Positions 1 to 64,000 of a DNA stretch of 64,000 nt are shown piece by piece. The notes beneath the pieces are model-generated. The model did not search any database, was not told where the DNA came from, and saw only the letters and a program-made list of their open reading frames with translations. This DNA comes from a virus: the IMG/VR virus record IMGVR_UViG_3300023179_000027, positions 62,001-126,000 of that record. The stretch is one strand, 5' to 3'. The stretch's first letter is position 1. Every line of letters begins with the position of its first letter. A program made the translations under genes and the position numbers.

Positions 1-17
1 ATAAGTTGGGGAAAAGA

Positions 18-365
18 ATGAGCGGTTATGCATTGATTCGTAGGATAAGAATTTTAGAGGAAAAATGTGATGAGCTTGGATTTCGTATGTGCCAATCACG
101 AGACTTTCATAATGAGTTTGGCGATACTTTAGCTATCAAACCAAAAGACGAGTGTTTACCAGTCTATAGCCGTGATGCTGAGTTATTCGTAGGGACAATA
201 GGTGACTTAGAAAGGTTTATTCAAGGCATTGAATGGGCTAGAAAATACGATACAATGGTATTTGGTAGGTCACAGGACGACAAACGGGCACGTAAGGAAC
301 AAGACTTTAAAAATAAACAATTGGTCAATATCCTTAAGGGTGAAAAGGTTGACAGTAAATCCTAA
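18..365 (+). CDS. Hypothetical small protein
   Basis: 115 aa with charged, Lys/Arg-rich ends. No motif is recognised. The ATG at 18 is preferred over the TTG at 6 because a purine-rich GGGGAAAAG lies just upstream. Its last codons overlap the promoter that serves the ligase gene downstream. Confidence 0.6.
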   Translation: MSGYALIRRIRILEEKCDELGFRMCQSRDFHNEFGDTLAIKPKDECLPVYSRDAELFVGTIGDLERFIQGIEWARKYDTMVFGRSQDDKRARKEQDFKNKQLVNILKGEKVDSKS

Positions 366-377
366 TTAAGCTATAAT
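349..377 (+). promoter_or_regulatory. Sigma70-type promoter for the ligase gene
   Basis: TTGACA at 349-354, 17 bp spacer, TATAAT at 372-377. It is embedded in the end of the preceding gene and sits 26 bp before the ligase ATG. It belongs to the same family as the promoters near 13.3, 14.0, 14.9 and 15.9 kb (here TTGACAGTAAAT). Confidence 0.85.
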
Positions 378-402
378 CTAGTTTTACGCTAAGGAATTAA
401 CT

Positions 403-1737
403 ATGTCTGCTAGTTGGATCGCTAAACTTAACGAAAGTGATAGTCGTTTACACAAGGAAGATGTACTTAAACAAGCCAAGGAAGCTATGACATTAGGTAG
501 TGTCAATGCTATCAACTTTTTACAATTGCTAAAGATTTGCTATAACCCCTACGTTACCTTCGGTGTAAAACAAGTACCTGATACAGTTGGAATTGTAGAT
601 GCAGAAAATCCTTGGAGTGATTTTCTTGAATTACTAGGTTACCTTGCAGTGAGAGAGTTAACTGGTAATACAGCCCGTGATGCAATTCAGGATATGAGTG
701 AACGGTTTGATAGTGTTGAATGGAATAACTTTTGTGCTCCAGTCATTCGCCGTGATATGAGAGCAGGTATTAGTGATAAAACAATCAATAAAATCTTTAA
801 GGATACTGAGTACGAAATCCCTGTGTTTGGTTGTCAACTAGCAACCAATAGTGAGGGTCGTCCTGAAATGAAGGGCACTAAGCGACTAGAGCCAAAACTA
901 GATGGAGTGCGAGTATTGCTTAAAGTTGTAAATATGGGTGATACTATTGTAACTGATTGCTATAGCCGTAATGGTAAGGTGTTTGATAACTTTAAGCACA
1001 TTGAAAAACAAATTAAGGACAATTTTAACAAAATTATAAGACAAGCTGGTACTAGTAACCTAAGCATGGGTTTTATGTTAGATGGTGAAGTTATTGGTAA
1101 TAGTTTTCAGGAGTTGATGCGTCAAGCACGCCGTAAGGAAAATGTTGATAACGATGACAGTGTATTTCATATTTTTGATATTATTCCTATTGAGGATTTT
1201 CGTCGTGGGCATTGGAATACACAATTGAGCAAACGTATTAAAATCCTTGAAAGCATCCGAAGTGTTGTAGAGACTATGCCTAATGTTGAATTACTACCGC
1301 ATATTATGGTAGACTTAGACACGGCCGCTGGGCGTGATCAACTTGAACGTTATGCTAAAGATCAGGTCAATGCAGGCTTTGAGGGCATTATGATTAAGGA
1401 TGTTAATGCACCATACGAATGTAAGCGTAATACATTTTGGATGAAATGGAAACCTACCATTACAGTAGATTTGGAGGTGGTCGGTGTTGAAGAAGGTACG
1501 GGAAGAAATATTGGACGCCTGGGAGCATTGGTTTGCTTTGGAATTGACGACGGAAAAGAAATTTCAGTCAATGTGGGTAGTGGTTTTAGTGACGTTGATA
1601 GAGATGAGCTATACGCTAATCGCAATTTGGTCATTGGTCGTACTGTTGAAATCTTATGTGATGTAATTACACAAAACCAAGATGGTAGTTACAGTTTGCG
1701 TTTCCCTAGATTTGTGAGGTTCCGTGATGATAAGTAA
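403..1737 (+). CDS. ATP-dependent DNA ligase
   Basis: 444 aa. It would seal nicks in phage DNA during replication and repair through a lysyl-AMP intermediate. Visible motifs in order: EPKLDGVR around residue 163, with K165 as the adenylated lysine (motif I KxDG); LDGEV (motif III); EGIMIK (motif IV); and FWMKWKP (motif V). A C-terminal OB-fold-like part follows. The roughly 140-residue N-terminal domain fits T4 gp30-like ligases. It has its own promoter, and the ATG lies behind AAGGAATTAACT. Confidence 0.93.
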   Translation: MSASWIAKLNESDSRLHKEDVLKQAKEAMTLGSVNAINFLQLLKICYNPYVTFGVKQVPDTVGIVDAENPWSDFLELLGYLAVRELTGNTARDAIQDMSERFDSVEWNNFCAPVIRRDMRAGISDKTINKIFKDTEYEIPVFGCQLATNSEGRPEMKGTKRLEPKLDGVRVLLKVVNMGDTIVTDCYSRNGKVFDNFKHIEKQIKDNFNKIIRQAGTSNLSMGFMLDGEVIGNSFQELMRQARRKENVDNDDSVFHIFDIIPIEDFRRGHWNTQLSKRIKILESIRSVVETMPNVELLPHIMVDLDTAAGRDQLERYAKDQVNAGFEGIMIKDVNAPYECKRNTFWMKWKPTITVDLEVVGVEEGTGRNIGRLGALVCFGIDDGKEISVNVGSGFSDVDRDELYANRNLVIGRTVEILCDVITQNQDGSYSLRFPRFVRFRDDK

Positions 1738-2035
1738 GTATAGACCAATGGATGTTCAAAAAGTTTTTAGATTAAAGCATTATGTGCGATATGGATTCTT
1801 ACCAAAGAGTTATAACTGGAAACCATATCAACAATACGTTTTAGATAAGCAAATAAATCCAAACAGTGCAATAATAAAAGCATTTATAGTATTGCATTAT
1901 CTTGCTATGCATTCGCCCGAAAAGGTTCAAGTCAGGTATAAAAGAGCATATAATCGTTTTTACAAAATACACTTTGGCTCAGATAAAGCTAATATGAAAT
2001 ATTTAAACAAATACAGTTGCCATTTGTGGCTATAG
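1727..2035 (+). CDS. Hypothetical basic protein
   Basis: 102 aa, rich in Tyr, Lys and Arg. It overlaps the ligase 3' end by 11 nt, which suggests translational coupling. GTG at 1724 and ATG at 1727 are both possible starts. No family is recognised. Confidence 0.6.
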   Translation: MISKYRPMDVQKVFRLKHYVRYGFLPKSYNWKPYQQYVLDKQINPNSAIIKAFIVLHYLAMHSPEKVQVRYKRAYNRFYKIHFGSDKANMKYLNKYSCHLWL

Positions 2036-2045
2036 GAGATAAGTT

Positions 2046-2570
2046 ATGGTTATGGTTGTAAAAAGTGAGTGGCATCAAGTCGAAAAGAGAGATGGTATTG
2101 ATATTACGCTGGAAATTCTTGAAGAAATTTATCCTCATAGTGATGAAGATGAATTACAATCTATGTTAGATGGTTTGGTTTCTGGTGACACTGATATTGA
2201 TGAAGTTATAAATGATGCATGGGAAAATGATGTTGAATTAGATTGGCAATATCTTAATCAAGACGATTGGTGGACCGATCGTAAAGGTGGTTACGAAGTA
2301 ACCTATAAAGTTCAAGATTGGCAATACCGTGAAGAATTTCAATTTCCTAAAACACATAAATGCACAAAGTGTCGTTGGACAGGTACTAGATGGGAAACTC
2401 TTACACTTCATTTAAATATAGATGGTTCTATACATGAAGAAGATGATTTAGAATTTAATTTAACAAAGGATGTTTGTCCTATGTGTGATAGTGACTTAGA
2501 ACTTACGGAAGTTGGTAAAGAACATGAAGAAGAACAAAAACAAGTTGAAAAAGAACTAGACGAGATTTAA
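2046..2570 (+). CDS. Acidic protein with zinc ribbon
   Basis: 174 aa, very acidic. CTKC (about residue 110) and CPMC (about 147) form a four-cysteine zinc-ribbon-like pair separated by about 35 residues. The start is supported by AGGAGATAAGTT upstream. Zinc binding is inferred from the cysteine spacing and the function is unknown. Confidence 0.7.
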   Translation: MVMVVKSEWHQVEKRDGIDITLEILEEIYPHSDEDELQSMLDGLVSGDTDIDEVINDAWENDVELDWQYLNQDDWWTDRKGGYEVTYKVQDWQYREEFQFPKTHKCTKCRWTGTRWETLTLHLNIDGSIHEEDDLEFNLTKDVCPMCDSDLELTEVGKEHEEEQKQVEKELDEI

Positions 2571-2589
2571 TAGATAAAAAGGAAAATTT

Positions 2590-3276
2590 ATGTCAAGTAA
2601 TGAAAACAATAACTTAGCAGAAACAACAGAAGAAAATGTAGAAAAAATTATCATACCAATCATATATCCTGCAGGCACTTACAAAATAGAATTAGCAGGT
2701 AGAGGAAGTGATAGAGGTTTTAGTAAAATTACCAAAACTCAATATGACTATTGGAAGGATAAAACAGAAAACTTACATCAGGCCTTAACGGGAGACATAG
2801 ATGAAATTGATGAGGATATTCCTAAGAAAGCTAGATTTGGTCATGACTACTATGAATTAACTGATATAGGATTTTATTCAGGTCCTGACACCGATTGTTG
2901 GATAGAAATAAAAGATAATAACAATTCAATTATTTTAATGGAACAGTTAGGAAACTATCTTGATAAAATTCATAGTGAGGATGATTATTATGAGCATTTT
3001 GCTATTCAAAACGAATTTTATTTAGAAAATGATGTTAAATCGGGTTATTATTTATGGTGGGTTCAAGGTGGTAAAGGAGTTTATTTTGAAGGAGAAGTAG
3101 TTGTTCCTGAAGGCGAATTTTTTGATCCCAGACATTTATATTTTTATTATGATGAGGTAGAAGGTCAGGAACTTATTACTAAAGTTACTTATAAAGATGA
3201 AGAATTAGAAAATTGGGGTGGCAGTTGGTCAGGAAAATATGCAGACTATGGTGTGCTTAAAGTTGATAAAAAATGA
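2590..3276 (+). CDS. Hypothetical acidic phage protein
   Basis: 228 aa, rich in Asp, Glu and Tyr. An AAAAAGGAAAA ribosome site precedes the ATG. The pattern ELAGRGSDRGF plus QYDYW resembles a family of acidic hypothetical proteins I know from marine phages, but no function is known to me. The gene overlaps the next one by 4 nt (ATGA). Confidence 0.7.
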   Translation: MSSNENNNLAETTEENVEKIIIPIIYPAGTYKIELAGRGSDRGFSKITKTQYDYWKDKTENLHQALTGDIDEIDEDIPKKARFGHDYYELTDIGFYSGPDTDCWIEIKDNNNSIILMEQLGNYLDKIHSEDDYYEHFAIQNEFYLENDVKSGYYLWWVQGGKGVYFEGEVVVPEGEFFDPRHLYFYYDEVEGQELITKVTYKDEELENWGGSWSGKYADYGVLKVDKK

Positions 3277-3488
3277 ACTTGCATGATTTAGTAGGTAAAA
3301 TTTATAGATTTGAAGATGGAGATAAAATTCAAGTAATACAGATTAAATCAAGAAACCAAGAAGAGTATTTAATAACAGTACATATTACACAAGGTCCAGG
3401 TATTCCTAGAAAACTTGTGTTTAGTTTGCCTGAATTTATTGAACATTATGGACATCTATTTGGTTTAGTAGAAGATATTGAACCTTGA
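3273..3488 (+). CDS. Hypothetical small protein
   Basis: 71 aa, overlapping the upstream gene by ATGA and so probably co-translated with it. Beta-rich looking sequence with no motif I recognise. Confidence 0.6.
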   Translation: MNLHDLVGKIYRFEDGDKIQVIQIKSRNQEEYLITVHITQGPGIPRKLVFSLPEFIEHYGHLFGLVEDIEP

Positions 3489-3495
3489 AATCAGC

Positions 3496-3501
3496 TAAAT
3501 A
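3496..3501 (+). promoter_or_regulatory. TAAATA late-type motif 5 nt before a start codon
   Basis: TAAATA ends 5 nt before the ATG at 3507 and there is no Shine-Dalgarno in between. By analogy with the T4 late promoter TATAAATA, transcription would begin at about the A of the ATG, giving a leaderless mRNA. Confidence 0.5.
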
Positions 3502-3506
3502 TTTAG

Positions 3507-5075
3507 ATGCTCTTAAAAATATTTAACGTTTCTAATATCACACTGTTTGTCGCATTATCCTTAAGTGTTATAGCCGCTTGGTATAGTATTCTAGGACTTA
3601 TTGCAATCTTTGCGGCTGCTGTAATACCAATTATAATAATGGGCAGTGCGCTTGAAATTGCTAAGGTAGTAACCACTGTTTGGTTACATAAATATTGGCA
3701 AAACGTAAAATTTACTATGCGCCTTTATTTAGTGCTATCTGTAATTTCACTTGCGTTATTAACTAGTATGGGTATATTTGGTTTTTTATCCAAAGCTCAT
3801 ACCGATCAAAATTTAGTAAGTGGGGATATACTTGCTAAAATATCAATATACGACGAAAAAATAAAAATAGCGAAGGATAATATAGATGCTAATAGGGCAG
3901 CACTTAGACAATTGGATGCGGGCGTGGACCAAACTTTGGCACGTTCAACGTCAGAACAGGGTGCCGAAAGATCGGTACAAATTAGGCGACAGCAAGGTCC
4001 AGAACGTCAGAGACTTTTACGGGAAATCGAAGTCGAACAGAAAAAGATTGCACAACTTAATGAAGAACGAGCTCCGATCGCTGCGGAAGTTCGCAAGGTC
4101 GAAGCAGAAGTTGGTCCTATAAAATATATAGCAGCACTTATATATGGCGATGATCCTGATGCAAATTTACTTGAACGTGCAGTACGTTGGGTGATTATTT
4201 TAATTGTATTTGTTTTCGATCCATTAGCGTTAACATTAGTATTGGCTGCAAATGAAAGTAGAAAATGGGAAAATGCAAGAGAAGAAAACCAGGCTCCTGA
4301 CCCATGGATAGCGGATGTAGGTGAAAAACCAACTAAAGAAGAACTTGAACCAGAAGAACCTTTGATAGATGAACCTGACATACCAGAAGAAACAGTTGAA
4401 CAAGTTTATCTAAAAAAGAAATGGATAGATAAAGTTCCAGGTATTGAAAAAATGAAGCCTGTTATATATACACCTGAACCAAAGGTTATTGAGGAAATCA
4501 GTTGCACAAGTTGCGGGAAAGTTTTAGAAAAGGTTTATAATATAGGACTATTTTGTACAAATAAAAATTGTAGTCTAGGTAGACTACAAGAATATAAAGA
4601 ACCTGAAATAGAGGAAAATGTAGATATACCAACAGAGTCTAAAATTATTAAAAAGGAAATTGTTACAACGAATGTTACAAAAGAAAAACCTTTTAAAGAA
4701 GTTGATGGTGGATATGTAGTATATGACAATAAGGCAATGCAAAAAGATGCATTTAAAGACCTACATCCAGAATTTTTTAAATTAACAGCGGATTCATTAC
4801 ATCCTATATCAACAAAATTTGGGTCAGAGTTTCCAAAATTTGCTAATAAGGGTGATGTTTATGTTAGAGTAGATGTATTACCAAATCGTGTATTTAAATT
4901 TGATGGTGTAAAATGGATTGAGCTTGTTAAAAGTAATACCAATTCATATCTATACGATAAAGAGTATTTAGAATATCTGGTCAAAAAGATTGATTCGGGT
5001 GAATATGATGTAGACTTGTTATCCGAAAACGAAAAATCAGCAATCGAAGAATATTTACGTAACCAAAAAACTTGA
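3507..5075 (+). CDS. Multi-pass membrane protein with coiled coil and zinc site
   Basis: 522 aa. Hydrophobic segments lie at about residues 5-25, 28-50 and 70-95. A long charged coiled coil follows (about 105-205), then another membrane segment (about 225-248) and an acidic cytosolic-looking tail. A four-cysteine knot (CTSC ... CTNKNC, about 333-352) looks zinc-binding. The C-terminal DVYVRVDVLPNRVFKFDG resembles short domains in phage structural proteins. The start is leaderless-type (see the TAAATA motif). Its role is unknown; an envelope-associated function is only inferred. Confidence 0.75.
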   Translation: MLLKIFNVSNITLFVALSLSVIAAWYSILGLIAIFAAAVIPIIIMGSALEIAKVVTTVWLHKYWQNVKFTMRLYLVLSVISLALLTSMGIFGFLSKAHTDQNLVSGDILAKISIYDEKIKIAKDNIDANRAALRQLDAGVDQTLARSTSEQGAERSVQIRRQQGPERQRLLREIEVEQKKIAQLNEERAPIAAEVRKVEAEVGPIKYIAALIYGDDPDANLLERAVRWVIILIVFVFDPLALTLVLAANESRKWENAREENQAPDPWIADVGEKPTKEELEPEEPLIDEPDIPEETVEQVYLKKKWIDKVPGIEKMKPVIYTPEPKVIEEISCTSCGKVLEKVYNIGLFCTNKNCSLGRLQEYKEPEIEENVDIPTESKIIKKEIVTTNVTKEKPFKEVDGGYVVYDNKAMQKDAFKDLHPEFFKLTADSLHPISTKFGSEFPKFANKGDVYVRVDVLPNRVFKFDGVKWIELVKSNTNSYLYDKEYLEYLVKKIDSGEYDVDLLSENEKSAIEEYLRNQKT

Positions 5076-5131
5076 AAATAATTGCAGCCTAGTGTAATAT
5101 AAGAACATTGTAAACTTAATTGGAGATATCC

Positions 5132-5791
5132 ATGAAATTTAAAATGGCTGTAGTTGTTGCATTATTAGCAAGTATTTATGGTTGTGGTACCGCAAGACCA
5201 AATGCTACCATAGAAGCACCAAAAGTTGATCCATTAGTTACTCAAGCCCTAAATACTAATTTTGTTGGTCAGGGCATTAAGATTGAATGGGACTGTAAAT
5301 ATTTTTCAGGAATCACCGAAGCCACTTGTATTAAAGGCGAGATCAAATCTATTGAAGCAACAGGATATGCTCCATCATTTGGTAATAGCGAAGCCATGCG
5401 TGATAATGCGTTTGAAGTTGCTGAAATGCGAGCATTAGACAGATTGTTACGTTTTGTAAAGCAAGATGTGTCAAGCCAGCGCACAGTTAATACAATGGCT
5501 AAAAACTGGGAAGTTGCTAAAGATCGTATTAAACAACGTATTGAGGGCGAAGTATCAATGAATGATATAGATGCCGATAAACAAAGCAATGTAGCAGTGC
5601 GTGAAAATACAAATGATGCTGTTCGCAATGTAGTATCAACAATAAAAAATAATGCACAAGGTATTATTCGGGGTGCTCGTCCAATCAGTCAACGAATCGT
5701 TGATCGGCAAACTGTAAACGTAACAATTCGCTGGGACAGATATAGCGCGGATGCTGTAATTAACATGCAAAAAAAATATTTTAGTCAATGA
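5132..5791 (+). CDS. Putative exported lipoprotein
   Basis: 219 aa. The start at 5132 (not 5120) is chosen because GGAG lies 6-9 nt upstream. A short signal sequence ends in IYGC, a plausible lipobox giving an acylated Cys. The middle part (GYAPSFGNSEAMRDNAFEVAEMRALDRL pattern, given here only as a landmark) has the repeated-Ala helix seen in LPP20/FlgT-N-like envelope proteins. It overlaps the next exported protein by 4 nt. A phage lipoprotein could act on the host envelope, for example in exclusion or lysis; this is not shown. Confidence 0.7.
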   Translation: MKFKMAVVVALLASIYGCGTARPNATIEAPKVDPLVTQALNTNFVGQGIKIEWDCKYFSGITEATCIKGEIKSIEATGYAPSFGNSEAMRDNAFEVAEMRALDRLLRFVKQDVSSQRTVNTMAKNWEVAKDRIKQRIEGEVSMNDIDADKQSNVAVRENTNDAVRNVVSTIKNNAQGIIRGARPISQRIVDRQTVNVTIRWDRYSADAVINMQKKYFSQ

Positions 5792-6780
5792 AACTTAAAC
5801 TACTTTTAGTAGTTGTATATTTATTTTTATTTGACTTAGCATATGCAAGTAATCCATTAAGAGTATATGGAATAGGCAGGACTTTTGAAGAGGCAAAAAC
5901 AAATGCATTTAAAGTAGCTGTGCAGCATGTTTCGGGAGTTGTTTTGTTAAGTGATAGAGAAAGTAAAAATATAGAACTTACTAAGAATGAAATTTCGACT
6001 TATAGTTCAGGGTACGTAGACAACTTTAATATAGTTTCTCAAGTTTTTAAAAATAATTTATATGAACTTGTAATAGATGTTTATGTAAATGAAAGTAAAA
6101 TAAGTCATAGATTATTTTCTAATAAAGAATCTACGCAACAATTTGAAGGACAAAAGCATTCAACACAGATAAATTCATTATTACAGGAAAAAAAGGCAGG
6201 AGACCAATTAATTACACAGGTATTATCAGATTATCCTAAATTAGCTTATAACATAAAACAATTACCTTATTTTTTAAAATTTGACAACAATCGAAATTTA
6301 TATTTGGTTGTACAATATTCGTTAGAATGGAATAAAAATTTTTTAAAAGCCTTAGAAGAATTATTTGAAATTTTTGATGAGGGCAAATATAATATAGTTG
6401 ACAAATTTCCTGCCAATATTTATTTTGTAAATGAAACTAATTTTAATGAAACTAAAAAACATTATAAATTTAGTGATTTGGTTAGAATTCAGGGGATAAG
6501 AAACCATTTCATAAATCAAAATGAAGTAAGACTTATGTTAACAATAACCAATTTTAATAAGCAAGTTATTGCTAAAAAATGTTATGTCCCTGATTTTGTT
6601 ATAGGCAAACACAAACCAATGTATAGTTTAGGGCAACCTAACGCAATTACGATTTGGCAAAATACGATTGAGAATAATCATGTTGCTTTACCTTTAAATA
6701 CAGCCTATGCAGAAAAAATTTCGACAACTATCAATGAGTTACAGTTGAAAATTGTTAATGATAAAGATTGTAAAAACTAA
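5788..6780 (+). CDS. Secreted protein, FlgT-N/LPP20-like N-terminus
   Basis: 330 aa with a classic signal peptide (LLLVVVYLFLFDLAYA). The following RVYGIGRTFEEAKTNAFKVA resembles the small alpha/beta domain at the N-terminus of FlgT and LPP20-type proteins. The remainder is Asn/Lys-rich. It is co-translated with the upstream lipoprotein (ATGA), so the two may work together in the periplasm. The assignment is by pattern only. Confidence 0.65.
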   Translation: MKLKLLLVVVYLFLFDLAYASNPLRVYGIGRTFEEAKTNAFKVAVQHVSGVVLLSDRESKNIELTKNEISTYSSGYVDNFNIVSQVFKNNLYELVIDVYVNESKISHRLFSNKESTQQFEGQKHSTQINSLLQEKKAGDQLITQVLSDYPKLAYNIKQLPYFLKFDNNRNLYLVVQYSLEWNKNFLKALEELFEIFDEGKYNIVDKFPANIYFVNETNFNETKKHYKFSDLVRIQGIRNHFINQNEVRLMLTITNFNKQVIAKKCYVPDFVIGKHKPMYSLGQPNAITIWQNTIENNHVALPLNTAYAEKISTTINELQLKIVNDKDCKN

Positions 6781-6783
6781 ATA
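6778..6783 (+). promoter_or_regulatory. TAAATA late-type motif 5 nt before clpX ATG
   Basis: TAAATA at 6778-6783 and ATG at 6789, with ttact between them and no Shine-Dalgarno. It overlaps the stop codon of the preceding gene. Predicted to start a leaderless clpX transcript. Confidence 0.5.
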
Positions 6784-6788
6784 TTACT

Positions 6789-7985
6789 ATGTCAGAAATT
6801 AAATTACAACATTGTTCATTTTGCGGTAACCATAAAGATATTGTTAAAAAATTAATTGTAGGGGATGACGTGGCAATTTGCAGTGATTGTATTGTCCTTT
6901 GTAATGAATTAATGAATGAAGACTTAAAGGACGATTTATCTGTAGTTGAGAACAAATCCTTTAATCCTATTGAAATAAAAGAGTATTTAGACAGTTATGT
7001 TGTAGGGCAAGATGAAGCAAAAAAAGTTTTATCCGTTGCTATTTGTAATCATTACAAAAGAATAAATTCAACAGCAAAGGAGTTAGAAATTCAAAAAAGT
7101 AATGTTTTACTTATTGGTCCAACTGGCAATGGTAAAACTTTATTAGCAAAGACAATTGCCAAATATTTAAATGTTCCTTTTGTAGTAGCTGATGCGACTA
7201 GTTTAACAGAGGCTGGTTATGTTGGCGATGATGTAGAATCAATGATATCCATGTTGCTAAATGCAGCAAATGGAGATAAAGCTTTGGCTGAAAAGGGTAT
7301 TATTTTTATTGATGAAATTGATAAAATTGCAAGAAAAAGTGAGAATGTTAGCATAACAAGAGATGTTTCAGGTGAAGGAGTACAGCAAGCATTATTAAAA
7401 ATTGTTGAAGGAACTAAGTGTAGAGTCAATCCTTCAGGTAACAGAAAGCATCCTAATACCGAAATACTAGAAATTAATACAACCAATATTTTATTTATTG
7501 CAGGCGGTGCTTTTGTTGGACTTAAAGACATTGTTAGTAATAGGTTAACAGGGTCAGCAATAGGGTTTGGTGCAGAAGTAAAAACAAAAAATGATAGTAA
7601 AATATTAAATAAAATTACACCAGATGATTTAACTAGGTATGGAATGATACCAGAATTTATAGGACGGTTTACTACTACAATTAATTTAAACGAACTTACA
7701 AAGGATGATTTAATTAAAATTTTGACTAAAGTTAAAAATAATTATATAGACCAATATAAATATTTGTTTAAGATTGATGGTATAAATTTACATTTTACCG
7801 ATGATGCAATTACGTTGATTGCCGAAAATTGTTTAAAATTGAAAACAGGAGCCAGAGGCTTACAAAGCGAGATAGAAAGAATTTTGATGCCACATATGTA
7901 TAATATTTTTGTATATGTTAAAAAAAATGTAAAAAACATAAATATTAATCAGGAGCAGGTACTTGAACCAAAATTAGTAACATGA
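6789..7985 (+). CDS. clpX: ClpX, AAA+ unfoldase of the ClpXP protease
   Basis: 398 aa, near full length for ClpX (about 420). An N-terminal C4 zinc domain has C9, C12, C31 and C34. Walker A GPTGNGKT is at 110-117, pore loop GYVG at 143-146, Walker B IIFIDE at 171-176, the RKH loop at 219-221 and the IGF ClpP-docking tripeptide at 258-260. All features needed to recognise substrate, thread it and dock ClpP are present, so it should be active. It probably works with the phage ClpP at 11959 or host ClpP. The start has no Shine-Dalgarno, and the 3' end overlaps the bS21 gene by ATGA. Confidence 0.95.
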   Translation: MSEIKLQHCSFCGNHKDIVKKLIVGDDVAICSDCIVLCNELMNEDLKDDLSVVENKSFNPIEIKEYLDSYVVGQDEAKKVLSVAICNHYKRINSTAKELEIQKSNVLLIGPTGNGKTLLAKTIAKYLNVPFVVADATSLTEAGYVGDDVESMISMLLNAANGDKALAEKGIIFIDEIDKIARKSENVSITRDVSGEGVQQALLKIVEGTKCRVNPSGNRKHPNTEILEINTTNILFIAGGAFVGLKDIVSNRLTGSAIGFGAEVKTKNDSKILNKITPDDLTRYGMIPEFIGRFTTTINLNELTKDDLIKILTKVKNNYIDQYKYLFKIDGINLHFTDDAITLIAENCLKLKTGARGLQSEIERILMPHMYNIFVYVKKNVKNININQEQVLEPKLVT

Positions 7986-8203
7986 TTTTAAAAGGTAAGA
8001 AAGTTGTAGTACAAGAGAATAATCTTGATAAAGCATTACGAAAATTTAAAAAGAAAATAATGGAAGATGGGTTATTGTTAGAACTACAAAATAAGCAACA
8101 TTTTGTTAAGCCGAGTATTCGTAAAAAATTGTCAAAGGCATATGCAATTAAACGTTGGAAAAAATATTTAAATTCACAAAAGCTGTTTAAAAAATTATAT
8201 TAA
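7982..8203 (+). CDS. rpsU: Ribosomal protein bS21 homologue
   Basis: 73 aa, the usual bS21 size (about 71). The signature is visible in order: VVVQENNLDKALRKFKKK, then a central KQHFVKPSIRKK and a basic AYAIKRWKKYL tail. These match the bacterial VRENEPFDVALRRFKR, F-Y-x-KP and AVKRHAKKL segments. bS21 sits on the 30S platform next to the anti-Shine-Dalgarno end of 16S rRNA. A phage copy could replace the host protein and shift mRNA choice at initiation. It is translationally coupled to clpX (ATGA). See also IF-1 at 23310. Confidence 0.82.
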   Translation: MILKGKKVVVQENNLDKALRKFKKKIMEDGLLLELQNKQHFVKPSIRKKLSKAYAIKRWKKYLNSQKLFKKLY

Positions 8204-8406
8204 TGTTTTATTTTATTAGCATAATCATATTTATTTTTGGTTTAAGTTTTTATATTTTTGGTAACCAAACTATTTCTAAAGATGTAAAAACTAGTTGGTC
8301 ACCAAAGGATATTGAAACATTACAAGACCAATATGCCAATTTTAAATCTGTTGGACAACTATTTCTATTAATTTTTTCATTTATATTAATTTATAATATT
8401 ACCTAA
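8203..8406 (+). CDS. Small two-helix membrane protein
   Basis: 67 aa with hydrophobic helices at about 2-20 and 49-66 around a short polar loop. It begins 1 nt before the end of the bS21 stop codon (TAATG). No homologue recognised. Confidence 0.6.
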   Translation: MFYFISIIIFIFGLSFYIFGNQTISKDVKTSWSPKDIETLQDQYANFKSVGQLFLLIFSFILIYNIT

Positions 8407-8433
8407 ATAGTAGATTTTTTTGCACAATTTTAC

Positions 8434-8444
8434 TATAATAAATA
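8434..8444 (+). promoter_or_regulatory. Putative promoter upstream of hsp20
   Basis: TATAATAAATA combines a TATAAT hexamer (8434-8439) with a TAAATA late-type motif (8439-8444). No good -35 lies at 17 bp, so the late-type reading is favoured. The transcript would carry a leader of about 60 nt containing the stem-loop at 8447. Confidence 0.4.
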
Positions 8445-8446
8445 CA

Positions 8447-8475
8447 AATGTAAACGCCGAGGTCGGGTTTACATT
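8447..8475 (+). promoter_or_regulatory. Stem-loop in the hsp20 leader
   Basis: AATGTAAAC (8447-8455) pairs perfectly with GTTTACATT (8467-8475), with extra C-G pairs in the loop region. No U-run follows, so it is not a simple terminator. It lies between the putative promoter and the hsp20 ribosome site and could be an mRNA stabiliser or a temperature-responsive element. Confidence 0.5.
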
Positions 8476-8507
8476 CAAATGTCATCTTGCTTAAAAAGGA
8501 GAAAAAT

Positions 8508-8951
8508 ATGACAAATCTAACTTTACGTTCCCTCGACATTCCTTCAATTCACAAATTTGGTATCGGTTTCGATAGAATTTTTGATGAACTAATGACAAAC
8601 ACCACCAATCAATCACAAACAAATTATCCTCCATATAATATTGTTAAACATGACGAAGATAGTTTTAGTATTGAATTGGCTGTAGCTGGCTTTAAAGAAG
8701 GAGAAATAGAGGTTGAAGTAGAAAAAAATCAATTATTTGTAAAAGGCGAAAAAACAATTAATCTGGATGTAAAAAAAGAGTTTTTACATCGTGGTATAAG
8801 TGCTAGGTCTTTTACACGCAGTTGGATATTGGGTGAACATGTAATAGTAAAAAATGCCAATATTGAAGATGGTATTTTAATAATTAATTTAGAACGTGTT
8901 GTCCCTGAAGAAAGCAGACCCAAGAAAATTGCTATTTCTTATAATAAATAG
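8508..8951 (+). CDS. Hsp20 / alpha-crystallin small heat-shock protein
   Basis: 147 aa. The start is ATG 8508 behind AAAAAGGAG, not the upstream TTG. The alpha-crystallin domain spans about residues 40-140, with the A-x-x-GF motif (ELAVAGFKEGEIEVEVE) and the C-terminal G-x-L-x-I/L motif (DGILIINLER). It is an ATP-independent holdase that binds unfolding proteins. Its place between clpX and clpS suggests a phage protein-quality-control module. Confidence 0.92.
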   Translation: MTNLTLRSLDIPSIHKFGIGFDRIFDELMTNTTNQSQTNYPPYNIVKHDEDSFSIELAVAGFKEGEIEVEVEKNQLFVKGEKTINLDVKKEFLHRGISARSFTRSWILGEHVIVKNANIEDGILIINLERVVPEESRPKKIAISYNK

Positions 8952-8958
8952 TAAAATT

Positions 8959-8980
8959 AGTGAGCAGTTCGCTGCTCACT
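8959..8980 (+). terminator. Hairpin after hsp20
   Basis: AGTGAGCAG (8959-8967), TTCG loop, CTGCTCACT (8972-8980): a 9-bp perfect stem with a UUCG tetraloop. Only a weak T-rich stretch (TTCACTT) follows, so termination may be partial and allow read-through to clpS. Confidence 0.6.
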
Positions 8981-9000
8981 TTCACTTAAGGTAAAACAAC

Positions 9001-9306
9001 ATGTCCAATGCTGATACTAAAACAAAAATTAAACCAAATCTCAAATTAAAAGAACCTCCTCTTTATAAAATTATTTACGTAAATGATGATCACACTAGTA
9101 TGGAATTCGTGATAGATTCATTAGTTCAATATTTTAATTATAATAATGACACTGCTAAAACAATAACTTTGGACATACATGATAAAGGTAGTGCTGTTGT
9201 GGCTGTATTGCCATATGAAATTGCCGAACAAAAAGGTATTGAAATAACACTTGAAGCTAGGGCCAGAGGATATCCATTACAAATTAAAGTTGAAGCAGAA
9301 AGTTAG
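9001..9306 (+). CDS. clpS: ClpS, Clp protease adaptor
   Basis: 101 aa. The core YKIIYVNDDHTSMEFVID matches the ClpS signature (N-D-D-x-T-x-M-E-F-V) that forms the N-degron pocket, and the H-x-x-G-x-A-V-V and A-E-x-K segments follow. In bacteria ClpS hands N-end-rule substrates to ClpA, not ClpX, and no ClpA is in this window. It may therefore redirect host ClpAP, or ClpA may lie elsewhere in the genome. The gene has an AAGGT ribosome site. Its stop region overlaps the convergent gene by 4 nt. Confidence 0.9.
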   Translation: MSNADTKTKIKPNLKLKEPPLYKIIYVNDDHTSMEFVIDSLVQYFNYNNDTAKTITLDIHDKGSAVVAVLPYEIAEQKGIEITLEARARGYPLQIKVEAES

Positions 9307-9995
9307 TCAGTTATTGATATTCTTTTAGGATAATAAGGATCCCTATTTAAATAGGGATTATTATAATAACTTATAGTTTCTATTTTAGTATCTATTAGTT
9401 TATCATGATTTCCAAATACCCAGTATTTAACCTTTCCTTCAGTGTCACCGCTTAAAGCTGACACTAAAGGTAATTGATGGTAAACTATATCTGGTTCTTC
9501 TTTATAATATAATTCTCTATTTGGTACGCTATTTGTTACAATTATTATGGTTTTTACATCAATATGTTTTTGAAGTTTTTGTATAGTAGAATGTAGGTAC
9601 AATAAATCATTGTATCCTGCTTCTAAAACCTCTTTGTCATTCAACTCCAAAGGAACATTGCCTGCCCATCCTGTTACACCAACTATAGCAATTTTATCTA
9701 TAACAATTACATTATGATGTAATAATACAACATTGTTTAATTTTTGTAAACTAGCATTTAATAATTCATTGTAATCACTTATACTTGTTTTATTAATAAA
9801 TTCTAACGGTCCAGGTACATAAAAAACACCATGATAATTAGTCGAAAACTCATTTAAAACATGTAAGGTAGTTTTACTATTTTTACTTACATTGCCTGCT
9901 ATTAAACAATACAAACTAGTTGCTTTACCTTGCCAGTTAAAATTTTCAACAGTGTCAAAGTTAAAGTCACTTATTAAATCAAACCCTATTTCCAT
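9303..9995 (-). CDS. Degenerate metallophosphoesterase-like protein
   Basis: 230 aa. The overall layout follows the calcineurin-like phosphoesterase at 18223, but each metal motif is altered. D-x-H is SDFNFD, GD is AGN, GNHE is PGPLEF, the H-x-P loop is NSVP, and the final GHTH is FGNHDK. Reading it as a pseudoenzyme with a kept fold and lost catalysis is my inference from motif order. It is convergent with clpS and 1 nt overlapping with the EF-hand gene upstream. Confidence 0.6.
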   Translation of the reverse strand: MEIGFDLISDFNFDTVENFNWQGKATSLYCLIAGNVSKNSKTTLHVLNEFSTNYHGVFYVPGPLEFINKTSISDYNELLNASLQKLNNVVLLHHNVIVIDKIAIVGVTGWAGNVPLELNDKEVLEAGYNDLLYLHSTIQKLQKHIDVKTIIIVTNSVPNRELYYKEEPDIVYHQLPLVSALSGDTEGKVKYWVFGNHDKLIDTKIETISYYNNPYLNRDPYYPKRISITD

Positions 9996-10324
9996 TACTT
10001 TATTACAGTCATTTTTGGTTTTCTAGGTGTAGAAGGAGCTTTAGTTGCAGGTTTTTTAGTTGCTGCTTTTTTCACAGTTTCTTTTGCTTTTTTCACAGTT
10101 TCTTTTGCTTTTTTCGCAACTGTTTTAACATCTTCTACATTAACCTTACCGTCATTGTTTACGTCTGCTGCTTCTTTAACAACTTCTTCAACTTTTTCAA
10201 CGATAGGTTTTATATCTTCTTTGTCTATTTTTCCATCTTTATTAGCATCGAATGTTTTATTTTTCCAAATAAAATATGCTGCTGCAATAGCAGCAATGAT
10301 ACCAATAGCAAATAATAACTCCAT
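9995..10324 (-). CDS. Membrane-anchored EF-hand protein with basic tail
   Basis: 109 aa. An N-terminal membrane helix (about 3-20) precedes two dockerin/EF-hand calcium loops, DANKDGKIDKED and DVNNDGKVNVED, which keep the D-x-N/D-x-D-G pattern. A Lys/Ala/Pro-rich tail with a repeated VKKAKET unit follows and resembles histone H1-type tails. Calcium binding is likely and the role unknown. It has a Shine-Dalgarno (AGGAG) and an exact TATAAATA upstream. Confidence 0.75.
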   Translation of the reverse strand: MELLFAIGIIAAIAAAYFIWKNKTFDANKDGKIDKEDIKPIVEKVEEVVKEAADVNNDGKVNVEDVKTVAKKAKETVKKAKETVKKAATKKPATKAPSTPRKPKMTVIK

Positions 10325-10342
10325 GTCAATCTCCTAAATAAA

Positions 10343-10350
10343 TATTTATA
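10343..10350 (-). promoter_or_regulatory. T4-type late promoter TATAAATA
   Basis: Exact TATAAATA on the minus strand, 18 nt before the ATG of the EF-hand gene, with AGGAG in between. It matches the T4 late promoter consensus and serves as the reference for the weaker TAAATA sites. Confidence 0.6.
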
Positions 10351-10360
10351 TAATAATTGC

Positions 10361-10366
10361 TAAATA
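10361..10366 (+). promoter_or_regulatory. TAAATA late-type motif 6 nt before ATG
   Basis: TAAATA at 10361-10366 and ATG at 10373; no Shine-Dalgarno. Divergent from the leftward late promoter at 10343-10350. Confidence 0.5.
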
Positions 10367-10372
10367 TAAATT

Positions 10373-11911
10373 ATGCGTGATTTAATTGATATTATTACTA
10401 CTTTATCAGAGGGAGTAACTCTAGCTGCTAGTGAATTTAAGAAAAGACCTAATCGTTATGATACTTTTATTAAAAAAATAGCCAGCGGTGGTAAATTCAC
10501 CACAGTAGATAACCAAGAAGTCATCTTAGATCCAAATGAAGCAGAAAAATATTCACAACTATGGGATCCAAAAACACAAGAATTTACTGATAGTAAAATT
10601 GCACAATTTGCAAAATTAGCTCCTGGGGAAAATTATAAAGGTAAAAATATTATACCAATAAGTAATTTACTTAAAACCACTGAGTTTGGTGGTGCAAGTG
10701 TAGGAGCTGGAGTTGGTCCTACAGCTGGAGGAAAAGCAAGCTATGGTCTCACACCCAAAGCTATTGGAATTGTAGACAGAGATATTCCTACCACTGATTT
10801 ATACGATATTATAATAAACAATCCTGTTCTTAATAGTACGGAACATGGACAAATCGTTATTCAACTTGCTAACTATATTGTATCAGGAGAATCAGTAACA
10901 GTGCCTCCTGAAGTTACTAAAAATAAACAATTGTTAGCCGCAATACAAGATAATGCAGGTGAATATTTAGGTGTGCTAGCATTGATTTATTATAGATCAA
11001 GATTTCCTGCTAGAGCAAGTTTTGAAGAATGGCTGGGTGGTAGTACAGATGATCTAACCTTAAGATTTCCTTCTGCTAGTAATTTTGCATTGGCTGATAG
11101 TTTTGCTACAATTAAAAATCCAAAAACAAATCATAGCGTAAACATTTCAAGCAAAGGAAAAGATGGAGGTGCTGCTCCAGCTATATCAGGACTTAAAATT
11201 CCACCACACATTGCTAGTAATCCTAAACTTAAAACAGGCGTAGATTTTGTAAATCTTTGTAAAACTAAAGGTACGCTAGAACAAGCATTTGATGGTATTG
11301 ATTTATTGTACAAAGCGAATTCAAAATCTATTAGTGAAGTATGGCATCAATTCTTACCATTTAGTAAAAACTTAACCCTTAAACAAGAAATTTTATCAAG
11401 CATAAAAGGCAAGGATGTACAATTTGGAGAAGAATTAAGACCAATTCTTAATAGTGTAGCTAGTAAAGAAGCAACCGACGGAGGAAAAATTGTATATGCC
11501 ATAAAAAGAGAAGTTGCTGATGCCATTAATAAAAAAGATGCCTTACCTGAATTTAGATCGATGGTATTAGAAATTTTAGAAATGAATTTCATACAACAAT
11601 ATACTGATTTTGGCAAAAAACATAAAAATGAATTTACTTTTGATACACAATGGCCTGCTAAACTTGACGGTAATGTAAGTTTAGAAAATAAATCTAGTGC
11701 TAAGGAACCAACAACTGGAGGGTTTAGTTTTAAACTAGGTAGAGTTGATGATTCTGTCAGCGCAGAACCAGGTGAGGATCCTGTGGATGGTGTTGATACA
11801 GAAACGGATTTTATGGCAAAAGCAGCACAATTAGCAGGAACTAGGTCACTAAATTCCCCAAAACCAAAATCTAAACAAGAAGTTGGAAATGTAGGGCGCA
11901 AAAAGCGTTGA
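10373..11911 (+). CDS. Probable virion-associated protein with capsid-targeting-like leader
   Basis: 512 aa, no family recognised with confidence. It starts MRDLIDIITTLSE|G, where L-S-E followed by G matches the T4 prohead-protease site (I/L)-x-E. The central stretch around VNISSKGKDGGAAPA is reminiscent of a nuclease-like D...S-K core, but this is weak. The C-terminal 60 residues are low complexity, Ser/Lys/Pro-rich and end in RKKR. It shares the leader type with the proteins at 23550, 40394, 41577 and 62134. The start is leaderless-type. Confidence 0.65.
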   Translation: MRDLIDIITTLSEGVTLAASEFKKRPNRYDTFIKKIASGGKFTTVDNQEVILDPNEAEKYSQLWDPKTQEFTDSKIAQFAKLAPGENYKGKNIIPISNLLKTTEFGGASVGAGVGPTAGGKASYGLTPKAIGIVDRDIPTTDLYDIIINNPVLNSTEHGQIVIQLANYIVSGESVTVPPEVTKNKQLLAAIQDNAGEYLGVLALIYYRSRFPARASFEEWLGGSTDDLTLRFPSASNFALADSFATIKNPKTNHSVNISSKGKDGGAAPAISGLKIPPHIASNPKLKTGVDFVNLCKTKGTLEQAFDGIDLLYKANSKSISEVWHQFLPFSKNLTLKQEILSSIKGKDVQFGEELRPILNSVASKEATDGGKIVYAIKREVADAINKKDALPEFRSMVLEILEMNFIQQYTDFGKKHKNEFTFDTQWPAKLDGNVSLENKSSAKEPTTGGFSFKLGRVDDSVSAEPGEDPVDGVDTETDFMAKAAQLAGTRSLNSPKPKSKQEVGNVGRKKR

Positions 11912-11935
11912 CATATTAAAAATTTCCTGTATAAT
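11908..11935 (+). promoter_or_regulatory. Sigma70 promoter for clpP
   Basis: TTGACA at 11908-11913, 16-bp spacer, TATAAT at 11930-11935: near-perfect consensus. It overlaps the stop codon of the upstream gene and lies 23 bp before the clpP ATG. clpP is thus set up for early expression, unlike clpX. Confidence 0.85.
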
Positions 11936-11958
11936 AGTTCTATTTTACAAGGAAATAT

Positions 11959-12546
11959 ATGAGCTTAATTCCAATTGTCTTAGAGCAAACCAGTCGCGGT
12001 GAGCGTAGTTATGATATATACAGTAGATTATTACGTGATCGTGTAATTTTGTTAGAAGGTGAAGTTCACGATCAAATGGCAAATCTTATTGTTGCCCAAC
12101 TCCTGTTCCTAGAGAGCGAAGACAGTAGCAAGGATATTCAATTATATGTAAATAGTCCAGGTGGTAGTGTTACAGCAGGATTAGCTATATATGATACAAT
12201 GCAATTTATTAAGCCTGATGTTAGTACTATCGTAATGGGACAAGCCTGTAGCATGGGAAGTTTATTAGCACAGGCAGGAGCCCAAGGTAAAAGATATATT
12301 TTACCCAATGCTAGACATATGATTCACCAACCAAGTGGAGGTGCCAGAGGTCAGGCTACAGATATGATGATTCAAGTACAAGAAATATTAGAAATGAAAA
12401 AAAATTTAACTAGAATTTATGAAAAACATAATACAATAGGAAAATCGTATGATGAGTTATTGACAGATATGGAACGTGATAATTTTATGAGTGCCACACA
12501 ATCTGTTAATTATGGACTAGCAGATAAAGTTATAGAAAATCGTTAA
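11959..12546 (+). CDS. clpP: ClpP, serine protease core
   Basis: 195 aa, normal size. The catalytic triad is complete: S98 in GQACSMGS, H123 in MIHQPSGG, D174 in ERDNFMSA. The oxyanion/handle region SPGGSVTAG is present. The short N-terminus ([19 protein letters not shown]) matches the mature axial-loop region, so little propeptide needs removal. It should form the 14-mer chamber docked by ClpX or ClpA. AAGGAA lies before the ATG. Confidence 0.96.
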
Positions 12547-12547
12547 A

Positions 12548-13342
12548 ATGCCCGTTAAAATATCCTATCAAGAATTTAGTGATTCATGTTCTCAACGTGG
12601 ATACGAACCACGTAAACATGAAAATCATTGGTTTCTAATAACTAATAATGGAATCAAGTGTGAGCTAAAAACTAATCATTATACAGTGGCATGGCGTGCT
12701 AAACCAGAACATGTAGCCGAAATTCGTAAACGTATAATTGAGGCAGGATTTACAGAAAAATTAGGTAAGAGAACTAACCAGCGCAAAGATGATATTGATT
12801 TTATCAATATATTTTTTGAAGAAACTAGTGATTTATTAGATAACTTTTGGGTTATAGTTAATATCATTGAATCAATAGAATCTATTGTTAAAAAAATTCG
12901 TGGGATAGCGATTAAACCTATAGCCCGTGAAATTAGTGAAAGAAATATTTTTGAAAAAATAGCAAAAAGATTTAGATACTTCATCAATAATGAAGATGGG
13001 TTTGGTTTAGAAAATACTAGGGCTTTGTTAGAAGGTGATAGTATTGACCACTTAATTACAATAGGGGAATCCGTAAATCGCACAAAGGATAATACCTATA
13101 GGGAACATGTAGTACCTTGTATTTTAATTTATAATCAGGCTATTGCTATGACATTAGAGAATAAATCTATCACCGAAATCGCTCAGATGATAAAAAGTAA
13201 TTTAGCCATAGTCCTTATTACTAATCAAGAGGCAGACAAAATAGACAATGAGTTAGACCTTCAAACCTCGATGCCTGAAGGTTGGGAGTTCGGACATGAT
13301 GTTTTTGCTAGAATTGTTGCAGCAGGTATACAACTTAAATAG
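12548..13342 (+). CDS. Hypothetical protein
   Basis: 264 aa beginning directly after the clpP stop, so probably in its operon. Features seen: a Cys/His-containing N-terminus (residues 10-60), a hydrophobic helix around 95-115, and a C-terminal GWEFGHDVFARIVAAG. No family recognised. The second TTGACA-type promoter starts at its stop codon. Confidence 0.65.
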   Translation: MPVKISYQEFSDSCSQRGYEPRKHENHWFLITNNGIKCELKTNHYTVAWRAKPEHVAEIRKRIIEAGFTEKLGKRTNQRKDDIDFINIFFEETSDLLDNFWVIVNIIESIESIVKKIRGIAIKPIAREISERNIFEKIAKRFRYFINNEDGFGLENTRALLEGDSIDHLITIGESVNRTKDNTYREHVVPCILIYNQAIAMTLENKSITEIAQMIKSNLAIVLITNQEADKIDNELDLQTSMPEGWEFGHDVFARIVAAGIQLK

Positions 13343-13343
13343 G

Positions 13344-13372
13344 TTGACAATAAATACCTGTCCTGCTATACT
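13344..13372 (+). promoter_or_regulatory. Early-type promoter, TTGACAATAAAT family
   Basis: TTGACA 13344-13349, 17-bp spacer starting ATAAAT, then TGCTATACT with TATACT at 13367-13372. Drives the small-gene run from 13382. Confidence 0.88.
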
Positions 13373-13381
13373 ATGGGTATT

Positions 13382-13534
13382 ATGAAAATCAATCTTACAC
13401 ACAAAGACAAGCGCCCTAATGTAAGGGCACACTTCATGCTTTTTGCTGAGGATAGCCCGTTTAAGCCAAAATCAGTAAAACGTAAAGACACCTACAAACG
13501 TAAACCTAAACATAAAAACAAGGATGTTGAATGA
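13382..13534 (+). CDS. Small basic protein
   Basis: 50 aa, Lys/Arg/Pro-rich, starting MKINLTHKDKRPN and ending in a KPKHKNK tail. Direct reading shows an intact frame 10 bp after the promoter -10, so the leader is very short. It overlaps the next gene by ATGA. It resembles short basic proteins of marine phages; role unknown. Confidence 0.65.
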   Translation: MKINLTHKDKRPNVRAHFMLFAEDSPFKPKSVKRKDTYKRKPKHKNKDVE

Positions 13535-13812
13535 TAGGCGAATACAATCGTAGCCTTAAATGTAAAGATTGCATTCATAGTAAGGCAGACTTTATAAGTA
13601 GGGTTTTTAATTTTAGTGCAGGATTTCGTTGTACTATTCCTGAAGCAGTAAAATCTGAAACCTATGATCCTGTAACAGGTAAAATTACTCCTGGTTATTT
13701 GAGTTTTTGCAGTACTATGAGAATTGAAAAAGCTTGTGGTCCACAAGCTAAAGCTTGGTCTCCTAGAAGTAAAAAACATCTATTTTTGTTGTTTCAAAAG
13801 GAAAGTGTGTGA
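13531..13812 (+). CDS. Cys-rich small protein
   Basis: 93 aa with C11 and C14 (CKDC), C34, C60 and C69, a possible metal site. It lies in an ATGA overlap with the gene before and overlaps the next start. No family recognised. Confidence 0.6.
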   Translation: MIGEYNRSLKCKDCIHSKADFISRVFNFSAGFRCTIPEAVKSETYDPVTGKITPGYLSFCSTMRIEKACGPQAKAWSPRSKKHLFLLFQKESV

Positions 13813-13982
13813 TTACCATAGTAACTAATAGTTTGGGATCTGGGGATTACATTGTAATAAAAAAGGGTGAAGAAGTTTTATTCGAGGGCCATCGTCTTAT
13901 GCCAAGCGATCTTGCATATATGCTCCAACGTCACTTTAATACAGGTGTGAAATATATGGAAGTCACTGATGAAGAAATGTAA
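13809..13982 (+). CDS. Small protein with GTG start
   Basis: 57 aa. A GTG start at 13809 sits behind AAAAGGAAA and overlaps the previous stop. The frame encodes a beta-rich N-terminus (ITIVTNSLGSGDYIVIKKG) followed by a helix. No function recognised. Confidence 0.6.
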   Translation: MITIVTNSLGSGDYIVIKKGEEVLFEGHRLMPSDLAYMLQRHFNTGVKYMEVTDEEM

Positions 13983-13995
13983 GAATTTTGCTAGG

Positions 13996-14024
13996 TTGAC
14001 AATAAATGGTTAATTTGCTATACT
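13996..14024 (+). promoter_or_regulatory. Early-type promoter, TTGACAATAAAT family
   Basis: TTGACA 13996-14001, 17-bp spacer starting ATAAAT, TTGCTATACT with TATACT at 14019-14024. Confidence 0.88.
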
Positions 14025-14052
14025 AACGGTACACTGTAAATAAGGAATTGTA

Positions 14053-14352
14053 ATGGCTAAGTTGCTTATTCAGACTCAAGTTCACGAAAACTACGGCGAC
14101 TCTCAACGTCCACATTGGAAAGCAAAAGGTGGTAACTCCTATGTAGTAAAAAACTTTACGGCATTCAATTCTGTTCCTTCTTACATTATGGTTATCAGGG
14201 ATAAAATTGAGTGTGATGACGATTACCTTCGTGAACATATTATTGATTGGGAAGTAGTTGCTGATGACTACCTGACTCAGGACGAGCGACTCCAATTAAA
14301 ATATGAGGGTCGTATTCTTTACCCTGCTACAGAAGTTACCTACGGCGGGTAA
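14053..14352 (+). CDS. Hypothetical early protein
   Basis: 99 aa, ATG behind AAGGAATTGTA and 28 bp after the promoter. It starts MAKLLIQTQVHENYGD and is rich in Tyr and acidic residues. No function recognised. Confidence 0.65.
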   Translation: MAKLLIQTQVHENYGDSQRPHWKAKGGNSYVVKNFTAFNSVPSYIMVIRDKIECDDDYLREHIIDWEVVADDYLTQDERLQLKYEGRILYPATEVTYGG

Positions 14353-14355
14353 TGT

Positions 14356-14571
14356 ATGTCACTAATTTTTTCTCCTGAACAGGATCAATATTTGCAATTG
14401 GCACAAACATGTGCCTATTACAAAGGAATGCGTGAGGGTATTACACTTTATGCACATTATAAAGATGGTGTGCAATATGTAGGAACGACAGGTCGTACAC
14501 TAAAGGATGCTTTATCAGAAATAGACAAACAAGAGTGTGATTTGGTTAAACGTTATGGGAGTATGGTATGA
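14356..14571 (+). CDS. Hypothetical small protein
   Basis: 71 aa, three bases after the previous stop, in the same early operon. A Tyr-rich alpha/beta pattern; overlaps the next ATG by 4 nt. No family recognised. Confidence 0.55.
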   Translation: MSLIFSPEQDQYLQLAQTCAYYKGMREGITLYAHYKDGVQYVGTTGRTLKDALSEIDKQECDLVKRYGSMV

Positions 14572-14855
14572 TTCTTGAATCAACAAAAATTATCCGCAAA
14601 TTAGCAGGTCCTGATTTGGTCATTTTTAATGATAGATTGGTAGATAGTACTCGCAGTTACAAGGTTTGGGGTTGGAAGGATAGTGATTATGAGAATGCAG
14701 TTTTAGCATTGAAAGATGCTGGATTCGATGCTGAATTGATTACTTACAACGGCTATAGTGCTAGGAGCAATAGGTACTACATTCAACCTAGAATTTATGT
14801 AGGACCTGCTACCCGAAATCTATTCAGGTTAACCTCTAACAGATTTAACAGATAA
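14568..14855 (+). CDS. Hypothetical small protein
   Basis: 95 aa in an ATGA overlap with the upstream gene; last gene before the next early promoter. Its KVWGWKDSDYENAVLALKDAG part looks like a small alpha/beta fold. Function unknown. Confidence 0.55.
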   Translation: MILESTKIIRKLAGPDLVIFNDRLVDSTRSYKVWGWKDSDYENAVLALKDAGFDAELITYNGYSARSNRYYIQPRIYVGPATRNLFRLTSNRFNR

Positions 14856-14861
14856 GCAGGC

Positions 14862-14890
14862 TTGACAATAAATGGGCTTGGGTGTACAAT
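14862..14890 (+). promoter_or_regulatory. Early-type promoter with duplicated leader
   Basis: TTGACA 14862-14867, 17-bp spacer, TACAAT 14885-14890. The sequence through to the ribosome site at about 14915 closely matches the minus-strand promoter at 32355-32383 and its leader, including an internal TTGACAGTTAA. Confidence 0.85.
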
Positions 14891-14923
14891 AGCTTTATTG
14901 ACAGTTAAGTGATGGAGTGATAA

Positions 14924-15349
14924 ATGGCAACTCGCAGTACGATTGCAGTAGAAAATTTAGATGGTTCTGTAAGTGTAGTTTATTGTCATTTTGACGGATA
15001 CTTAAGTAACAACGGTCGTATCCTACAGGAACACTACACCGATAGGTCTAAGGTATCTTGTCTTATGCAATTTGGTGATCTTAGTTCATTAGGTAAAAAT
15101 ATAGGAAATTCAGATGGTACGTACAGGACAAAAGATGACTGTGTTTTCTACGGTCGTGACGGTCAAGAGTTCGACACCGAATGTAGAATATACGAATCCT
15201 TCGACGATTATCTCAACGGGGCAGAAAGCCAAGAGTATAATTACATCCTCAGGAAAGTCAATGGGTTGGATATCTGGTTCGTCCAATTCCACGAGACTGA
15301 AGAAAAGTTCTTGGCTTTAACTGAAGCATTAGCAAAGGAAACTGTATAA
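14924..15349 (+). CDS. Conserved phage hypothetical protein
   Basis: 141 aa. The start MATRSTIAVENLDGSV and the H-F-D-G-Y-L-x-x-N-G core resemble a phage family annotated only as hypothetical. GGAG precedes the ATG by 9 nt. It has its own early-type promoter. Confidence 0.7.
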   Translation: MATRSTIAVENLDGSVSVVYCHFDGYLSNNGRILQEHYTDRSKVSCLMQFGDLSSLGKNIGNSDGTYRTKDDCVFYGRDGQEFDTECRIYESFDDYLNGAESQEYNYILRKVNGLDIWFVQFHETEEKFLALTEALAKETV

Positions 15350-15714
15350 TGAAATACTTTCAGGAAGTAACCGAATGGGACGTTCCTAATCATATCTACT
15401 ACCTGAAAGATGACAAATCCTTTTTGGTAGGCTATATTAAAGAGGGTACTAAAAATCTTGTTAAGTTTAAAAAGCCTATTCAATTTGATGTACGTGGTCG
15501 TAAATTTGTAGAAGTAAAACGTAAGACAGAAGCCGACATTATTTACTTTCCAAAGACTGAAGTTAAACCTCTTGTAAGTAAAGAAACCATTACTGTGGAA
15601 GGTAGCAAGGGACAAAAATATACATTAGAAAAAATAGCTGGTCGGTATGTATGTAGTTGTCCTGGGTATCAATTTCGCCGTACGTGCAAACATAGTCAGG
15701 AATATAACAAATGA
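15349..15714 (+). CDS. SWIM-type zinc-finger protein
   Basis: 121 aa. The C-terminus YVCSCPGYQFRRTCKH has the C-x-C-x(n)-C-x-H order of SWIM zinc fingers, preceded by the usual GSKGQKYTL strand. SWIM domains bind DNA or protein. The N-terminal 80 residues are Lys/Val-rich. Starts at the last base of the upstream stop codon (TAATG). Confidence 0.7.
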   Translation: MKYFQEVTEWDVPNHIYYLKDDKSFLVGYIKEGTKNLVKFKKPIQFDVRGRKFVEVKRKTEADIIYFPKTEVKPLVSKETITVEGSKGQKYTLEKIAGRYVCSCPGYQFRRTCKHSQEYNK

Positions 15715-15863
15715 ATATATTATTACATGGTATTGCAACAATAATTATGTGGAATATATCCACCGCAGAAACAAAAAATGGGAATAAGTTAGGTGCATTT
15801 ATTGCATTATGTTTTAGTGCCGCAAATGGTGCAGTTATATTTCTAGAATTGGCCAAAGGTTGA
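15711..15863 (+). CDS. Small membrane protein
   Basis: 50 aa read directly: an N-terminal hydrophobic stretch (ILLHGIATIIMW) and a second one near the C-terminus (AFIALCFSAANGAVIFL). ATGA overlap with the gene before. Its stop TGA lies inside the -35 TTGACA of the next promoter, a compact arrangement. Confidence 0.6.
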   Translation: MNILLHGIATIIMWNISTAETKNGNKLGAFIALCFSAANGAVIFLELAKG

Positions 15864-15888
15864 CAATAAATCCTTAGTTTGCTATAAT
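15860..15888 (+). promoter_or_regulatory. Early-type promoter, TTGACAATAAAT family
   Basis: TTGACA 15860-15865, 17-bp spacer starting ATAAAT, TTGCTATAAT with TATAAT at 15883-15888: the best consensus copy of the family. Confidence 0.9.
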
Positions 15889-15911
15889 AGCATTTTACTT
15901 GTGAGGTTTCT

Positions 15912-16301
15912 ATGACTATGCATCTTGCTCATCCCGCACTTTCAACGACAGGCAAACGCAAAGGTAAGGTCAAGTTTGCTTCAAGTGATGCTAAACGTAA
16001 AGCAGAGGAACTCAAGTTAGAATGGGAACGTAAGCAAGCAGAGTGGGCTAACATGAGTAAGCCTGTCCTTCAATCACGGCCGCTTACCCGTCCGTTCCCC
16101 AAACTTGGACCTCCACCTGGGCGTGAGACTAAACACTTTCCCAGTTTAGACACAGGTGTAAAGGGTGCTGTTAACATCCGTGCTATTCCTACTTACACTG
16201 GGGATAAAATTATTGGCATTGGCACTATGCACAAGTCTAACGCTGTGCCCATTTTCAGCAGTCAAGAGGCTGAGGATATCAGTAAAATGCGTAGAGGATA
16301 G
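15912..16301 (+). CDS. Conserved phage protein, Lys-rich helical N-terminus
   Basis: 129 aa. A basic helix (SSDAKRKAEELKLEWERKQ) is followed by a Pro-rich linker and a conserved C-terminal MHKSNAVPIFSSQEAEDI. I recognise the pattern from small phage proteins but know no function. Confidence 0.65.
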   Translation: MTMHLAHPALSTTGKRKGKVKFASSDAKRKAEELKLEWERKQAEWANMSKPVLQSRPLTRPFPKLGPPPGRETKHFPSLDTGVKGAVNIRAIPTYTGDKIIGIGTMHKSNAVPIFSSQEAEDISKMRRG

Positions 16302-16307
16302 TAAATA
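16302..16307 (+). promoter_or_regulatory. TAAATA late-type motif
   Basis: TAAATA 18 nt before the ATG at 16326 with AAAGGAA in between, so a conventional leader with ribosome site. Confidence 0.4.
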
Positions 16308-16325
16308 CAAGAAAGGAATATTATT

Positions 16326-16736
16326 ATGAAAAAACTAATTGCACTATTATTTGCTACTATTGCTAGTGTGTCAAATGCTCAAGGTTACATGGACCAGTCT
16401 GTACAGGTCGTAAGTGTCCAACCCAAATACATGACTACTTATCAGAAACATTGTACTCAAACAATGCTTACGCCAAGTGATAATAGCGGCGTGGGTACGG
16501 TATTAGGTGGTATTGCAGGTGGTATAATTGGTAACCAAGTTGGACGAGGTGATGGCAATACAGCCGCTACAGTAGCAGGAGCAGTCATTGGTGGTATGGT
16601 TGGTAATCGAATTGGACAAGATCAAGTAAATCAAAATGTTGCTACACAATGTACTAATGTACCAGTTCAACGACAAATTGGAGAGGTTGTTACTGTAAGT
16701 TACAAAGGACGCTTGTATTCATTTGAATCAAGATAA
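16326..16736 (+). CDS. Exported glycine-zipper protein (17-kDa antigen/SlyB-like)
   Basis: 136 aa. The signal peptide (MKKLIALLFATIASVSNA) ends in A-x-A. A double glycine zipper at about 57-97 (GVGTVLGGIAGGIIGNQVG, then a second VGNRIG block) is typical of the outer-membrane 17-kDa antigen family. Two Cys flank it. The family sits in the outer membrane or periplasm. A phage copy may alter the infected cell envelope. Confidence 0.78.
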   Translation: MKKLIALLFATIASVSNAQGYMDQSVQVVSVQPKYMTTYQKHCTQTMLTPSDNSGVGTVLGGIAGGIIGNQVGRGDGNTAATVAGAVIGGMVGNRIGQDQVNQNVATQCTNVPVQRQIGEVVTVSYKGRLYSFESR

Positions 16737-16739
16737 TGA

Positions 16740-17246
16740 ATGCCTGACTTTCCTTACATCATTTCCCACTTTAAGGAACATAAAGAACTTAAAAAATCAG
16801 TTCTTAAATCTATTCATAATATGCGAATAGAAAGTGTGAATAATGGTGAAGAAATTATTACAAAAAGTGATTGGTATTTACCAAAAGAAACCATAAGACC
16901 ATATATGGAAATATTGTCTGTCCCACTCGACAATCATTTACATGAAGTTTTCTATAAAATAAAATATTATAATTATAAAGTACAGAACTTTTGGTTTAAT
17001 CAGTATAAATTTAATGCTACTCATGGAAAACATCAACACCATGGAATTAGTTGGGTATGTATTTATTATTTGGATATTCCAAAACATACCCCAATAACAC
17101 ATTTTATAAATTTATTTGATGAAGAAGTATTTGTTCCTGAAGTAAATGAGGGTGATATTATTACATTTCCAGGATTTATTTGGCATTACTCACCACCAAA
17201 TACTTCGGATAAAACCAAAACAATAATTAGTTTAAACATAAAATAA
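16740..17246 (+). CDS. 2OG-Fe(II) oxygenase-like protein
   Basis: 168 aa. GKHQHHGISWVCIYYLDIP supplies a His cluster (H-x-H) and FPGFIWHYSPPN supplies the distal His, the order seen in phage 2-oxoglutarate/Fe(II) oxygenases. The final 2OG-binding basic residue would be K in DKTKTIISLNIK. A second, longer relative is at 59140. Substrate unknown. Confidence 0.6.
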   Translation: MPDFPYIISHFKEHKELKKSVLKSIHNMRIESVNNGEEIITKSDWYLPKETIRPYMEILSVPLDNHLHEVFYKIKYYNYKVQNFWFNQYKFNATHGKHQHHGISWVCIYYLDIPKHTPITHFINLFDEEVFVPEVNEGDIITFPGFIWHYSPPNTSDKTKTIISLNIK

Positions 17247-17248
17247 AG

Positions 17249-17458
17249 ATGGTCGTGAGGGTGTTAAATAAAAAAATTTGGCCTTATCAAGTAAACCTAC
17301 AAAGTAGCAGTGCTGATATAGAAGAAATTGAAGCATGGTTAATTAAAAAATTAGGACCTCACCGAGACCGTTGGAATGTGATTTATTATTATGACCAAGT
17401 AGTATTCTATTTTAAAGAAGGTAGTGATGCTACTATGTTTTCATTGAGGTGGGGATAG
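17249..17458 (+). CDS. Hypothetical small protein
   Basis: 69 aa, 2 nt after the previous stop. Trp/Tyr-rich with alternating strands. Its stop TAG overlaps the next GTG start. No family recognised. Confidence 0.55.
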   Translation: MVVRVLNKKIWPYQVNLQSSSADIEEIEAWLIKKLGPHRDRWNVIYYYDQVVFYFKEGSDATMFSLRWG

Positions 17459-17724
17459 TGGCCGTAATAAAACCATTTCAAGATTATGATGATGATGACC
17501 CTGAACTTGCAAGGCGAATAAATCGTTGGAAATTTTGGCAGTCATTAAAAGAGATTAGAAAAGAATTTATGGGTGATCGTGTGGCATTTGATATTGAAAG
17601 TTTTAATGAATACATCGCAAAAACATATGGATTAAAGTTATTGACTACAGATGGTAATATTACCGATGGATTTGACATTATTGACGAAAAATTGTATACT
17701 ATATATTTACTTAAACACGGGTGA
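17458..17724 (+). CDS. Hypothetical small protein
   Basis: 88 aa. GTG at 17458 is chosen because GAGGTGGGG lies directly before it and it overlaps the upstream stop (TAGTG). Starts with an acidic run (DYDDDDPE). Function unknown. Confidence 0.55.
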   Translation: MAVIKPFQDYDDDDPELARRINRWKFWQSLKEIRKEFMGDRVAFDIESFNEYIAKTYGLKLLTTDGNITDGFDIIDEKLYTIYLLKHG

Positions 17725-17727
17725 AAC

Positions 17728-18024
17728 ATGCGTAAGATTATTATAAATGATGATTGGGGCGGATTTGGTCTAAGCTTTGAAGCCATGCAACTGTATGATA
17801 AATTGTCTGGATTAAAACCAATTACTGATGACCATGGTAATGATTATATGGATTTAAAACGTGATGACCCCGTTTTAGTACGAGTAGTTGAGCAATTAGG
17901 TAATAAAGCAAATGGTATGTATGCCAGTTTAAAAATTGTTGAGATACCTGAAGATGTAGAATGGATAATTGTAGAATATGACGGTGTTGAGCATGTCGCA
18001 GAAAAACATAGAACTTGGAGTTAA
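17728..18024 (+). CDS. Hypothetical small protein
   Basis: 98 aa, in line with the preceding small genes. C-terminus IVEIPEDVEWIIVEYDG looks like a pair of beta strands. Function unknown. Confidence 0.6.
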   Translation: MRKIIINDDWGGFGLSFEAMQLYDKLSGLKPITDDHGNDYMDLKRDDPVLVRVVEQLGNKANGMYASLKIVEIPEDVEWIIVEYDGVEHVAEKHRTWS

Positions 18025-18025
18025 A

Positions 18026-18214
18026 ATGAAAACAAATATAAAACAATTGGCTAAAAAGCACCTTTATACCGTTAAAGGTGAGACTTTTTGGGAAGCAGAA
18101 GGTTATGAGGAGTTTGCAAAAGAAATTATTGAAATTTGTGCAGGCACAGTTGATCATATCAATATGACAGGTAATGGGACTATCGGAGATTTAATTAGAT
18201 CAAAGTTTGAGTAA
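18026..18214 (+). CDS. Hypothetical small protein
   Basis: 62 aa. ATG 18026 is preferred because TTGGAG lies 6-7 nt upstream; longer in-frame starts overlap the previous gene. No motif recognised. Confidence 0.55.
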   Translation: MKTNIKQLAKKHLYTVKGETFWEAEGYEEFAKEIIEICAGTVDHINMTGNGTIGDLIRSKFE

Positions 18215-18222
18215 GGATTATT

Positions 18223-19062
18223 ATGAAAGTTGCGCTTATTAGTGATGTACACCTAGAGTTTGGTGATTGTTTTTTTGAAAATACCGAGAATGCTGAAGTA
18301 TTAATTTTAGGTGGAGATATTTTAATTGCTCAGGATTTACATGATTTTAAAAATATGGGTGAACTATCGCTTTATCAAAAAGTGTTAAGCAAAAGATATG
18401 AGGCTGCAGTTAGATACAGGGAATTTTTACAACGGTGTAGTGAACAATTTAACAATGTTATTTATATTGCAGGAAATCATGAATTTTATCATGGAAAATT
18501 TCCTATAGGCTTAGATTACCTTAGAGAAGAATGTGCAAATTATAAAAACATAAACTTTTTAGAAAATAGCTTAGTAAATATTAATGAAACATGTTTTATA
18601 GGTTGTACTTTATGGACTGATATGAATAATAATGATCCAATTACAATTAATTTTGTCCAAAAAAATATGAATGATTTTTTGGTAGTAAGACATAATGAAC
18701 AAGAATATCGTAAATTTAAACCAATGGACACAGTAATTACGCACAGAAGTAGTGTGAATTATATTAAACAGGTTATTCAAAACGAACCAAATAAATCATA
18801 TGTAGTAATTGGTCATCATGCTCCTAGTAAAAAAAGTACTAAACCTAAATATGAAAAAGATTTTCACATGAACGGAGCATATAGCAGTGATTTGTCAAAC
18901 TTTATTTTAGACAATCCACAAATAAAAGTTTGGACACACGGGCATACACATGATCCGTTTGATTACATGATAGGAACCACACGAATTTTGTGTAATCCAC
19001 GTGGATACGTAGGATTGGAAGTCGATGATGAAAAAGGTAATTTGGTATATTTTGACGTTTAA
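18223..19062 (+). CDS. Calcineurin-like metallophosphoesterase
   Basis: 279 aa. All metal motifs are visible: SDVHLE (D-x-H), GGDI (GD), AGNHEF (GNHE), IGHHAPS (GHH) and THGHTHDP (GHTH). It would hydrolyse a phosphoester, but the substrate (nucleotide, nucleic acid or phosphoprotein) cannot be told. Shine-Dalgarno AAGGAT lies before the ATG. It is the intact counterpart of the degenerate copy at 9303. Confidence 0.88.
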   Translation: MKVALISDVHLEFGDCFFENTENAEVLILGGDILIAQDLHDFKNMGELSLYQKVLSKRYEAAVRYREFLQRCSEQFNNVIYIAGNHEFYHGKFPIGLDYLREECANYKNINFLENSLVNINETCFIGCTLWTDMNNNDPITINFVQKNMNDFLVVRHNEQEYRKFKPMDTVITHRSSVNYIKQVIQNEPNKSYVVIGHHAPSKKSTKPKYEKDFHMNGAYSSDLSNFILDNPQIKVWTHGHTHDPFDYMIGTTRILCNPRGYVGLEVDDEKGNLVYFDV

Positions 19063-19110
19063 TTGCCCAAAAATCTTGTTAATTAGTCAAAAATTTGTTA
19101 CTATATAACA

Positions 19111-19133
19111 CGTTGCTAGACAACGATTTTTTT
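19111..19133 (+). promoter_or_regulatory. Attenuator-like hairpin before winged-helix gene
   Basis: CGTTG (19111-19115), CTAGA loop, CAACG (19121-19125), A, then seven T. An intrinsic-terminator shape sits directly upstream of the ribosome site AAGAGGA and the ATG at 19145, so it may stop read-through from upstream or attenuate the gene. Confidence 0.5.
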
Positions 19134-19144
19134 AAGAGGAAAAT

Positions 19145-19405
19145 ATGAGAGAAACAAAACAGAGTCGTCTTTTAGAGGCACTACGTAGCGGTGAAGAACT
19201 CACTGCTGCTCAAATCAGCGAACGCTTTGGTATTAAGAATCCTACTGCGACAGTTAGTGATTTGCGTTTTTCTGGTTTTGCAGTTTACGCTAACCAGCGT
19301 AAGGGTAGTAATGGTCGCACCACAACTAAATATCGTTTAGGTACTCCTAGTCGTAAAGTTGTTGCTGCAGGTTATCGTGCCCTTGCAATGGGCATGGCTG
19401 TATAA
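19145..19405 (+). CDS. Winged-helix DNA-binding protein
   Basis: 86 aa. Helix-turn-helix (ELTAAQISERFGIKNPTATV) followed by SDLRFSGF and a basic wing (NQRKGSNGRTTTKYRLG). Likely a small DNA-binding regulator. AAGAGGA ribosome site; flanked by hairpins on both sides, so it is transcribed as its own unit. Confidence 0.75.
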   Translation: MRETKQSRLLEALRSGEELTAAQISERFGIKNPTATVSDLRFSGFAVYANQRKGSNGRTTTKYRLGTPSRKVVAAGYRALAMGMAV

Positions 19406-19427
19406 TCTCGGGAGAGATAATAGTTTA

Positions 19428-19455
19428 AGACGGGCGCTGCAAGCCCGTCTTTTTT
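19428..19455 (+). terminator. Intrinsic terminator
   Basis: AAGACGGGC (19428-19436), loop GCTGCA, GCCCGTCTT (19443-19451) followed by TTTT. A strong GC-rich stem just after the winged-helix gene. Confidence 0.88.
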
Positions 19456-19469
19456 CATACAAAAAACTT

Positions 19470-19991
19470 ATGGAACTATTTCATAAATTAATGGATAAGT
19501 TGGGAAGATACAGAGTTATTCCAGATCGTAGAACTGGTAAAGACTATATGTATAGGTATTACTTAGTTTTTAAAGACAGAAAAAATTTTCCATTTAATGT
19601 TACTTTACATAAAATTATACGTAGTGATGATCCAATTATGCATGATCATCCTTGGAATTATTGCACAATAATTTTAAAAGGTGGATATTGGGAACATACT
19701 CCTATTTTTAATAGTGAGGGTAGATATGTTAAGGATCAGGTAGTTTGGCGTGGTTCAGGTAGTATAATTACACGCAAAGCATCTGAATATCATTGGTTAG
19801 AATTAGATCCTAAAGTAGGACCAGTTACTACTTTGTTTATAATGGGAAAGCAAAAAAAAGACTGGGGATTCTTAGTAGAAAGTAAAACTGGTAAGCATCG
19901 TTGGATAAGACACGATTTTTATTTAACTGATTGGAAAAACTATCATAATAGAGTTGTAGTACCAAAAATAGAAAAGGACAAAATAGAATGA
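19470..19991 (+). CDS. Cupin-like protein
   Basis: 173 aa. ATG 19470 is used because a start further upstream would lie inside the terminator. IMHDHPWNYCTIILKGGYWE carries the cupin His cluster and the glycine-rich strand, and SEYHWLEL supplies a later His. This looks like a metal-binding beta-barrel related to phage cupins. Enzymatic role unknown. Confidence 0.65.
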   Translation: MELFHKLMDKLGRYRVIPDRRTGKDYMYRYYLVFKDRKNFPFNVTLHKIIRSDDPIMHDHPWNYCTIILKGGYWEHTPIFNSEGRYVKDQVVWRGSGSIITRKASEYHWLELDPKVGPVTTLFIMGKQKKDWGFLVESKTGKHRWIRHDFYLTDWKNYHNRVVVPKIEKDKIE

Positions 19992-20266
19992 ACCATCAAA
20001 CAGATGAAATTCTGACTATATTGCAAGAAGAATGCGGAGAGGTAGTGGTTGCAGTAAGTAAGTGCAAACGATTTGGTTTACATGATTTAATTCCAAATAC
20101 TAAAGAATCAAATGTCAAACGTTTAGCAAAAGAGATTGGAGATTTTTACGCAATGGTAGATTTGTTAATTGACCAAAAATTATTTACTATGGATGAAATT
20201 AACGAGTACAAACTTGAGAAGTTTGCTAAGTTAAAGAAATGGTCTAACATAAAAGTTAATAAATAA
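19988..20266 (+). CDS. MazG-like NTP pyrophosphohydrolase
   Basis: 92 aa. EECGE (E-E-x-x-E) and EIGDF (E-x-x-D) are the metal-binding pairs of the all-alpha NTP-PPase fold, separated by about 40 residues. Such phage proteins may clean the nucleotide pool or alter alarmone levels. ATGA overlap with the cupin-like gene. A second MazG-like gene is at 45788. Confidence 0.75.
   Translation: MNHQTDEILTILQEECGEVVVAVSKCKRFGLHDLIPNTKESNVKRLAKEIGDFYAMVDLLIDQKLFTMDEINEYKLEKFAKLKKWSNIKVNK
20260..20265 (+). promoter_or_regulatory. TAAATA late-type motif 5 nt before ATG
   Basis: TAAATA at 20260-20265 (across the upstream stop codon) and ATG at 20271; no Shine-Dalgarno between them. Confidence 0.45.
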
Positions 20267-20270
20267 CAAT

Positions 20271-20615
20271 ATGGAAAACGATTTTTACGCAGGAATCATT
20301 ATAGGTTTTGTATTAGGGATTTTTTTTATTTCTTTAAGAATACAAAACAAAGTTGATAGTTTGGTAAAAAATCAGTTGACCGAAGATTTAAAAAAGTTAG
20401 ATCGTCCAATATTATTTACAGAATTACATAATGATGTTATACTTGTTTATAATAATAATACTAACAATTTTGTATGTCAAGGTAAAAATTTAGATGAACT
20501 TGTTAAAAACTTGTCAACATGTAAGATTACAAAGGCTTTTTTAATACATCATATTGGCGCTAAAAAAATGGTTTATGCTATTCAAAATGATAGTTATACA
20601 GAATTAAAATCATGA
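20271..20615 (+). CDS. Membrane-anchored hypothetical protein
   Basis: 114 aa. A single N-terminal helix (AGIIIGFVLGIFFISL) anchors a soluble alpha/beta domain. No Shine-Dalgarno; TAAATA lies 5 nt upstream. ATGA overlap with the next gene. Confidence 0.6.
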   Translation: MENDFYAGIIIGFVLGIFFISLRIQNKVDSLVKNQLTEDLKKLDRPILFTELHNDVILVYNNNTNNFVCQGKNLDELVKNLSTCKITKAFLIHHIGAKKMVYAIQNDSYTELKS

Positions 20616-21148
20616 AAGTAAATATAGGTAATTATCGTAAAAGCAAAGGACGTAAAGTAAACGTAGAAATAAACGGGTACGATACTTGGAATTTAGATAG
20701 TACTTTAGCATATATTATTTTTCCTGCATTAGTTCAATTAAAAGAAACAAAACACGGCGTTCCTGGAGATTTTGTAAATGATGTAGGTGGAGAAGATTAC
20801 AACGAGCAAGGGTGTTTTGACTTTTACAGTGAGACACATAAAGAAGCATGGGATGAGGCTTCTAAGAAATGGGATGAAGTATTAGATAAAATGATTTGGT
20901 CTTTTTATCAATTAATAATTGACTACGACAAGAAATATCATTATGGAAAACATGGTGTGTATGATTTTACTGATACAGGGAAAACTATATTAAACCCAGT
21001 GACTGGTAAAGTAGAAAAAACGTTTGCAATGGTTGATAGAAACCCAAATAGTCATTGGTTAGATTATGAGGGATTAGAAGAACATAATAAAAGAATACAA
21101 GAAGGCTTAGAATTATTTGGTAAGTATTACAGGTCTCTATGGGACTAG
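20612..21148 (+). CDS. Conserved phage hypothetical protein
   Basis: 178 aa. The N-terminal GYDTWNLDSTLAYIIFPAL and QLKETKHGVP blocks resemble a family of hypothetical phage proteins. Rich in Trp/Tyr/Asp. Function unknown. Confidence 0.7.
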   Translation: MKVNIGNYRKSKGRKVNVEINGYDTWNLDSTLAYIIFPALVQLKETKHGVPGDFVNDVGGEDYNEQGCFDFYSETHKEAWDEASKKWDEVLDKMIWSFYQLIIDYDKKYHYGKHGVYDFTDTGKTILNPVTGKVEKTFAMVDRNPNSHWLDYEGLEEHNKRIQEGLELFGKYYRSLWD

Positions 21149-21149
21149 T

Positions 21150-21410
21150 ATGAATAATTGGACACAAATTGTGGATAGTTTTAGTGAACATTATAAAATC
21201 AATTTAAAAAAGTTAGAAGTAACTGAAAAAGATTTAAGATTAGCAGAAAAAGAGTATGTTTTTAACAACCTAATAGATTCAACATCTTTTAGTGCGTATT
21301 TTGCTAAGAAATTTAAAATTTTTGATTATCATTTATTATACCCTATAAATAAATCATATGATGAACAAAAGCAGTATATTTTAAACAACTACATCAATTG
21401 CAAGTCCTAG
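21150..21410 (+). CDS. Hypothetical small protein
   Basis: 86 aa from ATG 21150, one base after the upstream stop. Charged and helical. Overlaps the following TTG-started gene by 13 nt. Confidence 0.55.
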   Translation: MNNWTQIVDSFSEHYKINLKKLEVTEKDLRLAEKEYVFNNLIDSTSFSAYFAKKFKIFDYHLLYPINKSYDEQKQYILNNYINCKS

Positions 21411-21595
21411 ATTATTCTACACAAGTATCAATAAAATATGGGGATTTAAACCATTATTTACAATGGTGTCAACATTATTGTAAGGGAAAATGGTCTGTTA
21501 ACATATTAGAAGAAGCAGGAAATGAGCCTGGATCTTATAATTTTCACTTTGACAACGAAATAGACTACATGACATTTATAGTATGGCAGAAGTAA
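21398..21595 (+). CDS. Hypothetical small protein, TTG start
   Basis: 65 aa. No ATG fits the start, so TTG 21398 is used. Two Cys and several Trp (WCQHYCKGKW). The reading frame is intact and overlaps neighbours on both sides, as usual here. Confidence 0.45.
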   Translation: MQVLDYSTQVSIKYGDLNHYLQWCQHYCKGKWSVNILEEAGNEPGSYNFHFDNEIDYMTFIVWQK

Positions 21596-21870
21596 TTTAC
21601 CTATTACATAGCACAGACAAATCTCATCTTGCAATATTAAAAGATAAGCATGTTACAAAACATATTTTGACTAAGTTAGTGTTTGGTGATTATATTTACT
21701 TAGAACTAGAAAGTGATATAAGTGATAAAGTTAAAAGTTATATTGTTTTAAAATATGGAGACAATATTAAACCAATAAGTTCTATCATTAGAGATTTTTC
21801 TCCAATCATGCATGTAGATTATACTATTAAAATTAGTCAGGAACAGAAACATTTGTTAGAAAAAAGCTAA
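21583..21870 (+). CDS. Hypothetical small protein
   Basis: 95 aa, overlapping the upstream gene by 13 nt. Alternating strand/helix pattern with no motif recognised. Confidence 0.55.
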   Translation: MAEVIYLLHSTDKSHLAILKDKHVTKHILTKLVFGDYIYLELESDISDKVKSYIVLKYGDNIKPISSIIRDFSPIMHVDYTIKISQEQKHLLEKS

Positions 21871-21873
21871 ATA
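21868..21873 (+). promoter_or_regulatory. TAAATA late-type motif
   Basis: GCTAAATA overlapping the upstream stop codon, followed by AAGGAG and ATG at 21891: late promoter plus ribosome site. Confidence 0.4.
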
Positions 21874-21890
21874 CAGCAAGGAGAAAACAA

Positions 21891-22601
21891 ATGGATATGC
21901 GTAGCCTGTTAAATTTAGTAGATGATATGAGCCAACAAGATGATGAAGGTCTTGTTGAGTTACATGATAGTTTTGACATTGAACTAAATGAAAGTTTTGT
22001 GATTGAGACAGGTGTGATTGGATTTACCGAAGATGGTATTATATTAGAAGGCGATGACAAAATATTAGAATTATTAGAGGTAAATGATATTATCCTAGAA
22101 GCAGTAGAGTTAGACGAGCGTATGGTAATGGGTGTAAGTAGTGATGCATCTAGCGCAGGAAGTAAAGTTCAAGGCGAGAGTGAAGAAATTACAGAATTTA
22201 AAGGCGTAAATGATAAAGAAAGAAAACAAGCTTTCACAATGCAAGCGAACCAATTACGCCAAAAAGGCTTTGTTCGTGCAGCACATGATACAGAAAAGAT
22301 TGCAAAAGACCTTTATAAACCAAATAGTACAAAACAAGTTGCTAAAGAAGATGACATGGATGAAGCTAAGTACCAAGGTCGTGAAGTACAACTTGGTAAA
22401 CCAATGGCAGGTGATGTAAAGAAATCAAAAGTATATGTACGTGGGCCTAAGGGAAATGTTGTCAAAGTAAATTTCGGCGACAAAAAGATGAAAATAAAGA
22501 AATCAAATCCAAAGCGTAGGAAATCATTTAGAGCACGCCATCGTTGTGAAAATCCAGGTCCACGTTGGAAGGCAAGATATTGGTCCTGTAGAGCTTGGTA
22601 A
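21891..22601 (+). CDS. Probable structural protein with Cys/Trp C-terminal tag
   Basis: 236 aa. The start MDMRSLLNLVDDM resembles the leaders of other putative capsid cargo but lacks a clean (I/L)-x-E. An acidic first half (residues 10-85) is followed by a basic second half. The C-terminus KSFRARHRCENPGPRWKA then YWSC..W is a tag I associate with marine T4-like phage structural proteins. Strong AAGGAG. Confidence 0.6.
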   Translation: MDMRSLLNLVDDMSQQDDEGLVELHDSFDIELNESFVIETGVIGFTEDGIILEGDDKILELLEVNDIILEAVELDERMVMGVSSDASSAGSKVQGESEEITEFKGVNDKERKQAFTMQANQLRQKGFVRAAHDTEKIAKDLYKPNSTKQVAKEDDMDEAKYQGREVQLGKPMAGDVKKSKVYVRGPKGNVVKVNFGDKKMKIKKSNPKRRKSFRARHRCENPGPRWKARYWSCRAW

Positions 22602-22610
22602 CCTTTTTTC

Positions 22611-22638
22611 TTGCATAATCTAAAATATAATATATAAT
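22611..22638 (+). promoter_or_regulatory. Promoter predicting a leaderless AbrB-like mRNA
   Basis: TTGCAT 22611-22616, 16-bp spacer, TATAAT 22633-22638. The ATG at 22645 is 6 nt after the -10, at the expected transcription start, and no Shine-Dalgarno is present. Confidence 0.6.
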
Positions 22639-22644
22639 AAAACT

Positions 22645-22830
22645 ATGTCTAATATAGGTCCAAGTCAAGAAAACGTAAGATATGAAGTTATTACGCAAGA
22701 AGATCCTGACACTGGAGATCTATACATTCCTATTCCACAACCACTTTTAGATAGGCTAGGATGGAAAGAAGGCATGAATGTGGATGTTGGAATAAATGCT
22801 AATGGAAAATTATATATTAAAAAAGCCTAA
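22645..22830 (+). CDS. AbrB/SpoVT-like small protein
   Basis: 61 aa. IPIPQPLLDRLGWKEGMNVD followed by a G-K-L-Y-I-K strand follows the swapped-hairpin AbrB pattern. Possibly a DNA-binding regulator or antitoxin-like protein, but no toxin partner is seen next to it. Leaderless-type start. Confidence 0.6.
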   Translation: MSNIGPSQENVRYEVITQEDPDTGDLYIPIPQPLLDRLGWKEGMNVDVGINANGKLYIKKA

Positions 22831-22832
22831 TT

Positions 22833-23309
22833 ATGGAAAATCAAGATACAATTAGTGGAATACTAGCACAAGATTTACTTAACCCTTACGATATGAACTC
22901 AAGTATCACTTTTGATTGTAGTAATATTGCTCCGTTAACTACAGGACAGATATCTTCACTTAATAATATTACTATTCAATCAACCACTACAGGAATTAAT
23001 AGTGGTCCATATACTATTCAACCCTTAGTTACACCTGGAACAAGTATATATGATAATACAGGTATATGGACTACTCAGCATCCAAGTCTTAAAGTACAAG
23101 GGGATGCAGAAGTAGGGGGTGATTTAAAATTAGGTGGTAAAAGTATTAAAAAAAGTTTAGAAAAAATAGAAGAAAAGTTAGCCATATTACATCCTAACAC
23201 TGAATTGGAAGAAAAATGGGAAAAGTTACGTGAATTGCGTAGACAATATATAGCGTGTGAAAAAGACATTATAGAAAAAGAGAAAATTTGGGAGACACTT
23301 AAAAAATAA
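22833..23309 (+). CDS. Phage structural-type protein with coiled-coil C-terminus
   Basis: 158 aa. The N-terminal half is Ser/Thr/Ile-rich and fibre-like; LKVQGDAEVGGDLKLGG is a beta-solenoid-like turn found in baseplate/fibre proteins. The last 60 residues form a charged coiled coil. Its relative at 54964 shares the fibre-plus-coiled-coil plan. Stop abuts the IF-1 ATG. Confidence 0.6.
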   Translation: MENQDTISGILAQDLLNPYDMNSSITFDCSNIAPLTTGQISSLNNITIQSTTTGINSGPYTIQPLVTPGTSIYDNTGIWTTQHPSLKVQGDAEVGGDLKLGGKSIKKSLEKIEEKLAILHPNTELEEKWEKLRELRRQYIACEKDIIEKEKIWETLKK

Positions 23310-23525
23310 ATGGCAAAAGAAGATGTAATAAAAATGGATGGTGAAGTAGTTGATGTATTACCAAACGCAATGTTTAGAATAAAATTGTCAACAGGTAATC
23401 AAGTTATGGGTTATATCTCAGGTAGAATGAGACAAAATGATATAAAAATTTTGTTAGGAGATAATGTAGAGATAGAATTTAGCCCATATGATTTGACCAA
23501 AGGTCGAGTTGTAAAGCGTAAGTAA
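23310..23525 (+). CDS. infA: Translation initiation factor IF-1
   Basis: 71 aa, exactly the size of bacterial IF-1. It starts [20 protein letters not shown] and keeps the S1-type OB fold hallmarks: [28 protein letters not shown] and [13 protein letters not shown]. These align with LPNTMFRVEL, HISGKMRKNYIRILTGD and TPYDLSKGRIVFR of E. coli IF-1. IF-1 occupies the ribosomal A site with IF-2 and IF-3. A phage-encoded copy is unusual. The gene starts at the base after the upstream stop and precedes a leaderless-type gene. Confidence 0.9.
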
Positions 23526-23539
23526 ATGTTTTAAAACGA

Positions 23540-23545
23540 TAAATA
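23540..23545 (+). promoter_or_regulatory. TAAATA late-type motif 4 nt before ATG
   Basis: GATAAATA with TAAATA at 23540-23545 and ATG at 23550, no Shine-Dalgarno. Confidence 0.5.
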
Positions 23546-23549
23546 CTGG

Positions 23550-24104
23550 ATGAGGAACTACATCCAGTTATTAGAACAAAAATCTAAACCCCAAGACATA
23601 GAAATTATTCCACTTAACTTCACATATCGTGAAGTTAATCCTGTTCTATCCAAAGAAACCCTTGATTTACACTATGGAAAGCTAGCCCACGGCTATGCAG
23701 AGCGATATAATAAAAAAGAAGGGGATATGGATTTCAATTATGCAGGGGTATTTTTACACAATATATTATTCACTCAGTATAGAGAAGTAAGAAATAATAA
23801 TATACCTAACGGTCCAATGAAAGGGTTTATAGACAAATATTTTAAAAATTATGATAATATGCGTAATCAATTTGAGATAGAAGCTATGAAATTGCAAGGC
23901 AGCAATTGGATTTATTTGGCGTATAATGGTACTATAAAAACAATAAAAAATCATGAAGTAAGAGATGATATATTGTTGTTAATAGATTGGTGGGAACATG
24001 CTTTTTTAATAGATTATGGTAGTGATAAGAAAAAATATTTACGTGAGCAATGGAAGATAATTAATTGGAACGTTATAAATACCCGTTGGGGAAAAAGTTT
24101 ATAA
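23550..24104 (+). CDS. Fe/Mn superoxide dismutase-like protein with capsid-targeting-like leader
   Basis: 184 aa. All four metal ligands of Fe/Mn SOD are in place: H41 (LDLHYGK), H70 (GVFLHN), D146 and H150 (IDWWEHAFLIDY). The NW pair near the C-terminus (IINWNVINTRW) also matches. The enzyme would turn superoxide into peroxide and oxygen. Against the usual start of SOD, this protein has about 20 extra N-terminal residues beginning MRNYIQLLE|Q, with L-L-E at 7-9 like the prohead-protease site in T4 cargo proteins. Start lacks a Shine-Dalgarno. Confidence 0.8.
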   Translation: MRNYIQLLEQKSKPQDIEIIPLNFTYREVNPVLSKETLDLHYGKLAHGYAERYNKKEGDMDFNYAGVFLHNILFTQYREVRNNNIPNGPMKGFIDKYFKNYDNMRNQFEIEAMKLQGSNWIYLAYNGTIKTIKNHEVRDDILLLIDWWEHAFLIDYGSDKKKYLREQWKIINWNVINTRWGKSL

Positions 24105-24107
24105 ATA
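24100..24107 (+). promoter_or_regulatory. T4-type late promoter TATAAATA
   Basis: Exact TATAAATA across the SOD stop codon, 27 nt before the TTG start of the mini-gene at 24135. Confidence 0.5.
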
Positions 24108-24134
24108 ATTATATTAAATGCTTCAGGAGCCAAT

Positions 24135-24257
24135 TTGAATCAAACAAATGCAAATACATTTACAGTAAAACCAATACGTGCAATTACTGATACTACAGGT
24201 TTTAAAGCGTTATATTATAATCCAACTACAGGGGAGATAGCTTATTACAATGTATGA
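24135..24257 (+). CDS. 40-aa fibre-type mini-protein, TTG start
   Basis: The frame runs in phase after the SOD stop. TTG 24135 is preceded by AGGAG at 24125-24129. It reads as [20 protein letters not shown] then [12 protein letters not shown], a motif seen at the C-termini of phage fibre/structural proteins. Either a real mini-gene or the surviving end of a degraded fibre gene. Its stop overlaps the start of the Fe-S carrier gene. Confidence 0.5.
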
Positions 24258-24588
24258 TATGTTAACAATTACAGAATCAGCAAGTAAAAAAATAGCTGAA
24301 GTTTTACAAGAGGAATCTACTGACAACAAATTAAAAGTAAGAGTGTTTGTTCAAGGTGGAGGTTGCAGTGGAATGGAATATGGATTTACATTTGACGAAG
24401 ATCAAAATGATGATGATTTTTTGATTAAAACAGGAGATACAAGCATATTAGTAGATAGTATGTCGGCACAATACTTACAAGGTTCAGAAATTGATTATAT
24501 TGAGGATCTTAATGGGAGTCAATTTAAAATTAAAAATCCAAATGCACAAACGACATGTGGATGTGGTAGTTCATTTAGCCCTTATTAA
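24250..24588 (+). CDS. A-type iron-sulfur carrier (IscA/ErpA-like)
   Basis: 112 aa. Three conserved cysteines in the family order: [11 protein letters not shown], then CGCGSSF near the C-terminus. Such proteins deliver Fe-S clusters to apo-enzymes. ATG 24250 or 24259 could be the start. It lies among late structural genes beside the SOD-like gene. Candidate clients here are QueE and host respiratory or biosynthetic enzymes. Confidence 0.88.
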
Positions 24589-24591
24589 AGA

Positions 24592-24597
24592 TAAATA
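24592..24597 (+). promoter_or_regulatory. TAAATA late-type motif before first fibre gene
   Basis: GATAAATA with TAAATA at 24592-24597, 15 nt before the ATG at 24613. Confidence 0.4.
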
Positions 24598-24612
24598 AAC
24601 TAGAGATTAAAA

Positions 24613-26013
24613 ATGGCTATTGAAGATCAACAAACAATACTTATAGGATTACCTAATGAATCATTAGGTAGTGATAGTCTTTTTACGGCATTCACAAAAA
24701 TCAATACAAATTTTAGTATTTTATTTTCATGTGCAAGTCCATACAATAACTTTATTGCCGGTAATGGTATAAGTATTTCTTCAAATGCAAACGCAGGCAA
24801 TATTACAATAACAAATACAGGTATTACCTCATTGGTAGCTGGTACAAACATTATTTTAAATCAATCAAATGGTGTTGTTACTATATCAACTACGAGTGGG
24901 AACGGAGGTGGAGGGACTGTTACTAGTGTTGGATTAATTGCAGGAAGTGCAAATAGACTTACAGTTACAGGATCACCGATTACAAGTAACGGTAATATGA
25001 TTGTTGATTTAGCAGTTTCTGGTGCCAATCAAGGTACATATAATAATCCTACCATTACAATAGATAGCTATGGTAGAGTTACAAATATTGCTAATGGAAA
25101 TTTACAAGGAACAGTAACAAGTATCGGATTATCTCCTGGATCAGGAATAGGAATAACAGGCGGACCAATTACTTCTAATGGTATAATAACAGTTACTAAT
25201 ACAGGGGTGACACGTTTAAATGCAGGTGTAGGTATAACATTAAATAGTAGCAATGGTAATGTTACAATTAGTGCACCTACTACAGGAGGCACTGTAACTA
25301 GTATAGGAATTTCAAGTAATACTTTAGCAATAACAAATAGTCCTGTAGCTACTAATGGAGTGATTAATATTGAATTACCATCGTTTATTCCTGGAACATT
25401 GACAACTGCTGCACAGCAAAATATTACAAGCGTTGGTACACTAATTTCGTTGGCAGTTACAGGTAATGCTACAGTAGGTAACTTAATTGGTAATATAGCT
25501 AATGGTAATAGTAATATAACTATAATTTCAAACGGTAATATTAACATAAGTTCAGTAGGTAATGCAAATATAGTTACAGTGACAGGTACAGGAGTAAATG
25601 TCACAGGAACATTAAATACAACAGGAAATGCAAATCTAGGAAATTTAGGAGTTTCCTCAATAGTAGGAAACAATTTAAGTTTAACAAGTAATGCTAATAT
25701 ATCAGGGTCATTACAGCTTAATAGTAGCGAAGATTTAGCAAACGGAAGTGCAGCAAATTTAAGTGTTTTTGCAAGTTATTTTACTACGGTTGCAGCAGAA
25801 ACGGCTACTTTAGCAGATGGAACAATTGGACAATTTAAGAGTTTTATGATGGTAGAGGACGGCGGCGACATGGTTATAACTGTTGCGAATGCAGGTTGGA
25901 AAACAAGTGGAGCAGGTACAATTACATTTAGTTCACTGGGTGATAGTTGTTTACTTCAATATGTTTCAGGTAAATGGTTTTGTGTAGGCAATAATAACGT
26001 TGCTTTTGCTTAA
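24613..26013 (+). CDS. Repetitive tail-fibre-like protein
   Basis: 466 aa, rich in Gly, Asn, Thr, Ser. Repeated GTVTSIGLSPGSGIGITGGP / ITSNGxI blocks and NGNxxI-type turns suggest a beta-helical fibre shaft. The C-terminal 95 residues (from DLANGSAANLSVF) form a more complex head domain. First of four consecutive fibre genes; likely host recognition. Confidence 0.75.
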   Translation: MAIEDQQTILIGLPNESLGSDSLFTAFTKINTNFSILFSCASPYNNFIAGNGISISSNANAGNITITNTGITSLVAGTNIILNQSNGVVTISTTSGNGGGGTVTSVGLIAGSANRLTVTGSPITSNGNMIVDLAVSGANQGTYNNPTITIDSYGRVTNIANGNLQGTVTSIGLSPGSGIGITGGPITSNGIITVTNTGVTRLNAGVGITLNSSNGNVTISAPTTGGTVTSIGISSNTLAITNSPVATNGVINIELPSFIPGTLTTAAQQNITSVGTLISLAVTGNATVGNLIGNIANGNSNITIISNGNINISSVGNANIVTVTGTGVNVTGTLNTTGNANLGNLGVSSIVGNNLSLTSNANISGSLQLNSSEDLANGSAANLSVFASYFTTVAAETATLADGTIGQFKSFMMVEDGGDMVITVANAGWKTSGAGTITFSSLGDSCLLQYVSGKWFCVGNNNVAFA

Positions 26014-26030
26014 AATATAGGAAAAAATAA

Positions 26031-27389
26031 ATGACAACTAGTATCAAAATAACTTCTTTAACAAACATTGGTGGTAATATAGCATATACCACATTAGTTC
26101 CTGTAGTTAATATGACAGGAAGTCCAGAAACTCAAAAAGCTAATTTACAAATAGTAGGAAACTTAATCTTAAGCGGCGCAGGAGGAAGTTTTTTTCCACC
26201 AGCATCTCAATCCATAATTGCTTTAACTGTAGCTAACGCAAGCCAACCTAATATAACAAGTGTAGGAACATTAACTTCTTTGGCAGTATCAGGAAATATA
26301 ATTGCTGGTAACGCCAATTTAGGCAATTTGGTTGTTGCAAACTTTTTTCAAGGTAATGGAAACTTACTGACAAATATTAATTTTAGCAACGGAAACAGTA
26401 ATATTTTGATTCCTAGTGCAAATGGAAATGTTAACATTAGTGTAGCAGGGAATGCTAATGTATTAACTGTGACTGCAACAGGTACAAATATTTCAGGAAA
26501 TTTGACAACATCAGGTAATGTAAATGCAACATATTTTATAGGTGATGGTTCACAACTAACAGGTTTATTAAGTTTACAAGGTATACAAGGCACACAAGGA
26601 AGACAAGGTGTTCAGGGTACACAAGGACTACAAGGACTACAAGGACTACAAGGTTTACAAGGTGTACAAGGCACACAAGGTACACAAGGCATTCAAGGAA
26701 TTCAAGGTACACAAGGCCTACAAGGCCTACAAGGTTTACAAGGTGTACAAGGCACACAAGGAAGACAAGGTGTTCAAGGTACACAAGGTACACAAGGACT
26801 ACAAGGACTACAAGGCACACAAGGTTTCCAAGGCTTACAGGGCTTACAGGGTTTCCAAGGTCTGCAAGGAATATCAGGAGCCAGAGAATATAATGTAACT
26901 AATAGTGGATCAAGCTCTTATGTAATAGATGGAGACAATAACCCAACACTCAATTTGTTAAGAGGATTCACATATATATTTGATATAAATGCTACTGGAC
27001 ATCCCTTTTGGTTTATGTCAGTACCTGGCGGTTATAATGTTTTTAATATATATAATAATGGTGTTACAAACAATGGTGCAGATAATGGTGTAATTACATT
27101 TTCTGTGCCATTTAATGCGCCGAACGTTCTTTATTATACATGTCAATTTCATCCATCTATGGGTGGAAATATTAATATTACTAATGTGGGTCCTACAGGT
27201 ATACAAGGTCTACAAGGAGTACAAGGAGTTTCTGGAGTTACAGGAAACACAGTTCTGTGGGTCACTTCTCCCATATCAAATACTAGTCCTGGTACTACAG
27301 GAGAAGCTTCTTATGATGCAGGGGGCAATTTGTTTGTATGTGTATCTACAAATAATTGGGCAAAATTCACAGGTACTACAAGTTGGTAG
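26031..27389 (+). CDS. Collagen-like tail fibre with inserted cupredoxin-like domain
   Basis: 452 aa. Residues 1-180 are fibre-like and about 181-282 are collagen-like G-x-Q triplets ([10 protein letters not shown]). Residues 283-387 form a beta-sandwich-like domain with ATGHPFWF and [12 protein letters not shown], the His / Cys-x2-His-x2-Met pattern of type I copper sites. A short second collagen stretch and a C-terminal tip follow. The triplets lack the Pro of animal collagen; Q and T fill those positions. Host binding is inferred. Confidence 0.78.
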
Positions 27390-27418
27390 TATTTGTCCAA
27401 AAAAATTTGTAAAAGTAA

Positions 27419-27424
27419 TAAATA
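27419..27424 (+). promoter_or_regulatory. TAAATA late-type motif
   Basis: AATAAATA 28 nt before the ATG at 27452 with AAAAGG in between. Confidence 0.4.
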
Positions 27425-27451
27425 CATAATAGCTTAAAAGGAAAAATAAAA

Positions 27452-28585
27452 ATGGCTAATCCTACCATTGGATCACAGGATCCTGCTGCAAAAATAACTA
27501 ACAAGTTAACCGCAAATGCTGTTATTTTGCCACAAACTACAGCGATTCCGACAACTTCATCTACAAGTAATAATGTAACAGTAACTACCTCTGTCAATAA
27601 TGATACAGGAGATATTGTAACAGTTTATTCTACACCAGGAAGCATTGCCTTATCTTCGGTAGATCAAACAATAAATCAGTATAACACCGTTAGTTCAGGA
27701 GTGGCAAGTATTATAGCAGGGAATAACGTAAGTTTAATTTCTTCAGGATCAGGTGGAACCGGGACTGTTACAATTTCGGCTGTTGGAATACAAGGAATAG
27801 CAGGTGCACAAGGTATGTCAGGAAGTGCTGTAGGTCAAGGGCTACAAGGACCTCAAGGATTACAGGGTATATTAGGTACTCAAGGTACTCAAGGAATACA
27901 GGGTACTTTAGGTACTCAAGGATTACAAGGTACTTTAGGTACTCAAGGACTACAGGGTACTTTAGGTACTCAAGGTACTCAAGGAATACAGGGTACTTTA
28001 GGTACTCAAGGATTACAAGGTACTTTAGGTACTCAAGGACTACAGGGTACTTTAGGTACTCAAGGATTACAGGGATTACAGGGTTCACAAGGCGTACAGG
28101 GCGTAACAGGATCACAAGGACTTACTGGTAATCAAGGCACACAAGGCACACAAGGCACACAAGGCACACAAGGCGTAACAGGATCACAAGGACTTACTGG
28201 TAATCAAGGCACACAAGGCGTACAAGGCGTACAAGGCGTAACAGGATCACAAGGACTTACTGGTAATCAAGGCGTACAAGGCGTACAGGGCGTACTAGGA
28301 TCACAAGGTTTACAAGGAGTACAAGGAGTACAAGGAGTACAAGGCATACAAAGTGTGCAAGGACTACAGGGTTTGCAGGGTACTACAGGCCCTGTGTCTA
28401 GTGTTTTACCTACAACAACCACTACTGATTTAGGAAATTCTTTGGCAACAGTAAATACGACTGGAAAAGCATTAGGGAAAATGGTTTATAATACTTCCAC
28501 TAATCTTATTGTCGTTGCAGCGGGTTCAGGAGCTTTAGATAATTGGTATCCTTCGGATGGCGGTAGTGCAATTACACCTGCATAA
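27452..28585 (+). CDS. Collagen-like tail fibre protein
   Basis: 377 aa. The N-terminal about 110 residues ([17 protein letters not shown] ... [11 protein letters not shown] ... IIAGNNV) are clearly paralogous to the next gene. About 195 residues of G-x-x triplets follow, including a perfect 90-bp tandem duplication. The C-terminus ([20 protein letters not shown] then NWYPSDGG) is the likely receptor-facing tip. AAAAGG ribosome site. Confidence 0.78.
27875..28054 (+). repeat. Perfect 90-bp tandem duplication inside fibre gene
   Basis: Copy 1 at 27875-27964 and copy 2 at 27965-28054 are identical by direct reading (30 residues of GTQ/GLQ/GTL triplets each). Identity at the DNA level points to recent unequal recombination or slippage. 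Confidence 0.85.
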
Positions 28586-30597
28586 TGACTAATAAATTAG
28601 TTAATTCTTCAGATCCATCTGCTAGAAAAGTAATAACCTATCAGAATAGTTTGGATAATTCTATTTCTTATCCTGCATCCACTGCTACCGTAAAAACCAA
28701 TAACAGTTCAAATACAGTTGTAGTAACTACTTCTGTAAATAATAATTCTGGAGATGTTGTAACTGTATATTCTACGCAGGGTAATATAGTTGTAAGTAGT
28801 GTTGACCAAACCATTAATAACTTTACAAGTGTTGATTCAGGTGTTTCGCAAATATTAGCAGGTAATAATGTTATTGTTGATTCAACTTCAGGAAATGGTA
28901 CAGGCACTGTTACAATAAATGTTGATTTAATACAAGGCACTCAAGGAGTACAGGGACTTGCAGGTTCATTTAGCGGGCAGGGTATACAAGGGGTTCAGGG
29001 TACACAAAGCATACAGGGTATACAAGGAATGCAAGGAATTCCAGGATCATTTGCTGGACAGGGTATCCAAGGTCCTTTAGGACCACAAGGACTACAAGGA
29101 CAACAAGGACTACAAGGAATTCCAGGATCATTTGCTGGACAGGGTATCCAAGGAAATCAAGGTACACAAGGAACAACAGGTTCAAGTATACAAGGATTAC
29201 AAGGAACAACAGGTTTAGGCACACAAGGATTACAAGGAACAACAGGTTTAGGCACACAAGGATTACAAGGAACAACAGGTTTAGGCACACAAGGATTACA
29301 AGGAACAACAGGTTCAGGTACACAAGGATTACAAGGAACAACAGGTTCAGGTACACAAGGATTACAAGGAACAACAGGTTCAGGTACACAAGGATTACAA
29401 GGAACAACAGGTTCAGGTACACAAGGGTTACAAGGAACAACAGGTTTAGGCACACAAGGATTACAAGGAGTTCAGGGAACACAGGGAGTACAAGGAGTTC
29501 AAGGTGTGCATGGAACTAACGGTGCCCAAGGTACCGTTGGGTCACAAGGAGTACAAGGTGTACAAGGTAGACAAGGACTACAAGGATTACAAGGACTACA
29601 AGGACTTATCGCCTCACAAGGTACACAAGGTACACAAGGTACACAAGGTATAGGCTCACAAGGCATTCAAGGTATACAAGGCGTACAAGGAACACAGGGC
29701 ATACAGGGCATACAGGGCATACAGGGCATACAGAGTTTGCAAGGAATTCAAGGTTCACAGGGCATATCAGGTTTTTTTGCGGCACAAGGGGTACAAGGAT
29801 TACAGGGTGATTTAGGAATACAAGGAATACAAGGAATACCTGGTAGTTTTGCGGCGCAAGGAATTCAGGGCGTACAAGGGGTACAAGGGTCACAAGGTGT
29901 GCAAGGTCCGCAAAGTGTCCAAGGCACACAAGGCAGACAAGGAGTACAAGGTACACAAGGTACACAAGGACTACAAGGTTTACAAGGTGTACAAGGCACA
30001 CAAGGAAGACAAGGTGTTCAGGGTACACAAGGACTACAAGGACTACAAGGACTACAAGGACTACAAGGACTACAAGGACTACAAGGCACACAAGGAGTAC
30101 AAGGTTTAATAGGAATTCAAGGACTGACAGGAGTAGGAATTCAGGGGTCGACAGGATCACAAGGTACAGTAGGAACTGGCACACAAGGCACACAGGGCCC
30201 AATAGGTAGTGTAACGTTACCTATAGCCAATGGTACAAGCAATATTAATATTCTAAATAATGGACCTATTACATTTAGTTCCAATGCTGTAGGAAATGTA
30301 CTTGTAATTACTAATACTACAGCTAATCTTGATGGTTCTTTAAATATAACTGGGACTCTAAATGTACCTACTATTTCGACTTCCAGTGCAAATACAACGC
30401 CTACTATTTCTAGCGGCACAGTATTAGAACTAACAGCAGTAGAAAAGGTATTTATTACATCTAGTCCATTACAATTAGTTTCTTTGACTACAACTGAGCG
30501 AAATGCAATTACACCTGTAGCAGGTTATCTTATTTTTAATGAAACTACAGGTAATTTTCAAGGCTATAATGGAAGTTCTTGGGTAAATCTAGCATAA
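28585..30597 (+). CDS. Long collagen-like tail fibre protein
   Basis: 670 aa. The N-terminal about 110 residues match the preceding paralogue. About 440 residues of G-x-x triplets are interrupted by short [16 protein letters not shown] hinges. The C-terminal about 120 residues end in a tip ([19 protein letters not shown]). It starts at the final A of the previous stop codon (TAATG). Contains a seven-unit 33-bp repeat. Ends just before a terminator. Confidence 0.78.
29218..29448 (+). repeat. Seven 33-bp tandem repeats in fibre gene
   Basis: Seven units encoding [10 protein letters not shown] followed by L or S, differing by only a few bases, flanked by one diverged unit on each side. In frame, so copy-number change would lengthen or shorten the fibre shaft without frameshift. 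Confidence 0.9.
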
Positions 30598-30600
30598 AAA

Positions 30601-30620
30601 AAGGGCTCCAAAGAGCCCTT
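30601..30620. terminator. Bidirectional terminator between fibres and leftward genes
   Basis: AAGGGCTC (30601-30608), CAAA loop, GAGCCCTT (30613-30620). On the minus strand it is followed by a long T-run (A-run at 30596-30602 on plus), so it ends the leftward gene well and may also stop the fibre transcript. Confidence 0.85.
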
Positions 30621-30650
30621 AATTAAGTATAATTATTATTAGGAATTTAC

Positions 30651-31010
30651 TTATTCTTCCTTAATAGGGTTTACTGATTTTACAAATTTACCTCGAGCCC
30701 TTATTGCATCAACAGAAGGAGTGACCTTTGTTACTTTTACTTTTACTTCACTACTAGAAGCATTTAATCTATCCTCAATAGCATCTTGAATCGTTGCTTT
30801 GTCACTGGGATTGGAAAACTCATTCAAAGTTAGCATATGATTTAATGCTTCCAATTTAGTCATTGGGGTAGCAAGTTCAACAAACTCACAGCGTGTGGCT
30901 CCGCCTTTAGTGAATTGTTTAACTCTCCGAACTAAATCATCAGTAAAACGAACTTTTGCATTGCCATTGTGAACAGTGATACCAACTACTTTAAAAGTCT
31001 TATTAGACAT
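30651..31010 (-). CDS. Conserved phage hypothetical protein
   Basis: 119 aa. ATG 31010 is used because TGAGG lies just upstream; the longer frame runs into the promoter. PMTKLEALNHMLTL is a helix I associate with a marine phage family of unknown role. Transcribed from the early-type promoter at 31063-31091 and ended by the terminator at 30601. Confidence 0.7.
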   Translation of the reverse strand: MSNKTFKVVGITVHNGNAKVRFTDDLVRRVKQFTKGGATRCEFVELATPMTKLEALNHMLTLNEFSNPSDKATIQDAIEDRLNASSSEVKVKVTKVTPSVDAIRARGKFVKSVNPIKEE

Positions 31011-31062
31011 AATTACCTCATTAAAATTTAAGTTTATAAAAAAATCATTTACTACAAGCAAG

Positions 31063-31091
31063 ATTGTAATATAAGTGGTTAATTTTGTCAA
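31063..31091 (-). promoter_or_regulatory. Early-type promoter (minus strand)
   Basis: On the minus strand: TTGACA (31086-31091), 17-bp spacer, TACAAT (31063-31068). Confidence 0.82.
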
Positions 31092-31107
31092 CCATTAAAT
31101 TACCCAT

Positions 31108-31254
31108 TTAAAAGACTTGGCTAGGATATCCACATAAGTTGTCACCATACATTGCCAATAACATTTGATTTGCCTCATATGGATTATTAGCATTGACAGT
31201 AACACGCATAAAACTTCCTACACCAGTTCTTACATTAGCCCAATATGTATACAT
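31108..31254 (-). CDS. Small protein
   Basis: 48 aa read directly, ATG behind AAGGAGAAGTCA. Starts MYTYWANVRTGVGSFMRVTV and contains NPYEANQMLLAMYG. The strong ribosome site supports it. Function unknown. Confidence 0.65.
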   Translation of the reverse strand: MYTYWANVRTGVGSFMRVTVNANNPYEANQMLLAMYGDNLCGYPSQVF

Positions 31255-31270
31255 TGACTTCTCCTTAAAA

Positions 31271-31687
31271 TTACTCAGTTACAACGTAGGGTTTGTTCCA
31301 CTTACCTATGTTAATGTCAAAGTAGTAAGCGGTATCAAAATAATCAATTTGTGCATCACTACGGTCGTAGTAATCAGCTGCCTTAAGTGCATCAATAGCT
31401 TCAGCCAAGAAAGCCTTAGCATCGCCGTCATAATGATCCTGAAACCAATAAGGGTTTACATCACAATAACCTGAAGTGTTAGGTCGAAAACCATTTGATA
31501 CTTGATAATGACTATTACCACAAACACGATTGCTGTTGGCAATAAAGTCAATTGGGCCAGATTTAAGAGTCAAGCAAATTGCCAGATGATTACGGACACT
31601 TAGCGAACCCTTGATACCGTATTTTTTAAGTACTGGAGCAAGTGCAGTAGCGATTTTTGCTTTGCGAGCTTGATTCATGTATGCCAT
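31271..31687 (-). CDS. Conserved phage/bacterial hypothetical protein
   Basis: 138 aa from ATG 31687 behind GGAGAAACAA. MAYMNQARKAKIATALAPVL, then GIKGSLSVRNHLAICLTLKS and a C-terminal VNPYWFQDHYDGDAKAFLAE; a widespread family I know only as hypothetical. Own early-type promoter at 31722-31750. Confidence 0.75.
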   Translation of the reverse strand: MAYMNQARKAKIATALAPVLKKYGIKGSLSVRNHLAICLTLKSGPIDFIANSNRVCGNSHYQVSNGFRPNTSGYCDVNPYWFQDHYDGDAKAFLAEAIDALKAADYYDRSDAQIDYFDTAYYFDINIGKWNKPYVVTE

Positions 31688-31721
31688 TTGTTTCTCCGTT
31701 TGATCAGTTTCAATACTATGT

Positions 31722-31750
31722 ATTATAAACCCAAGTCCATTTATTGTCAA
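31722..31750 (-). promoter_or_regulatory. Early-type promoter (minus strand)
   Basis: Minus strand TTGACAATAAAT with TTGACA at 31745-31750, 17-bp spacer, TATAAT at 31722-31727. Confidence 0.88.
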
Positions 31751-31752
31751 CC

Positions 31753-31965
31753 TTAATCACCACGAAGTTGACGATGAACCTCAGCGTGATACAACATTCC
31801 TGTAGGATCCTGTCTTACATTATACATACTTGAAATGTATCCAAGTTCAGTACCATCCGAAATCTCTTTCGCAAGTTCCTCTTCAAGCAATTTTATACTT
31901 ACAGCAGTCCAATGCTCCTTCACACCAAAATCAGTCTTGCTAGTAGTAATTTTAACGACGGTCAT
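31753..31965 (-). CDS. Hypothetical small protein
   Basis: 70 aa, GGAATAAGT before the ATG. Short alpha/beta sequence ending RQLRGD. Sits between two early promoters in the leftward cluster. Confidence 0.6.
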   Translation of the reverse strand: MTVVKITTSKTDFGVKEHWTAVSIKLLEEELAKEISDGTELGYISSMYNVRQDPTGMLYHAEVHRQLRGD

Positions 31966-31974
31966 ACTTATTCC

Positions 31975-32319
31975 TTACTTAAGGGCTAAAGCTTGAAAAG
32001 ATTTAATAAAATCACGACCAACATCCAAACTTACATAGTCATAACCTTGCATCCCTTGCTCACTGTAGCCAACATCATCACCTGCTAGGCGAAGACTAAC
32101 CAAAAAGTGCTTAAGTTCATGCAAGAATAAGTTGTCGGTATATATAAGTCCGTCATTATCAACGTCCCAAGCATTAGTGTCAAAATAGACACGTAGTTCA
32201 CCAAAAGTGTCGTCCTCATTAACACAACCAATTTCAAGGCCTGTTACAGGAACATTTTTGGACATTTCTGACCAGTAACCAGAACCATTTGTACACAAAA
32301 CTTTTGAGACTAGTAACAT
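31975..32319 (-). CDS. Hypothetical early protein
   Basis: 114 aa. Preceded by a leader (CGGAGC ribosome site) almost identical to that of the gene at 14924, although the proteins are unrelated by eye. Acidic, Asp/Leu-rich. Function unknown. Confidence 0.65.
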   Translation of the reverse strand: MLLVSKVLCTNGSGYWSEMSKNVPVTGLEIGCVNEDDTFGELRVYFDTNAWDVDNDGLIYTDNLFLHELKHFLVSLRLAGDDVGYSEQGMQGYDYVSLDVGRDFIKSFQALALK

Positions 32320-32354
32320 TTTTTTTGCTCCGTTATTTAACTGTCAATAATGCT

Positions 32355-32383
32355 ATTATAGCACCAAGCCCATTTATTGTCAA
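32355..32383 (-). promoter_or_regulatory. Early-type promoter with duplicated leader (minus strand)
   Basis: Minus strand TTGACA (32378-32383), 17-bp spacer, TATAAT (32355-32360). The region 32319-32386 matches 14859-14924 with few changes, including TTATTGACAGTTAA in the transcribed leader. Confidence 0.88.
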
Positions 32384-32637
32384 GCCACAAACCGATCATA
32401 ATTGCGAATTGGGCTATATTTATGGGGACTATTTTTCTCAGTATATGATACTACAATTCCCTTTAAAGCAAGGGCAGTTGTAAGTGTTGCTAGATCCAAA
32501 TCTTCTTCAAGATATACAGTCTGACCTTTTTGGTAGCTAAAACCACTAATTTTGTCAAGAATTCCTAGTTCAATCAATACTTTACGCTTAACTGCACCCC
32601 AACCATGACCAGGATCTGAGTAAAATTTAATCTTCAT
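32380..32637 (-). CDS. Conserved small phage protein
   Basis: 85 aa. MKIKFYSDPGHGWGAVKRK is a start I associate with a family of small marine phage proteins of unknown role. Its stop lies on the -35 of the next promoter. Confidence 0.65.
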   Translation of the reverse strand: MKIKFYSDPGHGWGAVKRKVLIELGILDKISGFSYQKGQTVYLEEDLDLATLTTALALKGIVVSYTEKNSPHKYSPIRNYDRFVA

Positions 32638-32665
32638 TAAAGTTCCTTATTCTTACAATAACCAC

Positions 32666-32694
32666 AGTATAACAAAGAACCCAATTATTGTCAA
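32666..32694 (-). promoter_or_regulatory. Early-type promoter (minus strand)
   Basis: Minus strand TTGACA (32689-32694), 17-bp spacer, TATACT (32666-32671). Confidence 0.85.
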
Positions 32695-32704
32695 GTCATT
32701 AAAA

Positions 32705-32720
32705 AGCCCCTTTCGGGGCT
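32705..32720 (-). terminator. Intrinsic terminator (minus strand)
   Basis: AGCCCC / GGGGCT 6-bp stem with a 4-nt loop, followed on the minus strand by TTTTT. Directly after the stop of the gene at 32724. Confidence 0.85.
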
Positions 32721-32723
32721 AAA

Positions 32724-33014
32724 TTATTTCTTGAAACTTGCTTGGTTTACGAAATCGTACATTTTTTGTGCAGTCTCTAACACTTTGTCTAGTCCTGGAA
32801 ATTCAGGCATACTTACTGTATTAACGATCTGTCCTGTTTTTTCATCACGTTTGGCACTCATTTCCCAACCTTGAAACTTCATTGTATATTCAGCTTGTAC
32901 AAGGTCTTTAGCCATATGTAATATATCTGTGCGAATTTCGTAACCGTTTTTGTTAAATTTAACTTCTGGAAGTCTTACATCGGGTAAAATACGCTCGCCG
33001 TAATTATTTGACAT
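32724..33014 (-). CDS. Hypothetical protein
   Basis: 96 aa, AAGGAG before the ATG. Helical, ending VLETAQKMYDFVNQASFKK. Closed by its own terminator. No family recognised. Confidence 0.65.
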   Translation of the reverse strand: MSNNYGERILPDVRLPEVKFNKNGYEIRTDILHMAKDLVQAEYTMKFQGWEMSAKRDEKTGQIVNTVSMPEFPGLDKVLETAQKMYDFVNQASFKK

Positions 33015-33038
33015 TTTTATCTCCTTATGTGTGTATGT

Positions 33039-33338
33039 CTAATTTGATTTTTTAGCGTAGGCTTCTCTGTTAGCATCTGCCCAGGCATCCCAGCCTGCTT
33101 TAAAAAAGTCTATCCCAAAAGGATTAAACATTTTTTCAATCTTTGTGTTCAGCATTTCGTGACCTACAACGGTAGCAATACCTCCTACCACAGTTAATGC
33201 TGTTTTTAAAAATTTTGATTGTGCGTCAATATAGATATGACAGTTGTTCTTAATATCTTCATTTTGAATACATTTTTTAACCCATTGCTTTTTAGCATTT
33301 TGAACAGTGTCAATGAATAGTTCTGGTTGATTAAACAT
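33039..33338 (-). CDS. Phasin-like small helical protein
   Basis: 99 aa. MFNQPELFIDTVQNAKKQWV, then a long amphipathic helix with YIDAQSKFLKTAL, resembles the phasin pattern (D-T-V-Q-x-A-K, F-I-D-A-Q). It has a paralogue at 33916. Phasins coat storage granules in hosts; a role in a phage is unclear. Confidence 0.5.
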   Translation of the reverse strand: MFNQPELFIDTVQNAKKQWVKKCIQNEDIKNNCHIYIDAQSKFLKTALTVVGGIATVVGHEMLNTKIEKMFNPFGIDFFKAGWDAWADANREAYAKKSN

Positions 33339-33378
33339 AGTTTCTCCCTGTGTGTTTATAATCTTTTTTATAACTAGA

Positions 33379-33519
33379 TCAATAATTTCGGCGATTATAT
33401 GGAGTCAAAAAATCCCATTCTTCGCCTAAAACTTTATCTTTAGCAAGTAATTCGTCAATTGCAACTATCATGCATAAAAAAGTTAGTATACCAAATGGTA
33501 CTAATAAATTTTGTTCCAT
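33379..33519 (-). CDS. Small membrane protein
   Basis: 46 aa read directly: hydrophobic N-terminus (LLVPFGILTFLCMIVAI) followed by a charged tail. It lies in a chain of overlapping or abutting small genes. No Shine-Dalgarno is obvious. Confidence 0.5.
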   Translation of the reverse strand: MEQNLLVPFGILTFLCMIVAIDELLAKDKVLGEEWDFLTPYNRRNY

Positions 33520-33520
33520 G

Positions 33521-33634
33521 TTAATTACCCATTAATTTAATTGCTGAACGCCATTTACCGCGGCGTGTAAGGTGACTTGCCAATAACCCTGTACACCATA
33601 CTTCATAAAACATTTTAACTATTTTCATTTCCAT
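33521..33634 (-). CDS. 37-aa basic small protein
   Basis: Reads MEMKIVKMFYEVWCTGLLAS then HLTRRGKWRSAIKLMGN. Its start overlaps the end of the upstream gene by 10 nt, and it is followed after 1 nt by the next ATG. Coding-like, unknown function. Confidence 0.5.
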   Translation of the reverse strand: MEMKIVKMFYEVWCTGLLASHLTRRGKWRSAIKLMGN

Positions 33635-33738
33635 GCTCCATAGTTATGGTTAATCATGTACCGACGGGCACGGGCTTTACTACTCTTTTCTAATGCAATA
33701 AAAATTTTACGAAAGACTGCTAGTATGTAAGTCATCAT
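33625..33738 (-). CDS. 37-aa basic small protein
   Basis: Begins MMTYILAVFRKIFIALEKSS with a basic RARRYMINHNYGAWK end. Overlaps the previous stop by ATGATG/TGA. Similar arginine-rich short proteins occur widely in proteobacteria and their phages. Confidence 0.5.
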   Translation of the reverse strand: MMTYILAVFRKIFIALEKSSKARARRYMINHNYGAWK

Positions 33739-33914
33739 ATGTATTTTTCCTTTTGAGAATTATATTCAAACTCTTTAATGTGATTTTCTAAAATGGCAGC
33801 ATCTGTAATGCTTTTTGATTTAAGATATTTCTCTAAACGATTTTGGTAAGAATCCTGAGGAAACATCTCTGCAAGTCGCTCAAGGATATTGAGCATAAAC
33901 TGCGATAGAGGCAT
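33735..33914 (-). CDS. Small protein, DUF3563-like
   Basis: 59 aa from ATG 33914 behind AAGGAG. YQNRLEKYLKSKSITDAAIL followed by a short helix resembles the E-R/K-Y-L ... L-E pattern of DUF3563-type proteins. Weak call. Confidence 0.55.
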   Translation of the reverse strand: MPLSQFMLNILERLAEMFPQDSYQNRLEKYLKSKSITDAAILENHIKEFEYNSQKEKYI

Positions 33915-33915
33915 A

Positions 33916-34173
33916 TTACACTCCTTTCTTACCGAAAGGCATAAAACATGATTTAAAGGTTTCTTGTTGAAATTCTTTATTGTTAAAAATAGCATAAACC
34001 GCAGACATTATGTCTACTTGGCTGTGTATAAACTTTTTTGTGTAATCTGTTTGTTTGTCGATAAACTCGGTTAAAACTTTTTTTAATCCATCATGTTTGA
34101 CTGTTGTATTAATTAAGTTTTTCTTAGTTGTTTGGACCATATCAATGGTCATATCTGTAAAAGTATGTATCAT
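33916..34173 (-). CDS. Phasin-like small helical protein (paralogue)
   Basis: 85 aa. TIDMVQTTKKNLI ... EFIDKQTDYTKKFI parallels the protein at 33039; both end near a PFG motif (MPFGKKG versus NPFGIDF). Probably a duplicated pair flanking the mini-gene chain. Confidence 0.5.
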   Translation of the reverse strand: MIHTFTDMTIDMVQTTKKNLINTTVKHDGLKKVLTEFIDKQTDYTKKFIHSQVDIMSAVYAIFNNKEFQQETFKSCFMPFGKKGV

Positions 34174-34201
34174 AATTTTTCCTATATGTGTATGTGTATT
34201 T

Positions 34202-34220
34202 GGGGGTTTTACAGACCCCC
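34202..34220. repeat. GC-rich inverted repeat
   Basis: GGGGGT (34202-34207), 7-nt loop, ACCCCC (34215-34220). No T-run on either side, so only a candidate terminator or RNA structure. Confidence 0.5.
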
Positions 34221-34232
34221 TAACTGTAATAC

Positions 34233-34457
34233 TTATGCTAATTCACTACGTAATAAATCTATATTATTATGTAATGAATCGTATTTAAGTAAAGCTATTA
34301 ACCTAAACAATTTTAATCTAAGTAAAATATCATCTGATAGTTTATCTTCAAGCTTTTCTATCTCAATTCTGTTAAGATTTCTCGCTATAAAGAATTCTAT
34401 TTCAATATAATCTTCATCATCAAAATCGCTAGGGTTTTTATATACCTTTACAAAAAT
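34233..34457 (-). other. Open frame with coding character but no standard start
   Basis: About 74 codons open on the minus strand, acidic and helical (YKNPSDFDDEDYIEIEFFI, then NLNRIEIEKLEDKL). No ATG, GTG or TTG exists before the conserved-looking part. ATT at 34457 is the only initiator-like codon. It could start at ATT, be a remnant that lost its 5' end, or be reached by frameshift from the gene at 34469. Confidence 0.4.
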
Positions 34458-34468
34458 ACGTGGGCTGA

Positions 34469-34651
34469 TTACTTCTTTGCAGGTTCAGCTTTCTTTTCTT
34501 CTTTCTTAGCTTCTGGTTTAGCTGGAGCTGGAGTAGCAGGAGCTGCTGCTGCAGGTTTAGCTTCAGTTTTCTTTTCGTCTTTCTTAGGTGCATCAGCAGC
34601 AAAGACTGTTACTGCAAACAATGATGCGATTAAAGTTGCAACTGTTTTCAT
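34469..34651 (-). CDS. Exported Lys/Ala/Pro-rich protein
   Basis: 60 aa: signal peptide (MKTVATLIASLFAVTVFAAD) followed by a low-complexity K/E/A/P tail (KPAAAAPATPAPAKPEAKK). Such tails form extended periplasmic linkers. AAAAAGGAAA ribosome site; a small hairpin (34683-34700) lies in the leader. Confidence 0.65.
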   Translation of the reverse strand: MKTVATLIASLFAVTVFAADAPKKDEKKTEAKPAAAAPATPAPAKPEAKKEEKKAEPAKK

Positions 34652-34765
34652 TTATAATTTCCTTTTTAAGTTAAAATGAATTAGACATTTTTGCATGTCT
34701 ATATATATTAACGCATAGCATACACATTCCGTTGACACTATACATTAAATTTGGGTAAATAAAAG

Positions 34766-34927
34766 TTAACCACCTCTGCCGCTTCTTCTTACCACTGACG
34801 GTGCTCCAAATCCTTTATTGGATTTTGGAATATTAGGGCCTTTGTTTTTTGGCGAAGGTGCATTGTTCTTTTTGCTAGCATTTGCCATATTAATAAATGG
34901 GTTCGGACTTTTTTTTGGTTCTGTCAT
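34766..34927 (-). CDS. Small basic Pro/Asn-rich protein
   Basis: 53 aa from ATG 34927 behind GGAGAAAACAA. Low complexity and basic with an RRSGRGG end; it overlaps the start region of nothing but shares 38 nt with the end of the upstream gene. Nucleic-acid binding is possible only by charge. Confidence 0.5.
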   Translation of the reverse strand: MTEPKKSPNPFINMANASKKNNAPSPKNKGPNIPKSNKGFGAPSVVRRSGRGG

Positions 34928-35318
34928 TTGTTTTCTCCAAAGAATCAATATATTCAACAATATTACCGTATAAACTTAACATCATAGCTATTTTATGATT
35001 ATATAAACGAATGAATGGTTTTTTAGGCGAGTCTTTAAAACTGATAATACCAATATAATAAGGACATAATATTTTTGAATTTAGGGATAAAATTAAATCT
35101 TGAGGACTACGATTTCCAAAACTAAAATCATAATCATAGTGTGCTATTTGAGCCAATTCAAAACAGGTTTTACCTTCATCTGTAAGACGCATACCTGTAC
35201 TTACTCTACCTGTCATCCACCAACGCAAAAATACTTTATCAACATTAAGGTTGGTATATTCCTCTTTGTGTTTTAAATTTGATAAGACAATCTCAGTAAT
35301 TTTTTGTTTTTTATTCAC
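34890..35318 (-). CDS. Hypothetical protein
   Basis: 142 aa. Contains FLRWWMTGRVSTGMRLTDEG, which looks like a winged-helix edge. ATGA overlap with its upstream neighbour. No family recognised. Confidence 0.6.
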   Translation of the reverse strand: MNKKQKITEIVLSNLKHKEEYTNLNVDKVFLRWWMTGRVSTGMRLTDEGKTCFELAQIAHYDYDFSFGNRSPQDLILSLNSKILCPYYIGIISFKDSPKKPFIRLYNHKIAMMLSLYGNIVEYIDSLEKTNDRTKKKSEPIY

Positions 35319-35617
35319 TGGGAGCTATCGTCTGGATATACAATTGTACCTGAATTCATGAATACCACTGTAAACTTATTTGTTTTAAATTGTATATTTA
35401 ATTTTCTGCATAAATTTCTTGCATGACCTGGATTACTAAAACTAGTTTTTTTGTATTTTGGAGCTATAAGTCCATTAAGATAATTTTGTGATTTTAAATT
35501 AAAAGGTTGCCCATCATAAAATACGGCCCATATACCAAATGCTTCTACAATTTGATCAGTTTTATATGTTTTTTTATCTATATGTTCTAATATAATTTTT
35601 GGCTGTGTCTTACTCAT
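35315..35617 (-). CDS. Hypothetical protein
   Basis: 100 aa, overlapping both neighbours by 4 nt in a translationally coupled leftward run. Contains IWAVFYDGQPFNLKS, typical of a small beta domain. Unknown function. Confidence 0.55.
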   Translation of the reverse strand: MSKTQPKIILEHIDKKTYKTDQIVEAFGIWAVFYDGQPFNLKSQNYLNGLIAPKYKKTSFSNPGHARNLCRKLNIQFKTNKFTVVFMNSGTIVYPDDSSQ

Positions 35618-35823
35618 TTAAATGTACCACCTTTAATTTCTATTTTTGTAGCATCTTCCTTTACAGTATTTTTTTGTAAATTTTGTAAACTTGTTAAATC
35701 CAGCAGTAACTTACTAATTTCATCACGTAGCCCACGTGCATCTTGCAATGGTATCAATACATCTTTGTTATTTCTTGATTCTAAATATGCTACTTTATCA
35801 ATAAATTTTTTAATATTAATCAT
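35614..35823 (-). CDS. Hypothetical small helical protein
   Basis: 69 aa, predicted coiled coil in the middle. Start codon preceded by GATAAATA with only 4 nt between, no Shine-Dalgarno. Confidence 0.55.
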   Translation of the reverse strand: MINIKKFIDKVAYLESRNNKDVLIPLQDARGLRDEISKLLLDLTSLQNLQKNTVKEDATKIEIKGGTFK

Positions 35824-36275
35824 CGATTATTTATCATACCTAAAGCTTCCGTTTCAGTTTTATAAGGTCCTAAATATTCATATCTTTGTATAAAGATAAA
35901 TTTAGGACAAAAAACAGTTTGAAAAATTCCATTTTGTTTTAATACAAAAAATCCTGCCACATGATAACATTTACTTTTTTTAGTTTTTGTAAACAAATGT
36001 AACTTACGTTTTATATCAAATATAGAATTATATATTTTTGTGGGTACAGGAAATTCAGGGTATAAAATTTGCGGCTTTGCGCTACTTGATTTAGTAGGTT
36101 CAAATCTTATTTTTGTAAATTTTGTGATTTCATTATAATTTTTATAATGACTATTGATCCCATCTAATTTTACATCAAAACCTGAACCATCATATACAAC
36201 ATTACCTACCTTTCTAAATCCATCTGTCACTACCCAGTATTGATCTTTAATTATTGTTTTTGCTACTAAAGTCAT
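35820..36275 (-). CDS. Hypothetical protein
   Basis: 151 aa, beta-rich, Lys/Phe-rich. ATGA overlap at its 3' end; CGGAGATAAGA upstream supports the start. Unknown function. Confidence 0.6.
   Translation of the reverse strand: MTLVAKTIIKDQYWVVTDGFRKVGNVVYDGSGFDVKLDGINSHYKNYNEITKFTKIRFEPTKSSSAKPQILYPEFPVPTKIYNSIFDIKRKLHLFTKTKKSKCYHVAGFFVLKQNGIFQTVFCPKFIFIQRYEYLGPYKTETEALGMINNR
35828..35833 (-). promoter_or_regulatory. TAAATA late-type motif 4 nt before ATG (minus strand)
   Basis: Minus-strand GATAAATA with TAAATA at 35828-35833 and ATG at 35823. It lies inside the 3' end of the upstream gene. Confidence 0.45.
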
Positions 36276-36483
36276 TCTTATCTCCGTTGTTTTCGTAATC
36301 TCTTATCAATGGTTTTAAATTATGTTCAAATATTTGTTTCATAGTTAATATCAAACCTTGACGTTCAATATCAGTCATTCCTGCTACCCATGGTGGGTCA
36401 TCTTGGTTTTTATTTAAATTAAAATCATGTCTGTAAGTAATACACATATCATAAATTAATTTATCTATCTCATTTTTGTTCAT
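36247..36483 (-). CDS. Hypothetical small protein
   Basis: 78 aa with DPPWVAGMTDIERQGLILTM in the centre. Overlaps both neighbours (14 and 29 nt). Unknown function. Confidence 0.55.
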   Translation of the reverse strand: MNKNEIDKLIYDMCITYRHDFNLNKNQDDPPWVAGMTDIERQGLILTMKQIFEHNLKPLIRDYENNGDKNDFSSKNNN

Positions 36484-36928
36484 CTTTTGTTAATTTCCAA
36501 ATTAATAAAAACTGTTCGTAAGCTTTTTTCACACTTGGATTTTCAAGCATTTTGTTTACTTCAGTTGTTAATACTTGAATGCCTGCGTCAGCAATTTTAT
36601 CGGCACTGTTATAGTAAACACCAAAATAATCATCATTAAAAGTACTTTGTAATTTATTCCAAGCGTTAACTTGTTCAGTAGTAAGTGGTTGAATTTTAGG
36701 TTTAGCTTCACCTGCTTTAGCTATAGCATTTATCATTTCTTTTTTTGCATTTAATGATGCTGCCAATAATGGTGCACTATTTGGATCAATATTAAAATGG
36801 TAACTAGTGTTACCAGGTTTTACAATTACTAAATGATTTCCTTCTGTGAGGGATTCACGTAATTCAGGATTATATTCACTAACCGCAATATAACGTTTTC
36901 CTACTTTTTTATAGAAAGTTGTACTCAT
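36470..36928 (-). CDS. Hypothetical protein
   Basis: 152 aa. Starts MSTTFYKKVGKRYIAVSEYN with an early beta part, then a helical C-terminus. The start resembles a small family in phages of unknown role. ATGA overlap with the upstream gene. Confidence 0.6.
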   Translation of the reverse strand: MSTTFYKKVGKRYIAVSEYNPELRESLTEGNHLVIVKPGNTSYHFNIDPNSAPLLAASLNAKKEMINAIAKAGEAKPKIQPLTTEQVNAWNKLQSTFNDDYFGVYYNSADKIADAGIQVLTTEVNKMLENPSVKKAYEQFLLIWKLTKDEQK

Positions 36929-37161
36929 AACATAAAAGTTTTTATATATTTCTGTACAAAAGATAAATCAGTATCTTTTAATTCTACTAGTTCTAATAGT
37001 AGTAATTCTTTAATGGATTCGACTACAAGTCTATCATAATCAGATAATGAAATATACCAATCAACTAATTCTTGGGTACTATTAAATAGCCTCAAAAAAC
37101 TATTAAATAATTTTAAATGATGCTGATTGATTATAGTTACTGAAATGTTTGGTGTAGTCAT
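36925..37161 (-). CDS. Hypothetical small protein
   Basis: 78 aa from ATG 37161. Leu-rich helical sequence (SIKELLLLELVELKD). No family recognised. Confidence 0.5.
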   Translation of the reverse strand: MTTPNISVTIINQHHLKLFNSFLRLFNSTQELVDWYISLSDYDRLVVESIKELLLLELVELKDTDLSFVQKYIKTFML

Positions 37162-37382
37162 TTGTGAAATTCTTCCCAAAATAATTCACTATCTCTTACA
37201 TGTGCTATTGACTTTAGCCAACCACATTCTATACATTCTTCAATTACTCTCTTATAATTATCAGGACAACTACTACTTATTTCAAAACTTGCTCTAGGAT
37301 AAAGCAAATAATTTTCTTCAATATTAAAGTTAGGGTTATTTGGTCGTAATATCCTTATACTTGTTTGTGTAGTTTTATACAT
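37158..37382 (-). CDS. Hypothetical small protein
   Basis: 74 aa with three Cys; C-terminus CGWLKSIAHVRDSELFWEEF resembles short proteins found next to phage replication genes. ATGA overlap on its 3' side and overlap with the exonuclease on its 5' side. Confidence 0.5.
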   Translation of the reverse strand: MYKTTQTSIRILRPNNPNFNIEENYLLYPRASFEISSSCPDNYKRVIEECIECGWLKSIAHVRDSELFWEEFHK

Positions 37383-38376
37383 TTACTGTACCTTTGTATG
37401 GATTATTTAACCATTTTGCATAAGTTTCAGCTTGTTCACTTATCTTATTTAACTCATATTTCCCACAAAACTTCATTAGATGAACACCACATTGTGGCGT
37501 GACCTTTACACGTACATCTTTTTTGATAACACCGTCTACATCATCCTTAACATCTTGTGGTTGTGCTGTTAAATCAATCAATGTGCGATTACGTTCGTAA
37601 CATTCACGAACCCGTTGTTCTTCGCCATTATGATCTAACCAACGTTGCAACATCATATTGTTCCAATTAAAGCCTTGTTTGTTGCGATCCTCATACGCTT
37701 CAATCAACCCAACTTTATTCTTACTGCCTTTTGTACGTACACCTGGATACGCACTGAAAACATTATCAGTGCTATCCCCACGCATACACTTTTCAAACAA
37801 TAGAAACTGTGGATCACCTAATAGTTTTGGTTCTTTAGTTTTTTTGTCTACAATAAGTCTATCCTTCTCATCGTAATAACCTGATAATTTAATAAGTTGA
37901 TTACTTACACCATTGTACTGATTTACATTTTCAGCAATTAATTGAACATAATCACTGTCACTGCTAATAATGTAGTGATTATCGTTAGGATGTAATGCAA
38001 TGAACCTAGCAATAATATCATCTGCTTCAGCGTTAGGATGGCGCAATACACTGGTATTTGTTTTTTCACGTAAGAAATTAGTAAACATTTCATACGTTTC
38101 CCAAAACATTTTGTTTTCTTCTACTTCAGCCTCAGTCATGACTGATTCATCAAGACTACGATTAGCTTTGTATGGCTTGTAAAATTCCTTACGCCAACTG
38201 CGACCCTCTAAACAAAATACAACATGGTCAATATTAAACCTACGCACTGCCATATTAACACTGGACAATGTTAAGTGTAATGCCATTCCAATCTTTTCCC
38301 ATGTGTCACTATTGCGACTTGCAATATGCCGAGCACGGAAGAAAGTATTTGCAGTGTCAATAAGTGCATAATTCAT
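37375..38376 (-). CDS. FEN-family 5'-3' exonuclease (T4 RNase H-like)
   Basis: 333 aa. Acid clusters of the family are visible: ALIDTANTFF near residue 5, AEADDIIARF (about 118) and ISSDSDYVQL (about 136). A helical-arch basic region (RSWRKEFYKPYKANR, about 60) also fits. It would remove RNA primers and 5' flaps during lagging-strand synthesis, upstream of the ligase step. Confidence 0.9.
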   Translation of the reverse strand: MNYALIDTANTFFRARHIASRNSDTWEKIGMALHLTLSSVNMAVRRFNIDHVVFCLEGRSWRKEFYKPYKANRSLDESVMTEAEVEENKMFWETYEMFTNFLREKTNTSVLRHPNAEADDIIARFIALHPNDNHYIISSDSDYVQLIAENVNQYNGVSNQLIKLSGYYDEKDRLIVDKKTKEPKLLGDPQFLLFEKCMRGDSTDNVFSAYPGVRTKGSKNKVGLIEAYEDRNKQGFNWNNMMLQRWLDHNGEEQRVRECYERNRTLIDLTAQPQDVKDDVDGVIKKDVRVKVTPQCGVHLMKFCGKYELNKISEQAETYAKWLNNPYKGTVNV

Positions 38377-38452
38377 AATTGGAATAGTATTTAAATAGTT
38401 AATATACGCATATTATACACATACTATGCATTATTGAAAAGTATTTCGGGTA

Positions 38453-38866
38453 TTATAAGTCAGGAAATAATTCGCTATTTCCTATTCGTACCTTATGACT
38501 ACTATTTGGTAAATGATGATTTTGCGTCATCGTAGCTAATCTATGACAATTACTACATAATACTTCAATATTGCTTTCATCCCTATTAAAGTTATTCCCA
38601 TCAATATGATTGATTTCTAATTGACTAGGATCTGTAATTACACAATTACATGGAATGCCTCCGTATTTTCCTGTACGATTGCTACATCCATTCTGTAATT
38701 TCCAATTATCAGTAATTGCTTTGCCTAAACCATTTCTATGTTTTTCACAGACTGTTTTCCATTTAACGCTAAACCCATCAAATAGTTTAGCACTTTTTAC
38801 ACGATGATAACCAACTTTATTACAGCAATTAGGAATACTACATTTCACATAATCATATCTACTCAT
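38453..38866 (-). CDS. Free-standing HNH endonuclease
   Basis: 137 aa. Zinc cysteines (CSIPNCC and C..C) come first, then the HNH core LEINHIDGNNFNRDESNIEV and LCSNCHRLATM. It may be a homing-type nuclease. It sits between FEN and a gene next to uvdE, and overlaps its upstream neighbour by one base. Confidence 0.85.
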   Translation of the reverse strand: MSRYDYVKCSIPNCCNKVGYHRVKSAKLFDGFSVKWKTVCEKHRNGLGKAITDNWKLQNGCSNRTGKYGGIPCNCVITDPSQLEINHIDGNNFNRDESNIEVLCSNCHRLATMTQNHHLPNSSHKVRIGNSELFPDL

Positions 38867-39303
38867 TAACTCACCTCTGTGCGTCCATTGCCAATATCCC
38901 TACTACGAACAATTCTTAAATCACGATTTGTTGGGTCAGCCTGTTGCTGTTCATATATTTCTAATGCTATGTTTCTACATACGGTTTGAAACCAACGGTC
39001 TACAACCTGTGCATCTGTATCTTCTTGTTTTATTTTGTAGCCTGCTTTAGTTAGATTGATAATAAATTTATCGTTCCAATCAAGTTCAAAACTACCATTG
39101 TTTATATTATTTGGATCCAATTCAACATTAAGTATTGCAATATATGGTTCGCCATTTGCAGTGGCTTGTTCTTTTGCAGATAGTTTTATTTCAGGAGGTT
39201 TTTGTTTTTGTTGTCTTGTTTTTTTAGGATGAGCCTCGCTCGGAGGCTCAGGTCGTGACCCTACATCGTTCAATCCTAAAAACTTTTTGAGTTTATCAAA
39301 CAT
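38866..39303 (-). CDS. Hypothetical protein
   Basis: 145 aa. Basic, low-complexity N-terminus (KKTRQQKQKPPEIKLS) followed by an alpha/beta part (GEPYIAILNVELDPNNINNG). Overlaps uvdE by 8 nt. Unknown function. Confidence 0.6.
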   Translation of the reverse strand: MFDKLKKFLGLNDVGSRPEPPSEAHPKKTRQQKQKPPEIKLSAKEQATANGEPYIAILNVELDPNNINNGSFELDWNDKFIINLTKAGYKIKQEDTDAQVVDRWFQTVCRNIALEIYEQQQADPTNRDLRIVRSRDIGNGRTEVS

Positions 39304-40318
39304 TTATATATGTATCGTAAAGTTTCATACTAGCAAGATTTTTAGCCTTGCTTTCGCACATTATATCAAAATTTTCGTTAAACTGTAAAGCCCAACGGTT
39401 AACAGCGTCATTCCAATAATAATCACTGTGTGCCCGTAGTTTCTGTTTATTATGTCCTGATTCTAAGAGAACCTTATAATCGGGAAGTGTATGAAGGCAG
39501 TGGTTAACCAAGATATCTTCTCTACTGACAGAAAAATGGCAAGTAGGGCGAATACCCCGCCAGCTATCAATAACCCTTTTGACACGATCATCGTTTGGCT
39601 GGATATATAATCCTTCGTTAATCCAAGCGTGATGAATATCAAGAACAATAGGAACAATATCACTAAGCTGAAGGCAATCATCGAGTCCATAACTTATTTC
39701 TTCGTTTTCAATTGTAATACTACTGCGGGCTGAGTCAGACAGTCTCTTGTAGGCTTGTCTAAAACCTTCGACACCGGCTCTACCCGAGATGTGGATGTTG
39801 ATTTTAATGTCCTGAAATTTTTTTGTGTACCCCATCCAACGGGCCATATCCACATGATATTCAAACTCCTCTATACTTTTATTTACTACTTCAGGGCGAT
39901 CACTTGCCAATACTACAAATTGATCGGGATGAAAGCTTACCCGTACATCATTTTGTCTTGCAGTTTCACCTAATGGGGCAAACCATTTTTCTAACAATGT
40001 TCTTACAGTCTGTGATTGCCAAAACGGTTTCCAATCATCCATGGTATAAAAACTGAGCATGTCGCTTGTAAGACGAACCATGCGTAAAGCAGGGGGTAAT
40101 GTAGCAACCTTTTTAATAAGGTTATGGGTATTAACAATATTGCGTTTAGCTACATCCAATACTTTTTCTTCTGCTTTTTCACGGATTTGACGTTTTGCCC
40201 AAGCATGTGTGGTACCACCTGTGTTAAGCCCTTCTACACTTGCAATCTCACCTTTCTTATTGACTTCGACCCATTTACAAGCGAAACCAAGACGTTTGAT
40301 ATTTTGATTAGTATACAT
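39296..40318 (-). CDS. uvdE: UV damage endonuclease (UvdE/UVSE)
   Basis: 340 aa TIM-barrel repair nuclease. Visible markers: LGFACKWVE start, VRVSFHPDQFVVLASDRPEV, FEYHVDMARWMG, the metal-site ITIENEE and IVLDIHHAW, and CHFSVSRED. It nicks 5' of pyrimidine dimers and other lesions. Valuable for a phage exposed to sunlit water. Full length for the family. Confidence 0.92.
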   Translation of the reverse strand: MYTNQNIKRLGFACKWVEVNKKGEIASVEGLNTGGTTHAWAKRQIREKAEEKVLDVAKRNIVNTHNLIKKVATLPPALRMVRLTSDMLSFYTMDDWKPFWQSQTVRTLLEKWFAPLGETARQNDVRVSFHPDQFVVLASDRPEVVNKSIEEFEYHVDMARWMGYTKKFQDIKINIHISGRAGVEGFRQAYKRLSDSARSSITIENEEISYGLDDCLQLSDIVPIVLDIHHAWINEGLYIQPNDDRVKRVIDSWRGIRPTCHFSVSREDILVNHCLHTLPDYKVLLESGHNKQKLRAHSDYYWNDAVNRWALQFNENFDIMCESKAKNLASMKLYDTYINV

Positions 40319-40333
40319 GATGCCCTATTTTGA

Positions 40334-40339
40334 TAAATA
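40334..40339 (+). promoter_or_regulatory. TAAATA late-type motif
   Basis: GATAAATA at 40332-40339, 55 nt before the ATG of the rightward gene at 40394; opposite to uvdE. Confidence 0.4.
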
Positions 40340-40393
40340 CATAATTATAATAGCAAAACTATTATTTATTAGCAAATTATTTGGATTCATACT

Positions 40394-41575
40394 ATGAAAA
40401 TTAATGAAATTTTATTTGAAGATAAAATGTCCGTAAGTACATTGGGCGGGTTTCCTGTCACACCATTAAATATTGAACAACAGGGTGTCGATGAAGCACT
40501 CAAAGTTGATATTCCTCAAAAACAATATGACAAGAAAGACTTACAAGCATACTTGACACGCATTAAAAGTGGTGAAAAAACTAAATCTGATCGCTTTAAG
40601 CCTATTATACACGCAAGTAATATTAAAGCAATCACAAAGGACAATGAGAATACAGAATGGGATTTAGTAGATTTAGCTAACCAAATAACAACACCTCCAA
40701 ATAGTATTTTAGGCACAAATGCTAAAATGGCTAAAAGTAAAAAAGAGGGTGCTATTACTTATGATTTAACATTACCAGCATTAAGTGGTATTGTAGTTGA
40801 TGAAGAAGCAAGTTCAGCAGGTGAGCCAGTTTTCGTTGAAGTAGAAACATGCCCAGGTGCTGGTGAATGTCAATTATATTGTTATGCTAGAAAAGGTGGT
40901 TATGTAATGTTCCCAGGCAGTAGTATGAGTGCTGCTAGAGCATTAAACTTCTTATTAAATCATCCAATAGATTATATGAAAATGTTTGACCGTGAAGTTA
41001 AACAAGCTAAAGCTAGAGTAGACAAAGCTGGTATAAAGTTATTAGTTCGTATACATGATGCAGGGGATTTCTTTAGTAAAGATTATTATGATTTAATGAT
41101 GGATGTTGCTAGAATGAATCCTGATGTAAGATTTTATTTCTATAGTAAAATGGGCGAAATAGTTACGGATCCAAACAGCCCACCAAATGTTGTTAAGCAG
41201 TTTAGCCCAGGAGCAAAGAGTAAAGAAGTAAAAACAGTGCAATTTGCTAGAGATAAAGGCAAGTTTGTTAAAGATGCTGTAACATTACCAAAAGAATTCT
41301 TTAAGGGTTTATTTAAAACAGATCAAAAAGGTAAGTATATTAAGGATGAAGATGGTAAAACAATTATTGCTAGTAACGAAGCATGGGATCAATTTAAAAA
41401 TAAATTAGCAAGTAAATATAATATTGATAAAGATAGCATTATTACATATGATCAAATGGTAAAGATTCCTGAAGGTCCTAAGCCAAAATGGAATGTTGTT
41501 GTATTCCCTGCAGGGCATGGGGACTTAGGTGCGCCAAGATTAGATGTACAAAATCAGTTCTTAATGTTTCACTAA
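40394..41575 (+). CDS. GP88-like protein with capsid-targeting-like leader
   Basis: 393 aa. VEVETCPGAGECQLYCYARK holds three Cys in the pattern of the mycobacteriophage gene-88 family; LVRIHDAGDFFSKDYYDLMM is the second family block. The biochemical role of that family is unknown to me; metal or Fe-S binding is possible. The start MKINEILFE|D carries L-F-E at residues 7-9. Forms a rightward two-gene island with the next gene inside leftward DNA. Confidence 0.75.
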   Translation: MKINEILFEDKMSVSTLGGFPVTPLNIEQQGVDEALKVDIPQKQYDKKDLQAYLTRIKSGEKTKSDRFKPIIHASNIKAITKDNENTEWDLVDLANQITTPPNSILGTNAKMAKSKKEGAITYDLTLPALSGIVVDEEASSAGEPVFVEVETCPGAGECQLYCYARKGGYVMFPGSSMSAARALNFLLNHPIDYMKMFDREVKQAKARVDKAGIKLLVRIHDAGDFFSKDYYDLMMDVARMNPDVRFYFYSKMGEIVTDPNSPPNVVKQFSPGAKSKEVKTVQFARDKGKFVKDAVTLPKEFFKGLFKTDQKGKYIKDEDGKTIIASNEAWDQFKNKLASKYNIDKDSIITYDQMVKIPEGPKPKWNVVVFPAGHGDLGAPRLDVQNQFLMFH

Positions 41576-41576
41576 T

Positions 41577-42437
41577 ATGCGAGCGATTGAGTTTCTTAGG
41601 GAGAGCGAAGTTGATGAAATGGCATTGTCTAAGTACCAAACGTTTGGTGACTTTACAAAACCTGGACCATTTCGTGGCGTAGATAAAAGATTAATACCCC
41701 ACCCTAAAAGTGAATTAAAAACGCAAAAGTTTTTTGAAAGAACTCCATATGATTTTAGGTTGTTCTTTACTAATGTATCTGGCTTTGGTAAATATAGCGA
41801 ACATGGCCCAATGCATCCAGGAGAAATAAGAAATACTTTTAATAAAGAACAAGCAGATCAAATACTCGATGGGCATGAAAATGCCATTACTGTTGTGTAC
41901 GTCGGCAATCGTGGAGACGCTAAAGTAATGTTAACACCATGGTTAATGGCACATCGTTTTGGTCATGCTATACAAGCAGGAGTTCGTAGAAGTCAAGGAT
42001 GGAGTGAGTGGGCTGAAGCTGAAAAACACTTTTTTGGAACCGTAAATAATTTACTTGATAAGTATTATAGTAAATTAGGTAAACCATATAATATGCCAGC
42101 AATAAAATGGACATTAACACAAGAATACAATGCATTGTTTAACGCTATAGGAACACAGCGTAGTAGTCGTAGTGGTCAAATCAGACGCCCCTACGAATTT
42201 ATGTATGAGTTATTTGCTCAATATTTAGGAACAGGAAAAATTACTTTAAATCCATTTCCAACTAATTTAGGATATGGACGTAAAGTGTTTGGTAATCCAA
42301 CGAAATACATGAGTATCAAACCTGAATACCGTGATGAAGCAGATAGGAAAAATGCTAGTGATGTGTTAGCTAATGATATGGAAATGATGTTTAATGATGT
42401 ATTAGCAAGCAGTGTTGGCAAAATATTTGTTATGTAA
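41577..42437 (+). CDS. Zincin-like protein with altered active site and leader
   Basis: 286 aa. WLMAHRFGHAIQ sits where a metallopeptidase H-E-x-x-H would be, but the Glu is Arg (H-R-F-G-H). A later acidic helix YEFMYELFAQYL resembles the third-ligand helix. It is probably a non-hydrolytic or altered zincin. The start MRAIEFLRE|S has L-R-E at residues 7-9. Begins 1 nt after the previous stop and overlaps the convergent epimerase by 8 nt. Confidence 0.6.
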   Translation: MRAIEFLRESEVDEMALSKYQTFGDFTKPGPFRGVDKRLIPHPKSELKTQKFFERTPYDFRLFFTNVSGFGKYSEHGPMHPGEIRNTFNKEQADQILDGHENAITVVYVGNRGDAKVMLTPWLMAHRFGHAIQAGVRRSQGWSEWAEAEKHFFGTVNNLLDKYYSKLGKPYNMPAIKWTLTQEYNALFNAIGTQRSSRSGQIRRPYEFMYELFAQYLGTGKITLNPFPTNLGYGRKVFGNPTKYMSIKPEYRDEADRKNASDVLANDMEMMFNDVLASSVGKIFVM

Positions 42438-43254
42438 CTTTAAGTAATTCATCAATAGTATATAAATTTTCCATATATGGCGACACATCTTCTAATACGC
42501 TGACAGGTAAATCACCTAATCGTCTTAGTCCATATTTAATATCAAAATCACACTGATTTACAATTTGAAATTTATTTACAATTTCTTTAACGCTGTATCC
42601 TACACCATGTCCAAGACATTCAATACTATTACTTGGTTTTTCTATTGCGGTTTTAATTGCATGACAAATTTCATTAACATGTACATAGTCACGTAAACAA
42701 GTGCCATCAGGTGTTTCATAATCTTTGCCATATATAGTAAAAGTACCTGTATCTTTAGCTTTAATTAAATTATAAAATAATCCGTCTGGATTTGTTGGGT
42801 TAATTCCATCATTACCGATGACATTATAAAATCTAAAAATAGTATATGGAGTTTGTGAATGAAGTGTGCAATATTCTTTTATAATATATTCTGCTGATCG
42901 TTTTGTTACACCATATGCACTTTTACAAAATTCCGCTGCTCCTGTACTAGAAAATATAAAGTTTTTAGTTTTAATGTTTGCTAATACATTCATTGTACCA
43001 TTTACATTGGTGATGTAATAATTTATTGAATTGGTTTCACTTTCGCCCACATTAACCAATGCTGCTAAATGCACTACACAATCAAATTCTATAGGCAATA
43101 CAAATTTTCGGTTAATATCTAATTTGTAAAATTCTTTTACTGGTACAATCAAATCTTTTTTATCTAATCCATGTACTTCATAATCTTTGCTTAGTAGCTT
43201 GGTAAGATGCGATCCAATATAACCACTATTTCCTGTTATTAGTATTTTCTTCAT
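42430..43254 (-). CDS. NAD-dependent sugar epimerase (GalE-like)
   Basis: 274 aa short-chain dehydrogenase/reductase. ILITGNSGYIGSHL is the NAD-binding G-x-x-G-x-x-G, LAALVNVGESE the family loop, SSTGAAEF and YGVTKRSAE (Y-x-x-x-K) the catalytic site, and TCLRDYVHV the substrate loop. It likely interconverts UDP-sugars (Glc/Gal or derivatives) for the glycosyltransferases next to it. Confidence 0.85.
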   Translation of the reverse strand: MKKILITGNSGYIGSHLTKLLSKDYEVHGLDKKDLIVPVKEFYKLDINRKFVLPIEFDCVVHLAALVNVGESETNSINYYITNVNGTMNVLANIKTKNFIFSSTGAAEFCKSAYGVTKRSAEYIIKEYCTLHSQTPYTIFRFYNVIGNDGINPTNPDGLFYNLIKAKDTGTFTIYGKDYETPDGTCLRDYVHVNEICHAIKTAIEKPSNSIECLGHGVGYSVKEIVNKFQIVNQCDFDIKYGLRRLGDLPVSVLEDVSPYMENLYTIDELLKVT

Positions 43255-44579
43255 AATCCTTCAAATAAATCCTCTGTATCTGTTGGTTCAAAACTAGGGT
43301 CTTTCGTTAGATATGTATCATTGTCTGTGTAAATTATACGAAACTTATGTTTATTAGTTAATACGCTACGGATATCGTCTATACAAATTAAATTCCTTTT
43401 TAGGCTACTAATATAATCTGATAGTTTAACTGTAGTTTCATTACATATTTTAGCTGTGGTTGAGTTTGATTCCCTACATTTAAAATCACTAAAGCAATTG
43501 TTCCATTTATGAAACACCTGATCTTCTATCCTACGATACTTTTCAATAATACCATTTTTATACCAAACATCAGATGTTGGCACATTCTTGTATAACCCCA
43601 TGACTATTTCTGCCATGTTCTTTTTATTACACGTATAGAAATAGTTTGAATCAAAATTATTTGTCCATCTTTGATTTTCTAATACTACAGTAGGCATTTG
43701 TATCATTTGTTCGTAAAAAGCCATACCATAACTTTCAACAATACTAGGATTAAAAGCTATTCTAGCACTTGTAATAAAATCTACTTTCTCCTGTCCAATA
43801 ATGCTAGCACGTATTTCATACTTTGCATTAATCCTTTTTAACCTATCTTCAAACTTTTTAACACCATTTGGGCTTGTCATTACTTTTGCTGGGAGTTTTG
43901 TTTGCTCTATCAATTCAATAAACAGTTCAGGATTCTTGCCTTCTTCCCAGCGTCCAATAAACAAAACACCCTCCCTAGCATTATCAAACTTATTAAGTAA
44001 TTTCTTTTCTGTAATAGGAATAGGTAAATGATAAGCACTATCTCCAATGGTTAACTGATTGAACTTACTTTGTGTTCCTATGTATATACCATTCAACTTA
44101 AGTTGCATACGCATCATTTGATTGGTAGATGCTAAAAAGGGATTTTTAGTATCCTTAAATATTTGACTTTCCAAATGAGTGTAGGCTATAATTTTAATTA
44201 CATCCTCTAAACCAATTGTACTTGCAACTTGAACACTTTCATATGTGTTGCATATGAATGCGTCATATAAATTATTTTCTAATGCCTGTATAATAGCATT
44301 ACGAAAGTTAGCCATACGCTCATAGCAATATGTATCTCCATACATAAAAATATTACTATGATTCGTATAAGGTAATGACACTGACGGCGTTATAACTTTA
44401 GTATTAAGTGATTTTACAAAGTCTTTATCATTGGGTTCTTTATCTGTAATAATATCAACTTTAATATTATGTTCGTTCATTAACTCACAAAAACTTTTTG
44501 CAAATTGTCCTATACCACCATGTGGGATTAGTGTTTGACTACTAACAATGAAACCAATCCGTTTGTCGTAAGTTCTCAC
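43251..44579 (-). CDS. Glycosyltransferase (GT4/GT-B type)
   Basis: 442 aa. The N-terminus HGGIGQFAKSFCELM is the acceptor-side G-G-x-x loop. VLFIGRWEEGKNPELFIELI begins the C-terminal Rossmann part, and SIVESYGMAFYEQM matches the E-x7-E donor motif of retaining GT4 enzymes. ATGA overlap with the epimerase gene. Target may be phage DNA, virion protein or host glycan; not determinable here. Confidence 0.8.
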   Translation of the reverse strand: MRTYDKRIGFIVSSQTLIPHGGIGQFAKSFCELMNEHNIKVDIITDKEPNDKDFVKSLNTKVITPSVSLPYTNHSNIFMYGDTYCYERMANFRNAIIQALENNLYDAFICNTYESVQVASTIGLEDVIKIIAYTHLESQIFKDTKNPFLASTNQMMRMQLKLNGIYIGTQSKFNQLTIGDSAYHLPIPITEKKLLNKFDNAREGVLFIGRWEEGKNPELFIELIEQTKLPAKVMTSPNGVKKFEDRLKRINAKYEIRASIIGQEKVDFITSARIAFNPSIVESYGMAFYEQMIQMPTVVLENQRWTNNFDSNYFYTCNKKNMAEIVMGLYKNVPTSDVWYKNGIIEKYRRIEDQVFHKWNNCFSDFKCRESNSTTAKICNETTVKLSDYISSLKRNLICIDDIRSVLTNKHKFRIIYTDNDTYLTKDPSFEPTDTEDLFEGL

Positions 44580-44764
44580 AATACACCCTTTAACTTATTT
44601 ACCAAATAATGCTTCTTATCATAATATTTGTATTCAAATAAAGGTTCCCCAAGTCCTGTGTATAAATGAATATGCTCATATGCATAACAAAGCCATAATA
44701 ACTTGTTTGTTAAACTACAGCGTTTGGGAAATAATAAAAATTTATAGTCAGTTCCTACTAACAT
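44576..44764 (-). CDS. Hypothetical small protein
   Basis: 62 aa from ATG 44764 in a TAATG overlap with the gene upstream. Aromatic-rich (WLCYAYEHIHLYTGLGEPLF). Unknown function. Confidence 0.5.
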   Translation of the reverse strand: MLVGTDYKFLLFPKRCSLTNKLLWLCYAYEHIHLYTGLGEPLFEYKYYDKKHYLVNKLKGVL

Positions 44765-44946
44765 TACCAACTTTCAACATCAGTAATATCAACTTTAACA
44801 AAGCTTGGATTAAATTCTAATGTTGTTGTTGGTCCTATACCAGACGTACTTTCTTCATGTATTTTTACATAGTCAATTGTATCGTACATTTCAAACACCT
44901 CTTTAATTTTTTCGTATTGATTTCTAGTAATTATATATGTTTTCAT
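44764..44946 (-). CDS. Hypothetical small protein
   Basis: 60 aa from ATG 44946, which overlaps the QueE stop. Simple alpha/beta sequence ending VDITDVESW. Unknown function. Confidence 0.5.
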   Translation of the reverse strand: MKTYIITRNQYEKIKEVFEMYDTIDYVKIHEESTSGIGPTTTLEFNPSFVKVDITDVESW

Positions 44947-45785
44947 TATGTTCCCCATTCGTTTTTAAATAGTAGTACTTGCAGTCTATCACTATAACGC
45001 CAACCTCGTTTCATAGCTGCTAATGCTACATTCTTTGCGTTTAAATTATATACACTATCAACACCACCAACAGGCATAATATAAGTGGGCCCAACAAATC
45101 CTGCATTTCTAAATTCGCTGTCTGCTTTTTCGGCATCTTCAATATCATCTTCAGTTGCTACTACAAATTTTAAATATGTATAGCCAACTTCTTGATATTG
45201 ACATACTATATCTGGATTGATTGCTTCATCCCACTTTTCACCGCTGTTTGGTAACTTTGCACTTACACTAAATGTTACTTCACCGTTTTTACTTTTTGAC
45301 CAATCCTTAAGATAATCATAAAAAACATTTGTTAATTTTTGCGTACCGTTAGTTTCAAACGTAATATCACTTAAATGTTCCATAAAATCATGTCCTAGTA
45401 AATCAGGATAATTACGTTGCCAACCTAACAATGGTTCGCCACCTGTAATAACTAAATGTTCTCCTTGCCAATACCCAGTAGGTAATAAATCTAGTATACT
45501 AGTTACGATTGTATTTGTATCAAGAACTGGGCTAAGATGTTTAAACCTAGGATCCCAACTTGCATAACTATCACACCCAGTAGATACCAATGGTAGTTCT
45601 TTATAATCTTTAAATAATTCTACCTTAATTTCATTACGTTGATTACTAGTTTGTCCTCGTGGCATACCAAATCCACCACATGTAAAGTTACATCCAAACA
45701 CACGAAGGAACACACTTGGTACACCCATATATCGGCCCTCACCTTGGATACTATAGAATAGTTCGCTTACTTTTAACTGTGACAT
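44946..45785 (-). CDS. queE: QueE-like 7-carboxy-7-deazaguanine synthase
   Basis: 279 aa from ATG 45785. SELFYSIQGEGRYMGVPSVF and LRVFGCNFTC are the QueE start, and ITGGEPLLGWQ is the SAM-binding GGEP. The radical-SAM cysteines are unusually spaced: C-x3-C, then about 40 residues to STGCDSYASW. The reaction is CPH4 to CDG in 7-deazaguanine synthesis. Needs a [4Fe-4S] cluster, which the phage IscA-like carrier might help supply. Confidence 0.85.
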   Translation of the reverse strand: MSQLKVSELFYSIQGEGRYMGVPSVFLRVFGCNFTCGGFGMPRGQTSNQRNEIKVELFKDYKELPLVSTGCDSYASWDPRFKHLSPVLDTNTIVTSILDLLPTGYWQGEHLVITGGEPLLGWQRNYPDLLGHDFMEHLSDITFETNGTQKLTNVFYDYLKDWSKSKNGEVTFSVSAKLPNSGEKWDEAINPDIVCQYQEVGYTYLKFVVATEDDIEDAEKADSEFRNAGFVGPTYIMPVGGVDSVYNLNAKNVALAAMKRGWRYSDRLQVLLFKNEWGT

Positions 45786-45787
45786 AA

Positions 45788-46159
45788 TTAAATATTTTTT
45801 ACAAATGATTGTAGTTGTGGTGGTGTCCAACCATCAGGTTTAAGAATTTTACCATCTTCACGACGGCGTACTTTTCCAGTAACTGGGTCAACTTTTGCAA
45901 AATTTGTTCGCATAACTTCGTTCCAAGCAGCTTCACCATCAACCCCTAAACTATGTATTGCTCCTGCCGTAACAACTAAAATATCAATAAGTGCATCTAA
46001 TTGTTCTACTCTGTCATTTAGTTGACAAGCATGAATGAGTTCACCTACTTCTTCTCCAATTAATGATTTATACAAATTGAATTGCTCTAAATTATATGTA
46101 TCTACTGTTTGACCACAAGCTGTCATAAACTGCTTTTGGTCTGATAAAACTTTATTCAT
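45788..46159 (-). CDS. MazG-like pyrophosphohydrolase
   Basis: 123 aa. GEEVGELIHACQ (E-E-x-x-E) and LDALIDILVVTAGAIH (D-x-x-x-D region) match the all-alpha NTP-PPase fold; the C-terminal VDPVTGKVRRREDGKILKP is also typical of this phage subfamily. Sits between queD and queE, with AAAAAGGAAA before its ATG. Confidence 0.75.
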   Translation of the reverse strand: MNKVLSDQKQFMTACGQTVDTYNLEQFNLYKSLIGEEVGELIHACQLNDRVEQLDALIDILVVTAGAIHSLGVDGEAAWNEVMRTNFAKVDPVTGKVRRREDGKILKPDGWTPPQLQSFVKNI

Positions 46160-46170
46160 TTGTTTCCTTT

Positions 46171-46641
46171 TTAAACGAATTCATTATCTGACCTACTTCC
46201 AACACGCATTGCCATGTTAGCATCAGTCTCTCTTACTTCCACTTTACAACACCACACTCTTTCATCATACCCATAATCTTTTAACCAACAAGTATTAATG
46301 TATTCGTATAACCAATCAGCAATACCTTCACACCCTGTTCGTTCTACCATTGTAATTTTTGCTAGTCCCAATTCTCCCAATCTAGATAATTCATTTTTCA
46401 TAGGATCATCTTCTGCTACTAGTAGCGTATGATCGAACCATTCTTCCAATAATCCTTTTAAAGGTTTAAGACTACCAAAATCTACTACCCAGTTTCTAGC
46501 ATCAAGCGTTTCACTTTCAAATTCAAAATGAAAACTCAATGCATATCCATGTATCAAATTACAATGACTATCCGCACGCCATTGACGATATGCCACTGGA
46601 CCGATTTGGTTATATGTTTTTGTTGAAATAAATTTTGCCAC
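46171..46641 (-). CDS. queD: QueD-like 6-carboxytetrahydropterin synthase, GTG start
   Basis: 156 aa. The start is GTG behind AGGAGG with 6-nt spacing. The T-fold pattern is clear: DSHCNLIHGYALSFHFEFE, WVVDFGSLKPLK, FDHTLLVAEDD and VRETDANMA. The catalytic Cys of the H-x-C loop is kept. The usual H-G-H is H-G-Y and the early AAH is VAY, so zinc ligands differ from E. coli QueD. Converts the FolE product towards CPH4. Confidence 0.8.
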   Translation of the reverse strand: MAKFISTKTYNQIGPVAYRQWRADSHCNLIHGYALSFHFEFESETLDARNWVVDFGSLKPLKGLLEEWFDHTLLVAEDDPMKNELSRLGELGLAKITMVERTGCEGIADWLYEYINTCWLKDYGYDERVWCCKVEVRETDANMAMRVGSRSDNEFV

Positions 46642-46720
46642 CTCTTGCCTCCTTTAAGCTGAGTAAGTTTGATGACATGCAGAATATTTAAAGTGGGATG
46701 AATGCCTTAGACCACTAATA

Positions 46721-46921
46721 CTATTTAATCAAATCGCTAAACATTTTTTTTCTTCCAGTTACTGTTAATGTGTTATCAAATATTTCTGTTACACGTTGTA
46801 ACATAGCACACGCCAGCATAAGTAATTCTTTATCATCATTCGTCATCATTATTTGTTTATCAATAGGTTTCATTAGTTCCGACATTCGTAGTATAATACT
46901 ATTATCTTTTGAATTCATCAT
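46721..46921 (-). CDS. Hypothetical small helical protein
   Basis: 66 aa, Met/Leu-rich helices. ATGA overlap with the upstream sulfotransferase-like gene. Unknown function. Confidence 0.5.
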   Translation of the reverse strand: MMNSKDNSIILRMSELMKPIDKQIMMTNDDKELLMLACAMLQRVTEIFDNTLTVTGRKKMFSDLIK

Positions 46922-47592
46922 AAAAGGGTATTTAATATATCGTTGTTCTGTTTAAAATCAATTTTTGCTAAATGATCGCTAAAAATTGTGTGCAATTCTT
47001 CATAGTTACTAGGTTTTTTTGTTGGTTTAAAGTGTTTTTTTGAATTAAACGATAAATCTTCATAATATAAGTCTAAATCAAAATTGTAATTAAAATTTTC
47101 ACAGTATGTTATTGCTAATATTCCATAATTTATAACCTTTTTTAAAACATCTTCATAAATGGGAATTTTTTTATCTTCAATCAATCTATTACTTTTTTTA
47201 GTGTTTGACCAAATAAGTTCATCTCCTTTATTGATAATATCAATAAGTGTGCAAATGTATAGACTAATTAATTGTTCAATTATATTTCTTCGTCTTATCC
47301 TAACAATGGTATATTTTTTTTGCAAAATATTTTGTACAAAATAATTAGGGTATAACTTTTTTAAATGTATAGCATGAATTTTTGTTACAAAATTGTTCGT
47401 TGCTATTATTTCATCAAACTTTTTTAAACTTTTTGTATCATTATAATTATCAAATAATAAAGGTTCAACTCCTGTACCAACATAGTGTATTTTATTATCA
47501 CTTAAATAATTACAAATAGTATCATAAAGAACATTAGAACCAGATCTTGGACTAGAAAGTATAACAATAGGTAATTTTAAATTGGTAAACAT
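46918..47592 (-). CDS. Sulfotransferase-like protein
   Basis: 224 aa. LPIVILSSPRSGSNVLYDTI is the 5'-PSB P-loop that binds PAPS in sulfotransferases. A later RIRRRNIIEQLISLYI matches the 3'-phosphate-binding R..S region only loosely. Paralogous to the next gene upstream. Acceptor unknown, possibly a glycan. Confidence 0.7.
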   Translation of the reverse strand: MFTNLKLPIVILSSPRSGSNVLYDTICNYLSDNKIHYVGTGVEPLLFDNYNDTKSLKKFDEIIATNNFVTKIHAIHLKKLYPNYFVQNILQKKYTIVRIRRRNIIEQLISLYICTLIDIINKGDELIWSNTKKSNRLIEDKKIPIYEDVLKKVINYGILAITYCENFNYNFDLDLYYEDLSFNSKKHFKPTKKPSNYEELHTIFSDHLAKIDFKQNNDILNTLL

Positions 47593-47595
47593 TTT

Positions 47596-48270
47596 TTATG
47601 TCGATTTAAGGGTCAATGGATGAACTTTTATAGTTTTTATTAACGAGTCAAAAGTTTTATCTTGTACAATGTTACTAACTCTATCAACTAATTCTTTATA
47701 ATTACTAGGAGGTTTTGGTTTGTAATACTTCTTTGAGTTGAATATTATATCCTCGTACCATAAATCTAAATCAAATTTACAATTAAAATTTTCTAAAAGA
47801 TGTATATGGTGCATGCCACGTATTATTACTTGTTCCATAATAAATTTATCAATTGGAATTTTTTTATTTTCAATGTATTTTTTATTTGATTCTTTTGAAT
47901 TTTGGAAAATTTCTTTTTCTCCATACACATGACTTATGTAAAGACTTACTAATTGTTCTGCAATATTTTTTCTCCTAATCCTTATTAAAAAGTATTTTCC
48001 TTGAAGTATATTATCAAAAAAAAACATTGGATAAATTGTTTTAAGTTGAAAAACATGAAGTTTACAAATGAAATTATTTGTTGTTAAATTGTGGTTTAAT
48101 TTTTCATAACGTTCAAAAGACCGATCTTCATGTGTAATTGGTTCACTGCCTATGTCTGTAAAATTTACATTATTGTCATTTAAATAATTACGAATAGTGT
48201 CTAGTAAAACAGTAGAACCAGATCTTGGACTAGAAAGTATTACCAATGGTAATTTTATATTTTCCCACAT
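47596..48270 (-). CDS. Sulfotransferase-like protein (paralogue)
   Basis: 224 aa from ATG 48270. LPLVILSSPRSGSTVLLDTI P-loop, then RIRRKNIAEQLVSLYISHV and FDLDLWYEDI blocks shared with the gene at 46918. Tandem duplication with divergence. It follows the kinase-nucleotidylyltransferase gene, which ends at 48272. Confidence 0.7.
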   Translation of the reverse strand: MWENIKLPLVILSSPRSGSTVLLDTIRNYLNDNNVNFTDIGSEPITHEDRSFERYEKLNHNLTTNNFICKLHVFQLKTIYPMFFFDNILQGKYFLIRIRRKNIAEQLVSLYISHVYGEKEIFQNSKESNKKYIENKKIPIDKFIMEQVIIRGMHHIHLLENFNCKFDLDLWYEDIIFNSKKYYKPKPPSNYKELVDRVSNIVQDKTFDSLIKTIKVHPLTLKST

Positions 48271-48271
48271 A

Positions 48272-49111
48272 CTATAAACCAAGTTGTTTCCTTATTTCTG
48301 TTGCACTTATTTTTGTTATTTCTTCATCAAAAAGTTCTTCTCCACTTGTATATCCTACTCCCCGGCCCCAACCAATGTGTACAATATTTGGAACTAACAT
48401 AATCTCATATTGACCTTGATATAATGGATCTAAATCACGTTTTATATAATTTTTAACTTCTTCAACACTAAACGGGTTACTATTTTGCCATCCTTGTACA
48501 TCACGTATTTGTATTATAACTTGTCCTGTCTTACTTAGCAAGCGTTCAAACAAAGCACGATGCCCAAGATGCCATGGTTGCCAACGACCTAACATTTGCA
48601 CTGTTTCTTTACGCCAATCAAAGATTGGTCTACGCTTTTTCCTAATAATCATTTCACCAACATAAGGTACCCAACGTTCACAATTTTGTTCATTAATTCG
48701 AAAATCATAAATGTCAGGGGGCACAAATGCTTTGTTCGTATCTTTATACCGACCTTTATCAATTGTATCCATCCATATGGTCCAATCAGCTTTAAAATTA
48801 TTTCTCATTTCAGGTAAAGGAGCAACAAAATCACAAATTACATATTCCCCATTACAACGAATTGCAAATTCTGCCATACGCAAACTTTGACGGATTCTAC
48901 CTTCTTTACTAAAGTCCCAATCATTAAATTTTTTACGTATATCATCTGCGTTAAACCAATCTACTTTTACATTAAGCATTGGATAAGGGCGATCCGAATC
49001 AATTTTGGATAAAGACTTTTCTCCATTTATCTCTAAATATTTTTTTAAACGTTCTGCAAAATATGTTTTACCCGAACCTGGTAGTCCCATTATTAATATT
49101 TTCTCTGTCAT
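48272..49111 (-). CDS. APS-kinase-like / nucleotidylyltransferase fusion
   Basis: 279 aa. Residues 1-155: P-loop GLPGSGKT (9-16), NADDIRKKFNDWDFS (54-68), ICDFVAPLPEMR (92-103), in the order of APS kinases. Residues 170-279: GRWQPWHLGH (175-184, the HxGH site) and ISATEIRKQ near the end, as in NMN-adenylyl-/cytidylyltransferases. With two sulfotransferases downstream, a PAPS-supplying role is attractive; NAD or sugar-nucleotide synthesis are alternatives. Confidence 0.7.
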   Translation of the reverse strand: MTEKILIMGLPGSGKTYFAERLKKYLEINGEKSLSKIDSDRPYPMLNVKVDWFNADDIRKKFNDWDFSKEGRIRQSLRMAEFAIRCNGEYVICDFVAPLPEMRNNFKADWTIWMDTIDKGRYKDTNKAFVPPDIYDFRINEQNCERWVPYVGEMIIRKKRRPIFDWRKETVQMLGRWQPWHLGHRALFERLLSKTGQVIIQIRDVQGWQNSNPFSVEEVKNYIKRDLDPLYQGQYEIMLVPNIVHIGWGRGVGYTSGEELFDEEITKISATEIRKQLGL

Positions 49112-49341
49112 TTTTTAAGTAACTCCCATACTCTTTGTTGTAATATCTTTTCAACCCATTCATCTTCCCCTTGAAACTTATCTGCTTTTTTAAAATAATC
49201 ATCCATTATCCACTTAAGCTTATATAAATCTTTTTTAATTTCAAACTGGGTAAAACCATCGTTGTATTTACTATGAGTTTCATATATAGCTTGAAAAATA
49301 ATGTCTGTTGCAGTTTGCAATTCAGGTTTTTTAAAACCCAT
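49108..49341 (-). CDS. Hypothetical small protein
   Basis: 77 aa from ATG 49341, ATGA overlap with the fusion gene. Helical, Lys/Asp-rich (MDDYFKKADKFQGEDEWVEK). Unknown function. Confidence 0.55.
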   Translation of the reverse strand: MGFKKPELQTATDIIFQAIYETHSKYNDGFTQFEIKKDLYKLKWIMDDYFKKADKFQGEDEWVEKILQQRVWELLKK

Positions 49342-49498
49342 AATTATTCCCAGTACTATAAAATAGTACAACTGCTACAAATAAAATTATTAACCATAAT
49401 GGATAAGGATTTGTTATTAAAGGCCTATGATGTGGGCATCTACCCTGATTATAATCACAATTGGGACTATACTCTTTTTTACAGATATTACAACTCAT
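49331..49498 (-). CDS. Small zinc-finger membrane protein
   Basis: 55 aa read directly. N-terminal Cys/His cluster (CNICKKEYSPNC, then CPHH) followed by a membrane helix (LWLIILFVAVVLFY). Starts in an ATGA overlap with the folE stop. Unknown function. Confidence 0.6.
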   Translation of the reverse strand: MSCNICKKEYSPNCDYNQGRCPHHRPLITNPYPLWLIILFVAVVLFYSTGNNYGF

Positions 49499-50175
49499 TT
49501 AGATGAACTCCTTGCAATACTGTAAAATTCATTACGCACAGCAACATCATTTTTAAATCCACCACCCAAACGACTTGTTACAGTACTACTACCTGTATCC
49601 TCAACACCTCTGCTTTTTACACAGTAATGTTGTGCATCAATCATAACAGCAACATCTTCTGTATCAAGAATATATTGTAATGTATGAAAAATTTGTTCTG
49701 TTAAACGTTCTTGAATTTGAGGGCGTTTACTAAAATACTCCACAATTCTGTTGATTTTGCTAAGACCCAATACTCTATCCTTAGGTACATATGCCACAGT
49801 AGCAAGACCGTCAATAACCACAAAATGATGCTCACAATTGCTCTGAACTGATACATTTCTTTCTACCACCATTTCATTATACTTCATTTTATTATTTACT
49901 GTGGTACATTTAGGAAAAGCTTCATAGTCTAAACCCCAAAATATTTCATTTACATACATTTTTGCTACACGTTTTGGAGTTTCAGCTAAACTATCATCAT
50001 GTAGATCCAATCCTAAGATGTTCATAATAGCAGTAAAATTTTGCTCTATTAATTCAATTTGAGTTTTTCTATCGTGTCTTGATTTCGCTGCGGGAGTTTG
50101 TACGCCCATTTTTACTAAGTACTCATTTACTCTTTTACCCAATTCAGGGTCTGTTTTAGTTTTATTATAACTCAT
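49495..50175 (-). CDS. folE: GTP cyclohydrolase I
   Basis: 226 aa. Zinc ligands visible in SNCEHHFVVIDG (Cys, His) and DAQHYCVKSRGV (Cys); TGSSTVTSRLGG closes the active site. Makes dihydroneopterin triphosphate, the first step towards 7-deazaguanine (or folate). With QueD, QueE and DpdA in the same leftward block, the deazaguanine route is the likely use. The N-terminal 45 residues are an extra basic extension. Confidence 0.93.
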   Translation of the reverse strand: MSYNKTKTDPELGKRVNEYLVKMGVQTPAAKSRHDRKTQIELIEQNFTAIMNILGLDLHDDSLAETPKRVAKMYVNEIFWGLDYEAFPKCTTVNNKMKYNEMVVERNVSVQSNCEHHFVVIDGLATVAYVPKDRVLGLSKINRIVEYFSKRPQIQERLTEQIFHTLQYILDTEDVAVMIDAQHYCVKSRGVEDTGSSTVTSRLGGGFKNDVAVRNEFYSIARSSSK

Positions 50176-50253
50176 TTTTTAATCCTTCCTTACACGGATA
50201 TATAGACTTGACTAAAGGTTTTAGTCACAATTATTTACATTAAAATTATTTAT

Positions 50254-51429
50254 TTAAAATTTATATTCCCTATTATGTTTGCGATAATCTACTTCCATAC
50301 GTAAATATTGTTTACCATTACCTTCAAGTATATCACAAATTCTATCTATTGTTTTATCAGTATAATCACTAATTTTTCCAATATCTTTATGTGGATTTTC
50401 TAGTAATGGAATTAATTTAAGTATAGCATCTTTGATAGACCATGGAACATATAGTCTAGAGGCGTCGTTGGAGAAGGTTTCAGGAAAACTACGATATGCA
50501 GGGTATAAAACATTACATCCTAATGCATCAGCCTCACTTACTGTATTACTGACCCAATCTTGTAACGCACAGTTAAACACACAACGACTATCATTAAGAA
50601 TATTATAATAATCGTTTTTTTCTAAATCTTCATATAACTTAAGTTTACCTTCATCAACTAATTTGTATGTGCGTTCCATATAACTTTGATTATTTGACCG
50701 TAGCTTACTTCCACTACACACTGCAAATTCAACCTTTGGAAGTCCTTCAATATTGTGCCAAGCTTCAATCAGGTCCATGTAAAAGTCAGGCTGTTTTTCC
50801 TGATCCCATCTCGCTGAAAAAACTACACGCATCGCCCTTTCATCAAAGGGCTTAATACTATTTACTCTATTTTGAACTTCTACTTTACCGAATGCCAATC
50901 CAGATATATTATAGATAGGACTAGTCCAACCAGCAATCTTCATATGTGCTACCATTTCTTCATTACTTGCTAGTACACCATCTACAAAACTATCTACCAT
51001 TTTTTCATAATGACCCATCCATTTACTCATGCCCCATACATGTACAAAGTCATCTGGATCAATACTTTGTGCCAAACAACGTACAAATATCTTAGGCTTA
51101 TGTCTTTTTTCTATTTGATTTAAAATATAGGGTAAACTTTCTATGCCTGGCTGAAACATATCCTCAAAATAAATTACATCATTAGAGGTAACCTGTCCTA
51201 ATTTCATTAAATGAACTAAGTTCATAAGTTGGCTCATTCCAAAGTATGTCCTACCATGTGCATCTAAGACTTGTCCTATTACTATAGCTTTATCATTGCC
51301 TAAGGTTTTTCCTTCAACCATATGATAGTTTATACGCCTGCGTTCAAATACACTACGATTCCATTCTTGTAATTGTAATGTATAACGTGCTTTATAAGGC
51401 TCCAATCCCATATAATATAGTTTACGCAT
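50254..51429 (-). CDS. Glycosyltransferase (GT-B type)
   Basis: 391 aa. VVFSARWDQEKQPDFYMDLI marks the second Rossmann domain; DWVSNTVSEADALGC is the donor-site region. Acceptor and sugar cannot be told. It is in the same leftward block as the other glycosyltransferase, the epimerase and the nucleotidylyltransferase-cupin fusion. Confidence 0.78.
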   Translation of the reverse strand: MRKLYYMGLEPYKARYTLQLQEWNRSVFERRRINYHMVEGKTLGNDKAIVIGQVLDAHGRTYFGMSQLMNLVHLMKLGQVTSNDVIYFEDMFQPGIESLPYILNQIEKRHKPKIFVRCLAQSIDPDDFVHVWGMSKWMGHYEKMVDSFVDGVLASNEEMVAHMKIAGWTSPIYNISGLAFGKVEVQNRVNSIKPFDERAMRVVFSARWDQEKQPDFYMDLIEAWHNIEGLPKVEFAVCSGSKLRSNNQSYMERTYKLVDEGKLKLYEDLEKNDYYNILNDSRCVFNCALQDWVSNTVSEADALGCNVLYPAYRSFPETFSNDASRLYVPWSIKDAILKLIPLLENPHKDIGKISDYTDKTIDRICDILEGNGKQYLRMEVDYRKHNREYKF

Positions 51430-51596
51430 TAATTAACCTTTTGTGCATTAGAACAAACCCAGCCATCTGGAGTTTTAACAACTAGCCCTTTACAGTTACT
51501 AATATACTCATCTAGATCGTGTATACCTTGTATTACTAAAACAATAGCAATACAAAAAAACACTATGATAGAACCCCAAAATACTTTATCAATCAT
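51429..51596 (-). CDS. Small membrane protein with Cys pair
   Basis: 55 aa read directly: one membrane helix (WGSIIVFFCIAIVLVIQG) then a short domain with C..GLVVKTPDGWVC. Overlaps both neighbours (TAATG and ATGA types). Unknown function. Confidence 0.6.
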   Translation of the reverse strand: MIDKVFWGSIIVFFCIAIVLVIQGIHDLDEYISNCKGLVVKTPDGWVCSNAQKVN

Positions 51597-52381
51597 GTTT
51601 GTGTTTTTCTTTCAATATCATCTTCAATACATTGTTCACCATATTGGATTTCAATAAGTTTTAATGGTTCTGATCCATTATTACATAATTGATGCCAACG
51701 TTCGTTTGGTACAAATAAATGTTCATGTTTATTATAAACACCTAATTGTTCTACATCACTTTTTGAGTTTAATGTATTAACAGTAGCCTCACCTTTACTA
51801 ACGAACCAAAACTCACTACGTTTATTATGCTTCTGCATACTTAAACTTTTACCTGGTTCTACTGTTAGTTCTTTAAGTTTTACATTAGGACCATCTTCAT
51901 GTAATACACGATAATAACCCCATTGTCTATTTGTTTTGGGAGCCTTCCATTCTTGTAATATCCAACTACTAGAATTCATTTTGTTATCGCCACCAACATT
52001 AAACCAAAATTCTAGTCTGGGATCTACAATCTCCATTTCAGGAATATTTTCTTGTGTTCTATCCCCACCGTTAGCGAATATAATACGCTCATTATTAAAT
52101 GTATTTTCTAGACAATATTTAATTGCATTTTTAGCAGAATTATCGCTATCATCAAAAGTTATATAACCATCTACAACACGTAATTCACTAATAATAGCAG
52201 CACGTTCTGCCAATGGCATAAATGGTCTACCTTTTTTCCTAGCTAACCATTCATCACTATTTAGGCCAACAACTAATTGATGCCCTAATTCTTTTGCTGC
52301 TTTAAAGTAAGCGATATGACCACTATGGATAGGGTCAAACCCACCTGTAACTAATACAACAGTATATTGATTATTTTCCAT
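51593..52381 (-). CDS. Nucleotidylyltransferase-cupin fusion (HldE/RfaE-like plus ManC-type cupin)
   Basis: 262 aa. N-terminal part: GGFDPIHSGH (13-22, the HxGH site) and VGLNSDEWLARKKGRPFMP, as in cytidylyl-/ADP-heptose synthases. C-terminal part from about 155: WGYYRVLHEDGPNVKLKELT, EPGKSLSMQKHNKRSEFWFV, WHQLCNNG and EIQYGE, the type II mannose-6-phosphate isomerase cupin. Both active-site signatures are intact. Probably makes an activated sugar or sugar alcohol for the glycosyltransferases. Confidence 0.8.
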   Translation of the reverse strand: MENNQYTVVLVTGGFDPIHSGHIAYFKAAKELGHQLVVGLNSDEWLARKKGRPFMPLAERAAIISELRVVDGYITFDDSDNSAKNAIKYCLENTFNNERIIFANGGDRTQENIPEMEIVDPRLEFWFNVGGDNKMNSSSWILQEWKAPKTNRQWGYYRVLHEDGPNVKLKELTVEPGKSLSMQKHNKRSEFWFVSKGEATVNTLNSKSDVEQLGVYNKHEHLFVPNERWHQLCNNGSEPLKLIEIQYGEQCIEDDIERKTQT

Positions 52382-52574
52382 CTGTTTCCCACATATTTTT
52401 TACTGGTTTACCTGTAATATGTTTTTGGTAATTACGATATGAATTGCTCCTATTAGTATATAGGTCTGATTCATTAAATGTGTACCCATACTCTCTACAA
52501 AATTCTAAATACTTCTCTAAATCTTCAAAGATTTTGTTATATGTTGAACTATTTTTAAAGTTTACTTTTGCCAT
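52371..52574 (-). CDS. Hypothetical small protein
   Basis: 67 aa, AAGGAAAATA before the ATG. Rich in Tyr/Asn/Ser. The start region MAKVNFKNSSTYNKIFEDLE appears in short marine phage proteins, function unknown. Confidence 0.6.
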   Translation of the reverse strand: MAKVNFKNSSTYNKIFEDLEKYLEFCREYGYTFNESDLYTNRSNSYRNYQKHITGKPVKNMWETDGK

Positions 52575-52583
52575 TATTTTCCT

Positions 52584-53042
52584 TTATATTTTAATTGATA
52601 GGCTAGGTTTAGTTGTGTTGTAACAAATTGTGGCGCCATTCTCGCCATCTTCACTAACAGTGATATGGACATCACGTTCTGGATAACGATTAGCAATTGT
52701 AACGTATAAGTCATCGCTAATCATTTCGCAGCTTTTATAATCTAACGACAATACACCTTGGTTGCCAGAATACAATCGTTCAAGCCAACGTTTGAATTGT
52801 ATAAATTCAATATCTCTATCGTTGTGAAATACTTCAATACCAACGGTAAAATGAAATATATGCCTATGAGGGTAACCCAAAAACGAAACGTCATACTCAT
52901 CTCCTGTTTTCAGCTTAGGATCTTCACTAGCTGCTGGGTATTTATGAATACCTTCTTTACGAAAAGTTACCCAAATCATACGTTTGGCTTCTTGTTTTAT
53001 ACGATTAATTTTATCTTGTAACATTATTTGTCTTTGATCCAT
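52584..53042 (-). CDS. T-fold (QueD/PTPS-like) protein
   Basis: 152 aa. FLGYPHRHIFHFTVGIEV has an H-x-H-x-F-H-F that could bind metal like QueD. FIQFKRWLERLY, LDYKSCEMISDDL and TVSEDGENGA follow the T-fold order (dimer strand, helix, closing Glu). It is a second, divergent pterin-synthase-like protein two genes from dpdA. I infer a step in 7-deazaguanine processing; a DpdL-type CDG decarboxylase is one hypothesis. Confidence 0.55.
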   Translation of the reverse strand: MDQRQIMLQDKINRIKQEAKRMIWVTFRKEGIHKYPAASEDPKLKTGDEYDVSFLGYPHRHIFHFTVGIEVFHNDRDIEFIQFKRWLERLYSGNQGVLSLDYKSCEMISDDLYVTIANRYPERDVHITVSEDGENGATICYNTTKPSLSIKI

Positions 53043-53043
53043 T

Positions 53044-53238
53044 TTAATAATTCCTGGTAAGTATAGCCCATGTTAACCATTGATGAAAGGCTTCATATAC
53101 ATTTTCTGCTTCTTTTTCATCTTGCTCAAGTTTAACACCTCGAACGTAAAACCCATCTCTTGTTATACGTAGCATTTCTGTATCTTCAGCAAAAAATTTT
53201 AAATTTGAATTATCTATCGTCGAGGTTGATTCTATCAT
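53044..53238 (-). CDS. Hypothetical small phage protein
   Basis: 64 aa from ATG 53238 (a longer frame overlaps the next gene). MLRITRDGFYVRGVKLEQDE then EAFHQWLTW is a pattern common in small marine phage proteins of unknown role. Confidence 0.6.
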   Translation of the reverse strand: MIESTSTIDNSNLKFFAEDTEMLRITRDGFYVRGVKLEQDEKEAENVYEAFHQWLTWAILTRNY

Positions 53239-53416
53239 GATCTTCTTCCCATTGCAACCTATGTAATCTTGAAAGTTCGTCTTTAAACATAAGTTTTCGC
53301 CTTTTGAGTTCGTTAATACGCATTTTATCTGCGCCAATCATTTCTAAATGTTTTACTTGGTCATCTAACACACGATGGGTTTCTGTCAATCTACGTATTT
53401 GTTCACGATATGGCAT
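53210..53416 (-). CDS. Small coiled-coil protein, DUF465-like
   Basis: 68 aa. YREQIRRLTETHRVLDDQVK and LKRRKLMFKDELSRL match the H-x-x-L-D ... L-K-R-x-K-L-x-x-K-D pattern of DUF465 hairpins. Overlaps the gene downstream by 29 nt. It directly follows dpdA. Confidence 0.65.
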   Translation of the reverse strand: MPYREQIRRLTETHRVLDDQVKHLEMIGADKMRINELKRRKLMFKDELSRLHRLQWEEDHDRINLDDR

Positions 53417-53418
53417 GA

Positions 53419-54954
53419 TTATTCTCCTAACATTTCAGATATTAATTCATCACTGTCAATACTATCTTCATCAACATATTGTTCATCACTTACTTCAAAT
53501 AACTCATCAAACATTGTACTTGCATTTACTGTTTTCTTACCACTAAACCCTTGACTACCTGACTTCATTTGTGTCCAAAAACTATCGTACTTATCAAGTA
53601 ATGCTAAACTTTTCTTTCTATCTTTTAGACTAAAAATGTCATCAACTAAACTACCGAAATCTTTTGTATCAAATTGACTTAACACCATACTTGGTTTAAT
53701 ACCCGAATCATATTGTCTATTGCCTTCTTGTACGGCTACAATATGTTGATAAACATTATGTGCCTGTAACAACGTATAACTCAATGTATCCCAACTGGTT
53801 TTAGTTTCTTTTCCATGTGCTCCAATAAACCCTTGCCCTCTGTAACACAAATCACGAACCATCATTCTATCAGTAACAGGGCTATCTGTAAACAACTTAT
53901 GGATACCATCTTGCAATACAGCGTCCCGAAACTTGCGACTATCATTAGCATAGCTTTTCTTTTCAGCAGTTTTCTCCATGCTGTATGCCCATTTCTTGTT
54001 ATGTTGAATATTAGTGTAGAAATAAGCAAGACCTTTAGCAGCACTAAAAAATGGGCTAGCACAGTCAAAAGTAATTTGTAATTTTGGATTATGATATTTG
54101 CGTATTGCTCTTTGAATATCACTAAACAATACAGCATATTCTAAAATGCTTGTACCCAAACAATGTATAAGGTCGTGTTTGCCTTCTTCAAGCAGACCAT
54201 CGTGAATAATATTCACCATACGCTTTAATGTAAGATGTATGTCAATTTTCGTCTGTCCACCAAAAGCCCAACCATTAAAATAGTTTTTAGGATAAACTTT
54301 TGGGTCACAGTACTTCTTCATTTCATCGTACCAATCATCAGATTGTTTATGATTCAATCCTTGTAGTACGTTGAGAAATTTACATTCGCCATTACGATGT
54401 TGGATAAAATACTCATTATTGATATGTGTAGCCCTAACTGCTTCTTCAATTGTAGATATGCCATGTTTATCTAACAAGTGTTTGTTACGTAGTGTTTGTG
54501 TTGGCACATCTAAACACATTCCATAGTCCATGTATGTGTCCATCCAATTTAACACCTTTTGTCGTTGTTTCATAGCTTTAGGACAGTTTATATCTTTCCA
54601 ATCAGCAGGCCATTGGCCTTTCATAATCTGAAAGCCACCACTATCACCTAACAAGAAAGTACCCTTCTCACGTTTTCTTATAATGCTTTCAGCATTATCA
54701 ATAACACTAGTATCAAGATTGGCATGGCCAGCACTATATAATCCCCATTTGTATGTAAACAATCCTTGTTTACTGTTAAGAAAATTTAAGCATTCAACAT
54801 CATTATTAAAACCAATTGGTATACGTGCTGGGTCAAAATACTGTTCACCCTCACGTTGTTTGCCCAATCCACTAATATAAAAACTACTAATAGCAGGTAA
54901 AAACAATGCCCATTCAGGATTATGTTTACTTGAAAGATTGTCTTGTTTAAGCAT
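53419..54954 (-). CDS. dpdA: DpdA, DNA guanine transglycosylase
   Basis: 511 aa TGT-superfamily protein. LGDSGGFQIMKGQW is the active-site DSGGFQ. NVLQGLNHKQSDDWY corresponds to G-x-V-Q-G. NGWAFGG, IHCLGTS and ITFDCASPFFS supply the GG, H-x-L-G and nucleophile-Asp regions. It would swap guanine in DNA for a 7-deazaguanine, protecting phage DNA from host nucleases. Long for a TGT, as expected of phage DpdA, with an acidic C-terminal tail. Confidence 0.9.
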   Translation of the reverse strand: MLKQDNLSSKHNPEWALFLPAISSFYISGLGKQREGEQYFDPARIPIGFNNDVECLNFLNSKQGLFTYKWGLYSAGHANLDTSVIDNAESIIRKREKGTFLLGDSGGFQIMKGQWPADWKDINCPKAMKQRQKVLNWMDTYMDYGMCLDVPTQTLRNKHLLDKHGISTIEEAVRATHINNEYFIQHRNGECKFLNVLQGLNHKQSDDWYDEMKKYCDPKVYPKNYFNGWAFGGQTKIDIHLTLKRMVNIIHDGLLEEGKHDLIHCLGTSILEYAVLFSDIQRAIRKYHNPKLQITFDCASPFFSAAKGLAYFYTNIQHNKKWAYSMEKTAEKKSYANDSRKFRDAVLQDGIHKLFTDSPVTDRMMVRDLCYRGQGFIGAHGKETKTSWDTLSYTLLQAHNVYQHIVAVQEGNRQYDSGIKPSMVLSQFDTKDFGSLVDDIFSLKDRKKSLALLDKYDSFWTQMKSGSQGFSGKKTVNASTMFDELFEVSDEQYVDEDSIDSDELISEMLGE

Positions 54955-54963
54955 TAGACTTTA

Positions 54964-55335
54964 TTATACCCCACAAACATTACATTCACTTTTTATTAAT
55001 GTTTTAACCATTGTTATTTTTTTGTCAATATCATTGCGTTGATTGATTAAGTCTTTAATTGTTGGATTATTTTCTGCTTCTTTCTTTAAATATTCTTCTT
55101 CAGCACGTTTAGCTTTAGCCCAATTAATCAAAGTTTTTGTATCATTATCTAGTTCAATTTGGGTATAATTACCTGTTACGCTAAGCCAAGATGATCCATC
55201 ATAAACTTCAAACGTTTGATTATTGCCATTATACCGAACCATACCTGCACTAGGATTACTCATATTTACATGTGGATACGAACTATTCCCTCCCGCTACA
55301 GTGATTCCTGAACTACCTATAATATTCTTAATCAT
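54964..55335 (-). CDS. Structural-type protein with fibre turn and coiled coil
   Basis: 123 aa. GMVRYNGNNQTFEVYDGSSW is the fibre-tip-like turn also seen at the end of the protein at 28585. A charged coiled coil follows and the protein ends CNVCGV. Related in plan to 22833. ATGA overlap with the clamp-like gene. Confidence 0.6.
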   Translation of the reverse strand: MIKNIIGSSGITVAGGNSSYPHVNMSNPSAGMVRYNGNNQTFEVYDGSSWLSVTGNYTQIELDNDTKTLINWAKAKRAEEEYLKKEAENNPTIKDLINQRNDIDKKITMVKTLIKSECNVCGV

Positions 55336-56063
55336 TTTGTTTGTGCAGGGAAAAGATAACGATAACTTGCGATTCCACTATTAACAGTAACTTCAGTGGC
55401 ACCTTTATCACTGATTCTAACAGTTTTATCACCAGGTAAATCCATGATGGCTATAAACACTTTAACAGGCCACTTCCAACTTTTACTCAATGTTCCGTTT
55501 ACACTAGGATGAAATACAAAATTGCCATTGTGAGTACTATGGTCACCAAAGTAAATTTTAAGATCGCCCTTGTCTGTTTTCGTGGTGAAATAAGGCTCCT
55601 CATTATGCGCCTGCGCTTGTTTCTTGAGGCGCTGTATACCTGCGATAGTTGGGTCGAATTCAACATCCCATGTAGTTCCTTTAAAGGTTACGTGTTTTAC
55701 TTTATCTTCAACTAACACTTTACTCATTAATCTGTAATCATTAACAAAATCGCCTACTCCTGTTTCAAAGTGAATAGACGCAGGTACATCAACACCATCT
55801 TCATTTTTTGTAGTTACAGAAATAACAGCTTTATCATCATAATCATCAAAACTAAGAATAGTTTTAAGTTTACCTAAGTTAGGCATACCAAACACGCCTA
55901 CAAACTCTGGTAGAGCAGTATTAAAAGTACCAGAAATAATAACTGATTTATCCTCAGCGATTGCATTTAGTTCTGTGGACTTTTTCGTTCCTGTAATTTT
56001 TACTAACTCAATCACACCCAACCCATAAGTATGTTGAATCAAATCTAACAAATAATCTTTCAT
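55332..56063 (-). CDS. Putative DNA polymerase sliding clamp
   Basis: 243 aa, size of T4 gp45 (228). Beta-rich; EFVGVFGMPNLGKLKTILSF looks like the clamp inter-domain strand-helix, and the gene lies immediately beside the DNA polymerase. Sequence similarity to gp45 is too low for certainty by eye. It would encircle DNA and tether PolB. Confidence 0.6.
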   Translation of the reverse strand: MKDYLLDLIQHTYGLGVIELVKITGTKKSTELNAIAEDKSVIISGTFNTALPEFVGVFGMPNLGKLKTILSFDDYDDKAVISVTTKNEDGVDVPASIHFETGVGDFVNDYRLMSKVLVEDKVKHVTFKGTTWDVEFDPTIAGIQRLKKQAQAHNEEPYFTTKTDKGDLKIYFGDHSTHNGNFVFHPSVNGTLSKSWKWPVKVFIAIMDLPGDKTVRISDKGATEVTVNSGIASYRYLFPAQTK

Positions 56064-56144
56064 TTTTTCCCTTTATTTAAAATTATATTTAGGCATTTAT
56101 AGTGTGTATAATAATGGATTTTATTACACAAGTCAACTATCAAT

Positions 56145-58853
56145 TTAACCAAATGTAAACAACTCATCAAATGTTGTTGTAGTATCTGTACTACGTCTTA
56201 AGTCCCAATTTAACACACCTAATAGGTTATCAATCTTTTCATCTACTAAACCACGTTCCATCTCAATATCATCAAATGGTAATTCACAAAACCATTTAGG
56301 CAAACGTAACTCATCTGTGGGATATGCAATACTTGTAAACCCTAATGGATTACTTTTTAATTTGCATACCACAACTTTCATCCCATCTACGATTTTCATG
56401 CTGTAGTTATCACTATTAGCCTTACGTAGATAGTTGTAGTTAAGTGCAGCACGAACATGTCCAGGCATGTTTACTTTGCCTGTTTTACTGTTTTTTTCTA
56501 ATTCACCATAGTATGTAAGCTTGTTTACTGATTTAGGTGTACCCTTCAACCAACTATCACGCTCAGATAATATATTTTTAAACGTTTTAATTTTTTCTAT
56601 GATATCTTCTTTTTGTTTACCAGCTAGTACCATTTCTAAAATATGCATTAAAAATTCTTGTATGAATTTCGGAGTATCTGCACGTTTTAAGTCAAGCCCC
56701 ATTGCTTTGATATCACCTTGTTTCCCATTTACGTCTTTACGCTTACCTTCTTTATCGTAAATATTAATTGCATAACGTTTTTTAGTAATAAAAATGCTAC
56801 GATCACCAATCAATTCACGACCAGCTACAATAATTTCTCCATTTTTTCTTGGACAATGAAATGCACGTTCCATAAAACTAGGAAACGATTGATTCGCTTG
56901 TTCAGCAATATTGTCGTATAATTGAATACATAGGTCTTTATTCCAGTCTACTTCCGTATTTTCTATTTGTGATTTTAGAATTGGGTATGCACTGAAATAG
57001 CAACTGTCAGTATCACCATATACAATTGCTGAACCTTCGTGATTGTATTCACCAGTAATAACTTCATTAATGGTACTCATCATATGCTTAACGATTTGCC
57101 GACCTGTTAATGTAACACTTTGACCAATACGTTTATCATAAAAACGACAATGTTCATTTAACAATGCACCATATGCTGAGTTTAGTAAAATCTTACGAAC
57201 AAGTTGTCTTTTATCCCAGTATTCTTTATCTTCATCAGTTGTGCTTTCTTTTAATTTTTTCTGCATAACTTTACGATCACTGTACCAACGTGTTAATAAT
57301 CCTGGGATCACACCTTCTTGGTCATGTCTAAAGATAGTACCATTTGCGCTGAGAATATATGGTTTATGACTATCAAATACAAGTTTCCATATTTCACAGG
57401 CACTCATTTCTACACTTCGTCCATCTTCATAATCTAGTGTAAGCATAGTTCCACGTTCACGATTCATTATAGCAGTATATTCTAAACTACCAAATAATCC
57501 TTCCCATAGAATCGCTCCAGTGACATCATCATCACCATCTTTATAATATTTTTTTTCACGGGCAAGTTTATTGCCCTTTTCTTTCATGTATTGGTCTGTA
57601 AGAGTTTGTCTGATTTGTCCAACAATGGTTTCTGGCGCCATGTTAAGAGCGCGGATTGCTGACGGGTATAGACTGTTGATATCGACCGCTCCGACGTATT
57701 CGTGTATACCCCTTTTGGGCGTAGCAACAAAGGCACCTGCTGCTTGTTGTTCATCACTATGTTCCTTTCGTTTTTTATCAGGTACTACTAAACCACGTTC
57801 ATGTGCTTCATTCATAATAGCCATTTCAATCATAGCCACACTACCCATTACTGTGGGAATCAATACAGTATTTTCATGCGCTAGTGCATTGGCTAAATCT
57901 AAGAATTTAAGTTTATTATGAATTTTAACAAGTAACATTGTATCTTGGCGATTATATTCTAAAAACGTGACAAAATCTTTGTTGTACAATTGATCTAATG
58001 TACCTTCATATTTTGTTTTGTTTTCTCCTACTTCCATTTCGCCAATAAAATCTAGTGCATAACTATGGCGTGATTCATAGTTATACTTCTTATATAACTG
58101 CAAATAATCCATATGAATACGACCAACTAAATCATAAGTTTGCTCATCTTTTCCAAATCGTTCATATGTACGCATTTTAGGAGTTTGTCCAAGTAAACAG
58201 AATTTTCTGGTATCATCCTTACTCATTATACGTGTTACACGATTAACCATATATGGTATATCGTATCCTTCACTATTCCAACCTGTCAATACATCTGCAT
58301 CTTCAATAAGTTGAAAGAATGTTTCAAACATTTCTTTTTCATTATCAAATAGCATAGTATTGTTCATGTGTTTAGTCAAATCATTGGCCGTTTCTTGGCT
58401 CATATGTTTTGGTGGAATACATAGGGTAACTAACTGATCTAACCAATCCAAATACAAACTAATTGCAGTGACAGGATTAAATGGATCAGTTGTTGGGCTA
58501 AATCCTTTTTCAGGATCAAAGTCTACTTCAATATCAAAAAACACAGTGTGTAATTTTGGAGCTTCTACTTTAAGATAGTTTTCCGAAAGGCATCGATAAA
58601 CTACGTTAATATCACTTTCAAATAATTTTTTATTTGCATGAATCCGTCGTTCTTTTTCAAACTCACTACGTTTTCTTGTGCTAAATTTGGCTACAGTATC
58701 TCCGTATATGCTGCGATATTTACCTTTAGGATCACTATAGTAAAATGTATAATTAGCTGGAAACTCTTTATAGGTACGTTTGCCATCTGTAGTACGTTCT
58801 ACTACATAAATTTTATCACTATCTCTATCGTGTATGGCGTCTATATAACTCAT
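56145..58853 (-). CDS. Family B DNA polymerase (T4 gp43-like)
   Basis: 902 aa, the T4 gp43 size (898). 3'-5' exonuclease motifs: FFDIEVDFD (Exo I), GWNSEGYDIPY (Exo II), YNRQDTMLL (Exo III). Polymerase motifs: DINSLYPSAI (motif A), KILLNSAYGALLN (motif B) and YGDTDSCYF (motif C). A proofreading replicative enzyme; likely main replicase. Complete and undisrupted. Confidence 0.97.
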   Translation of the reverse strand: MSYIDAIHDRDSDKIYVVERTTDGKRTYKEFPANYTFYYSDPKGKYRSIYGDTVAKFSTRKRSEFEKERRIHANKKLFESDINVVYRCLSENYLKVEAPKLHTVFFDIEVDFDPEKGFSPTTDPFNPVTAISLYLDWLDQLVTLCIPPKHMSQETANDLTKHMNNTMLFDNEKEMFETFFQLIEDADVLTGWNSEGYDIPYMVNRVTRIMSKDDTRKFCLLGQTPKMRTYERFGKDEQTYDLVGRIHMDYLQLYKKYNYESRHSYALDFIGEMEVGENKTKYEGTLDQLYNKDFVTFLEYNRQDTMLLVKIHNKLKFLDLANALAHENTVLIPTVMGSVAMIEMAIMNEAHERGLVVPDKKRKEHSDEQQAAGAFVATPKRGIHEYVGAVDINSLYPSAIRALNMAPETIVGQIRQTLTDQYMKEKGNKLAREKKYYKDGDDDVTGAILWEGLFGSLEYTAIMNRERGTMLTLDYEDGRSVEMSACEIWKLVFDSHKPYILSANGTIFRHDQEGVIPGLLTRWYSDRKVMQKKLKESTTDEDKEYWDKRQLVRKILLNSAYGALLNEHCRFYDKRIGQSVTLTGRQIVKHMMSTINEVITGEYNHEGSAIVYGDTDSCYFSAYPILKSQIENTEVDWNKDLCIQLYDNIAEQANQSFPSFMERAFHCPRKNGEIIVAGRELIGDRSIFITKKRYAINIYDKEGKRKDVNGKQGDIKAMGLDLKRADTPKFIQEFLMHILEMVLAGKQKEDIIEKIKTFKNILSERDSWLKGTPKSVNKLTYYGELEKNSKTGKVNMPGHVRAALNYNYLRKANSDNYSMKIVDGMKVVVCKLKSNPLGFTSIAYPTDELRLPKWFCELPFDDIEMERGLVDEKIDNLLGVLNWDLRRSTDTTTTFDELFTFG

Positions 58854-59143
58854 TGTATTAATAACCTTGCTAATCCAATAATATCAACTGAAGTAAGTAA
58901 CAAATAATTTCCCAACATACCAAATGATTTTCTTGAGTATGATGCCCAAGCATACAGTATACATCCTAATATCCACAATGGATATAATATCATAAGAGGA
59001 GGGTTAGGTACAGTTAGTGCCATAATCAAGGCACAACCAATACTTATAGTCCAAGCCAATAATTCTATAAAAAATCTTAAAGGATTAGATTTCCAATCCT
59101 GTTTTACCCAAGAATATATGTTTAAAATTATATCGTTGTTCAT
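58850..59143 (-). CDS. Small three-helix membrane protein
   Basis: 97 aa. A short cytosolic helix with WKSNPLRFFIEL is followed by three hydrophobic segments (about 24-44, 50-66, 76-95). The pattern resembles small transporter-like membrane proteins of cyanophages. ATGA overlap with the polymerase gene. Substrate unknown. Confidence 0.65.
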   Translation of the reverse strand: MNNDIILNIYSWVKQDWKSNPLRFFIELLAWTISIGCALIMALTVPNPPLMILYPLWILGCILYAWASYSRKSFGMLGNYLLLTSVDIIGLARLLIQ

Positions 59144-59793
59144 TTTCGAACTTTTTCATATGGATCTTTAGCTAAAACAAAATTACCTGACACACTTATT
59201 CTAAGTCCATTAGAATTATAAAATGGATATACTTGATGAATAAAGTTACTTGGGAATAAAATCATGGTATTTTCTGAGTCTTTCCCCACAGGTAATACAA
59301 TAGTTTGTGTTCTACCTAAGGTATCAACATACACAAATTCAAAAGATCCTGCACTAGGTGCTGCTGATATTTTTGAAATTCCATTATATATTTCATCTTC
59401 CAAAGTATATGGCACGTTTATCCAAATAACAAACGATAATATACCAAAATGTTCATGCATAGGGTTAAATTCATATTTTTTCTGAAAATTTACCCAAATA
59501 TCATAAAGTCTAATATATTGATCTGATCCATAATGGCGATAGTGGTATAGTATATTATAATAATCAATATATTTTTGCACATAAGGTAAGAATAAGTTTT
59601 CAGAGTAATCAAACGATTGTTTTAATTGGTATTCATACTCTATATTACCGGCTAAAGAACTATTATACTTTGGATAATTATTTAAATTGTTTTTAATTTT
59701 TTTAACTTCTTCTTTTATTGGACGTAATTCATGTTCTGATAATTTGATTATCATGTAACCAATATTAGGAAATAATTTAAACTCAAAATTCAT
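59140..59793 (-). CDS. 2OG-Fe(II) oxygenase
   Basis: 217 aa. FNPMHEHFGILSFVIWINVP supplies H-x-H, ILFPSNFIHQVYPF the distal His, and GLRISVSGNF the Arg-x-Ser that binds 2-oxoglutarate. Common in T4-like aquatic phages; substrates are not established. Related by motif order to the protein at 16740. Confidence 0.78.
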   Translation of the reverse strand: MNFEFKLFPNIGYMIIKLSEHELRPIKEEVKKIKNNLNNYPKYNSSLAGNIEYEYQLKQSFDYSENLFLPYVQKYIDYYNILYHYRHYGSDQYIRLYDIWVNFQKKYEFNPMHEHFGILSFVIWINVPYTLEDEIYNGISKISAAPSAGSFEFVYVDTLGRTQTIVLPVGKDSENTMILFPSNFIHQVYPFYNSNGLRISVSGNFVLAKDPYEKVRK

Positions 59794-60050
59794 TAAAGTG
59801 TTTTTCCAACCGTTTCCAAAATTTCGTTGAGTTCTTCGTGTTCTTTATTTGCAGCACCCAAATTAGCTTTATGAGCGATACGAATAGCTTTTTTAAGCAC
59901 ACTTGGTTTTACTTCTAATTCTTCTGCTACAGCTTTAATGGTATCACTAAGCCCACCTTGCAATGTTTCAATTTCATGCATCACTGCACAACCTTCATTA
60001 ATAAGTTGGGTTAATTTATTTTTTGCTTCACCAGTAAAAGTTCTTGACAT
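59793..60050 (-). CDS. DsbA-like dsDNA-binding late transcription protein
   Basis: 85 aa, all helical, with AEELEVKPSVLKKAIRIAHK and a C-terminal ELNEILETV. The size and the helix order fit the T4 DsbA family that supports late transcription. If right, it links to the TAAATA late motifs in this window. AAGGAT before the ATG. Confidence 0.55.
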   Translation of the reverse strand: MSRTFTGEAKNKLTQLINEGCAVMHEIETLQGGLSDTIKAVAEELEVKPSVLKKAIRIAHKANLGAANKEHEELNEILETVGKTL

Positions 60051-60143
60051 AAAATATCCTTATAGTATTATGTAATTATACTTTGTTTCTGTAGTTTTTA
60101 CAAATCTTTTGGTTCGTTGTTTTACCAAATAAATAAAAAACTT

Positions 60144-61844
60144 ATGGCACATACAATAGGCACAAATATGGAAAGTAGATATAAAGAACTAGAAATATTA
60201 ATAAAGAAATTTACAAGAAATTTACCAAACGACATAGAATACGAAAATAGGTTAGAAGAAGAACTAGAACTCATAGCAAAATTAGGTTTCGCAAAACACT
60301 TCTTACGTGTAGTAGAAATATTAGAATTAACTAAAGATATACCACATATGACTCGTGGTAGTGCAGGAAGTAGTTTATTATGTTGGTTACTTGGTATTAG
60401 TGATGTTGATCCAATTAAAGAAAAAATACCATTAGCACGTTTTATGAACCCAAAACGTGATGATTTACCAGACATTGATTTAGACTTCCCGCATTATCAA
60501 CAAGAAACAGTGATGAATCGTATCTTTAATCATTGGAAAGGTCAATCAGCACGGGTAAGCAATTATGTTACATATAAAGAGAAAAGTGCCATACGTGAGG
60601 CAGCAAAACGATATGGTGCGAAGGGTAGATTACCTAGAAATATAGATTTAGACAAAGTTGTACCAGAATTTGCTGATGAAGCAAAACGCTTGGTTAATAA
60701 ATTATTAGGTAAAAAACGTTGTATCAGTAAACATTGTGGTGGTATATTAATATTTGATCGTGCTGTCCCGAAAAGTTTAATCAATGCAGAAAACCAAATA
60801 CTATTAGACAAATATGAAATTGAAGATTTAGAACATTTTAAAATTGACATATTATCCAATCGAGGACTATCTCAACTCTATGAAATAGACCCTACAAAAA
60901 ACTTGTTGGACTATCCTGAATATGATGAAAAAACTGCTGAGTTATTACGTAGCGGTAACGTTTTGGGAGTCACACAGGCAGAGAGTCCTGCAATGCGTAG
61001 ATTATTTAGGGCTATAAAACCAACCAAACGTGAAGATTGTGTATTAGCTACAGCATTAATTAGACCAGTTGCCACACAAGGTCGTCGCAAAGCCAGTTTT
61101 TTCCGTGATTGGAGCAAAGACACATTTGATAATACTATTGTGTTTGAAGATGATGCAATCATGTTAATTAGTAAACTATTAGATTGTAACCAATATGAAG
61201 CAGATATGTGGCGTCGTGCCTTTGCTAAACGTAATGAAGAAAAAATATTTGAGTTTATGGATTTGATAGGTAACCATGAAAACAAAGAAGAAGTTTTTTA
61301 TGCATTAACAGAATTAAGTAATTTTGGATTATGTAGGGCACATGCGATTAATTTAGGACGTTTGATATGGGCAATTGCGTATCAAAAAGCACATAATCCT
61401 GAAAAGTTTTGGCGTGCTGTTTTGAAACATTGCCAAGGTAGTTATAGCCGTTGGGTATACCATCATGAGGCCAAATTGGCAGGGGCAATAACAAGTGTGT
61501 ACGAAGGCAATGAAATCAATGAATTAATGACACAGGGTCATTGGCATAGTAAAAAGTTTTTACCTTTTTGTACTGAGTTGAGGAAACCAGGTGAGGTAGA
61601 GTTTTGTGGACTAGTAGCCAATTATCGTGTATTTAAAAGTAAACCAAAAGAATATATTACATTCGTTACCTTAGGAACAGGTAATAATCGTTATATTGAT
61701 GTTATATTAGATAAAGCGGTTAGTTTACATGATTACCCAATAGTATGGGGTGTGGGTAAATTAGGCTACAAAAACAACACAGAATATGTTACAGTTAAGA
61801 AACATAAACGACTAAGTTTGAAAGATTTATTAAATGCAAGTTAA
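60144..61844 (+). CDS. Short DnaE-like family C DNA polymerase
   Basis: 566 aa from ATG 60144 (TTG 60117 possible). TRGSAGSSLLCWLLGISDVD is the palm entry, DLPDIDLDF carries catalytic D112 and D114, and FKIDILSNRGL carries the third Asp, D234. SKHCGGILIF, the finger region (RRAFAKRNEEKIFEF) and a C-terminal OB-like part (VEFCGLVANYR) follow. The PHP domain of bacterial DnaE is missing. Works beside the phage PolB, perhaps in lesion bypass. Confidence 0.85.
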   Translation: MAHTIGTNMESRYKELEILIKKFTRNLPNDIEYENRLEEELELIAKLGFAKHFLRVVEILELTKDIPHMTRGSAGSSLLCWLLGISDVDPIKEKIPLARFMNPKRDDLPDIDLDFPHYQQETVMNRIFNHWKGQSARVSNYVTYKEKSAIREAAKRYGAKGRLPRNIDLDKVVPEFADEAKRLVNKLLGKKRCISKHCGGILIFDRAVPKSLINAENQILLDKYEIEDLEHFKIDILSNRGLSQLYEIDPTKNLLDYPEYDEKTAELLRSGNVLGVTQAESPAMRRLFRAIKPTKREDCVLATALIRPVATQGRRKASFFRDWSKDTFDNTIVFEDDAIMLISKLLDCNQYEADMWRRAFAKRNEEKIFEFMDLIGNHENKEEVFYALTELSNFGLCRAHAINLGRLIWAIAYQKAHNPEKFWRAVLKHCQGSYSRWVYHHEAKLAGAITSVYEGNEINELMTQGHWHSKKFLPFCTELRKPGEVEFCGLVANYRVFKSKPKEYITFVTLGTGNNRYIDVILDKAVSLHDYPIVWGVGKLGYKNNTEYVTVKKHKRLSLKDLLNAS

Positions 61845-62133
61845 ATCAAGATTACATATGCATAATCATGCAGAACCAAATGGTAGAGCATATATTGTTG
61901 GAGAAAAACAGGCACTCAGAGCCTTAGGTGAAGCATTAATAAAAACAAGTAAATCAGTAATTGGACTGGATACTATTGAACTATATACAAGTGATGGACA
62001 TAAGTATCAGGTGGTTATAGCTTGTGATATTAGTGAGCAAGAATGGCAATCACTTCCTGTTCCATATAATAAAAAACATGATCCTTCTCAATTAGAAATT
62101 ATTAAATCATTTGATGAAATAAAAAGTAATTAA
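61834..62133 (+). CDS. Hypothetical protein
   Basis: 99 aa, overlapping the DnaE-like gene by 11 nt and so coupled to it. LGEALIKTSKSVIGLDTIEL then a HKYQVVIAC strand suggest a small alpha/beta domain. Unknown partner protein. Confidence 0.6.
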   Translation: MQVKSRLHMHNHAEPNGRAYIVGEKQALRALGEALIKTSKSVIGLDTIELYTSDGHKYQVVIACDISEQEWQSLPVPYNKKHDPSQLEIIKSFDEIKSN

Positions 62134-62829
62134 TTATTGGAAAATATGTGGGTTTTCTTTACCGTATATTTTAATATACTTCCCTGCTAAAACATCGGCC
62201 TCGGCTTCAATTGGACTACCTGGATAACTAGAACCAGGTTTAATCTTACCCAATTCACCTTGTCTTACATGTACAAGTTCATGAAATACTGTTCTAAGAA
62301 TATCAACTAAATTTCTATTTCTTACATATACCCAAACACTATCTTCACCATCCACATGTCTTCCTGTATGATGATGAGTTTGTGCCTCTCCAGTGTCCTG
62401 ACTTAATTTAATTGCAGGTGGATTCTGTAATTTAAGTATTTTACTAGCCCATTGGCCAAATTTTTGTACATCATCAGTGATAGTATTATCGGTACTGGTT
62501 TCATCTAATTTATTTTTTATCCAATCATCTGGTGTTTTATGATATTTCTTTACAAACAAGTTATGTAAAGCTTTTCCAGTAATACTATGTTTTTTACTAA
62601 TTTCACGCATTAATTTATCAATTGTATTATAATCATGTTTGGATAAACTAGGTAAACGTTTCGCTAACTCTAATTCAGGTGTTTCATAAATGCTTTCACC
62701 TCCTCCGTCACCTCCACTGTCTTCTCCTGACCCTGAAAAACCATAATAAGAAAAGCCTGGAAAAAAGTATTTTCTTAAAGATTTTCTTTTTGATCTTTTT
62801 CTTTCAAAAATAAATTCTGTTGCTCTCAT
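62134..62829 (-). CDS. Zincin metallopeptidase with capsid-targeting-like leader
   Basis: 231 aa. VFHELVHVRQGELG contains an intact H-E-x-x-H; SPIEAEADVLAGKY supplies the third-ligand Glu helix. Start MRATEFIFE|RKRSKRK: I-F-E at residues 7-9, then a strongly basic stretch and a Gly-rich linker. An active protease packaged in the head and injected is the hypothesis. Start preceded by GATAAATA. Confidence 0.7.
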   Translation of the reverse strand: MRATEFIFERKRSKRKSLRKYFFPGFSYYGFSGSGEDSGGDGGGESIYETPELELAKRLPSLSKHDYNTIDKLMREISKKHSITGKALHNLFVKKYHKTPDDWIKNKLDETSTDNTITDDVQKFGQWASKILKLQNPPAIKLSQDTGEAQTHHHTGRHVDGEDSVWVYVRNRNLVDILRTVFHELVHVRQGELGKIKPGSSYPGSPIEAEADVLAGKYIKIYGKENPHIFQ

Positions 62830-62834
62830 TTAAA

Positions 62835-62840
62835 TATTTA
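62835..62840 (-). promoter_or_regulatory. TAAATA late-type motif 5 nt before ATG (minus strand)
   Basis: Minus-strand GATAAATA then tttaa and ATG at 62829; no Shine-Dalgarno. Confidence 0.5.
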
Positions 62841-62865
62841 TCTTTTTTTGGATAGATAGGTTGCA

Positions 62866-63285
62866 TTAGATATTGTTTACACTACCTAATATTTTACTTA
62901 TATTTGGTAATTGTTTTGCAACTTGATTATAAAATAATTCATATGGTTTGGTAGTAAATGCTCTAGTTTCTAAAGCAAGTTGTGCCATTTCTAAGAAATA
63001 TGTATTGGTTGGCCAACGTTTTTTATTTAATTTTAAAGCATCTATTAACATTGACTCTTCTGCTACTTTTTCTAAACGTTTAATTTTTTCAATATTATTA
63101 CATGATAAAGAATTCATAAATTGTATAGCAATAGAATCAGTAGGTATATTAGGATTTTCCATATATCGTGCATATGTATGTACAACATATGCTTCTATTT
63201 CATGGTCTAAGTTAATTCCAGTTCTACATTCGCCCATTAATATGACTTCGTAACTAGCCTTAACATAATCCATAAAATATTTCAT
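62866..63285 (-). CDS. Hypothetical helical protein
   Basis: 139 aa from ATG 63285, ATGA overlap with the Dps-like gene. All-helical looking with YFMDYVKASYEVILMGECRT. Co-translation with Dps suggests a joint role, but no family is recognised. Confidence 0.6.
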   Translation of the reverse strand: MKYFMDYVKASYEVILMGECRTGINLDHEIEAYVVHTYARYMENPNIPTDSIAIQFMNSLSCNNIEKIKRLEKVAEESMLIDALKLNKKRWPTNTYFLEMAQLALETRAFTTKPYELFYNQVAKQLPNISKILGSVNNI

Positions 63286-63725
63286 GCTCTTTCCCTTTTC
63301 AAAATACTTTTTAACATCCAACCATGTTTTCCATGTGCATCAATTCTACTTGCTATAAAATCTGCTATACCTTGTTCATCAGCTTCTTCTGCAAGATGAA
63401 ATGCTTTTTTCCACATATTAGTAATTGTTTGATTATCTTGCTGTAATTCTACAAACATTAACTCTGCACGTGGAATTTTTGTTTGATCTGGTATTTGGCT
63501 TAATTCAGCGAAACGACTAATAGAGCCAGGAGTATAAGCTCCAAGTACACGAACGTACTCAGCCGTTTGGTCAATACTATTTTCGTACACTTCTTCATAT
63601 AAATCTCCCAAGAACTTATGGTACTCAGGAAAATTTGGACCCTCTACGTTCCAATGAAAATTTTGTGCTTTAATTACAAAAGCATAACTTGTTGCCAATA
63701 AAACTTTTAATGAATCTGTTAACAT
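63282..63725 (-). CDS. Dps/ferritin-like protein
   Basis: 147 aa. KAQNFHWNVEGPNFPEYHKFLGD keeps the ferroxidase H, H and D of Dps, and LYEEVYENSIDQTAEYVRVLG the E/D pair. Dps dodecamers oxidise and store iron and shield DNA. With the SOD-like and Fe-S carrier proteins it makes an iron/oxidative-stress set. Shine-Dalgarno is weak (GAGGTAA). Confidence 0.85.
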   Translation of the reverse strand: MLTDSLKVLLATSYAFVIKAQNFHWNVEGPNFPEYHKFLGDLYEEVYENSIDQTAEYVRVLGAYTPGSISRFAELSQIPDQTKIPRAELMFVELQQDNQTITNMWKKAFHLAEEADEQGIADFIASRIDAHGKHGWMLKSILKRERA

Positions 63726-63772
63726 AATTTACCTCGGATATCCTTTTCTATTCCAATAAAAACTATAATCAA

Positions 63773-64000
63773 TCATTTCTTTTTCCTCCCTTGGCAGTGA
63801 GCACGTTGACTAAACCCTTTTGGATTATTACAATTTATACTACGCTTATACTTATTACTCCATTTTTCATCAACTTGTTCTTCATTAGTCATTGCTGTAA
63901 TTCTTCTTTGTCCTTTTTGCGTAAATGGTTTATATTCTTGTTCATATGTTGTAGGGAAAGGAATTCCTGGACTACCACCTGTGTGAAATTCTTCATCATT
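63773..64000 (-). CDS. C-terminal part of a phage protein (runs off the window)
   Basis: 75 codons of an open frame continue past the right edge. The end, INCNNPKGFSQRAHCQGRKK, is a Cys-containing basic tag I associate with C-termini of several marine T4-like phage proteins. The stop overlaps a 15-codon ATG frame (63729-63776). Confidence 0.7.
   Translation of the reverse strand, partial: NDEEFHTGGSPGIPFPTTYEQEYKPFTQKGQRRITAMTNEEQVDEKWSNKYKRSINCNNPKGFSQRAHCQGRKKK

Follow-up and report, generated by a model that had tools for sequence, protein, structure and literature searches.

Several genes in the viral DNA analyzed here have the hexamer TAAATA a few nucleotides before their ATG and no site resembling a Shine-Dalgarno (SD) sequence, which raises the question of whether the hexamer is a promoter that places the 5′ end of the mRNA at the start codon itself. 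The window, i.e., the whole 64,000-nt stretch that was analyzed, covers positions 62001-126000 of a 130,630-nt virus record (IMGVR_UViG_3300023179_000027). Genes and their starts were called without use of the TAAATA motif. An earlier note on this DNA had listed seven starts of the form TAAATA-N4-6-ATG, and all seven are present where it placed them. None has an SD-like site, and the spacers between box and ATG measure 5, 5, 6, 5, 4, 4, and 5 nt for the starts at 3507, 6789, 10373, 20271, 23550, 35823, and 62829, respectively.

On the plus strand, the first box (3496-3501) precedes a candidate leaderless gene of 522 aa (3507-5075) with no Pfam or PHROG match. The second (6778-6783), whose TAA doubles as the upstream stop codon, lies before a predicted leaderless gene for a ClpX-like ATPase (6789-7985; AAA_2, 8e-32; zf-C4_ClpX, 6e-13), and the third (10361-10366) before a candidate leaderless gene of 512 aa (10373-11911). 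The box at 20260-20265 precedes a gene of 114 aa starting at 20271, and that at 23540-23545 a gene for an Fe/Mn superoxide dismutase-like (SOD-like) protein, again predicted to be leaderless (23550-24104; Sod_Fe_C, 1.6e-20). The remaining two sites are on the minus strand: the box at 35828-35833, within the end of the upstream gene, precedes a 69-aa gene starting at 35823, and the box at 62835-62840 precedes a candidate leaderless gene of 231 aa (62134-62829). The other sites named in the note were also recovered, with the exact sequence TATAAATA at 10343 (minus strand) and 24100 (plus strand) and TAAATA at both 24592 and 40334.

We placed the phage by its T4-like family B DNA polymerase (56145-58853, minus strand; PHROG 262, 1e-200). 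By this protein, its nearest named relatives are the jumbo phages Phosso, Atu_ph07, XaC1, RaK2, and GAP32 (43-49% identity), and 80 IMG/VR contigs are closer relatives. Within the clade, a gp55-family late sigma factor is encoded by the record G001 (E 2e-32) and by 13 of 14 further large contigs; none was found in the window's own record, a 130-kb fragment. In Phosso the polymerase gene is followed by the clamp gene, and the corresponding gene here encodes 243 aa (55335-56063). The IF-1 protein of the window has its best match (64%) in a Proteobacteria MAG, followed by scattered phyla, and is uninformative on the host.

The enrichment of the arrangement was measured against 12 control hexamers composed of the same letters as TAAATA. 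TAAATA stands 4-6 nt before 7 of the 110 starts in the window, compared with a control mean of 1.08 and a maximum of 3 (Poisson p 1.4e-4). The earlier note had expected fewer than one such coincidence; the excess is real, although that expectation was slightly too low. The check that it had proposed, for enrichment in the full genome, gave the same answer outside the window, where the 66.6 kb that had played no part in the original observation contain 8 such starts among 91, with 0.92 expected (Poisson p 5.5e-6). The hexamer shows no overall excess in the window (139 observed, 167 expected), so its position alone is unusual. In seven clade records (G000 to G006), 15, 27, 10, 6, 7, 8, and 7 starts have TAAATA at 4-6 nt, while the controls reach at most 4.

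The arrangement is also conserved among orthologues, which mostly share 40-80% protein identity. Counts refer to distinct sequences with TAAATA at a gap of 4-7 nt, and each set has the window gene, or a copy nearly identical to it, among its members. The box is kept in 49 of 59 orthologues of the gene at 3507, in 25 of 31 for that at 10373 (most of the remaining ones being truncated), and in 6 of 6 for that at 35823, 4 of 4 in large contigs. Conservation is incomplete for the SOD-like gene at 23550 (40 of 67), for the gene at 62829 (30 of 45), and for clpX at 6789. The last was rejected as a conserved exact TAAATA site, given that only 4 of 59 orthologues have the exact word; instead, TAAGTA occurs in 33 and TAAATT in 7, with the 5-nt spacing unchanged. 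A true late gene, that of the terminase (gp17 homologue), shows the arrangement in each of the records G001, G002, and G003.

Across 2150 clade genes, the spacing of TAAATA is bimodal, with a sharp peak at 4-7 nt, a broad peak at 15-26 nt, and few genes between. The two peaks differ in their relation to the SD site, which is found in 5 of 136 genes at the short gap versus 153 of 191 at the long gap (Fisher 6.6e-49); about half of the starts have one. The 4-6 nt group comprises 74 independent protein families. Examples of the leadered class in the window are the TATAAATA box at 10343-10350 (minus strand), 18 nt before a gene starting at 10324 (SD TTAGGAG), and, on the plus strand, the TAAATA boxes at 16302-16307, 18 nt before the ATG at 16326 (SD AAAGGAA), and at 21868-21873, 17 nt before the ATG at 21891 (SD AAGGAG). 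The flanks are the same in both classes, with G or A at −8, A at −7, and C or T after the box. In the clade as a whole the element reads (G/T/A)ATAAATA, is position-specific before starts, and belongs to the 8-bp type exemplified by TATAAATA. Alignments of 80 and 112 sites contain no conserved column upstream of the box, i.e., no −35 element.

The genomic context of the box-at-start genes is likewise that expected of promoters. They are divergent from the previous gene in 24 of 80 cases, compared with 98 of 1333 for all genes, and overlap it in 5 of 80, compared with 475 of 1337. One divergent pair, whose starts lie 40 bp apart (18453 on the minus and 18494 on the plus strand of the record), has a box before each gene. 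The start codon is ATG in all 80 clade box-at-start genes.

Transcription from a T4-type late promoter begins about one helical turn downstream of the box and is coactivated by the sliding clamp and gp33, and a leaderless mRNA is one whose 5′ end lies at or within a few nucleotides of the start codon. The late promoter of T4 itself is an 8-bp TATA box used with the sigma factor gp55 (PMC2988020). The element described here resembles it in being the same kind of 8-bp box without a conserved −35 element, in the AT-rich sequence just downstream, and in the presence of a gp55 relative in the clade. It differs in its position, as most T4 boxes are found 21-29 nt ahead of the start codon, together with an SD site.

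The bases next to the start codon give an indication of where the RNA would begin. Among SD-led sites, 60% carry A five bases past the box; T4 prefers the sixth base. Of the 43 independent families with 5-nt spacing, 37 have a pyrimidine at −1 (p 8e-8 against a purine background of 54%); with 6-nt spacing, T is found in 13 of 14 at −1 and in 13 of 14 at −2. The same avoidance is seen at the 5-nt sites of the cultured pelagiphage HTVC008M, with a purine at −1 in only 1 of 12 (p 0.003). These patterns fit an RNA start on the A of the AUG. Orthologues of 23550 and 62829 avoid purines at −1 less strongly, and 7-nt spacers among orthologues often end in ACT, where some leaders may be 2-3 nt long. 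Because of this looser rule among orthologues and the 7-nt spacers ending in ACT, we give leader lengths as 0-3 nt rather than as strictly zero.

We propose that the (G/T)ATAAATA box serves as a late promoter of the T4 type, which host RNA polymerase would read with the phage late sigma factor gp55. Located 15-26 nt before the ATG, it would produce a short leader holding the SD site. Located 4-7 nt before the ATG, it would direct the RNA start to the A of the AUG or up to about 3 nt earlier, yielding leaderless or near-leaderless late mRNAs, with the terminase gene and the genes at 3507, 10373, 35823, and 62829 as candidate examples; ribosomes would then start on the 5′ AUG without SD pairing. 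On the sequence comparisons presented here, we regard it as very probable that these phages have gp55-type late promoters at two positions and that the 4-7 nt class yields mRNAs with leaders of 0-3 nt. These genes might also be read through from promoters further upstream, and such transcripts would have leaders. For the note's central suggestion, leaderless late mRNAs from T4-type late promoters, the comparative evidence is strong; its account of what drives them is taken up below.

Three other explanations were weighed against this reading. Chance might have produced the arrangement in a genome of 67-68% A+T, helped by upstream TAA stops and flexible start calling, and at two of the seven window sites (6789 and 20271) the box does use or overlap the upstream stop codon. 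Across the clade, however, just 5 of 80 boxes supply the upstream stop with their TAA, and the same peak is present in a relative (G005) with 44.5% GC, which rules out AT-richness as its cause. Together with the control hexamers, the held-out sequence, and the conservation in orthologues, this led us to reject chance or a stop-codon artefact for the set, leaving it a vanishingly small probability, although single sites such as that at 20271 could still be coincidental.

A second possibility is that TAAATA acts in translation, as an AU-rich, SD-independent ribosome site on mRNAs with ordinary longer leaders, and is not a promoter. The hexamer does sit where the SD would lie and replaces it, and Bacteroidota, the predicted hosts of freshwater bS21 phages, as a rule initiate independently of SD sites (PMC9723584). 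Against this, the box, flanks included, is also found 15-26 nt upstream in combination with an SD site; it shows an excess at divergent genes and a deficit at overlapping ones; and it is the late-promoter motif of CBB, GAP32, and T4 (PMC5259590), lying further upstream in RaK2, Phosso, and T4. We consider a translational role unlikely, and a Bacteroidota-type start context was rejected as the whole cause, since about half of the starts have an SD site and the box is found upstream of SD sites as well. Finally, the boxes might be late promoters of genes whose true starts lie further downstream behind their own SD sites, which would make the mRNAs leadered. The start codons used here are predicted ones, which leaves room for such an error, but orthologue N-termini begin at the same ATG, the HTVC008M starts that were checked agree with the deposited annotation, and the ATG is the first possible start of its frame within 60 nt in 110 of the 136 genes at gap 4-7. 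Moreover, a spacing of 4-7 nt would not be maintained if translation began elsewhere, and we judge misplaced starts to be very unlikely.

The short spacing is not a general property of T4-like phages. TAAATA at 4-6 nt was found before none of the starts in RaK2 (480 genes) and T4 (0 of 254), and no start has it at 4-7 nt in Phosso (first 400 kb), Atu_ph07 (first 200 kb), or GAP32 (first 200 kb). In the scanned stretches of the last three, the box lies mostly 20-36 nt before starts, and all five phages have it with normal leaders only. A raw pattern count in Atu_ph07 gave 15 versus 9, with none among the called starts. P-SSM2 also has the box mostly 20-36 nt before starts, plus four sites at 5 nt. 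HTVC008M, in which gp55 is annotated, has TAAATA exactly 5 nt before 12 genes, all with ATG starts. Most are structural, and they include those annotated for the tail tape measure, DNA end protector, head closure, tail tube cap, baseplate wedge, and tail completion proteins. In the tail-tube-cap family, the spacing is exactly 5 nt in 30 of 30 distinct marine members.

To our knowledge, most known leaderless phage mRNAs are isolated examples, lambda cI being one. The predicted mRNAs described here resemble that type (PMC9031893) in lacking an SD site and in beginning at or close to the AUG; they differ in that dozens of predicted late genes, structural ones included, share one promoter class. 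The ATAAATA motif had already been predicted as a late promoter before structural genes in CBB and GAP32 (PMC5259590). The motif is the same and the phages are related through their DNA polymerase (GAP32 about 43% identical), but both CBB and GAP32 carry IF-3, GAP32 has no TAAATA 4-6 nt before starts in its first 200 kb, and the word "leaderless" does not occur in that paper. The freshwater bS21 jumbo phages (PMC9723584) are similar in being large freshwater phages with bS21 near structural genes and transcribed late; the paper describing them mentions neither promoters nor leaderless mRNA nor initiation factors. We found no report of leaderless late phage genes among the open-access papers searched.

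The earlier note had further suggested a late switch to leaderless translation driven by phage-encoded IF-1 and bS21. Both genes are present in the window on the plus strand: bS21 (7982-8203; PF01165, 1.1e-14) directly after clpX, with TAAATA (7939-7944) 37 nt upstream, and IF-1 (23310-23525; PF01176, 1.3e-21) with no late box directly upstream. A late box precedes all 16 other clade bS21 genes examined (L637-L652), at a constant 37 nt in 10 of them, a spacing that may partly reflect the coding constraint at the end of clpX, and late expression of bS21 has been reported for freshwater phages (PMC9723584). For IF-1, a late box was found at only 1 of 17 clade genes. Among 14 large clade contigs, IF-1 is encoded in 14 and bS21 in 13, and IF-3 was found in none; G001 shows the same combination, with IF-1 and bS21 but without IF-3.

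The comparisons do not support this part of the proposal. Late boxes serve at least as many SD-led genes as leaderless ones (191 versus 136), so a wholesale late switch is unsupported. Phosso carries both IF-1 and bS21 without a leaderless peak, and the two are therefore insufficient for leaderless starts; HTVC008M has the peak and bS21, with no IF-1 or IF-3 found. A driving role for IF-1 is unsupported on these grounds and on the rarity of late boxes at its genes. A different correlate is the lack of IF-3. All eight named jumbo relatives tested (RaK2, Phosso, Atu_ph07, XaC1, Vibrio 2.275.O, GAP32, CBB, and XbC2) carry IF-3, and no leaderless excess appeared in them in the counts made. Since IF-3 is listed in a review as inhibiting leaderless translation, and IF-1 as enhancing it (PMC9031893), the absence of IF-3 is a suggestive correlate of the leaderless class, though with few independent lineages it is no proof.

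Taken with the marine data, these comparisons suggest that leaderless translation is a regular part of the late programme in this T4-like phage and its freshwater and marine relatives. An entire class of late promoters would thereby be positioned to make leaderless mRNAs in widespread freshwater and marine phages, one of them a cultured isolate. The placement of promoters at the start codon is also a likely reason that late promoters were missed in pelagimyophages, where late-promoter prediction failed (PMC7029224). More tentatively, and with some doubt, at least two separate T4-like lineages, the freshwater and soil jumbo phages and the marine pelagimyophages, might have moved many late promoters onto start codons while keeping both leaderless and SD-led late mRNA classes, with a toolkit of late-promoter bS21, often IF-1, and no IF-3 that might tune host ribosomes towards 5′-AUG mRNAs late in infection. 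The leaderless late class would give the phage bS21 and IF-1 genes, so far unexplained, a concrete substrate, and the box-to-ATG spacing would provide a rule for correcting start codons.

Several additional observations were made in the window and its relatives. In the window, three successive proteins (26031-30597) have collagen-like repeats or tail-fibre matches; tblastn of the tail-fibre sequence against phages gave no match. Genes for QueE, QueD, and GTP cyclohydrolase at 44946-50175 (minus strand) suggest 7-deazaguanine DNA modification. In G001 (84742-84802, plus strand) and at the matching site in G002, TAAATA-N5-ATG opens a six-codon mini-frame, ATGCATTTTAGGTGGTAA (stop included), which lies in a conserved leader with a normal SD for the tail sheath gene further on; it is possibly a leaderless leader peptide. 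In L011, three small consecutive genes at 18162, 18489, and 18728 (58162, 58489, and 58728 of the record) share a near-identical 20-nt leader that ends in TTGGTAGTATACT immediately before the ATG and is unlike SD or late sites. The genes for the zinc-finger ClpX-like ATPase (6789-7985), bS21 (7982-8203), and a protein that looks by eye like ClpS (9001-9306) lie close together in the window. Host bS21 has reportedly been proposed to be removed, an idea that a protease helper near bS21 would fit.
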